A DNA stretch of 64,000 bases from Amphibalanus amphitrite. Lineage: Eukaryota; Arthropoda; Thecostraca; Balanomorpha; Balanidae. The DNA is taken from the NCBI RefSeq assembly GCF_019059575.1, contig NW_024881857.1, forward strand, positions 62,001 through 126,000, in the 5' to 3' direction. A program made the position numbers and the translations under genes. The notes under the pieces are model-generated. The model searched no databases. It saw only the letters and a list, made by a program, of their open reading frames with translations, and had not been told where the DNA came from. This document shows, in pieces, positions 1 through 64,000 of the stretch; the stretch's first letter is position 1, and every line of letters begins with the position of its first letter.

Positions 1-305
1 TGGGCTACCTGCAGCCGGTGGAGGGCAGCAACGCGCTCTCCATCGACGAGCTCGACCTGGCCCTGCGCCTGACGCCAGGTCAGTTCAGAGAGAAGTTCGG
101 CTTCGAGAAGCCGCCGCAGGAAGCGCCGCTGACGGTGATTGCCGAGGACGAGAACCAGACTCTGGACTCACTGGAGCTACTCAACGGGCACGGCTACTAC
201 GACCTGGGTCTGTACTTCGGCCCGCTGCAGGAGTGGCTCCCTAAGAAGGACGCGCCTCTCGTGTCGGGTACCATCGACACCACGAGTACCATCGACACAA
301 AGTGA
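1..305 (+). CDS. Rhodanese-like domain protein, C-terminal end (partial)
   Basis: The frame is open from base 3 and stops at 303-305, so only the last ~100 residues of the gene are here. The reading contains GSNALSIDELDLAL, then QFREKFGFEKP and GYYDLGLYFGPLQEW. These match the usual order of a rhodanese (sulfurtransferase) domain: a PLDEL-type segment, an 'F-x-x-K-[YF]-G-F-x-K-P' segment, the active-site loop, then 'GY...GP..EW'. The loop that normally carries the catalytic cysteine reads TVIAEDENQT and has no cysteine, so this domain is probably catalytically inactive and may bind or regulate. The C-terminal tail is Ser/Thr-rich. Upstream exons lie outside the window. Family assignment is by pattern only. 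Confidence 0.55.
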   Translation, partial: GYLQPVEGSNALSIDELDLALRLTPGQFREKFGFEKPPQEAPLTVIAEDENQTLDSLELLNGHGYYDLGLYFGPLQEWLPKKDAPLVSGTIDTTSTIDTK

Positions 306-1784
<1,479 letters not shown>

Positions 1785-2191
1785 TACTGACTACTACATA
1801 GATAATAGTGGCCGTGCCCCATGGAGTAAGAAGCAAGGTTATGCCATACCGTTTGTGAAATTGAAAGCAACATGCGATAACCATCTACTATGTATTTATC
1901 TGTTTTGGCTTCCATTACATATATCACCCTTCCTTTCGGATATTTGAAACACGTTTCGAGAGACATGCAGGGCTATCATTGAGTCATAAGTGATCTAAAA
2001 AGCATGGATATCAGGCCAGTTTTACCAACATAAGAATCGCCGGTTGCGTTTATTTATTCTTTAGCCGAGTGTGGCCTATACGAGCTTCGACAGCGACGTG
2101 ATAAACTAACCGCTGATGTAATAAGGTCAGCAAATCTGATATTTTTCACGGCAGTATATATTCGCGTGGTTGATTGAACATGGGGACGACT

Positions 2192-3381
2192 TTAACCCGC
2201 GCCCCACTGGGGTCTGCGTATAACACGCCCTTCGGGGGGGGGGGGGGTATTCATAGCCCCCCCCCCCTCCTAACTCCGAAACTACTGGGCCGATCGTCAA
2301 AATTCAAACGGCGTCTGATAGCCCCGGAAAAAACTGTCGAACGAACCCTAATTTAATTGACCTCGAGGTCACCGATGACGTCACAGGTCAGGTCAAATTA
2401 AAAATTATTAGCATTTTGGCTTCTTCACGTTTTGGGCTCTGGCCGCCGTCTTACAAGTCAGATCAGGCTCATTTTGGGTTCACACACTCGTGAACAGATG
2501 CTCTAGATACTCTGAGGGTGCCAAACTTGTACTTTGATTTTCAGGTCAAGGTCAGGTCATCACAGGTCACGAAAATATTATATCATCCGTCGGTCACGTG
2601 ACACAAAGTTTATGGTCCATTTAGGCCAAAAATTTCGAATTTGATGTCGTCTGTGTCATTTGAGGTCATTTTGAGTCAAATTTAGCTTAGGTCAGGTCAC
2701 TTTCAGGTCAAAAAAGGTCAAATTTTGAAGTTAGTATTTTTCAACAAAAAATGTGTCTATTGGATGCAGTTTGAGCTCAGGAACACGATGGTGCTATTTA
2801 TATTGGCGTACTATATCAAACTCGTGCTGAAAATTGATTTGAAAAATTATTAATTGGTAATTTTTTTTCAATAAGGCGTATAACTTGGCCTTTTTGAAGA
2901 TATTTAGCTAAAACTTGCTAGAGTTAGTCATAATAATGCGTTCTATCACATATATTCCGATTTTTTCGAAAAGTCAAAAAAAAATTTGAAAACAATGTAA
3001 AAATATAAATTTTGAATTTTATTATATAAAATTTTCGAAATTTTCAAAATTTCAAAATCAGAGATAGCAGTTTAATAGCGCAGTTTATTCTGAGTCCTCT
3101 CATGCAAAAACATTGAATCTAGCTTAAAAACTGAGCTCTTGGGAGCGATTGCCGTGGTTCAATGTTTTGCGTCGAAATCGGCCGAACATGACGTCACTCT
3201 GACGTCATTTCCGGCCGACCTATGGTAGGTACGAAGTTCAAATTTTGACACAAGGTGTCAAATTGATGCAGCCGAAGGTACTGAAAGCTTGGCGTCGATA
3301 CGTCAAGCGGCTTGGAAGTTATTGCAGAAAAACGGGAGGGGGCTATAAATAGCTCCTCCGGCCTAGTGGGGCGCGGGTTAA
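2192..3381. mobile_element. piggyBac-type MITE (TTAA, CCCGCGCCCCAC termini)
   Basis: TTAA is found at both ends (2192-2195 and 3378-3381). The termini are inverted: CCCGCGCCCCACTGG on the left and CCTAGTGGGGCGCGGG on the right. TTAA target duplication with termini starting CCC is the hallmark of the piggyBac superfamily. The 1.19 kb interior has no transposase frame, so the element is non-autonomous. Near the left end are long G and C runs, and the interior is rich in AGGTCA-type motifs (about 2360-2720). The two ends share a subterminal 'ATAGCCCCC' segment. Confidence 0.85.
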
Positions 3382-3860
3382 GGAATAAAGTTAACCGCGG
3401 CCGGCAACTATCATGTGTTAAAACCGGCCTCTGATCCAGTCCCAACTATCGGCAGGCCGTGGCCTGGGTGGAAACTGGAAACCGTCCCTTTTAACGGGAT
3501 GAAACGTATAAATGAAGCAAAAGAATAAAGGGATTAAAAATGCATACAATAGCGGACTCACGGCACCATTTCGTTATGTTCGAATCTACCCATCACGTCC
3601 CTGCAATCTGACTTCAGCACGGTAACTTTTTGCTGTCCCGATAGCGTCATCGATTGAGCAAGCGATCACGGTTTTTACACTAGGTCGCCGCCGACAACTT
3701 TCAGTGTCGGCAAAGAAGTGGCCGCCGGCCCGCTCAGCGGAGGGCGGCTGGGCGACCTCCGGCCGGCCCCCAGTCGAAGCCGGCGGGTGTGGTGGTGACC
3801 TGTGGACACGGAGCCGAGTCGGTCTGTACCGGCATACGGCTGTCCTGCCGCCTGTTACAA
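3382..3860. other. Intergenic DNA, no gene seen
   Basis: Short open frames occur on both strands but show low-complexity Arg/Pro composition and no recognisable motif. The GC content rises toward 3860, consistent with approach to the upstream region of the next gene. Confidence 0.4.
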
Positions 3861-3865
3861 CCGCC

Positions 3866-4112
3866 CTGAGTGACCTGCCGTGGAGTACAGCTGACCTGCC
3901 GTGGAGCACAGCTGACCTGCCGTGCAGCACAGCTGACCTGCTGTAGAGTACAGCCGACCTGCCGTGCTGACCTGCTGTAGAGTACAGCCGACCTGCCGTG
4001 CAGCACAGCTGACCTGCCGTGGAGTACAGCCGATCTGCTGTGGAGTGAAACTGGCCTGCCGCCGATACCAACAGTACTGACTGACCTGTCACTAGACACA
4101 GTTGACCTGCCG
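3866..4112. repeat. 20-21 bp minisatellite of TGACCTGC half-sites upstream of the secreted-protein gene
   Basis: Degenerate tandem repeat with unit close to ACAGCTGACCTGCCGTGGAG. TGACCT (the complement of AGGTCA) recurs at about 3871, 3892, 3912, 3932, 3968, 4009, 4082 and 4103, mostly 20-21 bp apart, with CGACCT variants between. It lies 0.3-0.5 kb upstream of the ATG at 4403. AGGTCA is the nuclear-receptor half-site; the regular two-helical-turn spacing is what is seen, and regulatory use is inference. Confidence 0.75.
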
Positions 4113-4353
4113 GTCCTGTACCGTGTCCGTGATACATGTGGTCTCGGTGCTGCAAGGACTGACCTGTACAAAACAAAGCACAGAACTGCTGGCAGCTGAG
4201 AAAATCGGTACGTTGACACTGCTCAAAGACTCAGAAACTGCGCTGCGCTTACTCTATCGAGTGAATTCGATCTGTGTGATGGTCATGTCAGGTGACTTTT
4301 CAACCCGTGTCGTGTTGTCTTGTTCGGTCTAGTGCTGAGAAGAATGAAAGCAT

Positions 4354-4360
4354 TATAAAG
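4354..4360 (+). promoter_or_regulatory. Candidate TATA box for the secreted-protein gene
   Basis: TATAAAG at 4354-4360 lies about 45 bp before the ATG at 4403. It would place transcription start at roughly 4380-4390 and leave a very short leader. No strong initiator is seen at that spot, so this is only a candidate. Confidence 0.35.
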
Positions 4361-4402
4361 TGGAGACATCAGCGCGCTGGACCTTCTCGATGGTTTGAAG
4401 CC

Positions 4403-7400
4403 ATGACTAGCAAGGTAAGAACAGAAGAGCTCGCAGATGTCAACTGCTTTATGCAACTATAAAACAGAGTATTTAACTCATTCATGAAAGGCCTTTTATA
4501 TTTTGAAATCATCACATTCAAGTCTATGTCCAGGCCCAGGGCCATGGTGTTGTCGAACTAGATTCGAACTAAATCCGCCTGCTCGGCCTTCGGAGGTTAC
4601 TGGCAATGTTCGTAATGGGGGCCGCGCCCGCCCATGGGCCGGGTGGGACCAAATCCAAAAACACATTTTTGATAGGCATTTGATTTGCTAGCAGGATTTG
4701 CTTACATTCGGTATTGACCCGGTTGTATTAAAATCAGATCCTATTTTTTATGTATTTCATTGGTATTATATATAATGTAGGTACACAGTACATACCTAAA
4801 TAGTAAATTCGTATATTTTCACTTTCTTGCATAGGTATTATTTCACCATGGCAGTTTTAGAAAGGACCATGCACTTGAGATTTCGCATCACACATTACAC
4901 AGTGAAACATAGACCAGTGAAAATATATGTAGGTACTTCCTTTCCAGGCCACCTGGCTGCTCGTGCTGCTGTCTGCCGCCTGGCTGGCCGGTTCATCCGC
5001 TAGCGGTCAGCTCCTCGCCCGGGGAGGACGGCCGCGCTCCGACCGACCGACCATCGGTCACCGACGGACCCGCCAGGTGATTTGGAGGCGAATGGATCGG
5101 GTCTCGAGCAGTTTTGATAGAGAATCATTGTGCGGCTGAATATCTCTACGGGTTGACGTCAGTAATATAACCAATATTTTATATTTACCATATTCTGACG
5201 CCGTGTACATATAAGGAAATGTCACTTGATCTGTGAGCTAAGATATTTTACAACTAAGAATTTTTACAACTTATACTAAGTTGCCCTTTCAAACTCCCGT
5301 GGACGCGACCGACTTATAAAAGGCACTGAAATAGCTTAGAACTGAGCATTCATTTTTAAGGACAACTGTTTTACTTGAATAATTATATCCAACAAGTACC
5401 TACAAACAAAGATTGCATCTCTTATGCGAATGTGTCATGTCTCTTACACATCTAACTCGAAGATGAAGGCTTGAGTGACAACTGAAAACCTCGCTGGTCA
5501 TCATAATGGTACGCGTTGGCTAGCATATGGCTGACTCGTATACTCAGGAGAGTAGTGTTAGCTTAGCACCCGACATCTGACGAACATGCCGTGCATTTGC
5601 AGGTGGACCTCGGCTCAGAATATGCAGGAGAATACGGCGTCAAGCTGAAGCCATCGTCTCACGGCACATCACGGCTGTCTCGGAGCCAGTCGACAGGGTC
5701 TACGTCACTGATCAGCTCACGTGATGGCGTCACTCATGTTTCCATCGACCTACTGGATGACGTCACGGCCTCTTTCGGTGACCAGTTGGATGACGTCACC
5801 AATTCACCCGTCGGCCTAGAAGATGACGTCGCATACACATCTCCTGAACAACGGGCATACGCCAGATACTCTACGATTCTTGGGCTGAGTGATGCCAAAG
5901 ATACCCCTGATGATAGCGCTGTTGATGTCATAGGACTGTCTGCTATGTCTCACCACGATGCACCAGCACCTGTTGTAGATACGCTCAGCCCACCTAGTGG
6001 ACTACATGACACGCTCTCACAAACGACAACACCTAACCCCCCAATATCATTCGTGAGATTACCAACGAATGTCGCTGATATATCTCAAAAGGGAATCGGT
6101 AGTAGCACTCTGTTCTTTGAGACTGTCGAGTCTCACCTAGCCACAATTTTGACCACGAACAACAGCAATTCAACCCACGTAAAACATCCTGAGCTTGATC
6201 CCAAGTATCCCGACATCAATCTTCGTTTCGTTTTTAGGGAGTACGCACAGCGGGAAGGGTTAAATATCGATGGAGACATAAATACTGCGGTCGATACTAA
6301 AAATACTGATATGCCGATACTGGAGGACAACCAGTTTTCAGAGCTTGATGATTTGGCTATCACACCGATGTTAACCGAGGCTGTCGCGAAGGGGTCGCCA
6401 AAACCTAAGGGTTTACCAATTGAACAGAATAAGTTTACCACAGTTGCACCCAGACTTGTATTGAAGGCGAATCTTGGTACGATCAGAGATTCTCCACTAG
6501 GCGGCGGTACCGAAGAAGTCGGTATAGAGGCGGCGAAAATAGACGACGATAGACAGAAATCACTGAAAATCACGTCAGCGCTACCAAAGACGGTTCTCCC
6601 AGCTTTGCAGCAGCAGCGCGATTATTTAGATGACAATAGCTCCTTTAGAAGCATTGGTCAGCAATCCATTTCGACTACTCAAAATCAAGAGGATTCGCAT
6701 AAACGACCAGCTCCTCCCGCAATAAATCTTCATGATCAACCAAGTCCGTCTTACGTCTTCAACAGGTTCAGATATTCGGCGCCCGTTCTGGTCGACGGCC
6801 AGCCGGAGGCCTTCGTCTACGTCGACGAGACGTTTCCACAGCGTCACATCGTGTTGCCAGGCGAGCACTTCCATGGTGCTGCTGATGACACCGGAAGTGA
6901 AGACGATGACAATTTTAGAGCCCCCGTGCGAGGACAGCAGCTGAGTTACGCCACCTCTGCACCCACTGCGGATGGCCAGGTGGTTCATGTTTACGAGGAC
7001 GAAAGGTCACCGCCCACTCAGATTATTATTCCTTGCGACGGTTGCCGGTCAGAGCTGGGGTTCCTCTCGGTGGTTGGAGACCCGTCTGCAGATGATGATA
7101 TCGATAAAACCCTAGAGGCAGATGAAACAGCACAGTTAGAATCGGAGAATGACGGCACCGACGGTCAAGCCATCGAAACGGCTGTGCCTGGAGACCTGCT
7201 ACAAGAAACAAATGTTGACGGCTACAGTGTAGAAAGTGGATGGGATGGAGAGACGAGAGACACTAGTTTCGAGAGAAAGAACCAGCCTCGTTTAGGGCGG
7301 TCTTCAAATGAAACTCAGTCAGGAAAAAGCGTTAACATAAGTGGTACGTACGAAACAAGAGGCCCAATTGGCCACCTAAATCTTCCTGGCCACCACCGTT

Positions 7401-10108
7401 TCGTCACCTTCACCGGTCGCATCCCGCCTTTTCTTCGTGATAGTACGTACTACTTACCACTTCCTGGATCGAGCGGGTTCCTCCCGACGTCATTTTCCTA
7501 TAATCCCAGAGGCATCAGCCCGGGTGTTTCATCGTTATCTGGTAATATTCACCGACCCATACATCTTTCGACACCCTCTGAGATTAGAAGGACTGGCTCA
7601 TCAGAAAATGCCGAAAAACATCTAAAGTCAGCCGTGGCGAAACAGTCGAATACCACTCGCGACTCGCCTCCAATACGAAACGGGCGAGAGGATAACACTC
7701 GCCTCCCACATCAGTCGAAGCCTGTTGTTCCTGTGGTGAGGAGAAGGTCCACCATCCCACCGACTCGCCAGCCCAAGTTGACCGCGCCCGAGCGGCGCCG
7801 TCGAGCCACCTTCCAGAAGGTGACGCTGTGGCTGGAGCGTCGGCCCGTGACGCCGACCCCCCGACCTCCGCCGACTCTGGGCCCGCTGACACGGGGGCAG
7901 CGGTACACGGTGCTGAACGACGTCCACGCCAACATCCGCCAGCTGCGGCGAATGCTGACCTCGACCCCTGCACCGGACGTCATGACCACAACGACCGAGA
8001 CGGACCAAGAGCTCCGCGATCAAACGCTCAAGATGATACACGATCTTCGGGAAGATAAAATAGCTTCGTTTATGTTGGACAGTGCAGAATATAAGGCAGC
8101 GTTGACTGCTCAGCTGAAGAAGCAGCTACAGTTCAGCTCGTCCGTACATAACGGTAAGCTGCTGAGGGATGAAATCAAGGAAGCGCTGAACCACACGCCT
8201 GAACTGACCTCTGACTCTGTCGAAATGGAAGATTCGCATTTGGATCATCAGAACGAATCTGTGAGAGAACCTATTGTAGATGTTGACCAAAGTGTCGAAA
8301 AAGACACGCCAGCTTCAATGGAAATGGAAAAACAAGCCGAACAAGATTCATCTAACAAGACTGGCTCAGCTACCGAGAAGCCGACGTCTCCCATAGACGA
8401 ACCGAACATGCGACCGGACAAAACTAGCAGCCTGACAGAGGTTGGCACGCCACTCGTCTCCACCGATCACCATGGCGATAAGTTCAGAAAACGGCAGAGA
8501 GAAATCAAGAAGGCAGAACGCAACGCCGAGCTAGCCATAAAGCTCAAAGAAAAACTGTTACGAGAAATGGAGGCTCAGAAGCCCTTGTCGACTAGTGACG
8601 GATCCGATGCGTCGCCGAGCGTCATCGAGGAGGCCAGTACCAGCACCGGGTCCCCGGCATCACTGATGGCCGAACAGAACCTTTCGTCGTTAGGATCAGT
8701 AGCACCAATTTCAAATGCCGATAACTTCGACAGAGAAGACCTGAGCAATTTTGGAAAAGCTCTTAGCATGTCTCACAGCGTGACTGAATCGATCAACAAA
8801 AGTTCCCTATCAATGGCAACAACGCAAACGCCAGCTGAACAAAATAATGGAAACAATCTTAATAGCCTACATGACCCTAACTATATGGCCATTGGCGCGC
8901 CTGAGGACTACGTTCGACATGCCATGCTGCATAATGCAATAAGTGACGGAACATTTCTGCATGTGGCCGAAGTCGATCACACAATGCAACAAGGGCTTAC
9001 AGGAGACGACGAAGACAAGTCACATGAACTAGATGATGTACCTTCACGATATCCATTTGATTCTGCTTTGACTCTGACAGGTATAATGCCTGGAAAGATT
9101 AATTTTGAGGAAGAGGACGGCCGTTCACTTGCAGAGGATTTCGACTCTCTCCAAACGGACACAAGCGTTTTTACTTCCCTGGACGATTCATTAGACGAAA
9201 CCGATCACGGGGTTGACACCTTCGTTTCCGATCTTTCGGGCATTCCGAATATCATTCCCACTTACGTAGATAGCGTCGATTCAGATAAACCTTTGTCTGA
9301 AGGTATTCCAGGTCGGAAGACAGTCACTGGTTATTTACAAAACATTGATGATCAACAAAAACCCAAATCAGACATGGCGGGTCAGCACATCAAACCTCAC
9401 AAAATACAGCCACCAGGTTTCAATAAGCCAGCAGCTAAACAGCGCGGCCCAAAGGCACCTCTGGAGGTCGCAGACACCAATGATATTCGGCGGCCATCGC
9501 AACACACAAGGCATCCGTCAACGTTTGGTCCGGAGCATCACCGATTCCGTGGAGAGGATGTCCGCAATATTCGCCCCGTGATCGTTAGACGGCCTCGACC
9601 TGGAGTTGGCCCTGTGCCTGCTGACCGTCCAATTAACTTCGGTGTGTCCTCGGAACCTGCGGGTGACGATTCGTTCTCTAACGACCCGGTAGGCTCTGAG
9701 CTCTCAGAGGAACTCACTGAAGCGCAGGATTCAAATAGTATTTTCTCTGACACTGATGTTGCAAGTCGACCAAGACCCGTGGGCTCCATCCCAGTTTCCC
9801 GACCTCGACCACGTCCTGGGTCACGACCACCGCACCCTCAAAGACCTCCTGGCGCCTTCCGTCCCCACATGCACGGGCCCCGAACGAGGCCGCCGCCTCC
9901 TCGGCCGCCTCAGGGCTTCTTCCGGAGAATGTACCACCGAATGATGCACAACATCCAGCACATGATGGGTCCGAGGAGGTACCCGCGCCGGAGGCCTGTA
10001 ATGGGGTACGGGCACGGCCAGCACCACGCCTACCGGTCCCCCAGGATGGGGGCTCTGCTGGGAGTGTACCGCGGCGAGAAGAGCAAACCCAAGGAAGAGC
10101 AGTCGTGA
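4403..10108 (+). CDS. Unrecognised large secreted protein, three exons
   Basis: The exons are 4403-4414 (MTSK, donor GTAAGA), 4948-5076 (acceptor TTTCCAG, donor GTGATT) and 5603-10108 (acceptor TTTGCAG). All junctions are phase 0, giving about 1548 aa. Exon 2 supplies a signal peptide core (ATWLLVLLSAAWLAGSSA) followed by a basic stretch ending RRTRQ. The last exon is a 4.5 kb open frame rich in Asp, Ser, Thr and Pro. It contains two imperfect ~33-aa repeats (encoded near 6773 and 6947), a dibasic cluster RRRR near 7795, and a Pro/Arg/His/Met-rich basic C-terminus. There is only one CxxC pair (PCDGC) and no transmembrane segment after the signal. I do not recognise the family; an extracellular, possibly matrix or processed precursor protein is plausible. 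AATAAA occurs at 10267. Confidence 0.75.
5603..10108 (+). CDS. Last exon (1501 codons) of the secreted-protein gene
   Basis: This exon could be read as an intronless gene from a GTG at 5591, but TTTGCAG directly precedes 5603 and the frame joins exactly to exon 2, which carries the signal peptide. The N-terminal third is acidic and Ser/Thr-rich. The middle holds the paired repeats and a Lys/Arg-Pro region. Residues encoded at 8470-8580 form a charged, probably helical segment (KRQREIKKAERNAELAIKLK). The C-terminal ~120 residues are PRP-rich and strongly basic. The open frame is uninterrupted over 4.5 kb, which argues for selection. Confidence 0.8.
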   Translation: MDLGSEYAGEYGVKLKPSSHGTSRLSRSQSTGSTSLISSRDGVTHVSIDLLDDVTASFGDQLDDVTNSPVGLEDDVAYTSPEQRAYARYSTILGLSDAKDTPDDSAVDVIGLSAMSHHDAPAPVVDTLSPPSGLHDTLSQTTTPNPPISFVRLPTNVADISQKGIGSSTLFFETVESHLATILTTNNSNSTHVKHPELDPKYPDINLRFVFREYAQREGLNIDGDINTAVDTKNTDMPILEDNQFSELDDLAITPMLTEAVAKGSPKPKGLPIEQNKFTTVAPRLVLKANLGTIRDSPLGGGTEEVGIEAAKIDDDRQKSLKITSALPKTVLPALQQQRDYLDDNSSFRSIGQQSISTTQNQEDSHKRPAPPAINLHDQPSPSYVFNRFRYSAPVLVDGQPEAFVYVDETFPQRHIVLPGEHFHGAADDTGSEDDDNFRAPVRGQQLSYATSAPTADGQVVHVYEDERSPPTQIIIPCDGCRSELGFLSVVGDPSADDDIDKTLEADETAQLESENDGTDGQAIETAVPGDLLQETNVDGYSVESGWDGETRDTSFERKNQPRLGRSSNETQSGKSVNISGTYETRGPIGHLNLPGHHRFVTFTGRIPPFLRDSTYYLPLPGSSGFLPTSFSYNPRGISPGVSSLSGNIHRPIHLSTPSEIRRTGSSENAEKHLKSAVAKQSNTTRDSPPIRNGREDNTRLPHQSKPVVPVVRRRSTIPPTRQPKLTAPERRRRATFQKVTLWLERRPVTPTPRPPPTLGPLTRGQRYTVLNDVHANIRQLRRMLTSTPAPDVMTTTTETDQELRDQTLKMIHDLREDKIASFMLDSAEYKAALTAQLKKQLQFSSSVHNGKLLRDEIKEALNHTPELTSDSVEMEDSHLDHQNESVREPIVDVDQSVEKDTPASMEMEKQAEQDSSNKTGSATEKPTSPIDEPNMRPDKTSSLTEVGTPLVSTDHHGDKFRKRQREIKKAERNAELAIKLKEKLLREMEAQKPLSTSDGSDASPSVIEEASTSTGSPASLMAEQNLSSLGSVAPISNADNFDREDLSNFGKALSMSHSVTESINKSSLSMATTQTPAEQNNGNNLNSLHDPNYMAIGAPEDYVRHAMLHNAISDGTFLHVAEVDHTMQQGLTGDDEDKSHELDDVPSRYPFDSALTLTGIMPGKINFEEEDGRSLAEDFDSLQTDTSVFTSLDDSLDETDHGVDTFVSDLSGIPNIIPTYVDSVDSDKPLSEGIPGRKTVTGYLQNIDDQQKPKSDMAGQHIKPHKIQPPGFNKPAAKQRGPKAPLEVADTNDIRRPSQHTRHPSTFGPEHHRFRGEDVRNIRPVIVRRPRPGVGPVPADRPINFGVSSEPAGDDSFSNDPVGSELSEELTEAQDSNSIFSDTDVASRPRPVGSIPVSRPRPRPGSRPPHPQRPPGAFRPHMHGPRTRPPPPRPPQGFFRRMYHRMMHNIQHMMGPRRYPRRRPVMGYGHGQHHAYRSPRMGALLGVYRGEKSKPKEEQS

Positions 10109-10790
10109 GCAATTGAGACGCGACTAGCTCTGATGGTCGCGTGTAATGATAGGGATAAGGTCTTCATGGCGCCCGGGTCGCTTTGGTTTATTGTTGGGGA
10201 CGTCCATGCTTATGTCGTGTTATGACAATACGGATGTTGACGGCAACTGTTGATTGGTAGACTGTCAATAAAACGAACATGATAAGTATTCTTTTGCACG
10301 CTCATCCAGTAGCTAGTTATTAGATATATGTTGCATTTGTATCTTGAATCTCCCATTTCAAAACAGTCTTTCCGGCTTATCAATAAAAAATAAAATATTT
10401 GATTTTTTTCTTAGGTGTTACGTTAGTGTAGCCCGAAAAATCACTTTAAATGAAAACTGAGGCATATATAATGACGCATCGAGTATCGACATTCGACAAC
10501 ATTGAGGGTTGAAATCAACAACTAAAGTTAAACCACTATGTGTCTTCGAACGAGATGACATCTAACCTTCATTCTAACAATACCTCCAACAACTGCTGAT
10601 AAGAAGCCCCGAAATAGAGCGAGCCGCCATTGTCGCCCGCCCATCTACGGTCACAGAGTGGAGGCACCACTGACCTGTGACCTCTGAGCATCAGCAATGG
10701 TGGATCCTGAGCGGCTGCAGGTGCCAGCTCGGCGGGGTGCGCCGCAGTGGGTGCCGCGCCGCGATGGACCGATTGGGGTCCCGCAGCCGA
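10109..10790. other. 3' UTR and intergenic DNA between secreted-protein and JHAMT genes
   Basis: AATAAA occurs at 10267 and again in a CAATAAAAAATAAAAT cluster at about 10380, both suitable as polyadenylation signals of the upstream gene. No coding feature is seen in the rest. Confidence 0.5.
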
Positions 10791-10867
10791 TATATACCCT
10801 CCGGCGATTGCCAGCGCCTCAAGCGGTGCGTCGCTGCTCAGTCGATCTGCAAGCCAAAGGCATACAG
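10791..10867 (+). promoter_or_regulatory. Candidate promoter and non-coding first exon of the JHAMT-like gene
   Basis: TATATA at 10791 is followed about 27 bp later by a CTCAAGC initiator-like site (near 10820) and further on by TCAGTC (10838). A consensus splice donor, CAG|GTGAGT, follows at 10867/10868. This would make a short 5' UTR exon spliced toward the coding exon that starts by 11365. No transcript evidence is available and the acceptor is uncertain. Confidence 0.3.
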
Positions 10868-11364
10868 GTGAGTTCAGGCACTTGTGCTTATCTAAGATGA
10901 TGTTGGATTCGTGCGTTTGTGGTTTTGAAAAAGGTCTATTGAGAATTCAATGAATAATAACATAACATTTATAAGGCATCCCGTTTCCTTTTTCAAATCG
11001 CGTATGCATCTACCTATACGTCGTACCCCTTTTCTTCAAGTAAATTACCGCCTTGGGTCTCTGTGCTGACTAGGTATTATGCCAACCCCCAATACGACAA
11101 ACGTACCAAAATCTGCTAATGAACGTTACGCCTAAAATCGATATAAAGATCGCTCAAAAACACTGCACCAAAGCAATGAAGCTACAGCCCAAGAAGACCG
11201 TCCTCTTGCAGGCAGTGCGAGAGCGGACTAGGCCGTGAAAATGCGTGAGAAGTAGGGACAATAGGCCATTTATGGCATGACTTGCAGAGCATGTATGTAC
11301 CCCAGCTGAGCGGACTGTTTCCCGGCTGCTCGTGTTTGAAGTCGGGCCGTCCGGCCGGTGCCAG

Positions 11365-11610
11365 ATGGAGAGTCCGGAGCTGTACATGGGCGCGAACGGC
11401 CTGCAGCGGCGCGAGGTGGGCCGCCTACTGCCGGCGCTGGTGGCGCGACTTGAGTGGCGCAACCACCACCGCCTGCTGGACATCGGCTGCGGCACCGGCG
11501 ACGTGCTCACCGAGCTGCTGCTGCCCCTGCTACCCTGGTGAGTGAGAGCTGCTGCTGCTTCTGCTGCCCTGGTGAGTGAGAGCTGCCGCTGCTTCCCCTG
11601 GTGAGTGAGA

Positions 11611-11649
<39 letters not shown>

Positions 11650-14600
11650 CCTGCTGCCCTGGTGAGTGAGAGCTGCTGTTGCTGCTGCTGCTGCTGCTGC
11701 CCTGGTGAGTGAGAGCTGCTGCTGCTTCTGCTGCCCTGGTGAGTGAGAGCTACTGATGCCGCTGCTGTCTTGGTGAGTGAGAGCTGCTGTTGCTGCTGCT
11801 GGTGCTGCCCCTGCTGCCCTGTTGAGTCAGAGCTGCTGCTGCTGCCGTTGCCCCGGTGAGTGACGGCTGGTGCTGCCGCCACTGCCCCAGTGAGTGAGGG
11901 CTGCCCAGTGCCCCTGCTGCCCCGGTGAGTGAGAGCTGCTGCCGCTACCCCGGTGAGTGACGGTTGCTGCTGCTGCTGCTGCTGCCGCCATGGGGCCACG
12001 CGCCCAACGCCGTGAATTGCGGTACCCTCGCGAGGTCCACATGAAGATCGAAAAAAATAGATAGTATGGGACACAGTTCTCTCTGCGATTCGATTAAAGT
12101 TAGATGCGGATCTTCTTCTCACGAAGCCGAGTCTAGGAGTGCGGAGCACAGCCGATGCTGACGTTCGCCCGCACACGCCGGCCTTTGGGAGACAGTCACC
12201 GTCTGCCCTGTCCCCAGTTTTGGCTCGGCGCTCGGTGTGGACGTCTCGGAGCCGATGGTGCAGTTCGCCACAAAGACGTACGGCTCGGAGCGGCTGCGGT
12301 TCCGCGTGGCCGACATCGGCTCGGCCGCGGCGGCCGCAGAGATCGGCCTCACCTTCCACCGGGTGGTCTCCCTCTTCTGCCTGCACTGGGTGCAGAACCA
12401 GCGGTGTGTATTGGCTGGGTGCAGAACCAGCGGTGTGTATTGGCTGGGTGCAGAACCAGAGGTGTGTATTGGCTGGGTACAGAATCAGCGGTGTGTATTG
12501 GCTGGGTGCAGAACCAGCGGTGTGTATTGGCTGGGTGAAGAACCAGAGCCCAGAGGTGTGAATTGGCTGGGAGTGGATACGAATAATGAACCAGCGGTGC
12601 GCATTGAATGGGTTCAGATTAGAACCAGATATGTTTAGGGCAAGGTTGCTAATTATTAGCGACCCTTTCCTAGTTGCGACCTACCTCCCTACAGAAAAAG
12701 TGGTAAGAGAAGTTGGGTCGAAAACAATGTCAAAAGGATTGCCATACATAGCTTAGTAATCTCAATTATTTTCCGATTGTTGGTGCCTTTGTTGAGACGA
12801 TTTAGGTGAGTTTAAATAAAAATAGCCATTTTCTTATCCAAACCGTGTCTTTTTGTGCCATGTCTGATGAAAAGCGATGCACGTTAAGATGACGCACCTT
12901 TTTTATTCTGAATCGACAATCATTTTTTAATTGATTGCAGCCTTCCCGTATGTGAATCGCTTGATTGTGCACTGCATGTTTTTGTATCGCAGCCCATATT
13001 TCCTATTGGCGCCCGACATGGTCGCAACTCGCAAGTAGCTCAAGAAGGGAAATGAATGGCATTTGGGAAAAGAGAGAAGGGAAAATGAGGGTTGCTGAAG
13101 CTTGCGATGTGTGGCGGGTAGTAGCCGTTTTCACGACGGCCATCTGGTACACATTTGGTGCACATTTGGTGCAGATTAGGTGCAGATTTGGTCAAATTAG
13201 GTTCAGTGTGTCTCCTAGTAGCTATCAGCTGGTTGCACTAATTGCCTATATGCCTGCTTTGTACTATTATCAGAGAGTATCATCGATTAAAACGCTGAAA
13301 TAATTTCATAAAATAAAGATTTTTGCTGTCTGTAAAAGAGATTAGGTGCAGATTTGGTCAAACTAGGTGCACTCGCCGGATAGCCCGTCGTGAAAACGGC
13401 TAATACCAATTCTCATGGCAGAATGCAGGGGATTCGGTACCCCTATAGGGGTACCGAATCCAGCCCGGGCATACAATACGGGATAACCTCCAAAAAAGGG
13501 GTTTCGCCTTATTTTCGCCCTTGGTGCATTACGTGAACAGCTTCCACAAACATCAGCGTGCTGACTAAATGCTCCTGTTCCAGTGATTAAAGTGCTTTGC
13601 GTATATGTTATACATAAGTGTCTTATTTCATGTTTTCGAGCGTAACATTTTTCGCCATTTTAGCTATGGGGAAACACATAGACCTATTAGCGACCCTCCC
13701 CGGTCGCTAATCGGGACGAGTTCCCTATTGTAGTTTTTTTTCAATGGTTTGCCAAAATGCCCACTACCAGAGGCGGATCCAGCTCAGAGTTTGGGGGGGG
13801 GGGGTGGCAAACCATAACAATTTATCGATTCTTTCCATGCCTCGTCCATAGGCGTAATGTTAAAATTATGCCGTTTGGGGGTGGGGGGTGGGGGTGGGGC
13901 AAATGCCCATTTTGCTCCCCCCGGATCCACCACTGCCCACTACAAATAAATTTGTGGATATTGGGGCAGAAAATGAATAGATTCTGATAGGAAAATGAAC
14001 GATCTCTCCGAAAATGAATCCAGTATACAGTGGCACCCATAAAACGTGAGCAGTGCTGGTTCAAATTAGGGGGGGGGGTCGTTAAGTAGGCATCTCAGGC
14101 ATCTTTACCCTATTGGCAGGGCCTGGGTGCGTAGCCAGTAACTGTCAATATTGTATTGACTATAGAACCAAAACCTGCATAGCGTTCATTGATTGGGATT
14201 TGGGTATTATAGACCCAGAATCAGTCGCGTAGAGCAATACAGGTAGAACTATCGATCGATGCCGTGTATGGGTGCAGACGCCTACTTAATGTTGATTTAA
14301 CTTTGATACGGTGTTGTGAGAAAAACAATGGGACCTCTAGATGTATAGTACCTAATGTTATACGACAGTGTAATCACGGTCCGTTCTGCGTTTCAGGGCT
14401 GCTCTGCAGAACATCCACGACCTTCTCGTGCCCGGGGGAGAGGCCATCTTAATCTTCATCGCAAACAACAAAAATTTACCCAATGTACGAAAAGGTAGCG
14501 GCGATGTCCAGATGGAAGGAGTACATGGCCGACTGGCGAGCGTTCATCACGCCGTACCAGGGAGTGTCCGACCCGGCCGGCGAGTTCCGCCGGTGCGCAG

Positions 14601-14848
14601 AGACGGCCGGCCTGGAGGTCAGAGACGTGACGGCGCCAGAGAGCACGTTCGTCTACCGCTCACGGGCGGAGCTGGAGGCGGCTCTTGCAGCCGTCAGTCC
14701 ATTCATGATGAGGGTTCCTGAGCGCGACAGGCGTGACTTCATACGGGACTGCGCCCAGGAAGTGATTCGCATTGTTGGTGTGGATGATAAAGGTGCTGTG
14801 ACGTCACAATATCAACTGATTGTCGCTCATCTGGCTAGGAGGAACTAG
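11365..14848 (+). CDS. jhamt: Juvenile hormone acid / farnesoic acid O-methyltransferase-like protein
   Basis: The coding exons are 11365-11537 (donor GTGAGT), 12218-12403 (acceptor CCCCAG, donor GTGTGT) and 14397-14848 (acceptor TTTCAG). Phases agree, giving about 269 aa if one base is disregarded. Exon 1 begins MESPELYMGANGLQRRE and carries the SAM-binding motif LDIGCGTGD. Exon 2 has GVDVSEPMVQFA and ends FCLHWVQNQR. Exon 3 has LLVPGGEAILIF, then RWKEYMADW. This order and the CLHWVQNQ signature are typical of arthropod JHAMT, which methylates farnesoic or JH acid with SAM; in crustaceans the product is methyl farnesoate. In exon 3 the frame shifts by one extra base at a five-A run (about 14470-14474), so the copy is either mis-assembled there or broken. 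Both introns begin with minisatellites containing the splice donors. Confidence 0.8.
11500..11995 (+). repeat. Minisatellite duplicating the exon-1 end and splice donor of the JHAMT-like gene
   Basis: From the end of the first coding exon, a degenerate unit like CTGCTGCCCTGGTGAGTGAGAG recurs about ten to twelve times with (CTG)n expansions of variable length. Most copies keep the consensus donor GGTGAGTGAG (near 11537, 11571, 11598, 11661, 11703, 11738, 11772, 11922), the others degenerate versions. Use of any donor other than the first reads TGG TGA and stops translation. Confidence 0.85.
12387..12590 (+). repeat. 29-bp minisatellite duplicating the exon-2 end and splice donor of the JHAMT-like gene
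   Basis: Units begin at about 12387, 12416, 12445, 12474, 12503 and 12532, each near TGGGTGCAGAACCAGCGGTG plus TGTATTGGC. Each unit therefore repeats the end of the exon coding WVQNQR together with its GTGTGT donor. Because 29 is not a multiple of three, the same peptide cycles through all frames. The first copy is taken as the functional exon end because it joins in phase to the next exon. Confidence 0.9.
13122..13402. mobile_element. 281-bp TIR element (TAGCCGTTTTCACGACGG termini)
   Basis: The left end TAGCCGTTTTCACGACGG is inverted at the right as CCCGTCGTGAAAACGGCTA. It interrupts the 12636-14112 element; the related copy at 15184-16164 lacks it at the equivalent place, so it inserted later. 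A truncated second copy starts at 14917. Confidence 0.75.
13430..13461. repeat. Perfect 32-bp palindrome
   Basis: GGATTCGGTACCCCTA is followed directly by its exact reverse complement, with no loop. It lies inside the TA-flanked element; the copy at 15184-16164 has only a degenerate half here. Confidence 0.9.
13768..13935. mobile_element. hAT-type MITE, 168 bp
   Basis: The termini are CAGAGGCGGATCCAG and GGATCCACCACTG. Both flanks carry the 8-bp duplication CCCACTAC (13760-13767 and 13936-13943). CAG termini with an 8-bp duplication are diagnostic of hAT elements. It is G-rich inside, with no coding capacity. Confidence 0.92.
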
Positions 14849-14916
14849 CAGGGCGACATGATTGACATTTGACACTGGATACTGGATAGGTATGGTAGGT
14901 ATGGTATGGATTGGAA

Positions 14917-15093
14917 GTAGCCGTTTTCACAACGGGCTATCCGCAAATGCACCTAATTTGACCAAATCTGCACCTTATCTCTTTTACAGCAAATGTCTTC
15001 ATTTTATGAATTTATTTCAGTGTTTTAATCGATAATACTCTGATAAAATGACAGAGCAGGCATATAGGCAATTAGTGCAACCCTAGCTGATAG
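14917..15093. mobile_element. Truncated copy of the TAGCCGTTTTCAC element
   Basis: It starts TAGCCGTTTTCACAACGGGC and continues with sequence that is the reverse complement of 13200-13400 (GCACCTAATTTGACC and so on). The far end is missing. Confidence 0.7.
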
Positions 15094-15094
15094 T

Positions 15095-15150
15095 CGTTGT
15101 CGTTGTCGGTTGTCGTTGTCGTCGTCCCCGAAGTTGTCGTTGTCGGTGAA
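15095..15150. repeat. (GTCGTT)n-like microsatellite
   Basis: Short imperfect hexamer repeat GTCGTTGTCGTTGTCGG with variants. Confidence 0.7.
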
Positions 15151-15183
15151 CCCGACCTTCTATGTACCGCTTGGTTCCAAGGC

Positions 15184-16164
15184 TAGGGTAAGGTGCCTAA
15201 TTAGCGACCCCCTTAATTTGAACCGTCATTACTCACGCTCTGTGGGTGCCACTGTGTTCCTGGCTTGATTTTCGGAGAGATCGTTCATTTTTCTATTAAA
15301 ATATGGTCATTTTCTGCCCCAATATTCAATAACTTATTTGTAGTGAGCATTTTGGCAAACCATTGCAAAAAACGCTAATAGGGAACTCTTCCCGATTAGC
15401 GACCGGGGAGGGTCGCTAATAAGTCTATGGGTTTCCCCATATTAAAAATGGCAAAAAATGCGACGCCTGAAAAGATGAAATATGATCTCAAAAAGGTAAC
15501 CTATGCGCAAAGCACTCAATCACTCGAACAGGAACGTTTATCCAACACATTTGCGTAAGTAAAAACTGATCACGTGATGCACCGAAGGCGAAAAGAAGTC
15601 GGAAACCCAAATTTTGCGGACTATCTTGTATGACATTCGAGGTCCGCGCTGAATTCGGCACCCCTGCAGTCGGTGACGACATTTGGCAACCCCTGCCACA
15701 CATTACAAGCTTCAGCAACACCTCATTTTCATTTCTCTCTTTTCCCCTTTCTTTCCCTTCTTGAGCTATTTGCGACCATGTCAGGCGCAAATAGGAAATA
15801 TGAGTTGCGACACATTTTTAACCGCCATGCTGTGCACAGTTGAACGATTCACTATGGGAAAACGGCAATCGATTAAAAAAGGAATGTCGATTCAGAATAA
15901 AAAAGGTGCATCATCCTAAGGTGAATCGCTTTTCATCAGAGAGGGCCCAAACACACACGTTTTGGATAAGAAACTCGTCATTTTTATTTAAACTCACCTG
16001 AAACGTCCCACCAGAAACATCGACGACCGGAAAATAATTAAATCTGATAACCAAAGTACGGCTGACCTTTTGACGATGTTTTTACCCCGTTTTCTCCTGC
16101 CAGTTTTTCTGTAGGGAGGTAGGTCGCAAATCGGAAAGGGTCGCTAATTAGGCACCTTACCCTA
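15184..16164. mobile_element. TA-flanked TIR element (copy 2, inverted relative to copy 1)
   Basis: The ends are TAGGGTAAGGTGCCTAATTA and, inverted, TAATTAGGCACCTTACCCTA: 20 bp of matching terminal repeat including TA. The 981-bp body aligns in reverse to 12636-14112 but lacks both nested insertions seen there, so it serves as an empty-site reference. Confidence 0.85.
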
Positions 16165-16330
16165 TGTAAATTGCGCGGAGTATTTTCTACTAAACCTACC
16201 AGGATATAATTTTACGGTTCACTGTTTTAAAAATATTCAATAAACATTTCTTTATTATTAATTCTCTAACCCTCGCCGGCCGGGGGGGGGGGGTGGCGCC
16301 CCCCATAGAGTTTTTTTTCGCGATAGCTCC

Positions 16331-17550
16331 CCAGTAAACATGACGACGTCGGCCCGACGTCGGGCCGAGGCTCGGCCCGATGTCGGCCCAACGTCGGTTC
16401 AACCTCGGCCCGACATCGGCTGGACGTCGGATATGCCCGCATGTTCCGACGTCCAGCCGAAGTCCAGCCGACGTCGAGCCGACGTCGGGCCGAGATCGTT
16501 TGCCGATGTTGACGAGATCGTTTGTCGTTGGACCGACGGGGCCGACGTCGACATGTTTATTGGGACAACGCGCCAAAAATATCAACCGGCGGCGGGATTC
16601 GAGCCCCCCAGTCGCCGACGTCGGCATGTTTACTGGGACAACACGCCAAAAGAATCAGCCGGCGATGGGATTCGAACCCCGATTCGAACCCCGTGTCACT
16701 CGAACGTGAGGTTAGTGCGCTAACCACTACACCACACAGCCAGCTAACGAGGTTGGTTTGTTTTGTTGGGTTATGCCCTTTCGGTCTGACAAGACCATTT
16801 CAGAGCCGGAAGGATCATAGGATGGAGACATTGGTCTTCTTGGCGAGCACCCTGGGTCCAGTTCATATAGAGTCCCTGGTCCCATTGCTGTTACGTGACA
16901 CTTAGGTATTGGAAAGGGCGACCCCACAATGGATTCATATAGCCACTCTTACACACCTGCACCAACGTTTCCCAAAGTGTCCCTTTGATGAGTGGCACTT
17001 TGGCAAAGTGACACTTGCCGACTGGCCTTTCTTTATGAACTGGGCCCGGCCCTGGTGAGTTGCCGGGGCTGAGCCTGACCAAAGGATAGGCCGAGCAGCC
17101 CCCAAGCACTCACCGCACCCGGCTACGGGCGAGCTCGGCTTACGGGCAATCCCAAATGGGATAAAGTTTCCCGTCCAGTCCGGATCAGGGGGTTGCGCGT
17201 GGAGGAAGATTTGAGTTTCCTGAGGATATTTTGAATACAGAAGCTCTTTATGAAACATGAAACATGTATTTTATACTATTTTAACGGTCAAAACAGCGGC
17301 CGATGTCGGTCCGACGTCGCCCCGACGTCGGCCCGACGTCGGCTGGACCTCAGCAATTGATCTCGGTCCGACGTCGGCCCGACGTCGGCTGGACCTCGGC
17401 TGGACGTCGGAACATGCGGGCATATCCGACATCCAGCCGACGTCGTGCCGAGGTTGGACCGACGTCGGGCCGACGTCGGCATGCCGATGCCGAGTTGCCG
17501 ACGTCACCCCGACGTCTGCCGACGTCGGGCCGACGTCGGCATGTTTACTG
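16331..17550. mobile_element. Foldback element with GACGTCGGC repeats
   Basis: It is bounded by inverted CCAGTAAACATG (16331) and CATGTTTACTGG (17550), and interrupts the host MITE between its GATAGCTCC and TCCGAACACG segments. Two palindromic blocks (16331-16563 and about 17295-17550) are built from GACGTCGGCCC-type units with a centre near GACGTCGGAACATGCGGGC. An internal CATGTTTA(T/C)TGGG copy occurs at each block edge, so this may be two elements of one family. No coding capacity is seen. Confidence 0.6.
16655..16745 (-). repeat. tRNA-derived element (SINE head or tRNA pseudogene)
   Basis: On the minus strand the sequence has an A-box-like TGGTGTAGTGGTTAGCGC and, about 40 bases on, a B-box GGGTTCGAATC that is present twice in tandem. 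The cloverleaf cannot be closed with a proper acceptor stem and the anticodon region is irregular, so this is not called as a functional tRNA. Confidence 0.55.
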
Positions 17551-17831
17551 GGTCCGAACACGCTGGTGGTTAGAGAGCTAACTTATCACACCTGACCTTT
17601 GATCCAAGCCGGATCCTTTGACACTAACCGCATTTTCGGGTCAGGTCAGGTCACTGACCTATGACGTCATAAGTGAATCTCTGCACGGCCTTCAGATGTC
17701 GCAACTTCGGAACGCCGTCACTGCCAAAGGAGCTTTCACAGGGAAATGAAACTTGCAGGATCTAGTATTCATTACCAGTCTCACAACTTGTATATCTCGG
17801 AGTATTCCTAAAGGTCATATGAGGTCAGGTC

Positions 17832-17984
17832 TGTTCGATTCGCCCCGGCTCCCGGTCCACACACTAGCTCTCGTGTCGGTCAACTGTATTGGCTCAGGAG
17901 GGGACGACCGGTCAGCCCCGGTGGCCGGCCGTGCCTCGGGCGATTAGAGTGGCCGAAATCAAACCCACAAGTCCGCACATAACA
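17832..17984 (-). repeat. 3' LTR of the Gypsy element
   Basis: 153 bp, ends TGTT/AACA, identical to the LTR at 23513. The outer flank is AGGTC. Confidence 0.95.
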
Positions 17985-18184
17985 CCTCCCCCCAGATAAC
18001 TATCCCATCACCTCCCCCGCAAGACGTAAACACAGAGGTACAAAGTGATTAACGTCTAACGACATAGCAGGCACATAACGCCATTAACAGAAACAAAAAG
18101 AAAACTTCCAGAGGCGGAGGACGAGGTCTCCCGGCACCACGCAGGGTGTGGGATGACATATGTCGGACAGTAAGCGATGCTGTA

Positions 18185-21100
18185 TCACGGTATCGTCTGG
18201 TATGACTTAGTGCCCCAGCTCACAGATAGATGTTTTGTGCGCTGGCGCTGCCGGTTGCTGCGTCGCGGCTCCGGTGCGTCCGCTGGTGCCGCGGGTGCGT
18301 CGGTGAGCGGTGCTGGGGGCTCTCCGACGCCGTCGACAGGCGGCAGCGGAGGCGCAGGCCGCGGGCTGCCGGCGGTCGCCTCTCCGTCCGGCCGGCGCTG
18401 CTGCGGTGGTGGAGATTGGGGCTGCGGTGGCGGAGACTGGGAGGCGGCCACGCTCTGTGGTCGCAGGTATCGCCGATTCCGCCACATGAGTCGCCCGCTG
18501 GGCAGTCTGATGTTGAAGTCGCGCCTGCTCCCCACGCCGGTCACGGTGCCGGTACGGTCCCATACCTTCGTGATAGGGTCTTGCACTATGACCTTTTGTC
18601 CCACTCGGAGTGTTGGGTGTGCTCGCGCAGTCATGTTGTATCGCTCTTCGGTTTGGCTTCTCTGCTGTCGAGTTCTGGCATCACAGGTGTCCGCAGCCTC
18701 TTGCCACTGCGCCGCAAACGCGCGGTGGTGGGCCGGAACTGCCGACCTCAGCGGGTGGCCAAATAACACCTGCGCTGGAGAGCGTCCGTCCGCGCGCGGC
18801 GTATTCCGAAGCTCGAGCAGAGCGTGGACGAACTCGTCGGTGTCGAGATCACCGTGCTGCGTCGTTTTCTTGATGAGCCGTTTGACGTTCTTGACGGCGG
18901 CTTCTGCATGTCCGTTCGACTGTGGGAAGTGTGGCGTGGAGATTTGATGAATGACTCCCCATTTCTTCAAGAACTCGCGGGTATGTCGCGCTGTGAACTG
19001 TCCTCCGCCGTCAGTTCTCAGTGTCTGTGGCACACCTGTGGCCGCAAACATCTTGCGGAGACATCTGGTGAGAGCTCTGGCTGATGCTTCTCCTCTGACG
19101 TGGTACACGGACGGCCAACCGGACAGTCTGTCGGCATAGACCAGGTAGGTCCTCCCGGCCCAGCTGAAGTAGTCGGCGGACACGGCTTGGAAGACGCGTG
19201 TCGGCAGCGGCTCCAGCATCAGCGGTTCCTTCTGCAGGCTCGGCAGGTGACGTTGACATCTGGAACAGGCTCCAACGAGGTCGCTGATGTGTTTGTCGAT
19301 CTGTGGCCAGTAGACCACTTGTCTTGCTCGCCGCTTGGTCCTTTCGATCCCCTGATGGCTGGAGTGCAGACGCTCCAGCGTCACCCGTCTGAGTTGCTGT
19401 GGGATCACCAGTCTCTGGCCGCACAGGATGAGGCCGTTGTCGACAGTCAGTCGCTCACGACAGCCCCAGTAGGGCTGCAGTATCGGCTCCAGTTCTCTCC
19501 GATGGTCCGGGAAGCCGTGCATGATCGTGTGCTTCAGTGCAAGCAGCTCTGGGTCGCCGGTAGATGCAGCTCTTACTTCCTCTACTAGAGTGGAGTCCTT
19601 GAACGGGCTGGGGTCCGTTTCACTGTCTGAAGCGGTGAGGCTGCTTACTACGGACTGGACTCTCACGCTGATGTCGTGCTCAGCTGCTTCATCCTCCGCC
19701 GTCGGTCGCTCGACTGGGGCCCGAGACAGGGCATCGGGGATGGAGTGGAGCTTTCCCTGCCTCCAGCTGGTGACGAAGTTGTACGCGATGAGCTTTTCGC
19801 GCAGTCGCCGCAGGCGGGGATTGTCGATTTCTGCCAGTGTTTTCTTGTTCAAAACCGGAATCAGGGGCCGGTGGTCCAGAACCACTTCAAACGTCTGCAT
19901 ACCCCTGAGGTATGTGTCAGCTTTATAGCATGCCCACACGAGGGCCAGTAGTTCGAGTTCAATCACGGCGTAGCGGGTCTCGACATCAGTTAGAAATCGA
20001 GAGCCGCACTGTATCAGTCGCCAGTTGCCGTTCTCGTCTTGTTGTCTGAGGCAGAATCCCAGGCCTCCGAGACGTGATGCGTCAGTCTCCAGAACAGTTC
20101 TGCGCGTGGGATTATAGAAGTCGAGAATGGGTGGCGACACCAGTGCCGTCTTCACCTTCTCGAACGCTGCGGTGTGCGCTGGTGTCCACAGCCATGCGTT
20201 GCGAGGTTTCAGCAGTTGGCGCAGTGGCTCAGCGGCCGACGCGATCTCATCTGAGAAGGCACCAAGTTGGTTTACCAAGCCTAGGAAGGCTCTTAGGTCT
20301 GTTATGTTGTTCGGCTGCGGGAAGTGCTTCACAGCTTGCACCTTCTTTTCATCCACGGTGTACCCATCTGAGCTGACTCTGTAGCCACAGAAGTCGACTG
20401 TCTTCATGGCGAATTGACACTTCGCTGGGTTTAAGGTGATGTTGTACTCGTCACACCTCTTCAGCAGCTTCCAGACGTGTAGCAGGTGGGTGGAGTAGTC
20501 GTCATCCCACGCTAGCATGTCGTCTACCACTTTCACTGTATTCGGGATGTCCCCCAGCGCTTGGTCACCGCGCCGGTTGTAAACGTCTCCCGAGTGGGTG
20601 ATGCCCATCGGCATGCGCTTGTATCTGTACCTGCCCCACGGCGTGATGAAGCAGGTGAGATCACGGTCTTGTTCCCTCAGCGCCATCTGGTGGTATCCGG
20701 CTTTGCAGTCCAGTTTCGTGAAGAAGCTGGCACCAGTGGCGATCGATGACACGGCGTCTTGTGGTGTGCGACCAGGGTGCACTGGCCGCTTCACGAATCG
20801 GTTGAGTTTCGTGAAGTCCACTGTGATGCGGCATCCGACGGACTTGCCGTCAGGGTCTGTCTTGGCCACAGGGCACAGTGGGTGACACCACTCTGTCGGA
20901 TGTTCGACTGCTTCGATGACGTCATGTTGAAGAAGTTCGTCCAGCTGTCGGCGCACGTCGTCTCTCCAGTTGAATGGGATGTTGCGCGCGCTCGTCTGAG
21001 CGTACGGCGTCGCGTCATCCGTGAGCTCAATGGACATTGGCTCGCCGACCATCTCCCGTAGTCCTGATTCGATGTCAAACACCTTCGGGAATTCTGCCTT

Positions 21101-22305
21101 CAGAGCTGCGAAGTGTTGTTGACGGTGTTCATCCGGCGGTATGCCAGTGTGGCATCTCTTCATCTTGCTGATCCATGCCGGTGGCTGCCTCGTGGTTGCT
21201 GGGCTGGCTGAGCGGGGTCTGGCAGCGCGCGTGGGTGGCGCAGCAGCTGGCGAGCTCCGACTGCGCGCGCCTGCCGGCTCACTGTCCGGTCCTCCAGACG
21301 AGTGGTGGCTCTCCAGACGTCTGATCTGCCGAGGGAAACCAGGCGGCAAGATGCCGAGCTTCACGCAGTCGTGCCACGACAGGAGAGGCGTGTGAAGTGA
21401 CTCCATGACAGATATCTCGGCTGAGTGGCTGACGTCTCCAAGAAGCAGCGTCAGGTTACATGTCCCCATGCAGTGCATTTTCCGTCCATCAGCGGTCCAC
21501 AGTGTCGTCTTCGACGGGCGCAGATCGTCCAGCTCGACGCCCAGAAGCCTGGCTTGGTCTCGTGATATGACCGAGACCTCTGCACCGGTATCAGGGGTCC
21601 AGGTGGTTGGAATCGGTCGCTGACCCCGATACATGGTCTCCAGTTCTATGCGTGGGGAGCGCTTCACGCTGCTGTTCTTCAGTCGCACATCTGAAACGTA
21701 TACGTTCAACAGCGACGCTGCTGTTGAGTCTGCCTCTTCATCCTCCTCGCTTCCACTGATCAGATCTCCGTCTCCGCTGATGCCGGCCACCCGATTGCCG
21801 CCAGAGCTCCAGAACTGCTGGCGTCGCCGAGAGGTGGCGCTGGTTCTTCGAGCCTGATTACCATAGGTGGCGCTGTCGGCGCTTCTGGTTCCAGGGCCAC
21901 GGCTGCGGCCACGCTCCGCGCGCGGGGGCGTGAGCTCGTCACTCCGCGGTCGCTCATGGTCGTGGCGAATTCGCGGCAGACTGCTCCCCGTCGTGCGCCG
22001 CCCGCTGGCCCGGCCTCGGCAAGTGACCGCGAAGTGGTCGCGCTCACCGCAGCTGTTGCAAGCGCGGCCCAGAGCAGGACAGCGTCTGTCATCGCTGTGC
22101 TCCGCCGCGCCGCACCGGCGGCACCGGCTCAGCTGGATCGAGTCTTCACTGGCGAAACGTCGCCGGTTCTTCTCTTGACGGTAGCGAGATATCCGTCCGA
22201 CCGTCCCTGACTGCGTGATCTCCTGATTGTTGTTGGTGGCGCATTCACAGGCACGACATATGTTGTGAGGGGGGCTTAGGCCGGTCCTGTAGGCCCTTCG
22301 TTACC
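18185..22305 (-). CDS. Gypsy gag C-terminus (zinc knuckles) and Pol polyprotein
   Basis: One minus-strand frame is open from about 22305 to 18185. At its start (22050-22140) two zinc knuckles are seen, a CX2CX4HX5C and a CX2CX4HX4C. Next come an aspartic protease (DTGAE, about 21590), a reverse transcriptase in which the usual YIDD/YVDD reads VVDDML (about 20510), and RNase H (TDAS, about 20080). Last is integrase, with an HHCC zinc finger (H..H...C..C, about 19250-19350) and a DDE core (ADYF, TDGG, and E in NGHAEA). Domain order PR-RT-RH-IN is that of Gypsy/Ty3 elements. No stop interrupts the ~1370 codons. Translation would replicate the element by reverse transcription in cytoplasmic particles. 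The N-terminal gag is missing, so this copy would need gag supplied in trans. Confidence 0.93.
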
Positions 22306-23147
22306 TCCCCTCCGGATCTCTACTTTACTCTACAGGATCAGTGGTCGGCCGGGACGTCTCCCAGCCTTTTACCCGTCTGCCACCCGGGCCACTGTCCTCT
22401 ACACTAATTGAACTAAACTATGCATCGTGGTTCAGGTGAATAACTCCGCCATTTTGGGGCACACGCGGTTTGTAGCGAACCCTCATGGGTTTGGAGCTAA
22501 GCTCCTGAGCCGTGATGACTAAACTACAGTACCGAATGAATCAGACTCCGCTCAACCTCCGTTCTCCTCCGACTCAACCCGTCTCCAAATGCATCTGGTC
22601 AATTCTAAACCCATTTATTGTGAATAGCCGAACGATATAAAAGACTGCGCATTGAATTGGATCCGAGACAACAGATTATTTCCGTTTCCGCAAGTTTCTA
22701 CCCTATCACTACCCTAACGGTTACCGACGCGCGAAACTACCTACGAACCTCCACCCCGGTGCTCCTATCCTAACTATGGGATGTGCTTTGAGCCCAGCAT
22801 CAATCCCTGCGTGACAGGAACCTACCTCGAGCCAGGTGAGCCAGCAGCAGAGAGCAGTCGGGGGCTCGATGTCCGTACCGGACGGCCGTCAGACACCAAG
22901 AGCCCCGATCTCCTCTCCCCTGCTTTCGTCTCGTCCCTGGCCCGAGTAGGCCACGCCCACATCAGCCGCCTCGAGGCCATAGATGGCGGCCGATGTGCCC
23001 GTGCGGTTCCCGCCGCGCTTGCCTCCTTTCGGACCCCTGCCTAAATATCCCACGCGTACAATTTTAACAAAACCAAGGTAAACTAAAAACGGACACTGAC
23101 TCAAACAAATCTCCAAGCTGGTACGGCCGCTCTCCCGCTCCCCTACA
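22264..23147. mobile_element. 884-bp insertion inside the Gypsy gag region
   Basis: It is flanked by the 4-bp duplication ATGT (22260-22263 and 23148-23151), with imperfect inverted ends (plus strand TGTGAGGGGGGC on the left, GCTCCCCTACA on the right). The gag reading frame stops making sense at its edge and resumes, in the same frame, on the other side. No coding capacity is recognised in the insert. Confidence 0.7.
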
Positions 23148-23188
23148 ATGTCCAGCGCTTTCTCAAATGTGAGGTCGGCAGTCTCTAC

Positions 23189-23493
23189 TATTGGTGCCAA
23201 TCGGAATTTCTTTTCTTGGAATTCCAATTTTTGTCCAATTCCAATTTGGAATTTGGACGGAATTCTTAACATTTTTTTTGGAAATTAATCGGAACACAAG
23301 GCCTTTAAAATTTAAAATTTTAAAACGGAGGCCTTTAAAACGCTTTTAAACACTTTTAAAATTTACGCAAAAAATGCAAAAATCGTTAAAAATTGGAAAA
23401 GCCCCCGCTTTGGACAAAATTGGAAATTTACTTGGCAATTTCTTGGAATTGGATCGGAATTGGAATTGAAATTTCATGAAATTGGCACCACTA
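23189..23493. mobile_element. hAT-type MITE, 305 bp, AT-rich
   Basis: The 8-bp duplication GTCTCTAC lies on both sides (23181-23188 and 23494-23501). The termini TATTGGTGCCAAT and ATTGGCACCACTA are inverted. The interior is A/T-rich GGAATTGG-type sequence. It lies within the Gypsy leader/gag remnant, so it is younger than, or carried by, that element. Confidence 0.85.
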
Positions 23494-23512
23494 GTCTCTA
23501 CCGACCGCGCCA

Positions 23513-23665
23513 TGTTCGATTCGCCCCGGCTCCCGGTCCACACACTAGCTCTCGTGTCGGTCAACTGTATTGGCTCAGGAGGGGACGACCGGTCAGCCCC
23601 GGTGGCCGGCCGTGCCTCGGGCGATTAGAGTGGCCGAAATCAAACCCACAAGTCCGCACATAACA
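23513..23665 (-). repeat. 5' LTR of the Gypsy element
   Basis: 153 bp, identical to 17832-17984. On the minus strand it is followed by TGGCGCGGTC, a candidate primer-binding site beginning with the usual TGG. Confidence 0.95.
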
Positions 23666-24169
23666 AGGTCATTTTCGTGACCTCACCATTACCTACACCA
23701 AGTACAAAATACCTAGGGGAGACTGGGGCGATGCGTTACACTTTTTGGTCTTCTGCACTTAGTGGCCAAGCTATTCAATGAAATTGCACCAAATTTGGTC
23801 ACATGCTAGCTGAATCAATTTGGAAAGCACATGCAAACTTTCATTTCTTTACGACTATTCACTTTTATGTGAAATTCAGAAAACCAAAGCAAGATTTTTG
23901 GGGCAAGTTGAAAAATTGTGGGGCAACTTGATACACGATATGGGGTAACATGTTACACTTCTTTTTTCGTAGTTTCTTCATCATTATAGCGGTCATTGCC
24001 CGTCCTATCGGAACCGATCGTAAGCCTCCCTAATGGATAATACTAAACATGCTTTCCTTTCTCATTGAAAGGCAAGAACAATAAACAGGGCGTATTTTAA
24101 CATGTTAACTGGGTCGGCAATTGCCGACCCAGTCACGGAGAATGCCGACCCAGTGACAGCCGTTTGCCG

Positions 24170-26000
24170 ACCCAGTTGCCGCCCCCTCTAGGATGCAGCA
24201 CGCACATGCAGGCTAGGTGCCGTCATTCATAGTGAGGCTGCTCCCCTCCGAAATGATAATGCCGCCTCTTAAAGTGAAGCAGCCGTCTATAGAAAGTGAT
24301 GATCCCGAAACTCAATGTGACAGTGCCGCCCCTAAATTTGTTAGTAGCCCCACTCAATGTAATTGTGCCGCCCTTCTAAGCATCTGTGGAGCCCCTCATT
24401 GTGATGATACCGCCCCTCAAGAAGATGATGCCGCCCCTTTCAGTATCGGTGGCGCCCCTCAATGTGATGGTGCCGCCCTCAAAGTGCCGGTGGCGCCCCA
24501 GAATGTGATGTTGCTGCCCGCCAACGGGTCGGTGGTGCCCCTCAAAATGATGCTGCCGCCCCTTAAAGTGTTGGCGCCGCCCCTATAGTGTCAGCCACGC
24601 CCTTCGAAGTGTCGGAGGAACCCACCAATATAATGGTACCGCCCCTCTAGGTATCCACATAGCCCCTCATTGTGATGGAGCCGCCCCTCAAGCAGATGAT
24701 GCCGCCCCTCAAGAAGATGATGCCGCCCCTGAATGTGATGGTGCTGCCCGCCAACGAGTCGGTGGCGCCCCTCAAAATGATGCTGCCGCCCCTTAAAGTG
24801 TTAGTGCCGCCCCTTATAGTGTCAGTGACGCTCTTCGAAGTGTCAGAGGAACCCACCAATATAATGGTGCCGCCCTTCTACGTATCCACATAGCCCCTCA
24901 TTGTGATGGAGCTGCCCCTCAAGCAGATGATGCCGCCCCTCAAGAAGATGATGCCGCCCCTTTCAGTATCGGTGGCGCCCCTCAATGTGATGGTGCCTCC
25001 CTCAAAGTGCCAGTGACGCCCCTAAATGTGATGGTGTCTCCCGTCAACGAGTCGGTGGCGGCCTTCAAAATGATGCTGCCGCCCCTAAAAGTGTTGGTGC
25101 CGCCCCTTACAGTGTCAGTGGCGCCCTTCAAAGTTTTGGAGGAACTCATCAATACAATGTTGCCGCCCTCTAACTTTCTGTAGCGTCCCTTCATAATGGT
25201 GCCGCTCCTCAAACAATCCGAGACGCCCCTCAAAGTGATGGTGCCGCCCCTTACAGTGTCGGTGGTGTCTCCTCAAAAGTCAAGGTGCCGCCTCTCAAAG
25301 AAATGCTGTTGTCCCTCGAAGTGTCGGAAGCGCTCCTCAATGTCATGTTGCCGCCCCTCAAACCTTCCGTAACGCCCCTCCACGTCATTGTGCCGCCCCC
25401 CCCCAATGTGCTCACAGCGCCCTTAAATGTGATAGAAGTGCCGGTCAAAGTGATGACTGTGCTCCTGGCAGTGTCGGTGGCGCCCCTTATAGTGTCGGTG
25501 GCGCCCCGAACAGTATCGGTGGTGCCATTCAAAGTGATGATGTCACCCTCAAACAAACGGTGGCGCCCTTCGAAGTATCGGAGTCCCTAAATATCATACC
25601 TATTGCCGCCCATTAACGATCTGTAGCGCCCCTCCATATGATGGAGCCGCCCCTTAAAGTATCCGCGGCGGTCCTTAAAGTTACAGTGCCGCCCCTTACA
25701 ATGTGGTGGCGTCCTCAAAATAAAAGTGATGTTGCCCCCCCCCCCCCCCCGAGTAATGTTGGCGTCTCTTCTTTAAGTATCGGAGGCGCTCCTCATTGTC
25801 ATTTTGCCCCACATCACTGCGCACATGGCGTTTTCCAATGTAATGGTGCCACCCCCAACGCTCAAAGAGATAATTACCCTTCTCACAGTGTCCGTGGTGT
25901 CCCTCAAAGTGGTTTAAGTGCCCTAAAAAAAGTTGGTGGCGCGCCTCAAAATGATGCTGTCGTTCCTTGGCATATCTACAGCGCCCCCAAAATGAAAGTG
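24170..26000. repeat. Degenerate GCCGCCCCTCAAAGTGATG array
   Basis: About 1.8 kb of diverged short units, mostly alternating 'GCCGCCCCT(C/T)AAAGTG' and 'GGTGGCGCCCCT', with a larger ~270-bp duplication visible (24640-24890 repeats 24370-24640 and 24890-25140). The spurious open frames (APLKVMLPPL) reflect the repeat and are not genes. Confidence 0.85.
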
Positions 26001-27044
26001 CCTTCACCCGGCGCCGGGCTGAGGCTGTTTGAACCCCCCTCCCGACCCCTATAACTTGGGTATTGGGCCACGTAGCGACACGCGGTAAGCGGCATTTGAA
26101 AGAGTGTCAAAAACTACTTGGGTTAGTTGGTTAACCGTACTTTGGTTAGGTCAAGTCAAATGTCAAATATCAGGTGACCAGAGGTCATCAAAGGTGAAAT
26201 GTGGGTGAAATGTTGTCTGTTTCAACATTTATTGACAAACTGGCGCATAACTCGGGGAAGAATAGAACTACAGCACCACGAAAAAGGCGCATTCGATAGT
26301 TCTTCAACGTTCCTATAAAGTCCTCAGACTTGACCTAACATCAACGGCTTACCTCCAGAGCACAACTAGTTTAACCGTGCCGGGCCGGGGAGGGTTGGAG
26401 TGGACAATGGGCCCCCCTCCAGCTCTACTGAGCTGTTTTAATGAAGAACCTTTTTACTGTAATAATTATTGACTCACGAAAGTTATGACATTGTTTTTTT
26501 TCAGTACTGTGCTCCTCTCGTCGAGATGCGTCGAATGAACTATAATTTGACATTCAAATGTCATTTGGGAAAATTGAGCTCAGGTCCAGGTCATGACCTG
26601 ACTGGTAAAGGTCATGTTGCATATCAGTCGATTTGTATCGTCAAACTGAAATCAGCTAAGGTGTTTTCATCGCTCAGGCATGTCGCATGTCTCTATCAGA
26701 AGTTATTGAAAAAACTGCTGGAGGCCTTCCATGACCTGACATGACCTCAAGGACATCACGAGGGGTCATGGGTGGCAATTTTCCGATTAAGTGTGTCATT
26801 TTCAATTGTTTTATGATGTTTAAATTCGTTAACTTTGTATGACATTTGTCTACCTATAAAAAGAGGCACATGCCCTGATTTTCTCCCATTTCCTTATACC
26901 TAATGGAAGGGTCGCAAAATTGTCCTTACCTTTGGTCAAAGACATAGCAATTTCGAGACTTACATTTTATATATACAGTTACACACTGTTTGTCTTATCA
27001 ATCGCTGAAGGTTCAGTCGGTGTATCTATGGTGAGCATTTGCCT

Positions 27045-27078
27045 GTTCCGTAGCTCAGTTGGTAGAGCACCGGACTCC
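27045..27078 (+). repeat. tRNA 5'-half fragment (A box only)
   Basis: GTTCCGTAGCTCAGTTGGTA and the following GAGCACCGGACTCC look like the first half of a tRNA with an intact A box. No matching anticodon stem, B box or acceptor 3' strand follows; a hAT element begins at 27117. A SINE head or tRNA relic is likely. Confidence 0.6.
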
Positions 27079-27116
27079 CCGCACTGTCTTCGCTTGCGTT
27101 TTGTCCGCCGGCCGAG

Positions 27117-28641
27117 CAGGGGCGGATCCAGGAAAACTCCAAGGGGAGGGTCATGAATCGAAGTGGTGCCTATACCCAAAATTAAAAACTCAACGGATTT
27201 CGTCCACTTAATTTTGGTGGTGCCCCCATTTTCAGTTTTTTTTTATTTTTTTATTTTTAGTCAGTATCTTAACTCTTACCCACAACCACATTTACCAATT
27301 GTAAGCAAGTATATATGAATGTGTTATGTGTATATATGTTGTGGACGCTGAGTAGTGAGTACTTACCAGGAACGTTATCAGGTAAGCGAATCGTTGTCAG
27401 TCCGACGAACTTGACCCTGGCGTCTAAAGGGTCTGTCCTTGACACTTCAGGCTTGTCAGGGGCACCAAAGTCCTTCCATGGACACCACAAACCTGTCAGG
27501 GGCACCTACGGCCTTGTAGGGGCGCCACAGGCCCGCCAGGAAGCAGGGGCACCACAGGCCTGCCAGGAAGCAGGGGCACCACAGGTCTAGCAAGTATACA
27601 CGACAGGCCTGTCAGGGGCACAACGGGCCTGTTGGGCCCATGAGCACCCCTAGGGGCAGGGGCACCACAGTCCTTCCAGGGGCACCGCAGGCCTGTGAGG
27701 GGCACCAGCGGCCTAGCAGGGGCACCAGTCAACACAGGCCTGCCAGGGGGGCACTACAGACCTGCCAGGGGCACCAGAGGCCTGTCAGGAGCACCACCGA
27801 CCTCGCAGGGGTAACTTGGGCCTGTCAGGGGCACCACGGGCCTGTCGAGAGGCACTTCAGGCTTTTCAGGGGCACCATAGTCCTCTCCGGGCGCAGGGGT
27901 AGCAGGGGCACCAGAGGCCTGCCAGGGGCACTACAGGCCTAGCAAGGGCACCACTGTTCTATCAGGGGCACCACGAGCCTGTCATAGCCAGGCATCTCAG
28001 GCTTGTCGAGGCCCAGGGGCACCACAGGTCTGTGAGGGGCACCAGCGACCTAGCAGGGGCACCAGTCAACACAGGTCTGCCAGGGGCGCCACAGACCTGC
28101 CAGGGGCACCACAGACCTGCCAGGGGCACCAGAGGCCTGCCAGGGGCACCACAGGCCTAACAAGGGCACCACGGGCCTGTCAGGGGCACCTCAGGCTTGT
28201 CAGGGCCCAGGGACACCACAGTCCTTCCAAGGGCACCGCAAGCCTGTCAGGGGCACCAGAGGCCTGCCAGGGGCACCACAGTCCTTCCAGGGGCATTACA
28301 AGCCTGTCAGGGGCACCAGAGGCCTAGCAAGGGCACCACAGGCCTGCCATGGACACCACAGGCCTGCCAGAGGCACCACCGGCCTTGCAGGGGCGCCTCA
28401 GGCCTGTCAGGGGCACCACGTGCTTGCCGGGGACACTTCAGGCTTGTCAGGGCCCAGGGGCACCAGGCCCGTGGTGTCCCTGCTAGGCCTGTGGTGCCCC
28501 TGGCGGTCCTGTGGTGCCCCTGTCAGGACTGTGATACCCCTGATAGGCCGGTGGTGCCCCTGTCAGGTCTTTGGGCCCCCGGGCCTCAAGGGGGGGGGGG
28601 CCATGACCCATGTGACCCCCCCCCCCTTGGATCCGCCCCTG
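27117..28641. mobile_element. hAT-type element, 1525 bp, filled with a minisatellite
   Basis: The 8-bp duplication CGGCCGAG lies at 27109-27116 and 28642-28649. The termini CAGGGGCGGATCCAGG and CCTTGGATCCGCCCCTG (one base extra) match the widespread CAGGGGCGGATCC hAT ends and the small MITE at 13768. The interior is mainly a 20-21 bp tandem repeat. Confidence 0.93.
27420..28590. repeat. 20-21 bp minisatellite inside the hAT element
   Basis: About 50 units near AGGGGCACCACAGGCCTGCC with single-base variants. Toward 28460 the orientation of the consensus flips to GGTGCCCCTG, giving an inverted arm. Confidence 0.9.
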
Positions 28642-28751
28642 CGGCCGAGCCGGAGAGAAAGTTACCGAGTGAAGTTCATTCAAATTTCAAAAACTCAATG
28701 AAAATGTCACTGGGGTCACGAAAATATTTGAGTAGGTAGGTATACCATTCA

Positions 28752-29100
28752 TTAACCCGCGCACCGACGGGGGGAGGCGGATATCCGCCCCCCTGAGGTT
28801 TTTCGTAGATAGCGGTGAAACGGCGGCGCGTAGCTTGGTACGACTATTCTCTCATCAATTTTACACATGGTGTGCAAGTTTGAACCTCCTAACTTTTAAG
28901 GTCAGGTCACCAGGTCACTTTGAATGACCCAACCTCAAGTCACTTTTTTGCAACTTTTTCACCGTGCCAGAGCTACAGTAGATGTCGGAGGCCTTTGAAT
29001 TTGAAAGTCCCAGGATGTTATAAGGTCATTAGTAGCTACAATTTGTATATCTCGGAATTTTAATATCGATGACCTAAGGTATATAGGACCTAAGGTTTTA
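28752..29100. mobile_element. 5' part of a TTAACCCGCGC piggyBac-type MITE
   Basis: Begins TTAACCCGCGCACCGACGGG, as the 2192 element does, followed by AGGTCA motifs. No matching right end was found, so it is truncated. Confidence 0.6.
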
Positions 29101-29289
29101 TTTATATGCAGAAAAATAGAGGCGTCAAAGGATATGGCCGAATATCAGCGACCCTTGCTGTGTTAGCAATGGGGCTTGCAATGGGGTATGACAAATAGGG
29201 GTAATGGCCCTGTCCAGCGCCCATAAAGTGGGCACCACTCGTGCGACCTGCCGACCACTGTTCTAGAGCCATAAAACACCGTGAATGTT

Positions 29290-30257
29290 TTAACCCTCGC
29301 ATGTGTAGGGGGGTCCATCTAGGGGGGTCGGATGGACCCCCCCTGGTTTTTCGCGAATAACTCGTGTAAAAAGCGGCCTATCGCGACAAAACTTTCAGTA
29401 CCCTCACATTGATCAATTTTACACCTACCCTGAAAATTTCATGACCCTGACCCCAATGACCTTGGACCTGTGACCTCTTTTCCGAGACCATGTTTGGCCA
29501 AAATCGCGATTCGGCGTATGTCGGCTCGCATTAGCCGCGCGTTTGCAAGCTTTTCGTGGTTTCAAACGTTCAAACATGTGATTTGATGTTGCTCCCAAGC
29601 ATAAGGGAGGGTGTCAAGGTCACCTGAAGGTCAGGTCAGGTCATTGACCTTTGGTTGCTAAATTCAATGCCAAGTGCTGCCCCTATGAGTGCAAAGGTCA
29701 GGTCAGGTCATTGACCTTTGGTGACCTCGGTTCACTTTTTCGAGTTTTACATGTTTCTAGGCTAGTTTTTGGAGCTGAATTCGAATTTAGCAACCATTTG
29801 AACATTAACGAAGTAGTTTTGGTGACTTCGTAACATGTTACGAAGCTGTCAGAGGCGGTTGACACGTACTACGAATACCCGTCATGACGCCTACTGGTTG
29901 ACCTGACCTGACCTGACCCGACCTGGTCTAAATGCTTAAAGACATCATCTGCGATCAAAACTAACACGTTATTCGTGATCAGCACCCCGAAAAACCCCTT
30001 AGCAGCCACTTTTTACGACTTTCTAACAGGTCCCGATTTTCCCGACTTTGGGTCATTGACCTGAACTGGAAGGTCAACCAATGACCTAGGACCTTAAAAT
30101 TGGGTATCATCGGCTTCCTCTCGTCACGGGCCACACGCTCGTTTTTTCCGCGAAGCTCTAGCTCGATCAGGGGCCAAACGGCAAGGGGGGTCCAACCGAC
30201 CCCCCTCCCCCCCTACACATTAGAAGCTGGCATACGCCGCACACATGCGAGGGTTAA
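29290..30257. mobile_element. piggyBac-type MITE, complete, 968 bp, with ecdysone-type sites
   Basis: TTAA is present at both ends, with 13-bp perfect inverted termini CCCTCGCATGTGT. Subterminal G- and C-runs resemble the other family members. The interior has many AGGTCA copies and three inverted repeats of the form RGGTCANTGACCT (29638, 29705, 30050). No transposase. Confidence 0.92.
29638..29650. promoter_or_regulatory. IR1 AGGTCATTGACCT (consensus ecdysone-receptor site)
   Basis: A perfect inverted repeat of AGGTCA with a one-base spacer, the idealised EcR/USP(RXR) binding site. Further perfect copies lie at 17648, 29705, 36562 and 38143, and a GGGTCA variant at 30050; all are in piggyBac-type MITEs. 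Receptor binding is inferred from consensus only. Confidence 0.6.
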
Positions 30258-31890
30258 GCTTGACGATACGGATCGACTGGTATGCAATATGTTTTATTTC
30301 TGGTGAGGTTATGAACTTGACCTCAGGTAAAATTTTTAGATTAATTTTTGTAAAGTCAAATTAGCCTATAACATTTATCGCATTATGACGAGAGAAATGC
30401 TATATTATCCCGGAAAAATAAACGTTATACCGCTGAGCTTAGGTTGAATCTGAAATAATTACTTAGAAAGAGTTATAAAAGAACCGTCGAACGTGTCTTT
30501 TATGGTCCTTAAATACCAGTAGGTATGCTGCCCCCCTCAGATGCCAAGTGCCGCCCCTATGAGTGCAAAATGCCGCCCCTAATTGTGATTGCCGACCCAG
30601 TGAAAATCCCTTAAAATACGCCCTGACAATAAAGCATAAACCATTACTGTACTCCACACGCATGAAACGGCTCATCAAACATGGCTCAATCTCTGATTTG
30701 CCTTTACTGCGACGCCAAGGGCACCATGCATTGCCATACTGACCGGAGTTTGATTTTCTGCACAAAATTTACGCCCAGGTGAAATGGAGCACGCTATAAG
30801 CAGTCTTGGGTAGCCATATTTAAACATGCCCCGGCCCTGCGGCGGCCGACTTTCTCAAGACTGAACTCAAATGTTTGTTTACATGAAGAGGCTAGTGCGT
30901 TTTACTTGGTGATCTTACAAAAGAAATCATCGCTTAATTTTGTGAACATACATTCAACATTCTTACACAAATAACCTTGACAAAAAACGACCCAAAGTGT
31001 TGGCCAGCAAAAAATACTTTTGCTGTCACAACTTACCCCAGTGCGCCTACAGGGCGACATGGCGTTCCACCAGGTCTGAGCCTGCAGTGACATGTAAAAT
31101 GTGCGTAACCTTTCTGCTAGCGTAAATATTGGCGCCATATCAAGAGTATTTTTAAAGATATTTCCTTTGTAACAACTTACCCCTGTAACAGCTAGCCCCA
31201 CTCTCCCCTAACCTACCTATAAGTCAATGGGGGAAAAATGAAAACTGCTATTCTGGCGCCGGGAACTATCTCCAACTATCTCAAGCACACAGAATCGTGA
31301 TTTTATGCACTCCTTGCAAGGTTCGATGCTCACTTTTGCAATGTTGATCTTGCGTGACGTCATTTATGACGTCATTAGAGTCATATTAGTTTTTCGTCAA
31401 TAACTCCCGATCCAATAAAGCTAGCGAGTCGGAAAAGCCACCAATGGACTCAGGAAGACCTGCCGAATCGAATGAAATGCGACATGACATCCTTCGACCA
31501 ACTTCGTGACCTGGGGGCGCTGACCTGACCGTGACCTGAGGTCAACACCCTAAGTTGACCTCACCCAAACAAAAAGCATATCATTCGACGCGCCTGAGCG
31601 AGGCGAACACGAGGCTGCCAAAATCGCGGCTCTGCGGCCGTTTTTGCGAAGTTATTCACCAAAAACGGAACCGTACCTTGGGGCACTTGACCTGACCTCA
31701 GAGTTCACCGGTTGACCTAGGACCTTAAAATCGGGTATCAATCTCTGTGTCTCGTAACGGCGCACACGCTCGTTTTTTTTTTCGCGACGCGCTATCTCCA
31801 CCAGGAGCGAAACGGCGAGGGGGGTCGTACAACCCCCCCCCCCCTCGGCCGGCGCGTATGTAGAAAACCAGTAGGTCCGGCGAGGGGTAA

Positions 31891-33570
31891 ACTGTTAATA
31901 TGCAATTTTGTAAATGAACTTTTAATTTTGTTTCAATTAATGAAAACTGCTGCAATTTTAGAACTTTTTTTGCATTTTGATGGACATTTTGATGGAATTG
32001 GAATGCATTGAAAGATTTTTATCAGTTATTACGCTTACATGCTTCGATGGTTAGAAATTGGCACGAAATTGGGAGGTGCTCGGCTTTTTTCGACCCCGGA
32101 TATGGCTTTATCACATGATGAAAAACATGATGGTGAACGTTTTATTTGTCATAGCCTCACAAAAGTATTTCAAAATCATTTTTCAAAAATAGCTGTTCCG
32201 CTGTAGCTTTCAGCGCAAGGTGCCGTCGGTCATCCCCGACGTTACGTCACGCCGAGCATTGCCCAGATTCTCCTACTAGACTTCGACGCCCCCCGCTTAG
32301 TTCTATAATGTTCGTCAGTTCTATAAACCCTGCATTGACACCTATAATTGCATTGACACGCCTCGCGTATACCTTACATTTTGCGTGCGTTCGGCATCCG
32401 GAAAATGAGGGAAAATTATCTGGGATAACCAGTAATAATTTGGTATTGCAGGGACTATCGAAGCAAAGCAACAAGTCATATTGCTTTTGCTTCAGTAATG
32501 GCTATTTTACTCGTTTTCATCTCCGTTGTACACGGTGTTAGCCTAAAACACCGAATGATCCCGGTGATCCCGGAAAATAACTATATTTGAAACGAACATT
32601 TACCAACATACGGGTTACAACGGATACAATATAATGCACAGATACCTAACGCTAAAGCTCAGCTAAACACGATATAGCAGCGCACTGGGCTGGGTCACAC
32701 CGCGCACCAGGTAGGGAGCCAGCTCTGGGTCGGCCAGAGGATTCCGGCTCAAAGCGAGATCTTATGTTTCAAAATTTGCCCTCATTTCCTCGTACATTTT
32801 CTGTACTTTGCCAGGCGAGTTGAGATTGGACTGATGGATTTTGGGGGTGATGGCGCTATATCGTGGTAACCGGTTGGTGTATGGTATTCTGTAAGTGTGT
32901 CGTGATCCCGGAAAATTATCCCTGAAATTCCGGATGCCGAACGCACGCAAAATATATTAGCAATTTATGAAGACATTAACTGCGCAGTAGTTTCATTGAA
33001 GGAAGACAACGTTTCAGAAAACATATCAATGACATCATAGATCACACCACAATGAAACAAGTATTCTGAACAATATGAAAGAAAGAAATGACCTTTAGTG
33101 CTTTAGGTATATTTTGTTAATGTAATTTTGATTAATTGAGTGACTCTTACAACTTTTTTTTTTTTTGGATAATTTTGACCTAACCTCTTAAAAGGGATAT
33201 CTTTTCGATGACGTCATCCAACAAGAAAAAGGTGACCAAAGTGACTACTAGGGAAGTCTACGGGGATTTCCCCCGATTTCCCCGCCCCGCATATTTTATG
33301 GAGCAAGGCCATGGGCCAGTTTGGAGACTGGCAGGGCACTGAGTAGATGATACTTTTATCGTGCTTTTATCAAGCAGTACTCTATATACCGTGTATCAAG
33401 CCTTGGATGGTACAGAATCAAGAGTTTGGAGTCAGAGTGTGAGTGGGTCGTCAGTCGTGGCGATATTTACGAACTCTTATGCGGGCTTGTTGTGCACTTT
33501 GTTTTGACATCAGCTTGAGCTGAGGCGTATCAGTATAAAATCGTTTGATTGAGAAAACTCCTGGCTCAAG
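31891..33570. other. AT-rich intergenic DNA upstream of the caspase gene
   Basis: No gene is seen apart from the TIR element at 32378-32953. TATAAAA occurs at 33534-33540, only 30 bp before the caspase ATG, and may be coincidental; TATATA occurs at about 33373. Confidence 0.4.
32378..32953. mobile_element. TIR element, 576 bp
   Basis: ATTTTGCGTGCGTTCGGCAT at the left is inverted at the right as ATGCCGAACGCACGCAAAAT, with the match running on into TCCGGAA. No clear target duplication or coding capacity. Confidence 0.7.
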
Positions 33571-34077
33571 ATGACATCCTCTAGCCTGGGAGTTGAAGAT
33601 GTCTTCAGATTTGCAGATGTTACTTCTGAAGAGGGTGGATGGCTTGTTGTCAACACTCTCACGCTTGATCCTGATTCTCCATCTGATGTATCAGCAGATG
33701 CAGTGTCATATCCATCAGCCATTGATTCCGATTATGAAAGATATTTGACAGAAGATGATCTACAGGACATAGAGGGTGACCTGTATCCAGAAGAGGTTGT
33801 CCGTATGTTGTTTCTGGCTGTTGATGACACCCCAGCTCTAGTACTACAAAAATGTGTGGTGAAAATGACCCACAGCCAAAGGAGTCAAAGCCAGACCAAA
33901 AGTGTTGACTCTTTCTTTGATTGGGCTCGTGCTGTCTCAGACTCTAAGCATAGCTGGAAAGCACTTTTTCTTGAAAGTTTGGCAGTAATTGGCCGGCATG
34001 ACATCCTAGTGGACCTAGGATGTGATGATGCAGAGATCAGAAGACTGGAAAAACCTGTTCATCTTTCTTCATTGAAG
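33571..34077 (+). CDS. Dredd: Caspase-8/Dredd-like protein, exon 1 (first death-effector domain)
   Basis: It opens at ATG 33571 and runs 169 codons to the donor AAG|GTAACA at 34077/34078, phase 0. Residues ~60-165 form a helical region that includes LTEDDLQDIEGDL, EEVVRMLFLAVDD and FLESLAVIGRHDILVDLG. These resemble helices 1, 2 and 5 of a death-effector domain. The acidic N-terminal ~55 residues have no recognised motif. The exon pairs with 40955-42115, which supplies a second DED-like region and the protease, for a total of about 555 aa. Initiator caspases of this kind bind FADD through DEDs; in insects Dredd acts in IMD immune signalling. Exon pairing rests on phase, on domain order and on the absence of other coding sequence between them. 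Confidence 0.65.
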
Positions 34078-34261
34078 GTAACACGGGCACCTATCAATTG
34101 GGTAAAGTAGGCTTCTGGAATCAAAATATGGAGGCATCAATTATTTGATTCTGGCAGGAGGAGCCATGAGCACATATGGGCATGTAATCAATTTTTTATT
34201 CATTTTGGTGCACTTGACTTCAAATGCATTGTAACGGTTGATAAAGGACCATGACGGAAAG

Positions 34262-34291
34262 GTTTTTCCGTTCCGTTCCGTTCCGTTCCGT
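34262..34291. repeat. (TTCCG)n microsatellite
   Basis: Five to six TTCCG units in the first intron of the caspase gene. Confidence 0.85.
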
Positions 34292-34489
34292 TTATTGATT
34301 ATAATTTGGGATCAGACATTGAACAATTCATAATTTATGGCACTGTCAAACGGGATTGGTCGGAAAGGATTCACATGTTAGTTTTGTTAGAATACGGACA
34401 GTTAGTGTTAAAGGTTATATTGGGGAGTTTGACAGTGCCTAACCAGACGGTAACACAAAGACGAGATCAAAAAGACGAGTCAGCGGTCA

Positions 34490-35365
34490 TTCCAGAGAGC
34501 GGCGACCCAGCACCGCCGCCGAGCGCAGCGGCCATCCGGCACCCGGCGCCAAGCACCAGCCGGGCCTTGGTCGATGGGGATGGTGCCCGGAGAGCGGCGA
34601 CTCAGTATCGCCGTCCAGCACACAGTCATCGGGCGTTCGACGCCGTCATCCCGCCGGTCCAAGGTCGGCAGTAGCGCCACAGAGGTGGCGCCTGCTCCAC
34701 CAGTGGCGCTCGTCCCACCAGTGGCGCCACCCCATGGCAGCATGAAGATGTAGCCCGTTGTCAAGTCAGGAGAGGGGGCACCGCTGCCGCTCACCGCAGC
34801 GGTCGCAAGGTGCCGGTCATCATACATCCAACGGGCCGCGGCCGAGAATGAAGTCTAGTCGGCTGCCCCGTAGTCATGTCCAACAAGCTCACTGGGACTT
34901 CGACAGTTCGAGAGCGGCGACTCAGTATCGCCGCTCAGCGCAGCATTCATCACGCGCTCGACGCCGTTAGCCAGCCGGTCGGCTGTACCGCCTCAGAGAT
35001 GGCGCCTGCTCCACCAGTGGCGCTCGTCCGACCAGTGGCGCCACCCCATGGCAGCATGAAGATGTAGCCCGTTGTCAAGTCAGGAGAGGGGGCACCGCTG
35101 CCGGTCACCGCAGCGGTCGCAAGGTGCCGGTCATCGCACATCCAACGGGCCGCGGCCGAGGATGTAGTCTAGTCGGCTGCCCCGTAGTCATGTCCAACAA
35201 GCTCAGTGGGACGTCGACAGTTCGAGAGCGGCGACTCATTATCGCCGCTCAGCGCAGCATTCATCAGGCGCTCGACGCCGTTAGCCAGCCGGTCGGCTGT
35301 ACCGCCTCAGAGATGGCGCCTGCTCCACCAGTGGCGCTCGTCCCACCAGTGGCGCCACCCCACTG
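34490..35365. repeat. ~315-bp satellite, two and a half units
   Basis: AGAGCGGCGACTCA recurs at 34591, 34911 and 35225 (spacings 320 and 314 bp), with near-identical sequence between, including CTCCACCAGTGGCGCTCGTC. A partial unit begins at 34495. It is GC-rich within an AT-rich intron. Confidence 0.85.
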
Positions 35366-35369
35366 GTGT

Positions 35370-35400
35370 TTTCTATCTATTTTGTTAAAATAGATAGAAA
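35370..35400. repeat. Perfect 14-bp hairpin
   Basis: TTTCTATCTATTTT, loop GTT, then the exact complement. It sits at the edge of the satellite in the caspase intron; possibly the end of a small inserted element. Confidence 0.8.
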
Positions 35401-36763
35401 AATGTAGGTATCTAATAGGTTTGCAAAAAGTGTTTCCTCCAAAATAGGAAATAGTCACTTTGGCCTTGTGAATGGGAAAAGGACAGAGCCTGAGCCACTC
35501 TCCATCATGTAAAAGCTGTTTTGAGAAAATCACCCTATGTTATTTTTGTAGCATGAATCACATTCCTACATATCAACTATCAAGTAGTATTTGTGTGAAA
35601 TGTTAAACAAGGGAGGCTATAGGCATCTGTTGTGCTGAAAATGCCACTAAATGAGATTGATAGCAAAACAGATGTTGTATTCTTGCAAGCCATTGCTGCA
35701 TATCTGTTTATGTCATTACATGTGAAAAAAATGATTAGCCAGCTGAGGTGCAATCAATTATCTGTTCAAAGCGAATCAACTTCTTGATTGCTTTCACGTT
35801 ACCTGTAGAATTCAGCTTGTCATAATAAGAGCAATATTATTGTGCTCAGTGCCTAGTCCAACACTTCTGTTTAAGATCAGGCATGCTCCTTCTCGAAACA
35901 CTTGCTTATTTGTATATGGCTGGTGATTTAGAAATGGTCTGGTCTGCTGTTATGCCCAAATATGATCATAAGGAATCAATTTTTTGATGCCTCCATTTTT
36001 TATTCCAGAAGCCTAGTCTGCCCAACTACTATTTCTTTGTGCTTAGTGGCTAGATCAGGTTTCCACGGGCACTTGTGATCCAGCTCAGTAAAAGTGGTAC
36101 CTAGCCAATCGATAGGTATGCTTAGATGCTGTATGAAAATGAAAACAAGGAATTAAGTGACTATTAAAGGACAGGTACCTAATCTGCTTTAATTTATGGC
36201 TTGTCACGAGTTTAACCCTCGCCCATATAGGCGGGGGGGGGGGGGGATCGAACGGACCACCCCCTCGGTTTTTCGCGAATAACTCTCGTAAAAGGCTGCC
36301 GGTCGCGACGCAACTTTCAGTACCCTCGCGTTAATCAATTTTACACCTACCCTGAAAATTTCATAACCCTGACCCAATGACCTTTGACCCTTGACCTACC
36401 TACTTTTCGAGACCATGTTTGTCCGGATTCGCGATTCGACGTATGTCGGCTCGCATTAGCCATCCGTTGGCAGTCTTTTCGTGGTTTCAAGCGTTCAAAC
36501 ATGTGATTGATGCTGGTCCCATGCACTAGGGTGGGTGTCAAGGTCACCCGAAGGTCATGTCAGGTCATTGACCTTGGATGACCTCGGTTTACTTTTTCGA
36601 GTTTTACATGTTTCTATGCTAGTTTTTTTTTTTTAGCTGTGTTTGAATTCTATTTAAACATTTACGAAGTAGTTTTGGTGCCTTCGCAACATGTTACGGA
36701 GCTGTCAAGGGCGGTTGACACGTACTACGAATACCCGGCAGGACCCCTACTAATTGACCTGAC

Positions 36764-37691
36764 CAGGGTTGGCAAGGGGTGGCAAAAACTGGTTTTTGCC
36801 AGTGGTTTTAACCGGTTTAAACCGGCTGGCAGAAACCCTGGTGGCAAAAACTGGCAAAAACTGGCAAAAACTCAGGTAGTCAAGACTTGCAACCTTTCTG
36901 GTTAGCAATTGGTTTGAAATGTACAAATGCATTTCTGGATGTTTAAGAGACGCGTTAACCATTCTGAAGTTTGCCCCATTAGCTACCCGGGCTGCAATGT
37001 CTATGCATGTCGGTAGACATCCGTCAGACAATGCATTTCCGAAGAATCTTGGCATTTCCATGCATCACGGTTAGGGTGCTGCCTACTGCAGGTGCACACG
37101 TGCAGGGGTCGCTTTCGACCAGATCTCGAGAATGGCTCTGCCGATTGCGCTCAAATTTGGAACACCGTTACAGACAGATTAGTATGGGTGTCGCAGATAA
37201 GTCAGTCGGGGTCAACTTTCTACGAGCGCACGTGTGGGACGACACTTCCAGTTCTCAAGAACGGCTGCGTCGATTGAGCTCAAATTTGGTACTAATACCG
37301 TTAGGAACCAGGGAGTATGGGTGCCGTCACGTGCACAAATCAGTGGCAGGCATCCCTTCGCGCTTCTGCATGTGCAGTGCCAGTGCACTCTTGCACTGGC
37401 TCATTTGTCGCTCCAAAAAGACTTACTGGTTACAAATGGAAAGCGGGAAGCCCATGAAAATGCTTTTGTTGTATGAAACACTGGTCGAGTGGTCAATATG
37501 TCACTTCTTTTTGAAAGCATATAACTTTCACTGAATCCCCCTTAGAATGTTTCCAATTCAAATGCATGTCTAGGCAAATCATTGTAATGGTTTTGAGTTT
37601 TTGCCAGTTTTTGCCACTTTTTGCCGGTTTAAACCGGTTTAAACCGGCAAATGGCATAAACTAGTTTTTGCCGGCAAAAATGCCAACCCTG
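36764..37691. mobile_element. hAT-type element, 928 bp
   Basis: The 8-bp duplication GACCTGAC lies at 36756-36763 and 37692-37699. The termini are CAGGGTTGGCAA and TGCCAACCCTG, with subterminal repeated GGCAAAAACTGG and TTTAAACCGG motifs on both sides. No transposase. Confidence 0.93.
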
Positions 37692-38282
37692 GACCTGACC
37701 TGACCCGACCTGGCCTAAATGCATGAAGACATAACCTTGCCGTTTCGCCTCTGATCGAGCTAGAGCTTCACGAAAAAAACGAGCGTGTTGCCCGTGACGA
37801 GAGGAAGCCGATGATACCCAATTTTAAGGTCCTAGGTCTTTGGTTGACCTTCCAGGTCAGGCCAATGACCCAAAAGTCGGGAAAATCGGGACCTGTTAGA
37901 ACGTCGTTAAGTTTGGCTGTTATGTTTTTTTTTTCGGGATGTTGATAGCTGATCACGAATATCATGTTAGTTTTGATCACCGATGATGTCTTCATGCATT
38001 TAACATGTTACGAAGGCACCAAAACTACTTCGTAAATGTTCATATGGTTGCTAAATTCGAATTCAGCTCCAAAAATTGGCATTGAAACTTGAAAACTGGC
38101 CTTGAAACATGTAAAACACGAAAAGTGAGCCGAGGTCATCAAAGGTCAATGACCTGACCTGACCTTCAGGGGACCTTGACACCTACCCTAATGCATGGGA
38201 GCAACATCATATCACATGTTTGAACGCTTGAAACCACGAAAAGACTGCAAACGCGCGACTAATGCGAGCCGAAATAGGTACG

Positions 38283-39412
38283 TACAGTCTGTCTTAAAAG
38301 TATCGCGCAAAGTGACGGTGGATCCATCAAGCCTGACCGAGAAAGGGCCTGCTTTAATTTGGACGTTACCGACCAATTGAACAAGGGAATGGACGAGGAT
38401 GTCCATTGCTTCGGTGACCCAAATCTAGCAGGCCCTTCCCCAGTCAGGCTCGATGGATCCACCGTCACTTTGCGCGGTACTTTTAACCCTCGCCCGCACA
38501 TGGGGGGGGGGGGTGGTTGCCACCCCCCCCAGGTAGTCTTTCTGCTCTGCACTCAACATTTTTAGAGCTAGAAGGCTGATTTTTCGTATAGCTGCTCCTC
38601 TATCCTTTCTTGATGTCCACTGAAAATTTCAAGTTTCTGTGATTTTTGGTTTCGGAGATATGACCTTGTTTTTCAGGTCATGTCATGACCCAAATGGCCA
38701 ATTTTCAACATCTTGCGTTTGCCATGGGCCTTATGAGCTTTTGACACCCTGATTTCGGCCTTTTTTGCCAGTCTTACCTCCTACCTATCATGGAACATGT
38801 TGTTCGACGATGTACAGGGGTCAAGGTCAGGGTCAAGGTCAACCTAGGTCACCTAAGATAATTGCGTTTTAGGCAAGCTGAATTTACTTTTTTTGTAGTT
38901 TTTTGACTGCATTTTTGGTAAAAGCTTCTCAGATCATGATTTCATGTAATATGGACCCAAAAACAATCGGTGCACACATCAGTATACACACAGACACACA
39001 CAGACATACAAACACATATAATTGACCTTGACCTAACTTGACCTGAAATGACCTCAGCAGCAAAATTCTGGTCGGGTAGTGTGACAAAGAGGTTCTAGCT
39101 GGCTTGGCACTAGAAAACAGCATCGTCATCGGTATTTGATAAGCAGCACACTTGATATCCAACGGTGACCCAAAACAGCAACATTTTTTAGTTTGACCTG
39201 ACCTGGAAGGTCAATGACTGACCTGAGAAGGTAAAACTGGGTATCATTGGATTCGTCTCTTCCCAAAGAATCTTTTTGGTCTTTACTGCTAAGCTCTATC
39301 TCCAACAGGAACGAAATGGCGCGGGGGGGGGGGGTGGCAACCACCCCCCCCCCCCATGTGCGTTCTAGGATGGGAAAATGGCATGTGCGGGCGAGGGTTA
39401 AGACAGACTGTA
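38283..39412. mobile_element. Tc1/mariner-type MITE, split by a later insertion
   Basis: TA-CAGTCTGTCTTAAAAGTA is the left end and the inverted equivalent closes at 39412 with GACAGACTG-TA. The arms match for about 60 bp with few differences (GTGACGGTGGATCCATC). The right terminal repeat contains TTAA, and exactly there the 38483-39401 piggyBac-type MITE is inserted. Without that insert the element is about 215 bp. Confidence 0.85.
38483..39401. mobile_element. piggyBac-type MITE inserted in the Tc1-type TIR
   Basis: TTAA at both ends, with 16-bp perfect inverted termini CCCTCGCCCGCACATG. G-run and C-run subtermini and AGGTCA motifs occur as in relatives. The 919-bp interior has no transposase. 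Confidence 0.92.
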
Positions 39413-39807
39413 CGTCGAATCGCGATTCTGGCCAAACATGGTCTCGAAAAATAGGTCACAGGTCAAAGGGCATTTGGGTCAGGGTCATGAAACTTTCAGG
39501 GTAAGTGTAAAATTGATCAACTCGCGGGTACTGAAAGTTTCGTCGCGATCGGCCGCTTTTTGCGCGAGTTATTCGCGAAAAACCGAGGGGTGGGCGTTCG
39601 ACCCCCCCTCCCGATCCGGGCGAGGGTTAAAATAGGGTATCATCGGCTTCGTCTCGTCACGGGCAACACGCTCGTTTTTTATGCGAAGCTCTAGCTCGAT
39701 CAGGGGCCAAACGGCAAGGGGTGGGGTCCGGGTGGGGTCCGTCCAACGCCCCCCCCCCCCCCCTATACGTTCGCGGCTGGCAAAACACCAATACGGGCGA
39801 GAGTTAA

Positions 39808-40954
39808 GAATATGATTAAAATATGGTAGCATGTGGTCAGTGTTTCTGATATACCTACAGTTGACATTTGAAAGTAGTCTATAAAGTAACCCAAATAAAT
39901 AATATCCTTACGAAATGTATCATGGTGGGTAGGCATGGTATGGATTGGAAGCATAGAGGCTTGGTAGGACTTATCACAGAATGTCCCCAGCCATAAAGTA
40001 GTTATTCCAAAATTGCATGTCATATTTTTAGCATAAATTCTTGCTTTGAATCACATGTCGAATGGAAACCATTGAATTATCAATTTGAAATTTAAAAGGA
40101 CTATCCCACCTTCTAAAATGTTGTTAAAACCAGTTAAATTGTGCCCGACTTTATAGATTGGATGACCAGGAACACGGTTCTGGCATTTATTTTTCATTAA
40201 ACATCTTAGGCATCCCATTTTCCAAACACAAACTTTCAAATATGTGACGTCACAGCCCAAAATTACCTCCTTCCCCAGGCCACATTACTGTCATAAAGCT
40301 GATTCTGTTTACTCTGTAGGCATCACAACAAAGTTCAGACCAAGTTTTAAGCGATTTTTCAACGAACAAACCCGTTTAAATCAGAATGACTAAACGAGGT
40401 AACGTCACACTAACGGTCGCTCCATGTTGAAGATAGGGCCTTGCACAAGGCCCATTTTCAAATGAAGGGAACTAATTTCTTCAACACCAAGAGGCCGCGG
40501 GGGTTGCAACCTAGATAGATAGTGGTTTCTGAACCTCGCCGCAAACTTGGCTATCTCAACTCAAACCCCATGTTAAAGGTGGATAGTCCCTTTAATCAGA
40601 TAGGCGGTTATCTGTTTGACTCTTTGGTCCTAAATGCCTTTCTTTGAAAGTTTGTTTAGCTGGAGCTGACTTTGACCCTGCACCTTCTATTAAACTCATT
40701 TGTAAGCCATGATAATTCATGAATTAAGTTCTGAATAAATGTGTCCTCTTCTGTTCTGCTCAACAAGCCATTTAAGTTGACCTGCTGTATTATAATCTTA
40801 CCTTGACTTATCTTGGTGGACAGATTTCAATCAAACTGTTGTGTGCCAGGCGCCCAGTCAATTCAATCAAGCTGTTTTGCTGCATCTGAGCGCTAACTTG
40901 TTAGACACTGCAGCAGCCTGCTCCTTAACACAACTCTGTCATGCTGCTTTGCAG
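39808..40954. other. Remaining caspase intron sequence
   Basis: AT-rich intron with no recognised repeat boundary or gene. An open frame runs from 40841 into the exon, but a TTTGCAG acceptor at 40954 and the phase match to exon 1 argue that coding starts at 40955. Confidence 0.5.
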
Positions 40955-42115
40955 GTTTCGCTGAACCAGGTCTGCTGCAGCTTGAAACAAGGTGAGACAG
41001 CTGCTCTCATCAGCTATGTGTCAAAGCAGCATCTGCAGAACCGTCCGTCGACCCAGTTCCCTGAGGGAGTCATCATCAAGCAGCTGCTTGAGCTGAACAT
41101 CCTCCAGTGGATGCAGGAGGGCATCATGGACCTCATGAACCTGACTGTGCTGGTCGAGGCATTAGAGCACATCGGCCGACCCGACTTGAAAAATGTCCTG
41201 ATGGGACGGCCAGTGTCTCAAGGCTCGTCCTACACATCACACGTCTCCGGCCCTCCCTCTGGTGGTCACACGAAGGTCGTGTCCCTGCCGTCCCTGGCTG
41301 GGGTCCCCACGCCGCATGTGTACCCCAACGACCGGGGCATCTGCGTCATCTTCAACTTGGAGCAGTTCAGGTGCGTTCAAAACCCTTCCTGTGTGCTCCA
41401 AACCCTTCCGAACCACGGATTGCGACTTGGGTCCAGTTTGGACGCTGGAAACCTCTCGAGACTCTTCGGGAAGTTCTCGTGTCGCACAAAAGTGTTCACC
41501 AACATGAAAGGTCATGAAATACAGACATGTCTCAAGAACCTGGCGAATGCGAAAGACCTTGCGCATTTCGACTTCGTCGTGGTGTGCTTCCTGTCGCACG
41601 GCGGCACCAGCGACGGTCGTCAGTTCATCTACAGCTCCGACTGCCAGCTGATGTTCATCGATGATCTGATCAGTCCGTTCGAGGGCGACTCTTGTCAGAG
41701 TCTGCGCGGCAAGATGAAGATGGTCATCTCGCAGTCGTGCCAGGGCGAGGGTCAGCTGACGCACCTGCAGGCTGACGGGCCCCCGGTGTCGCCCACGCCC
41801 TCGTCCAGCGCGCGCACCGCCACCGCCCAGTCGGACTTCCTGTTCTGTCAGGCGACCACTCCCGGCTTCAAGGCGTACCGAGACCCGCGCCGCGGCTCGT
41901 TCTACATCATGCGCCTGTGCGAGGTGCTGGAGAGCCGAGGCCACTTGGAGGAGGTCTCGCTCTGCATCAAGGACGTGCACAAGCTGCTGATCGAGCAGCC
42001 GATTCTGCTGGGCGAGGAGCGCGTCCCGTGCGCCATCCAGCCCCAGATGATCGACCGCACACAGGGCAGGTTCCGCTTCAAGCGCGCTGGGGACGTGCAG
42101 CCTCAGTCGGTCTAG
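40955..42115 (+). CDS. Dredd: Caspase-8/Dredd-like protein, exon 2 (second DED and protease domain)
   Basis: This is a 386-codon exon ending TAG at 42113-42115. The first ~85 residues (LKQGETAALISYVSKQ ... LVEALEHIGRPDLKNVL) look like a second DED. The protease follows: GICVIFNLEQF, then GSSLDAGNLSRLF, then the catalytic His in CFLSHGG and the catalytic Cys in QSCQGEG. QSCQG is close to the QACQG pentapeptide of caspase-8. After a Ser/Thr/Ala linker that could be cleaved to separate subunits comes the small subunit, SDFLFCQATTPGF and RRGSFYIMRLCEVL; this has GSFY where most caspases have GSW. A short insertion (about RCVQNPSCVLQTLPNHG) precedes the S1 loop. Both catalytic residues are present, so activity is likely. 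AATAAA lies at 42791. Confidence 0.85.
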   Translation, partial: VSLNQVCCSLKQGETAALISYVSKQHLQNRPSTQFPEGVIIKQLLELNILQWMQEGIMDLMNLTVLVEALEHIGRPDLKNVLMGRPVSQGSSYTSHVSGPPSGGHTKVVSLPSLAGVPTPHVYPNDRGICVIFNLEQFRCVQNPSCVLQTLPNHGLRLGSSLDAGNLSRLFGKFSCRTKVFTNMKGHEIQTCLKNLANAKDLAHFDFVVVCFLSHGGTSDGRQFIYSSDCQLMFIDDLISPFEGDSCQSLRGKMKMVISQSCQGEGQLTHLQADGPPVSPTPSSSARTATAQSDFLFCQATTPGFKAYRDPRRGSFYIMRLCEVLESRGHLEEVSLCIKDVHKLLIEQPILLGEERVPCAIQPQMIDRTQGRFRFKRAGDVQPQSV

Positions 42116-43273
42116 GCGCCGGCGGCGCGACTCATCGGATCGGCCGCTCGCTCCGGAGATCGGTGTTTGGCAGTGGCGGCCCGGCCAACGGACTGAAACA
42201 GTGAAACTGAAACACTGAAACAGACTGCTTGGATGTTCGCGAACAGAGCGGCCGAACTGGCTCGACTCGGGTGGTTTGCGGACGTGCTTTGGTGGCGTTA
42301 AGTGATACGGCCTCCGAGAACGGCCCGCTTCTGATCCATAGTGTGTTATACCTGTCGTGTGATTGAGGCACAAACTGCCACTTGTACCTGTCATCTATTT
42401 TTTGACCGAATGTTCATGTTAACGGTCTTTTCTATCGCTCTTGGGGTCAATTTCGAATTACGGAGTTTGCCTAAATGCTTGGGTACCTACACAAATACTT
42501 CGGGCGCATTATCAATCATTCAGCCGCGTGCCATAATGCTAGTTAGTGGCCTGATTCAAGTGCATTTAGAGTCGTCCGGTACTGCAGGGCCTTATGGCGA
42601 CAAATGGTTTATGACATTGCCGTCTTGCGAGGAGTGATTGTGTACGGGCGAAATGCTTTCCACAGAATATGATTGCTCACGACGGGTGTTGCTTCTGCGC
42701 GAACATGTTTATCCCGATATTTGAAGTATGTTCTTGAATGATTTTATGAGCTTAGAGAGCTATTTTGTGCTTGGAATCAACAAGTTAATGAATAAAATGC
42801 AAACGAAAAAAAGCTAGTTTATGTGTTCACCGAACAAACGCGACCGAAGTTTGTAATACAAGTATGTATTAACGAACGATCGTGACATACCACAACAATC
42901 ACTTCACCGCGACCCTAGTCGCCATCACAGCGCCGTCGTCAGCTTCATCGGAGAAAACTGCACCCGTAAATAATCGAGAACAGGGCGTCCGCGGCCCCGC
43001 TGCTCACCAGCAGGCGTACAAGGCTCCGTCGCGGCGTCCGTATCACTCAGCAGCGACCGTGCGCGTCCAACGGCTCAGCTGCGCTCAGTCACATCTAAAA
43101 ACGCGACAACCTAAAAACGTCACTACTGTGTCGGCGCAACTAAAAACACAAACAACCAATCACAATCGCTCCCCAAGCGGTGCGGCTCGGGCGGCGGTAT
43201 TGCTCACGAGCCAAGCGTATAGGCAGTGCGGACTAGTGGGCGCGCATCGGGGGCGCCCCGCGCCGGTCCGCCA
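42116..43273. other. Convergent 3' region between caspase (+) and nesprin (-)
   Basis: Holds the caspase 3' UTR with AATAAA at 42791-42796 and, from the other side, the 3' UTR of the nesprin-like gene. No other gene is seen. Confidence 0.6.
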
Positions 43274-43495
43274 TCACACGGGTGGGGCGCCGTTCGGGTA
43301 GATCAGCATCGTCTCCAGGCTGGAGGCGAAGTTGTTGGCGGCGGCGTCGCATTCGGAGCCGGGCTCGCAGGCCGGGTAGAGCGCCAGAGCCGCCAGCGCC
43401 AGAAGCAGCAGCGCCTGGAAGGGCAGCGAGGCGCGCAGGCCGCGCCGCAGAGACAGCAGCAGGCGGCCCAGGGCGCTCGGACGGCCGCCCACCGC
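43274..43495 (-). CDS. Nesprin-like gene, terminal exon with KASH domain
   Basis: The acceptor TTCTGCAG lies at 43496. The exon encodes 73 residues and TGA. RRGLRASLPFQ precedes a ~20-residue hydrophobic segment (ALLLLALAALALYPA), and then a lumenal tail with C-EPGSE-C, NNFASSLETMLIYPNG and the final A-P-P-V. This matches KASH architecture: basic flank, transmembrane helix, ~30-residue perinuclear tail with NNF and a terminal PPPX-type motif that inserts into the SUN trimer. Here the motif is APPV rather than PPPX. Known KASH tails carry a Cys that forms a disulfide to SUN; two Cys are near the membrane here. Confidence 0.93.
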   Translation of the reverse strand, partial: AVGGRPSALGRLLLSLRRGLRASLPFQALLLLALAALALYPACEPGSECDAAANNFASSLETMLIYPNGAPPV

Positions 43496-46400
43496 CTGCA
43501 GAAGGGACGGGGAAGGGCGGTCAGAGCCGAGACACGGAGTAGGTACCGACCTCCACCTACCGCACAGCACACCGGTCGCCAGGCAACAGTCACCGAGAAC
43601 GGCCGAACTCGTCAGCTTCTTATTTTCATCCGTAAATCACTTACCCGTGTGAAGGTCCGTCCAAATTGGAATTACATGCCGGCTTGTTTCGGCTATTTTG
43701 GTAAGGTAATTGAGGAAAAAAATGGTGCTTACGGCTGAAACCTGTACTTTTCAATGCAATGACAGTACACCGGTAAGTCAAATCACACGCGATAGGTTAT
43801 CTCGATCTCGCGACTGAAATAGTCTGAGATAGCTCCTGGGTCTGACTTTGTGGAGTGGTAAACCGGTCGTTAGTTCAAAAGCAGATAGGACATGACCGGC
43901 TGAATCAATACGCGAATAGTTATTTAGCAACAGATTCAGCCTCTACTCTAACGCAGTCCCCACCTGGTCGTCAGTCGTATCAGCGGTGTCACCGCCGGCG
44001 GCGGCGGGGGCCGGGGCGGGTCGGCGCCGCTGCAGCTCCACCAGCCGGCCACTGACGGCGTCCCAGCGGCTCTGCAGCGCGGCCAGACGGGACTTCAGCT
44101 GGGCGCCGTCCGGGCGGCCCGCCGCCGCCGCCAGCCGCCCGCCCGTCAGCGACACGCTGACCATCAGGTCCGTGTGCGACTCCAGCTCCACGCCCAGCCT
44201 CTGAGGGAGAAGTTAGACAGGGGACGTCACACACCAGCCGTGCAACAGCCTGGCACATCGGGCGCGATGGCGGTCACGGAAGCAGTAAAGAATAATAAAA
44301 TAGTTGAACAGTAAACCATTCGCGACTGACACGCCCGGCGGCGATCGAGCGCACACGCCAACGGTCGATCGAACGCAGCACATCCAGTGTCGGCGCCGCA
44401 GTCCGACCGACCGACTGCGCAGTCCGCGCCCGACTCTCACCCTGAACCGGCGGCTCTGCGTGTCGTCCCAGAGGTCGGGCCGCTCCACCGGCGGCAGGCC
44501 GTCCAGCTTGTGTTCGGTGTGCTGCAGCCACTGCTCCAGCCGCCAGGCGGCCAGCTCCCACTGCAGCCGCTGCTCCCCGGGGCCGTGGAGCCGGCCGGCG
44601 GCGCGCTGCTGCAGCTCAGAGAGCTGCCGGCACAGCTCTGCGGCGCGCGGCCGCCAGTCACCGTCACCCTCTCCCTCCCGTCCCAGCAGCACACCCAGCA
44701 GGTCGGCGGCGCCGGCGCACGCTCCCAGCGTCTGGGCCAGCTGCGCGGGCGCCGGGTCGGCCGCGGCCAGCAGCTCTGTCAGCGCCGCGCGGCCAGCCTC
44801 TGCCTCCCGGAGCGCGGCAGCCACCTGACCGGTGTCCGTCGGACTGGCGGAGCGGGCCGAGCCGGCGTCCGACGGGCTCTCTGGACGGGCAGGGCCGGCG
44901 TCCGGCGCGTCCTCAGCGTCAGAGCGACCGGCCGGCAGCCGCTCCCCGGCGGTCGGCTGCTGAGAGTCGTCAGGTACCGGGGCAGCGGAGACCTCATCAG
45001 TGACCTGTCGGGAAGGGACGGACTAAATCAGACGGGTGTCTTCAGACATCAACTGTGCTAAAATGTACATCATAGTGCGAATTAGGCGCTTAGCTTACTC
45101 ACGATACATTCTGTGACAAAGACCCTCCGACAGAACTGCGCATAAAATCAGTAACAAGCCATAAAACCTAACAAGCCAGCACGCGGAGTTTAGGCTGGAC
45201 AATCGCCAATGCCTGCTGAAGCGTTGGCCTGGTTGACTCGCCTGTTCATCAGTCGGTGTCCAGAGCCGCTCTAAGTGCTGCAGGGCGGCCGGGATCTGCA
45301 GGCAGGCGGCCGGCGGCGACAGATCGTACAGCTCCGCCTCGCGCGGACACCGGTCGGCCAGCAGTCGCTCAGTGGACTCGGTCACCTGGGTCAGCTGGGC
45401 AGACAGCTCGGCCGACTCGCTAACCAGCTCCTGGCGGCAGCGGACATCAGCCGGTTATTCAGCGCGTATTAAAGAGTTATCAGCGTGTTATCAGTGGGAT
45501 ATCAGAGCGATCATAGCGGTGGCTACAGCTGTACCTCTCTCAAGATAAGCGCTCAGAAAAGATTGTGACAATGTGCCATTAATGAAGGCGTGCCAGGGAA
45601 CAAGACTGTAGACCACATGTCACAAGAAGTAAATGTCAAGATAAGCTCGTGGCAGCAGAACATGCAGAATATGTGTTATGGCTGTGCTAAGGCCCGGCCG
45701 CTGCTAAAATACCGGTCTGGTGACCCGGTCTGCCCACCTTCAGCGCGGTCTGTCCGTCGGGCAGCTGCTGCAGCTGCTCGGTCCGCCGCAGCAGCCGCTC
45801 AGCTCTGCGCTCCAGCCGGCGCCAGCTGTCCTCCTGAAGATCGTGCACCTCGGCCAGTCGCTGCGCCGCCGCGCGGGTCGCCTCCGCCTGCCGGCGCGCC
45901 GCCTCCCAGCGGCCGAGCAGGGCGGCCAGCCGGCCAGCCAGCGCGCCGCCCGGCCTCAGGTGGCCCTCCAGCAGGGCGGCGTCGAGCCGCGCGCGCAGCC
46001 GGCCGGCCGGCTCGGCCAGCGGCTCCAGGCGGGCGGCGGCCGCACACGCCCGGTCCCGCTCGTCAGGCAGTCGGGGCCGCGGTATGGGCCGGCTGGACGG
46101 CGGCCAGACAGCCGCCAGCTGCTCGGCCTCGTCCAGCTGCGTCTGCAGCTGGTCGGCATCCTCGGCCAGCTGCTGTACGGCTGACCAGCTGGCGGCCAGC
46201 TGCGCCGGGCGGGCGGCCGACCGCTCGCAGACGCGGCCCCACCTGTGACGCGCGGGAGACGGACGCTGAGTCACACGGCAGTCGGCTGAGTCACCGTAAG
46301 TGCCGGGAACAGTCCGACAACGATGATAACAAGTTCGGTAGATGAGGGGTATTCCCCGAGCATGAGCGACCATTTAGCAACCGATGAATGTTCATGGTGT

Positions 46401-49400
46401 CAGAAGTAACCGGGGTAGACACCCAGACATCGTAACATACCCGAATCACTTCCTGCTAAACAGCGAATTTCTCAACCCTCGCCGGCCGGGGGGTGGGGGG
46501 GGGGGGGTGCAGCCCCCTGATAGTTTTTTTCGTGATAGCTCCGAACACGCCGGCGATACAGCTGAAACCTGGCATACCTGACCTTTGATTCAAATCAGAT
46601 CTTGTGACACCAACCGCATTTTCAGGTCAGGTCACTGATCTATGACGTCATAAGTGAACGTCCTCTGCACGGCCCTCAGATGTCGCAACTTCGCAACGCC
46701 CTCAGCGCCAGAGGAACTTCCACTGGGAGATGAAACTTACAGGACGTAGTATCCTCCATAGGTCTCACAACTTGCATATCTCGGATTTTTTTCCCAAAGG
46801 TCACATGAGGTTAGGTCGGTAACGTGACCTCACCATTGTAATTCAATGGGGAAAAATGAAAGCCACTATTTTGGCGACAGGAGCGATCTGAAACTATTCT
46901 CAAGCACACGGATTCGTGATTTCATGCACTTCTTGCAAGGTCCAATGCTTTGCTTTCGCACTGATGACCGTGTGACGTAGTTTATGACGTCACTAGGGTT
47001 AAGTGTTTTTCGTTAAGCGTTTTTGCGAAATTATTTATTCAAAACCGAGCCCGTGCCTTGGGCCACTTGACCTGACCTTAGAGGTCACCGGTTGACCTGA
47101 GGCCTTAAAATCGGGTACCAGTCGCTGCGTCTCGTAACGGCGCACACGCTCCTTTTTTCCGCGAGTGTCTAGCTTCATCAGAAGCGAAATGACTAGGGGG
47201 TCGTACCACCACCACCTCCCCCCCCCTCGGCCGGCGCGTATGTAGAAAACTAACAAGTCCGGCGAGGGTTAGATATTGTAATAAACAAATCATTGAACCA
47301 AAAATAACATTAAAATATCCACAAATAGGGTCAGTCAGTGTGGTACACGTCCATCGAAGTAGCGTCGCTCCGAATCCAGACCATAATTTGCATCCCCTGG
47401 TTCGGTAAGCTTTCTAATATGAGGTGCTGTGCCCTTGACGTGACGCACCTGTCCTGCAGCTGTTCGCCGGCGTCTGTGACGGCGCGCAGCTCCCGTACGT
47501 CCGGCGCGTCCGCGTCTCCGGTGAGCAGGTCACAGAGGCCGGTGACGGCGGCCACCGGCCGGCTGGCGTCCCGCACGGCGCGCACCGCCGCCTGCCGGGA
47601 ACGGGGGACGTCAGCTGTATAAATAAGAAAACCGTCCATTCTGAAGACAGCATGAAACAGCAATGATCAAAAACAATTTCCACCAGTCTGCGGAAAGTAA
47701 TGAGAATCCCTTCAATTAAGACCCCCGGTAACGAGGGTCCCTGAGCGTCCCCAGCGACCCCGCCCACTGACTTCGGTGTCACGGACGGCGGCGCGGTGGG
47801 TCTCCTCGTCCGCGTCATCAAACGCCAGCGGCTGGTCCAGCGCTGTCTCAATATCAGACAGAAGCGTCTCTAGCTCCGGTCTTTGGCGCTCAAAATCAGT
47901 CACCGTCTGTAACATGGGCCGGGGCGGGTTTTCCGGTCACTGGGTGAGCAAGCGGACGGCCCCACTTCCCGGGTAGATAGACAAGGCCGCACGTACAGCT
48001 GCAGACAACCAAAACCACCAACATGAACTGATAGATACGGCTCACATTGCGATAGCTACGAAACAAAACGCATCCGTTCCGTCGTTTTCATCCTCAGGAC
48101 AATCTTAGACTTAGACTTAGACTTATTTCGTCGACTCCATCTAGTAGATGCAGGATCATTTCTGATCGTCTTCCAATTATGTTAGCTGTGTGGATGATAT
48201 AAATTTTCAGGACATCATAGTTGGGAGGACTCTTTAACAGTTACTCTTCTTGGTTATATTCTCAGTGAGTTCCTTGCGCACACGGGCTTGGTAGATGTAA
48301 TGGATGATCAAGCTTTGTGGCTTATCGGCGATGATGATAAGTTCTGCTGCTGGTAGCGTTCTGTTCAAGATAGTTTCGTATATTTTTTGAGCAGCTACTC
48401 TATCGTCTTTCAGTTTGTCACATTCAAAGAGCATGTGTTCCAGAGTTTCAATGGCATTGCGACATAATGGACAGACAACAGTTTCTTTGTGCCTTCTAAC
48501 CATGCTTGTGGCCACCAAAGAGTGGCCCGTTAGTAGGACAATTTTGGTTAGTGTCGCTTGTCTGGTAATTGCGCTGTACTTGCTTGCTGGCCAAAATGTT
48601 TTCGGCGCCTCGTACTTTTCGGTTTGTGGCAGTAGCGAAAGCCAAAACAAACTTGTCATATTCTCTGCTGTGTTCCTGATGATTTTTGTCATACTTTGAT
48701 CCACTGATGCAGATGCTAACTTGTTCCATGCTGTCCGCGGTTGGTCTATTTTTTGATTAGCCAGAATAGAGAGGCTTGGTAAGTTCAGATGTTGGAGCAA
48801 TGTGTCCCATTGGCGCACAAGACTCGTGGTTCGATCAGCATTGACTGCTCCATGGGTGATGATATATCTGGTTAGAGTGTGTTCCTTCGCAGCTCTCAGA
48901 AGGAAACCTATGAATTGGAGTGCGGTTCTCATTACGAGGCTTGTGCATGTCGGTGCACCCAACATCACATATGTCACCATTTTTTGCGTTTTGGTTGGTA
49001 AACCTTGGATGAGACGGTAAATGCGCATGAGCATTCCTTCTAAGTACATGATATCTGTTGGTGAAAGGGATGTAACTGCTAGGCTGTAAATTAGAACCGG
49101 TTCAGCATATATTCTCCACGTTGTATAGTGTGACATCGGATTGTCCATTTTGAGGTTGATTCCTTTCTTACACTTAGCAAAAAATGTTCTTCTTGCTTTC
49201 TTCATGCATTCTTCTATCCTTCTCTTTGCTGGACTTCTGGTTGTCATAATGATTCCTAGGTGGGTGTATTCATCAGTTTGCTCTATTGATTCAGTGCCAA
49301 GCGTCCACTGTACCGGAGCTGTCCTGCCAAAGACCATTATTTTGGTTTTTGATACGTTATATCTATAACGCCACAAGCAACTATGGTTGTAAGCGATATC

Positions 49401-52400
49401 AAGCATTTCTTGGAGTTCGTTTGGATCTGTGCTTATGAGTACTTCATCATCGGCGTAAGCGATAACTGGTACTTGTTTACACCCTATCTTGGCTCCCTTA
49501 TGTGATTCCAGCAGCATGCGTATCTTGTCTTCCATAAATAGGATCAGCATGCTCGATGATAAGACGCCTCCCTGTTTGAGCCCTTGCTCTATGCGACCAT
49601 CGGTGGATACAGTTCCTCCAACTTTCACTTTGACATAAAACTCTCGATACAAGTTGCGCAAAATGACGATCAACCTTGGTGGCATGTTGGCGCATATGAG
49701 CTTGTAGATTACCCCGTTGTGCCAAATAGAGTTAAAACACTTGCGTACGTCGAGAAATGCAACATAGGTCGTTTTCCCAATGTCTCTATTAGCTGATATG
49801 ACTTCTTGGAGAACAAAGTTTGCTTGGAGTGTCCCTCTACTTTTTTGATACGCAAACTGTAGTTCTGAGTAGATACCAGCCTCGACCATCTTTGGGTGAA
49901 GTCGTTTCACGATCAGTATCTCAAAAACTTTACAGAGGGTGGTAAGGACAGATATGTCCCTATAGTTATCAGTCTTAGAAGGATCGGTTCCATGTCCTTT
50001 AAAGACCGGGGTAACTAATCCAAACTTGAAGTTATCTGGGATTTTGCCAGTATTAATGATTTCTTGCATAATACCTGCTATTGTTGCGTTTGCTATTCCT
50101 TTTGCTTCTTTCAAATGTTCTGCAGTTATTTCGTCGAATCCTGGAGCTTTTCTATTCTTTAGATGGTATATAGCTTCATCAATCTCGCTTTCGTCAATCG
50201 GGTCCAATTGGTCGAGACTATCAAAATCAGCTTCATATCTATTGCATATGTTTTCTACTGCTGCATCTACTGCCTCTCTCCACTTTTCATTGAAGGCACT
50301 GGATTTGATCGGTTTACCTGTGTGGACAAAATGAGTCAAAAAATTATGTGCAATCTCATCAGGTTCTAATATCTCTGTACCATCATCCACGATTCTTGGA
50401 ATTGATGTGCTTGTTCTATGCTGTCGCATTGCCAAAAAGTATTTATTTGACAAGTTTTTACATTCAAATTCCCTTTCTGTGTCTTCTGCTTGCTTCCTTG
50501 TCAATTGATGTGCTCTCTGTGCGTTTATATAGTGTCTTTTGTGTTCTCGAAATATTTGCTCAGCTTTCTTTTTCTCACACTCGGGAGCTGATTTCCACAT
50601 TGCTTTAGCCTTGAGACATTTTTTCCTATGCTCTGTGAGTTCATGATTCCACCAGTTACTAGCTTTGTTTTTCTTGCGTTTTTTCGGGAGCACTTGTGAT
50701 GCTCTATTGAAGGCTTCATTTAATTCTGCAACACTGGTGATATCTTCTAAGAGATCATCCAGCTTTCTGATATTGTTCCGTAGTCCCTTCTCTTCTTGCC
50801 TTTTCCCAGTTTATCTTTGCATTTTTTGATGTACCTCGCCCACGAGCAGTTTTCAGTAGAATAGCTGAGATTACTAATTGAACCGGTTCATGGTCCGATC
50901 TATTCAATGCGCTTCTATCAGATATTTCATACTCTTTAACTAAGTATCCATGAGCAGAGTCAACAAGAAAATAGTCAAGTAACGATACTGGCGTCGTATC
51001 TTGGGTATAAAAAGAGCAAAGCTCATCCAGTTGCGTCTCCACCGGGATCATAAGGTCATGATCATCGATGAGGGCTGAGGTATACTTTTTGTTGTAGTGG
51101 ATGTCTTTTCGTAGGTCAACATTGAGGTCGCCTCCAATTATTACCATTCTATTTGTACTATGCTTGTCTATAATTGCACTGATCCTGTCTATTGTTTCTT
51201 GGTACTCTAAGACTTTCTCTGTAGTTGTTCCGGTTGGCAAATATACAGCTACGATGAGAATTTCGGGGAGGAAGCCGTGTAGGACTGCGGCTACTATTCT
51301 TGTGCTGCCTGTATCGCCAATAGATAATAGATTCAACTCTTCTTTCGCTAGGATGGCAGCTCCACCGTGTCCTCTCACGCCGGTTTTATCTATCGATGCA
51401 TAGTCATAGTACGCGTCGTAGCTTGTAGCGATCGTTGTGTACCCGTCTCTTCTCAGGTCGGATTCTTGGCTTGTTTTCAATGTCCATGTCTCATTCAGAA
51501 GAATGATGTCAGCATGGACTAGTAGTGAGTTCGTAAACTCATCATCGGGTTTGTAGCCCCGACAGTTGTACTGAATGAGGTGAAGTTTTTTGGGTGACCG
51601 CAGAGTTCTGACTCCACTCTGTATTTTGAATTCCAGATGACATTTGTTTGGTTTCTACGGATTCTTCCATTTGTGGGCCGGGCTGTGCTCTTGTTCCATG
51701 TGCGTTTTTCTGTGATCATTGTTGCGGTATTTCTGTTTGCCACACTCCTGCTTCGAAAACTTGCATGTTCTCTGTTTATTGCGTGACTCTGGATCCCTAA
51801 ACGGGTTTGATACGCATTATGTTTTTCATGTCCTATTCCTGTTGCAGATGGGCCGTCATGTTTGAGATGCTGTTGTTGTCTGGAGTAGTGGGGTCGATGT
51901 GAGTACCAAGGTTTCTCGAATCTTGGTGTCTGTCCAGCCTGGAAATTACGACTGTGCCGGAACAGAGGAGCTTGATATGAATCTGTCCTGTTTGTTGGAT
52001 TCATTGAGCTACTTTGTTGGATATGTGACAGTGAGTTGTTTTGCATATGATGCTTCTCCCGATTAGCTGTGTGCTGTTGGTCTTTGCTCTGGCCATACTT
52101 AAGAGCATGTCTGTAGTCCATGTTTTCACGTTTGATTGGCTGAGGTGATGCTGCTCTGGTATGCTGCATCTAAAAGGATTAATGCCGTGTCCCAGTTGGG
52201 TTGATACGTAGCGGCTTTCGTTGCCAGTTGAGGGGCCCTCTTTCCGCTTAAGGTTTGCTTCAGGTGGTCTCAGTTTTCCAGTTGAAAGGTGGGATGCTCT
52301 CCGTTCATCGTCCTGTTTATGGCTTCGAAGCTTCTCTTGTCCGCTGTGTGGTTTCTCATTGGCGGTTTGTCCCTCCCATTTCTTCTGAGCGCATTCCACT

Positions 52401-55400
52401 TCTTGCTTACTTTTGTCACCCTCTTCACTCAAAGTTTTAGTTTCGTCTCGACTAGTGGTTTGCGGTTGGGCTGTGACCTTACAATCGTCATGCTTTTGGT
52501 TACTCAGCCAGAGTAAGTACTCGGCACATGGCTGACACAGCATGTGTCCAGGCGGGTGTCTAGTGGCTAGGTTGTTTTGGTTGCTTCCCGGAGATGTCTG
52601 GTTTTCTTCTTTTGTCATGAGAAGGGCGAGCTGTGTTCTGAGTTCTTGATTTTCAGCTTGAAGTTGGGCAACTTGCGCCACGAGTTCCGCCTTCCGCTTC
52701 ACTGATTTCGACTTCTCCGTTTTTGTTTTGTTGATGTTGGGGCATCGGTCGTCATGTCCTGCTTGATAGCTGCCTGAAGTTTTTTGATCGTCATTGCAAT
52801 CATCTTCTATTCGCGGCTCATAAGAGCCGCTTTTTGCTTCGCTGGATGTCACGTTTTTGTATCGTAGATCGATTACCTGTACTTCCTTGTCGATTTCCCT
52901 GATCTCTATGGTCTCATAGAAACCTGGTGATTGACAGGTTTCATGGAAACCTTGCAGTCGGCAGTCACTGACTTCATGGAGACCATTTTCTGTGAGATGA
53001 TACACTCCAACTTTCTTCAGCTTTGTTGCGCATACAATAGCAACAGCTTCTGGTCGTTCTTTTTGAATATGACACTGGGTATGTATGTCGACCGAGCTCA
53101 TGAAAGTGTCATACATTGGGTGTGTATGTATCCAGCCCTTGATCACTAGCTTCTCTTGCTGCATTGTCTGTGCTAGTAGTTCCTCGCTCGTGCTCTCGCA
53201 TGTTGCTGTCGTTCCAATTTGTTCCGGGATGACCAAGTGAGTCACCTCGTTAGTTTCTGGGCTGTCATCTCCGGCAAGGTATCCAAGAGTTTCTATGTTT
53301 TTCTCTGTGTTGGCATGGGATAATGCCAGAAACGCGTCAACTGTGCTTCCTGGTACGCAGAGCTGCGGTGGTGCTGTCGCTGGTTTATTAGCGTGTTCCG
53401 TGCTTTTTTCAGACGTTATCCATTCATTTTTGGTGGGATCGTATCCATGAACGGAGTCGTCGGAATCGCTGTCTTCATTAGTTGCCATTACAGGTGACTT
53501 TATCTTCTTCTTCTTTTTGCCAGCGATACTCCACACTTCATTACTGGTTGTGTCCCGATAGCCGGCACCTTTCATTTTTTGGTTGGCGTGAGTCTTGGTA
53601 TTCTAAAAGGCTCTGACACAAGATTACGATAATCTGAATTTGTAGTAATGAAAATGGAAGTGTGTTGCGACAATATGTTACTGGTTTTGCTAGTTTACAG
53701 TAGCCTTCTTTGAATTAGCTCGAGACTTATCACAGAAAATCAAGAACAAAAACGTCGTGGTGTTGACCCAAATTTTTTGCAATTGGGTCAAAATAATCGA
53801 TTTTTTACAGCCCTATATTTACCCAGTCCCACATTTAGTTCCAGTGAAAATACAACCAAAATGATCTACGTTAAATCACGATTCGTTTGGTATAAAGGTT
53901 AAGTCAAGATGTGGGATAGCTACGCTAAAACACGCATTACACGGGAGCACTGTAAAGCACGTCTGACACCAACACGTCACCGTTTGAACGCCCAATCAAA
54001 TCCTCCTACTCCACGCCTCAGCACCGTGTTCCGGGCTGGACGGGCAACTTTATCCCATGCGGGAAGCTCCTATTGGAGCACGCCCATAGCCGGGTGTATC
54101 AATCAGGGCTGGGTGGCCTGTCCAACTGATAATGGGCTATCGGCTAAGCCCAGATGACTCACTAGGGTGCCCGCCCAGACCAATATCTCCCCCTCCCCCC
54201 CAATCCCTATTTTCCTTCCGGCTCTGCAATGGTTACAATTGCCCGCAAAAGCCCCGCCCCCCAAAAAAGAAACAAACAAAACGACATTTGATTGAGTCTG
54301 CCTGAACTGGCCTACGCACACATGAGAATACATAATCATCCTCCACCAGACACTAATTACGAATCACGATCTGCCGCTCAGCGAACGGTTCTCTACTGCA
54401 TCCTTCTACTACGCTACTATTACGCTACTACTGCACGCCTGTCCCTCACCTCCAGCAGTGAGCGCAGTTTGACCAGGCGGGCTCGCCGCTGCCGCTCTGG
54501 CTCCGTGTCGCTGTCGGGCCGTCCCGGCTCGTCGCCGGGCTGCGGCAGCTCGCCGGTGAGCTGCGCCAGCTCAGCCGGCAGCTCGGTGTCGATCCGCGCC
54601 AGCAGCGCCGGAAGGGAGCGCTCCCTGCTGACCAGCTGCTGCCGCTGCCACTCCAGCAGCTCCGTCCTGCGGCACGGAGGCCAATCTCATTCCAACAGTC
54701 TGCCGTGGCATACCACACACACTAGGGCCACCTACTTCGCTACTGACAATCACTACAGGATACAACCAAAAGGTTATTATGGAAAACCTGAGGACGCATA
54801 GTTCACAACTAAACAAGTCTGCCAGCAATGCATGCTATCGCCCAGAGCATAATTGGTGTTTCTCTGCCACCGAATGTTGAAATAGGAGTACGTTGCAGTG
54901 ACCCCAAATTGATTTTGAACTACCAACACTGCGCTCGTTCAGCCCGCTCTGAGGCTGCCCCGACCACCAGCCCCCACTCACCGTATCCTGCCCAACTCGG
55001 CTGCCGGGTCGGCGGTCTCCACTGCATCACCGCCCAGCCGCCGCAGCAGGCGCAGCACCAGCAGTCGCAGCCGCAGCTCGGCCAGCTCATCGGCGGCCTC
55101 GCGACCGGCCTCAGCGCTGACCAGCTGCTGCACGGGCCGCCACAGCCGCTCCGCCTTCTCCAGCTCCCGCTCCAGACGGTCGAGCTGCTGCGGCTCGAGA
55201 GGCGGCGCCGACTCGGCTTCTGCCGCCGCCAGTGCGTCGCGCACGCCGGCCACCACCTCTCCGCGCCGCCGCCAGAACTCGGACACGTAGGACACATAGT
55301 TGGCCCAGGTGGCCACGCCGGCAGACAGGTTGGCCTGGCGCCGCTCCAGGGCGGCCAGCGGCGCCGGCGGACGGCCGCCCGCCGCGCCGGCCGCTTCGGC

Positions 55401-58400
55401 TGCCAGTCTGCGCAGCTCGGCGAGCCGCCGGCGGCCGCGCGCCAGCCGCCGACTCAGAGCGGCCAGCTGAGAGCGGCGCGCCGGCAGCTGGCCGGGCGGC
55501 AGCGGCACCGCCTCCAGACGCAGTTTGTCCGCGTCGGCGCGCCGCAGCCACACCAGGTGCCGGCTCAGGAGGGCCGTGTAGGCGGCCCAGGGAGCCGCGC
55601 GCTCACGGCCGGCGCGCAGCTGCGCCAGCTGCCGCAGCACAGCCGCCAGCTGGGCGGACAGCTGCTGGCGCGCGGCCGGCGACAGCTGCGGAGCCGACAG
55701 TTCGTCGGCCAGCTGATCGCGGTGCAGACCCAGAATGGCGTCCGCGACCTGTCGGTACAAAGAGGCGTCACAATCCAGTAGAATCCACCGCAAATGGCAA
55801 GTCGCCATACTCGTTCCGGTATGCCGAATACTCATTCAAAAATAGTAAGTTAAACATCAACGGACTTAAAGATTGACACACTATCGGATCAAAAAGTGTT
55901 TTACGGTGCAGCAGAGTACATAATGCTGGCAAGCGCCACCAATGAGCTCAGACGTTTCACGTGACTGACCTGTGCCTTGAGAGCCTGCTGCACCACTCCG
56001 TCCGCGGGTAGCGGCTCAGCCCCGGGCTGCGGCACCGACACCAGCAGGTGGTGCTGGACCTCGGCCAGCTCGTCACCAGCGTCACCAGCCAGCGCCTCCG
56101 ACAGCACGCAGCGGTAGTGACGCACCAGAGCGGCCATCGCCAGTTCCCAGTCCTGCAGTAGCTCAGCGGGCTCCGTGTCGCCCTCCGGGCCGACCGCCGT
56201 GCCGCACAGCTGGTGCAGCTCCTGGCCGAGCTCAGCTGCCGCCGCCAGCTGCCGCGTCAGCTCGGGCAGCTGGCGCAGCTGGCGGGCCTGCTCGGCCAGC
56301 TGCAGCCGCCGCCGGCAGCCGTCCAGTCGCGGCCGCAGCCTGCGCCGGCGCTGTGCCAGCTCCCGATGTCGGCGCAGCTCTCCGTCGAGCCAGTCGAGCC
56401 GGCGGCCGGCGGCGGCCAGCCGGGCCGAGAGGGCGCGGCACGCGGCCGCCGACACCCGCGCGCAGCTGACAACGGCGTCCAGCCGCTCGGCACAGTCGGC
56501 CACCTCCTGCTGCCCGCTGGTCAGCTGACCCAGCAGCGCCTGCACACACAGACACACACGTCAGTCACAGTTTCTCAATGAGATCACACCTCACACAATC
56601 AAGAAGTGAAAATAATACCAATGAGAAGTGAGTCAACAGTGAGTACAGCCAATCCATCACAAGTCAACTGATGTGTACATGACAATAGACAGAGCTGATA
56701 ACGATAACCTCCTGGCTCCCGTCCTGGCACTGACCTGGTGCTCGGCCTCAGTCCAGTCCTGGTGGCGCTCAGCAGTTGCCGGCAGGCCGTCCAGCCAGGT
56801 GTCCAGCGAGTCCAGGCGCTCGGTGAGACGTCTCCAGTCGGCAGCCGCTGCTCGGCACTGCTCGGCGGCGGTGGAGAGCGCAGTGCCCGCCTCGCCACGC
56901 AGCTGCAGGCACCGGTCGGCCAGCGGCGGCAGTAGCGCCGAGCCGGCCCCGCCAGACACGGGCAGCGGCACCGGCAGAGACAGCAGGCCCTCAGACGACT
57001 CCTGTGGGACGGGGAGGGGAGTCCGCGGTCAGGGCGGCCGCAACATTCGCTCTACTATTCACACCGCAGTTACACGAACCGGAGCAGTACGGCACTCGTG
57101 CAAAAAAGGAACGCTTCTTAGATACACATGACAAAATTAGTCGCGTTAACACCGTAAAAATCATTGACCAGACCTGTACCGATAACCCCATAGCAGTCTT
57201 GACCAGTGAATCTCTCAGACGACCGTACGCCTTGGTGTCTCACCAGTGTTTGCTCCGCGGCCTTCTGCAGCTCCAGTTCCGTGTCACAGTCGCCACAGCG
57301 CTGGCCGGTCGCCCACTCGGCCTCCACGCGCTGTACAAACTCAGTCAGGTCGTCTAGCTGGTCAGACAGCCCCTCCGAGGGGCGGCACGGGTCTGTCAGC
57401 GGCCGCAGGTCGTCACGCAGGGGCTGGAGCGCGGCAACCTCCGCTGCTGCAGCCTGTAAGAAATAGAGCGGATCAGTCAACGGTGAGGTGGTGGGAGAAA
57501 TATTGCTTCTTTGTGGGGGGCTGTGGGAGAAATAACAACTGCAAACCAATACTTCATGTTCCTGAAGAGTGAAGAGTAAGCAGCTGACTCAGGCCCTTAT
57601 CCCGCTGTCCAAGGCTCTAAGTCCTGCCCCCGCGCGGGCCCACTCACCGTCACTGCGGCTACACCGGGCCACTGGTGGGCCAGCCGCGCGGCCGCTGCTG
57701 TCAGCGCGTCCAGCTCGGCGCGCAGGGCGGCTCCGGCCGGCCGGTGCAGTCTCTGCAGCGCTGCCAGCCGGGCGGCGGCGGCGGCCGTGTCCGCGGCCAG
57801 CGCCTCCAGTCGGCTGCGCAGCGGCACCAGCTCGGCGAGCCGCGCGGTCAGCCGGCGCCGCAGCTGGCCGGCGCGCTCGGCACTCTCGGCCGCCGCCAGC
57901 CGCCACTCGACCGTGTCGACCGGCGGCTCGGCCTCCCTGCCGGCCCGCTCCAGGTCGGTGACCCGGGTCAGCAGCCGCTGCAGCGCCCCCACGGCCGGCG
58001 CCAGCTCGCCCTCGGCGGCCGCCTGCAGCAGCGCCTCGGCGCGCCGCTCCAGCCGCGCCAGATCCGAGCCGTCTGCGCCGCGCAGAGCCGCCGCCAGCTC
58101 GCGCAGACGCCGCTCGGTGACGGCTAGTCTCGCGCGCAGCGACGGCTCGGCGGCGGCCGGCAGCAGGGCGAGCGCAGCGTCCAGTCCGGCACCGGCCGCC
58201 GCGCAGCGGTACTCCATGATGTCTACCTGCTCCAGTACAGTCTGCGCGGAGAACAACCGGCGTCAATCGCTGGGGAACTAGTGGTGACCCATCATCGGCA
58301 AGGGGATTGCAGATCATATAGTCACAACAAGACAGCGTGGCATCAAACCAACGGGTGACATTAATGCTTATGCACTTAGCCTAGTCACAAGCTAGCTGCG

Positions 58401-61400
58401 ACATTAATGACTTGGTAAGCGCCCGGAAGCCAGCGATTTCCTAGCTTTGGAAACCACCAGCTACCCACACTGTGCCCCCTGCCTACACTGCTCTCACCTC
58501 CATCTCCTGTTCGGTGAGCGGCCCCTCATTTCGGCGTCCCTCGGTCCGTCTCAGCCAGCCGTCCACCTGGTCGCAGTGTCCCCGCGCCTCGGACAGATGG
58601 CGCTGGCAGTCGAGCAGCCGGCTGACGGCTGACTGCAGCCGGTCGCGCAGCTGCACCAGCTGCGGCCGCAGCCGGGCCAGCTTCAGCTGGGCGCCGTCGG
58701 CAGTGACCAGCTGCTGCAGCCGCGTCACCAGCAGCTGTAGGTCGGCCAGCTGGTCGCAGCCGGCTGCCGCCTCCCGGTGCATCTCCTGGCCGGACAAAGG
58801 GGACAAACGTCACATTCATGGATGAATAATTCTCTTCACATGAAAAATCGAAACTTCATTGGCGATATTCCGGAACAGGATGGTTAACACGACCAGCACA
58901 TAATTAAGACCGAGATTAAGACTAGGACTAAGACTAAGACCAGGATGGCGAACTACGGACTACGGAGCCTAAACGATAGATTCCGTTACGTGAATGCTAG
59001 ACTCAATACACATAACTTGAGTGCGTTCCATAAAATTCGACTTAACACCATGTCCGTTCGATTCCCCAGCCCTGTCCACCCGTCCCCGCCACTCCTCACC
59101 TCAAGTCTGGTCAGCAGCTCCGGGTCGTCCGTGTTGACCTCGTCGCCCAGGTAGGTGGCCAGCAGGGCGCTGCCCAGCGCGCGCTCCGCCTCCAGCTCGT
59201 CCAGCCGCAGGTCGGCCTCCTTCCAGAGCAGCAGCGCCGCGCTGAGGCGCGCCAGCAGAGCGCGGTGCGGCGCCGCGGCCGGCTCCGCCTGGCCCAGCTG
59301 GGTCGACAGCTGCCGGTACAGCGGCACCAGCTCACGCAGCTCCGGCAGAGAGTCGACGCGGAGTGGCCGCTCGGCGGTCGGCAGGCGCGCCAGGCCGGCC
59401 GGCGGCCCGCTGGGCGGCGGCGAGTGGTGCAGCGCGGCCGGCGCCGCCTCCAGCGCCGCCTGCGTGTCGTGTAGCAGCGCCTGCAGCGGCAGCAGCGCCT
59501 CAGGCAGCCGCTCCCCCTCGGGGCCGGCCAGCCGCTGCGCCAGCAGGTACTGACACCAGAACTGGCGCTGCTGACCGCGCAGCCGGACACGCGCCTCCGT
59601 CAGCTGCTGCTCGCGCGCCGCCGGGTCCTGGTCGGCCGACACGGTGGTCAGCCAGCTCTGCAGCTGCGCCAGCTGCCGGCGGCTGTCGGCCAGGCCGGCC
59701 TCCAGCTGGCGCCGGTCGGCTCCGTGCCGGTCCAGACTGCGGCGCCGGGCGGCCACCAGGTCCCGCGTGTGTCGCACTGCGGACGCCAGGTGGGCGACCA
59801 GCGCGCGCAGCAGCCGGCCGCTGTCCTCGGGCAGGTCGCGCAGCTGGTCCAGCCGCGCCGGCAGCGGCTGCAGCGCCTGCTCCATGGCCGCCAGCTCCGC
59901 CAGCTCCTCCAGGAGTCGGTCGTCGCTGGCGGCCGGCGTGGCCAACAGGTGGTCGACGCGCGCCATCAGCCAGAGCAGCGCGCGGCTCCAGTCGGAGCGC
60001 CGCTCGGGCCAGCTGGCGCCCTCGAGCAGCGGCGCCGTCAGCCGGCGCACACGCGCCTCGCCGCCGTCCGTGGTGGACGCCGGCAGCAGCGGCGGCGGCG
60101 CCACACCCGCCGGCCGACCCAGTGCCCCGTAGGCCGTCACCAGCGGTAGCAGGACGTCGCGTTCGGCCGCCGGCAGCGACCCCAGCTCGGGCAGCGGCGG
60201 CAGCACCAGCGCCGGCTCCGTCTCCTCGTCCTCCTCCGTCGAGACGGGTCCGTCCAGCAGGCTGTCCTCCGTCTGGGAGCCGTCCGAGCGGCCCGCCATC
60301 GAGTCGTCCGGCGGCGCCGCGCTCACCAGCACACTGTCGTTGACCAGGAGAACGGTCGGTTTGATCGGCGACCCGGCAGGAGTCCGCGTCGGGTCGGGGT
60401 TCTCGTCTGGTGAGTAGATCTGCGATGAGTCTTGCAGAGAGGATCCGCGCTGCTTATACGGAGTGCTGGATGGGATCTCAGGACGCAGTCCAGTCGGCTC
60501 GTCAAACTCCGGCAGCGTGGAAATAGGCTCAACGTCGTCAGTAGAAGAAGGCACAGAATCTTGTACGATTTTCTGTGTTGAACTCTCCTGGGTCTCTTTC
60601 TGTTCCGTTATTGATTTCCCTGGTGGTTCCAGAGCTGCCTCCTGTCTCGACTCGCTGTCTGCCGTGTCACCTGCTCCGTCCACAGTTGCCGGTTCAGCGG
60701 AGGGTGGTGTCTGGTCGGCGCCGGTCGCCGGCTGGTCGCCTCCAGCCGGCTGGTCGCCTCCAGCCGGGTCGGGTCCGTCGAGCCAGGTCAGCGTCGGCTC
60801 CCCGACCGTCTCCTGCAGCAGTACGGTCAGCCCGCCCACCAGACAGGTGCGCCGTGTGACGGGCACGGTGCGCCGGCGCGGCCGCCAGCCGCCCGGCGCC
60901 GGCGCCATCTCTAGCTGCGTCACCAGCACATGGGTCACCGTCACCGGCCGGCCGTCGGCGCCCGGCTCCGTCTCCGTGCGGCTCTCCACCTGCACAGGAG
61001 CCGTCAGCGCGCCCTCGATCAGGTGCGCCGACAGCGACACGAAGTGACTGTCGTCCGCCGGCCGCTGCACCACCGCGCCCAGCAGCTCCTGGTGGTCACT
61101 GCGCGGCGGAGACTCCGCCCGGCCGCTCAGCGGTGCAGTCAGCTCCACACGCCGCCGAACCACCACCGGCCGGCCGAACCGATCCTCGGTGCGCACATAG
61201 GCGGTCAGCTCCGCGCGGCGCAGCGGGCCGCGCGCGCCCTCCACGTGCTCCCAGCGCAGCTCGGGCTCCTCCAGGGCGCCGGCGCGCAGCTCCGCCAGCG
61301 CCGCCGCCACACGGCCGTCCAGCTCCGGCAGCAGCACCTCGTCGGTCGGCGTGGCAGGCGCCGTCGGGACCGCCTCTCTCTGCTGCTGCCTTGCAGGGGT

Positions 61401-64000
61401 AGCGTCACCGCTGGGCTCGGTTGAAGGTTCTGGAGCTGGCGACGCCGCTGACTGAGAGTCTGGTAGCTGCTCAAGAGAAAGTGTTTCTTTCGGATCTCCT
61501 TCGTTGGTGGTTGAATCGATCGAAGCTGCAGGCTGTTCAATTTGCACCAGTTTCTTGGTCTTCTTCGGTTTCTTCTTTTTCTTCTTGCCCGCTGTGTCGG
61601 TGACTGGGGCCGGTGCTGCGGCTCCCTGCACTGAGTCCGGCTGAGCGGGGGCGGGGGCGGGGGCGGTCGGCGGCGGGAGGAGCACGGCCGTCGGTCCCTC
61701 TGGCCAAACCTCCACCACCAGTCGGTCTTCAGTGGCGACCATCCGCCGCAGGATGGCGGCCGTCCAGCGCACCTGTCCGCCGTCGGGCCTCCTCTCCAGC
61801 AGCTGGACGCAGGCGCGCCGGCTGAGCGACGGCCGGTCGGTGTCGGCCCTCACCTCGTCACCCATCGTCTCCGAGCTGAGAGTGTCGACGACGAGCCCGC
61901 GCGCCGCCGCGCGACACATGGCCGCCGCGGCCTCCTCGAGCTCGGCGTCGGAGGGCTGCGGGCCGGGCAGCGGTCGGACCGTCTGTACCACCCGGCCGCC
62001 GCGCGCCGGCACCAGCCGCTGGCAGCGCGTCGCCGACCGGCTCACCTCGCGGGGCACGCCGGCCGCGTCCGTCACACTCTCCGTCAGCGTCACTGTGGTG
62101 CGGCGGACCGTCACCGTCACCCCGTCCACCAGTTCCTCACTGTCAGAGACGGACACCGACGGCTGGCTGCACAGAGCGCCCGACACGGACGCCAGCGCGT
62201 CCTCGAAGGCAGTCTCTCGCGTGATCTCTGGGACAGAGGTGGACAGCACGCGCCGCGACACCGGCTCCACGGTATCCTCGGTGACAAACATCCCGTCGAT
62301 CACATACGAGCGCAGCATCCTGACGAACACGCGCTCGTAGACTGTGACGGCGGCAGCCGCGTCTGTTATCTGCTCCAGCACTGTCACCGTCTCAGTGTTG
62401 GTCGTCACCGGCCTGCCGCTCTCGTCCCGGTCCTGCTCCACGGCACTGGTGACGCTGGGTTCTCCGAGCATCACACCCTCCAGCGGAAGTGGCAGCGGCT
62501 CGGTGGCGCTCAGAGTCCCGCTCAGCTCACTGTCAGTCACACCAGTCACCACCGGCCGGCCGAACACCTCCCCCACGCGCTGACACCTCCTCACCGAGCG
62601 TCTCAGCGGCACCTCGGCGGCGTCAGCGCGCGGCAGCATCTCCTCCGTGGTGACACTCACTGTCCGCAGGGTCACCGGAGTGCCGTCAGGACCGCGAGTC
62701 TCTGTCACCTGCGTGTCTGTGACGGGGTCGCTCACCAGCCGACCGCGGGCCAGCGGCAGCGCCTCCCCCAGCAGCTGCTGCTCAGTCAGCTCCGGCACCG
62801 ACACGGCCAGTGTCACCGTCCGCATCGGCTCGGTGTACTCCTCGACAGTCCAGCGGCCGTCCGCCGGCACTACGCGCGCGATCTTAGTGAACACGGTCTC
62901 TGTGATCGCCCGACCGGCTTCCTCCACAGGAATCTCTTCGCGCGCCGTGACGACGATCCTGTACACAGTCACCGGACCGGCGGCCTCGTCCACCACCTGG
63001 CTAGGATGGACGCGCACCTCCGGCTCCGACAGCAGCGTGCCTTCCAGCTGTGACAGACACTCACCGACAGCGGCGTCTCGCAGCTCCTCTGCAGAGGGTA
63101 ACGGTTCTGGTGGCGCAACGGCCGCCGCCACAGTGTCATCAGTCTCGCCGGGAGGCGATGGAGTTCGTTCAATCGTTTCTGAGTCTAGGTCAGTCTTAGA
63201 AACGGCTTCATGCGTCTCCAGTGGCACTTCAGGTGACTGCGAACGCGTCTCCTCAGTGTTCCATGAGGTTTCCTGCTTCACTGCTTCTGCTGCGTTCAAT
63301 GAATCCTCTTGGATGCCCACTGAAGTGGCTTCAGCTTCCCTTACAACGTCTGAATCCAAAGACACTCTTCCAGGATCCTGACCACTTTGCAGCTGGGCGT
63401 CTTCTTTCTGTTCACTCTCTATTGGGGTCTCTTCGTTTGGCGGTAAGTTGGAATCATCCTTTTCTTTTGGGGAGCCATCAGCATCCACAGACTGTGCACG
63501 AGCATCTTCAGCTTTTTCCGGACTGCTCACAGCGAGGTCGTCTGGTACGGACGTCTGCTCCGTCTGTCGTGTGGTCTCCTCCGGCCGATCCCGCTGTCTC
63601 TGCTCCTCCACTTTCACGATGTTCTGGGCTGCTTCCAGGACCTGCTTCACCAGCCTACCGCCCGCCTCCACAGCCGGCAGCTGCTCATCAGCGGCTGCTT
63701 TCTCTTCCGGCCCGGCGTCAGACGGACTCTGAGCAGCAGGCGTCTCTAGAGGGACAGCACTGGTCACAGGTTGGCTTTCCACCGCCTGAACCTGGTCTTT
63801 GCCACTTTCCGGGAGAACTTCATACTGTTCCGGTCCGTCGCACTCCTCGACGACAGTTTTATCGTCAAACCGGTATGCCAGTCTGTGCTTTATGATGGTA
63901 CGTTTCACGAGGTTGGCAGTGCCCTGGTCGTCTAGATCACGTTGTAGACCCGTGATGGTGAGGGTGTTGAGAGCGGCTGGAGAGTCCACCCTGCTCAACA
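43274..64000 (-). CDS. Nesprin/Msp-300-like giant LINC-complex protein, 3' part (15 exons, 5' end outside)
   Basis: Minus-strand exons, 5' to 3': 64000-59100, 58785-58498, 58241-57648, 57453-57244, 57001-56735, 56539-55970, 55748-54982, 54666-54450, 47906-47772, 47591-47449, 46242-45738, 45430-45242, 45004-44441, 44200-43964 and 43495-43274. Every junction keeps phase. All introns are GT-AG except the one after 45242, which starts GC (CAG|GCGAGT). The protein ends in a KASH domain, so it is a nesprin: a tail-anchored outer-nuclear-membrane protein that binds SUN proteins in the perinuclear space and links nucleus to cytoskeleton. Between the N-terminal region and KASH are Leu/Ala/Arg-rich helical segments with a conserved Trp spacing, typical of spectrin repeats. 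Codons are extremely GC-rich, and long antisense frames are artefacts of that. Confidence 0.85.
43964..47906 (-). CDS. Nesprin-like gene, spectrin-repeat exons 9-14 of the window
   Basis: The exons are 47906-47772, 47591-47449, 46242-45738, 45430-45242, 45004-44441 and 44200-43964. They contain helical repeats (LAASWSAVQQLAED, LLGRWEAARRQAE, RLQWELAAWRLEQWL, LAALQSRWDAVSGRL). The 45004 exon starts with an acidic/Ser/Pro linker of about 60 residues before its repeat. The intron before 47906 is 6.5 kb because it holds the LINE; the intron 47448-46243 holds a piggyBac-type MITE. Confidence 0.8.
46472..47272. mobile_element. Intact CCCTCGCCGGCC-family piggyBac-type MITE in a nesprin intron
   Basis: The left end is TCAA-CCCTCGCCGG and the right end CCGGCGAGGG-TTAG; the TTAA duplication is slightly decayed. 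At 801 bp it is the reference copy showing what was interrupted at 16266-31890. It contains AGGTCA repeats and a near-consensus IR1 (AGGTCACTGATCT, one mismatch). Confidence 0.85.
48234..51654 (-). pseudogene. LINE ORF2: APE endonuclease and reverse transcriptase, frameshifted
   Basis: The endonuclease frame is open from 51654 to 50755 and shows the APE catalytic set: QYN, LLNETW, VYLPTG, GGDLNVD, DYFLV and SDHEPV. The RT frame is open from before 50693 to 48234. It contains TPVFKGHG, LTTLCKVFE, AFLDVRKCFNS, GLKQGGVLSSS and the catalytic AYADDEV, and ends with a CPLC...H...C zinc motif. The two frames differ by one extra base near the GGG at 50785-50787, so this copy cannot make full-length ORF2 as written. 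In the intact element the enzyme nicks target DNA and primes reverse transcription there. No RNase H domain was seen. Confidence 0.85.
51519..52169 (-). CDS. LINE ORF1, 3' portion: basic Gln/Asn/His-rich tail
   Basis: A 216-codon frame beginning TAG-ATG at 52169 and overlapping the previous frame by 169 bp. Its composition (many Gln, Asn, His, Arg, Ser) is nucleic-acid-binding-like and reads more naturally than the overlapping end of the JAMM frame. A one-base indel may have separated them, or it may be a separate small ORF. It ends 51519, overlapping the start of the ORF2 frame, and contains the slippery heptamer. Confidence 0.55.
   Translation of the reverse strand: MQHTRAASPQPIKRENMDYRHALKYGQSKDQQHTANREKHHMQNNSLSHIQQSSSMNPTNRTDSYQAPLFRHSRNFQAGQTPRFEKPWYSHRPHYSRQQQHLKHDGPSATGIGHEKHNAYQTRLGIQSHAINREHASFRSRSVANRNTATMITEKRTWNKSTARPTNGRIRRNQTNVIWNSKYRVESELCGHPKNFTSFSTTVGATNPMMSLRTHY
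51585..51591 (-). promoter_or_regulatory. A_AAA_AAC slippery heptamer at the ORF1/ORF2 junction
   Basis: The minus-strand codons CCA AAA AAC of the ORF1 tail frame form X-XXY-YYZ in the correct zero frame. A -1 slip continues as AAA AAA CTT CAC CTC, which is precisely the ORF2 frame just before its endonuclease domain (LHLIQYN). ORF2 has no ATG upstream of that domain after its in-frame stop at 51655-51657, so frameshifting is a plausible way to express it. Confidence 0.65.
52001..53575 (-). CDS. LINE ORF1, 5' portion: AMSH/STAMBP-type JAMM metalloprotease plus coiled coil
   Basis: ATG at 53575, open for 524 codons. Residues ~20-27 are Lys-rich. Residues ~73-238 form a JAMM (MPN+) domain: Glu95 in NIETLGYLAG, then GWIHTHP with His150 and His152, and Ser160-Ser-Val-Asp163, an exact H-x-H-x7-S-x2-D zinc motif. 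The flanks also match the AMSH/STAMBP deubiquitinase family: VTHLVIPEQ, the AVAIVCA strand, and the second zinc site (His165, Cys205, His211, with Cys214 near the place of the family's last His). AMSH enzymes cleave Lys63-linked ubiquitin. A heptad Leu/Ala helix (about 283-315: LVAQVAQLQAENQELRTQLA) and a CxxC...C segment follow. The last ~55 residues are probably out of frame; the better reading continues in the next feature. Confidence 0.75.
   Translation of the reverse strand: MKGAGYRDTTSNEVWSIAGKKKKKIKSPVMATNEDSDSDDSVHGYDPTKNEWITSEKSTEHANKPATAPPQLCVPGSTVDAFLALSHANTEKNIETLGYLAGDDSPETNEVTHLVIPEQIGTTATCESTSEELLAQTMQQEKLVIKGWIHTHPMYDTFMSSVDIHTQCHIQKERPEAVAIVCATKLKKVGVYHLTENGLHEVSDCRLQGFHETCQSPGFYETIEIREIDKEVQVIDLRYKNVTSSEAKSGSYEPRIEDDCNDDQKTSGSYQAGHDDRCPNINKTKTEKSKSVKRKAELVAQVAQLQAENQELRTQLALLMTKEENQTSPGSNQNNLATRHPPGHMLCQPCAEYLLWLSNQKHDDCKVTAQPQTTSRDETKTLSEEGDKSKQEVECAQKKWEGQTANEKPHSGQEKLRSHKQDDERRASHLSTGKLRPPEANLKRKEGPSTGNESRYVSTQLGHGINPFRCSIPEQHHLSQSNVKTWTTDMLLSMARAKTNSTQLIGRSIICKTTHCHISNKVAQ
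53601..54440. other. Nesprin intron sequence, possible LINE 5' UTR
   Basis: No coding feature. The part next to 53600 may be the LINE 5' UTR, but no boundary could be placed. Confidence 0.4.
54450..58785 (-). CDS. Nesprin-like gene, spectrin-repeat exons 2-8 of the window
   Basis: Seven exons (58785-58498, 58241-57648, 57453-57244, 57001-56735, 56539-55970, 55748-54982, 54666-54450). They encode about 780 residues of amphipathic helix rich in Leu, Ala, Arg, Glu and Gln, with recurrent Trp positions such as VEWRLA, ADWRRL, LDTWLDGL, LDWLDGEL and AERLWRP. These fit successive spectrin repeats. All but the last junction are phase 0; exon 55748-54982 ends two bases into a codon, completed by the first base of the next exon. 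Confidence 0.8.
59100..64000 (-). CDS. Nesprin-like gene, large upstream exon with ~95-aa repeats
   Basis: Over 4.9 kb of open frame, continuing beyond the window and ending CTTGAG|GTGAGG at 59100/59099. In order (residue 1 at 63998): an acidic Glu/Ser/Thr-rich region to ~310, then five units spaced about 95 aa apart. These begin near residues 322, 418, 508, 608 and 700 with 'G-x-L-x-x-[ED]-P-x-V', and each carries 'G-x-P-V-T-x-x-T-x-x-V-T' and 'R-x-x-R-[RC]-x-R' strands. A Lys-rich patch (KKKKKPKKTKK, ~806), two further diverged units (~890-1070) and an acidic Ser/Thr linker follow. From ~1270 come helical spectrin-type repeats. The Lys patch could be a nuclear-localisation or lipid-binding site. 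Confidence 0.75.

Follow-up and report, generated by a model that had tools for sequence, protein, structure and literature searches.

An AMSH-type JAMM domain in ORF1 of a barnacle LINE and in further mobile elements

In a 64,000-nucleotide stretch of Amphibalanus amphitrite DNA, referred to here as the window, a sequence-only reading claimed that the first open reading frame of a non-LTR retrotransposon encodes a JAMM deubiquitinase domain of the AMSH/STAMBP type. This raises the question of whether such a domain truly belongs to the mobile element or to a neighboring host gene and, if the former, what an element might gain from an enzyme of the ubiquitin system.

The element is laid out as an APE-type LINE, with ORF1 first and then ORF2 comprising an AP endonuclease and a reverse transcriptase (Table 1). 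By blastn, genomic copies L021-L025 match it at ~99% identity, and these matches are confined to the span given in the table. Pfam recognizes Exo_endo_phos (E 1.7e-5; 50755-51480) and RVT_1 (E 3.4e-29) in the two parts of ORF2, along with a sub-cut-off match to zf-RVT, and the endonuclease part is 97% identical to its counterpart in L021. Further hallmarks of APE-type LINEs are the dispersed copies, the simple-repeat 3′ tails and candidate target-site duplications, the latter being 9 bp in L021, 24 bp or more in L022, 12 bp in L027 and 9 bp in L028, as scored without a chance control. The flanks of the window copy, L026 and L030 showed only 6-bp repeated words.

Table 1. Features of the JAMM-bearing LINE in the window
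Feature	Position	Strand	Basis or remark
LINE (APE-type non-LTR retrotransposon)	48096..53983	-	limits are the span shared with genomic copies
ORF1 frame, 524 aa	52001..53575	-	last 28-44 codons shifted in register relative to sister copies
AMSH-type JAMM/MPN+ domain, residues 72-238	52862..53362	-	
Catalytic Glu95	53291..53293	-	invariant, 15/15 aligned rows
Zinc ligands His150 and His152 (HTH)	53120..53128	-	invariant, 15/15 aligned rows
Ser160 and zinc ligand Asp163	53087..53098	-	invariant, 15/15 aligned rows
Second (structural) zinc site: His165, Cys205, His211, candidate replacement Cys214	52934..53083	-	STAMBP/AMSH-LP alignment, 42-row census
Coiled-coil-like stretch of ORF1	52610..52714	-	
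216-aa ORF, looks like frame-shifted rest of ORF1	51519..52169	-	
AP-type endonuclease part of ORF2	50755..51570	-	
Reverse transcriptase part of ORF2	48234..50693	-	
3′ end, TAAGTC-repeat tail (limits approximate)	48096..48130	-	tail also in L021, L022, L025

The window copy is damaged: its endonuclease and reverse transcriptase occupy separate frames, and ORF1 residues 481-524 differ in frame from five other copies. Since the ORF1 frame of two of these five, L021 and L022, stays open through 694 codons, this C-terminal mismatch in register points to a break in the frame at roughly 52.15 kb, beyond which the 216-aa ORF looks like the continuation of ORF1. All of these breaks fall outside the JAMM. 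Of the coiled coil that had been placed after the JAMM, what stands is a coiled-coil-like stretch at ORF1 residues ~290-320, C-terminal to the JAMM, for which all Pfam matches are sub-cut-off; it overlaps an 89-aa stretch that is 35% identical in a second LINE family.

ORF1 of the window LINE contains an AMSH/STAMBP-type JAMM domain, which confirms the central claim. Human STAMBP (3rzu) is the best PDB match of residues 72-238 (E 7.4e-37), and the match to AMSH-LP (2znr), starting at residue 74, reaches E 2.5e-32; the top JAMM match other than AMSH/Sst2 is a Rpn11-like protein at E 7e-8. An HMM check of the 524-aa frame returned Pfam JAB at 48.7 bits (cut-off 22.5; E 8e-13). Structure prediction from the single sequence was uninformative (pLDDT 37); the closest PDB folds of an alignment-based model (pLDDT 83.7) are AMSH-type enzymes. 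By both sequence and fold, AMSH is thus nearest among JAMM proteins.

The catalytic residues named beforehand were numbered correctly, and all are present: the columns of Glu95, His150, His152, Ser160 and Asp163 are invariant in 15/15 aligned rows, a set picked for readable JAMM frames that includes near-duplicates and omits broken copies such as L030. The pattern HxH-x7-SxxDxH occurs in 42/42 tree rows, host AMSH rows among them. Prp8-type JAB domains are structural and lack a working zinc site, and their presence among the weaker matches of ORF1 would fit a JAMM kept as a non-enzymatic docking module for ubiquitin or other proteins. We consider this improbable, given that the active-site columns (Glu, two His, Ser, Asp) do not vary among the aligned rows and that the best matches are AMSH-type enzymes. 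The JAMM of the element is most likely catalytically active.

The second zinc site of AMSH has four ligands: His, Cys, His and His. Most of this site had been said to be present, and His165, Cys205 and His211 are indeed kept; the second His of the AMSH H-x-H is missing, so that the fourth ligand is changed. One residue beyond the missing His lies Cys214 (H-x-x-C), found in 6/6 LINE rows, two of which represent one family. In the rows from Penelope-like elements (PLEs; see below), Cys and HxH occur together in 12/14 cases. Because of the change from H-x-H to H-x-x-C, the specificity of the LINE form may differ. The AMSH loop HPTQTAF, a ubiquitin-contact region, reads HPMYDTF or similar in the LINE form, an alteration that could change linkage preference.

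Could the JAMM frame nonetheless be a host STAMBP exon that merely adjoins the LINE? AMSH does exist as a true host gene in the barnacle, and long same-strand frames lie on both sides of the LINE. However, the host AMSH/STAMBP lies apart, as a spliced gene on C491 that has a near-duplicate on C1333, and an intron interrupts its JAMM core; in its two exon pieces, identity is 62.5% and 76% to human STAMBP, as opposed to 44% to the window JAMM. The latter is free of introns and recurs together with the LINE elsewhere in the genome. The sister copies and the separate spliced host gene rule out an adjoining host exon, a reading to which we assign virtually no probability.

A search of the genome bore out the expectation that other LINE copies carry the domain. 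L002-L004 match ORF1 residues 1-496 at 96%, JAMM included, and more distant LINE families whose reverse transcriptases are ~50% identical also bear it, as do the database ORFs P0052 and P0053, which share the JAMM with the LINE families. In L027 and L028, near-identical copies from the more distant LINE families, the frames of both ORF1 (1113 codons) and ORF2 (1284 codons) are open; these two copies align with L026 at 99.87-99.90% across ~6.98 kb, after which the alignment ends. Pfam finds a PHD finger in ORF1 of L026 and L029. As for copies lacking an intact domain, L030 has its JAMM split across two frames, L024 retains the JAMM end only, L025 has no JAMM, its ORF1 starting only near residue 255, and C699, C1643 and C71 showed no ORF1 in the 2.0-3.0 kb read. 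By their sequence, L024, L025, C699, C1643 and C71 fit cut or 5′-truncated copies. Among the copies examined, none had an ORF1 complete except for the JAMM.

Conservation within ORF1 centers on the JAMM, where identity is 45-76% compared with 22-43% in the rest, and higher in 10/10 pairs. Together with a dN/dS of ~0.12 for L026/L029, the sole divergent pair with finite dS, this supports selection on the JAMM; near-identical copies have too few changes for a within-family selection test (e.g., 3 synonymous and 3 nonsynonymous). The frame breaks of the window copy and the break within the JAMM of L030 are what might be expected of a recent accidental capture carried as a dead passenger. Such a capture would not, however, be common to LINE families as divergent as those above plus P0052 and P0053, nor show a catalytic pattern kept in 42/42 rows and a JAMM conserved above the remaining ORF1 at this dN/dS, and we hold it to be very unlikely.

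The JAMM is present in another retroelement class as well. In PLEs, from the barnacle and from other contigs, an AMSH-type JAMM opens the ORF and lies in the same frame as the reverse transcriptase-endonuclease (RT-EN). Reverse transcriptase and GIY-YIG were not recognized directly by Pfam in three barnacle PLE ORFs; their presence within one ORF follows from the alignment of P0003 with P0018 (258/893 columns identical, 29%), in which both regions align and of which P0018 matches RVT_1 and GIY-YIG in Pfam. At least L033/L038 and L035/L036/L037 are tandem or partial-tandem copies according to alignments. A hammerhead ribozyme motif is frequent in PLEs, though not universal; Rfam at gathering scores found none in 14 loci, and a regular-expression search constrained by a stem rule likewise gave no match. 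In 10 PLE pairs, the JAMM is conserved to about the same degree as RT-EN, with identity of 52-73% for the JAMM, 51-68% for RT-EN and 36-49% for the linker, and one PLE, L044, is broken inside its JAMM. In addition, two database proteins, P0041 and P0039, fuse an AMSH-type JAMM to hAT-type and BEL/Pao-type domains and are candidate carriers of these types.

Did these domains arise once or several times? In trees that are unrooted and have long branches, support is strong for the LINE JAMMs as one group (100/99) and for the PLE JAMMs as another (100/100). The best tree separates the two, but joining them is not rejected (p 0.24; p 0.42 with the hAT and BEL rows removed). Every element row falls on one side of a branch with support of 55/73, or 91/83 once barnacle host exons are added. 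Outside these trees stand near-duplicates in the A1 alignment (L021, L023, L028, L034, L036, L038), 10-kb loci that are outside A1 as well (L024, L025, L027, L030, L037, L040), partial or JAMM-less proteins (P0007, P0012, P0013, P0016, P0018, P0051) and 13 AMSH-type matches (P0020, P0021, P0030, P0031, P0033, P0035, P0038, P0043, P0044, P0046, P0047, P0049, P0050); P0041 and P0039 were counted as host in the first tree and relabeled in a later one.

A viral or phage source was rejected: viral contig scans with the PLE ORF and ORF1 as queries confirmed no relative, P0008 had no tblastn match in phages, nor P0041 in plasmids, and the matches among predicted viral structures were weak and fell on generic JAB, RadC or unnamed proteins, with E 2.7e-6 at best. 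A prokaryotic defense JAB was likewise set aside, with marginal matches only (E 0.007-0.009). The MIT/USP8-dimer domain (PF08969) is absent from the window ORF1 (Pfam, E up to 1) and from the ORFs of L026, L029, L033, L035 and L039 (Pfam, E up to 0.1), which weakens the idea that the protein interferes with ESCRT. The best explanation is that the enzyme part of ORF1 derives from an AMSH-like gene and was kept by the element, intron-free and without the MIT/USP8-dimer region.

Our overall explanation, in which we have good confidence, is that ORF1 is an AMSH-type JAMM fusion and probably a K63-directed deubiquitinase acting in cis, its activity and role being what we infer from the above. AMSH enzymes prefer K63 chains, and by analogy the element JAMM is somewhat more apt to share this preference than to lack it. 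The ORF1 protein would combine the catalytic domain with the coiled-coil-like stretch and a low-complexity tail. LINE ORF1 proteins bind element RNA, so that this one could bring a zinc deubiquitinase to the RNP and remove ubiquitin chains locally, from RNP or target-site proteins; the reverse transcriptase complex would thereby be spared ubiquitin-dependent turnover or signaling. Action at the RNP or at chromatin fits the PHD finger of L026 and L029 and the location of the PLE JAMM in the RT-EN frame. We put forward such cis protection, whether of the RNP or of the site of integration, as a tentative proposal.

The enzyme might instead act in trans, as a counter-defense against host antiviral or DNA-damage signaling. 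K63 chains, the preferred substrate of AMSH, serve innate and DNA-break signaling, and the occurrence of the JAMM in LINEs, PLEs and hAT- and BEL/Pao-type proteins suggests a benefit independent of one transposition chemistry. On the other hand, in PLEs and in the hAT-type and BEL/Pao-type cases the JAMM is encoded in frame with the protein of the element itself, favoring local action, and we rate action in trans as rather unlikely. A bolder version of the cis proposal, which we regard as doubtful, has one ancient element-borne JAMM lineage spanning LINE, Penelope-like, BEL/Pao-type and hAT-type elements and erasing K63 chains at the RNP or integration site as a general counter to ubiquitin control.

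Hosts use ubiquitin against retroelement proteins and in DNA-break signaling, and our data suggest that mobile DNA may turn this deubiquitinase on the host ubiquitin system. Direct action of transposable elements on that system would become testable with one purified domain. As a warning for annotation, an AMSH match without introns in an invertebrate genome may be the gene of a transposon. Among the literature matches listed, which offer partial coverage with Repbase outside their scope, no JAMM-bearing retroelement appears, so that earlier notice is possible; the only element-encoded counter-enzymes against ubiquitin among them are the Helentron OTU proteases (PMC4067079).

AMSH/STAMBP, AMSH-LP and S. 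pombe Sst2 share the JAMM motif and fold and are the best sequence and structure matches; in contrast to them, the element form has no USP8-dimer domain by Pfam, is intron-free and is fused to retroelement proteins, and the LINE form differs from AMSH/STAMBP in the fourth ligand of its second zinc site. Canonical PLEs have reverse transcriptase and GIY-YIG in a single ORF (PMC11167929); the barnacle PLEs agree in these two regions, as aligned with P0018, and differ by the JAMM at the N terminus. Helentrons are described in PMC4067079 as carrying ORFs for OTU-like cysteine proteases whose function-required residues are said to be conserved. They too place a deubiquitinase-like enzyme on a transposable element, yet there it is a cysteine protease on a rolling-circle DNA element, and here a zinc JAMM in retroelements (PMC4067079). 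Rotifer LTR and Penelope-like Athena elements, according to PMC5408684, have captured ORFs for a GDSL esterase and a DEDDy exonuclease. As in those captures, one enzyme type is found in several unrelated retroelement classes; unlike the enzymes covered there, that of the barnacle elements is a metalloprotease of the ubiquitin system, in frame with the ORF1 or RT-EN protein (PMC5408684).

The first open reading frame (ORF1) of the window's LINE, a 524-aa frame at 53575..52001 on the minus strand, does encode an AMSH-type JAMM domain, as a sequence-only reading had proposed. In a PDB sequence search, its residues 72-238 matched human STAMBP (3rzu; E 7.4e-37), with AMSH-LP (E 2.5e-32) and S. pombe Sst2 (E 1.1e-29) among further matches, while Rpn11-like, CSN5, Prp8 and BRCC36 chains matched much more weakly (best 7e-8). 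Pfam JAB scored 48.7 bits against a cut-off of 22.5. An AlphaFold2 model of the JAMM, for which 15 JAMM segments from the window and the rest of its genome were aligned (mean pLDDT 83.7), retrieved AMSH, AMSH-LP or Sst2 in all of its best 24 PDB matches (top E 3.3e-20, TM 0.85/0.87). The catalytic and zinc-binding residues named in that reading (Glu95, His150, His152, Ser160 and Asp163) are present and unchanged in 15 of 15 aligned rows. Most of the second, structural zinc site is present, as that reading also stated: His165, Cys205 and His211 are retained, while the fourth AMSH ligand is gone, with a Cys one residue later in six of six LINE rows (H-x-H to H-x-x-C). The H-x-H is kept in 12 of 14 rows from Penelope-like elements (PLEs). 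Ligand roles at this site are those described in AMSH-LP work.

A spliced host STAMBP gene that merely abuts the LINE can be discarded as the source of this frame. The barnacle's own AMSH is a separate gene, located on contig C491 with a near-duplicate on C1333, and its JAMM core is split by an intron between GWIH and THP; the element-borne versions have no intron. Tick AMSH (P0028) matches the host gene in three separate, collinear pieces; the match of the N-terminal piece is weak (E 5e-4) and interrupted by a stop. The host exon pieces share 69% identity with human STAMBP and 44% with the LINE JAMM, and Pfam found no USP8-dimer domain in the element-borne JAMM ORFs tested. Among arthropod AMSH models, P0037 also contains MULE transposase and peptidase M24 domains, and P0028 a Tc5-type HTH below cut-off; these extra domains are probably gene-model fusions.

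By Pfam, ORF2 of the window LINE comprises an AP endonuclease (Exo_endo_phos, 1.7e-5) and a reverse transcriptase (RT; RVT_1, 3.4e-29). The two lie in different frames, and the last part of the 524-aa frame does not keep the register seen in five other copies, which together indicate a damaged copy with an intact JAMM; the ORF1 frames of L021 and L022, two other LINE regions, span 694 codons. Pfam found nothing in the two GC-rich long frames searched (see table), and the LINE may lie within an intron of a repeat-rich host gene on its own strand there.

Features of the window and JAMM-bearing PLE regions of its genome
Feature	Position	Strand	Remarks
1505-aa frame	5591-10108	+	nothing found in Pfam with E of 0.01 or lower
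LTR-retrotransposon-type polyprotein frame, 1201 aa	18185-21790	-	RT, RNase H, integrase above Pfam cut-off; protease below
LINE copy	about 48096..53983	-	stretch common to L021-L025 at about 99% identity
Changed second-zinc-site motif (H-x-x-C)	52934-52945	-	LINE-type JAMM rows
GC-rich long frames	54978-63998	-	by eye like large repeat-rich host protein
PLE regions L031-L040	contigs C1030, C525, C210, C12, C279, C225, C108, C55, C1311, C1971		AMSH-type JAMM

Other LINE copies carry the JAMM as well, both in the window's family and in two more. Searching the window's genome (807.5 Mb, 2644 contigs) with ORF1 gave at least 49 matches, fragments counted, with 82 of 110 candidates scored. Twenty 10-kb regions were examined, 10 of them LINEs (L021-L030): five in the window's family, four in a second (L026, L027, L028, L030) and one in a third (L029), the latter two families being 50-51% identical to the window in the RT and 45-52% in the JAMM. 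The domain is absent from L025, where the element starts at about ORF1 residue 255; only its end is left in L024, and in L030 it is split over two frames. An RT search yielded at least 57 matches (55 of 7341 candidates scored). ORF1 was not found near the RT copies on C699 and C1643 in the expected 2.0-2.5 kb, nor at that on C71 within 3.0 kb, which fits 5' truncation.

Upstream of the JAMM, a PHD finger is found in ORF1 of L026 (30.5 bits) and L029 (24.5 bits; Pfam cut-off 24) and in the database ORF P0053 (30.2 bits); in P0052 it falls slightly under the cut-off (21.8 bits), and Pfam shows none in the window ORF1. Over 72% of its length, L026 ORF1 (P0004) shares 98% identity with the "uncharacterized" A. 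amphitrite protein LOC122385931, which places the window in this barnacle or in one of its very close relatives. More distant LINE families occur on C464, C57, C1387, C777 and C293 (RT 29-30% identical, frames of 1002-1086 codons); no JAMM was matched in them among the scored candidates of the ORF1 search, and a 1.3-kb piece upstream of one such LINE (L051) holds an ORF without a JAMM.

The other 10 of the 20 regions (L031-L040) combine the JAMM with Penelope-type RT sequence, an assignment made by eye from frames, with L033, L035 and L039 examined in full. In L033, L035, L036, L038, L039 and L040, the JAMM begins a single frame of 1035-1250 codons; in L031, L032, L034 and L037, the frames are broken. 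Judging from their shared flanks, L039 and L040 are probably one locus seen twice. Partial tandem copies are present among the PLEs, and no hammerhead ribozyme was found in the 14 loci searched. Using the L035 protein (P0003) as query, we obtained 44 protein matches (7995 candidates scored), 12 of them PLE-type by similarity outside the JAMM (P0007-P0018); P0018, with Pfam RVT_1 and GIY-YIG, is 29% identical to P0003 over 893 columns. Pfam JAB is present in eight of these 12, so JAMM-bearing PLEs exist in other sequenced contigs as well. Regions L045 and L046 resemble JAMM-bearing PLEs, and L041-L044 hold JAMM pieces nearest to the PLE type, in L043 head to head with a PLE RT/endonuclease piece on the opposite strand.

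Two further fusions carry a C-terminal JAMM: P0041 (943 aa; 18 sequences in its cluster) together with a hAT dimerisation domain, and P0039 (752 aa; four sequences) together with DUF5641, which we take to be part of the BEL/Pao polyprotein. Both are database proteins and may be gene-model artefacts. In the best tree, the LINE JAMMs form one group (100/99), joined by P0041 and P0039 at 96/92, and the PLE JAMMs another (100/100), apart from the first. A constraint to a common LINE and PLE origin was not rejected (p 0.24; p 0.42 without the hAT and BEL rows), and all element rows fall on the same side of a branch with values of 55/73, or 91/83 once host barnacle exons are included. Given an unrooted tree with long branches, a single capture with later sharing and several captures both stand.

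Some copies look recently mobile: along some 6.98 kb, L027 matches L026 at 99.90% and L028 matches it at 99.87%, and beyond this the similarity stops. Both have open frames (ORF1 1113 codons, ORF2 1284), as does L029 (1431 and 1155); ORF2 of L026 is interrupted by a stop. Candidate target-site duplications, for which there is no chance baseline, flank L027 (12 bp), L028 (9 bp), L021 (9 bp) and L022 (at least 24 bp); flanks of the window copy, L026 and L030 share 6-bp words only. Selection on the domain is suggested by its conservation: in 10 of 10 LINE pairs the JAMM is more alike (45-76%) than the remainder of ORF1 (22-43%), and JAMM dN/dS for L026/L029 is about 0.12 at a dS of 2.3. Saturation of dS affects five pairs that are more distant, and four near-identical pairs have at most five synonymous and five nonsynonymous JAMM changes, too few for judging selection. 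The PLE JAMM is conserved to a similar degree as the RT-endonuclease part and above the linker.

The element JAMM is most likely an active zinc deubiquitinase, predicted to act in cis on the element ribonucleoprotein or at the insertion site: ORF1 or the RT-endonuclease protein would deliver the domain, which would strip ubiquitin chains there. The main rival is a putative action in trans on host K63 signalling.

The literature matches listed included no paper on JAMM-bearing retroelements, and in the excerpts of PMC3482391 and PMC12910113 the co-occurring terms are unrelated. PLE domain order is described in portions of PMC11167929 and PMC3846280. There are parallels: in rotifers, according to sections of PMC5408684, enzyme ORFs are likewise common to several retroelement classes, and Helentrons, as the excerpted text of PMC4067079 has it, carry an element-borne protease of the OTU type.
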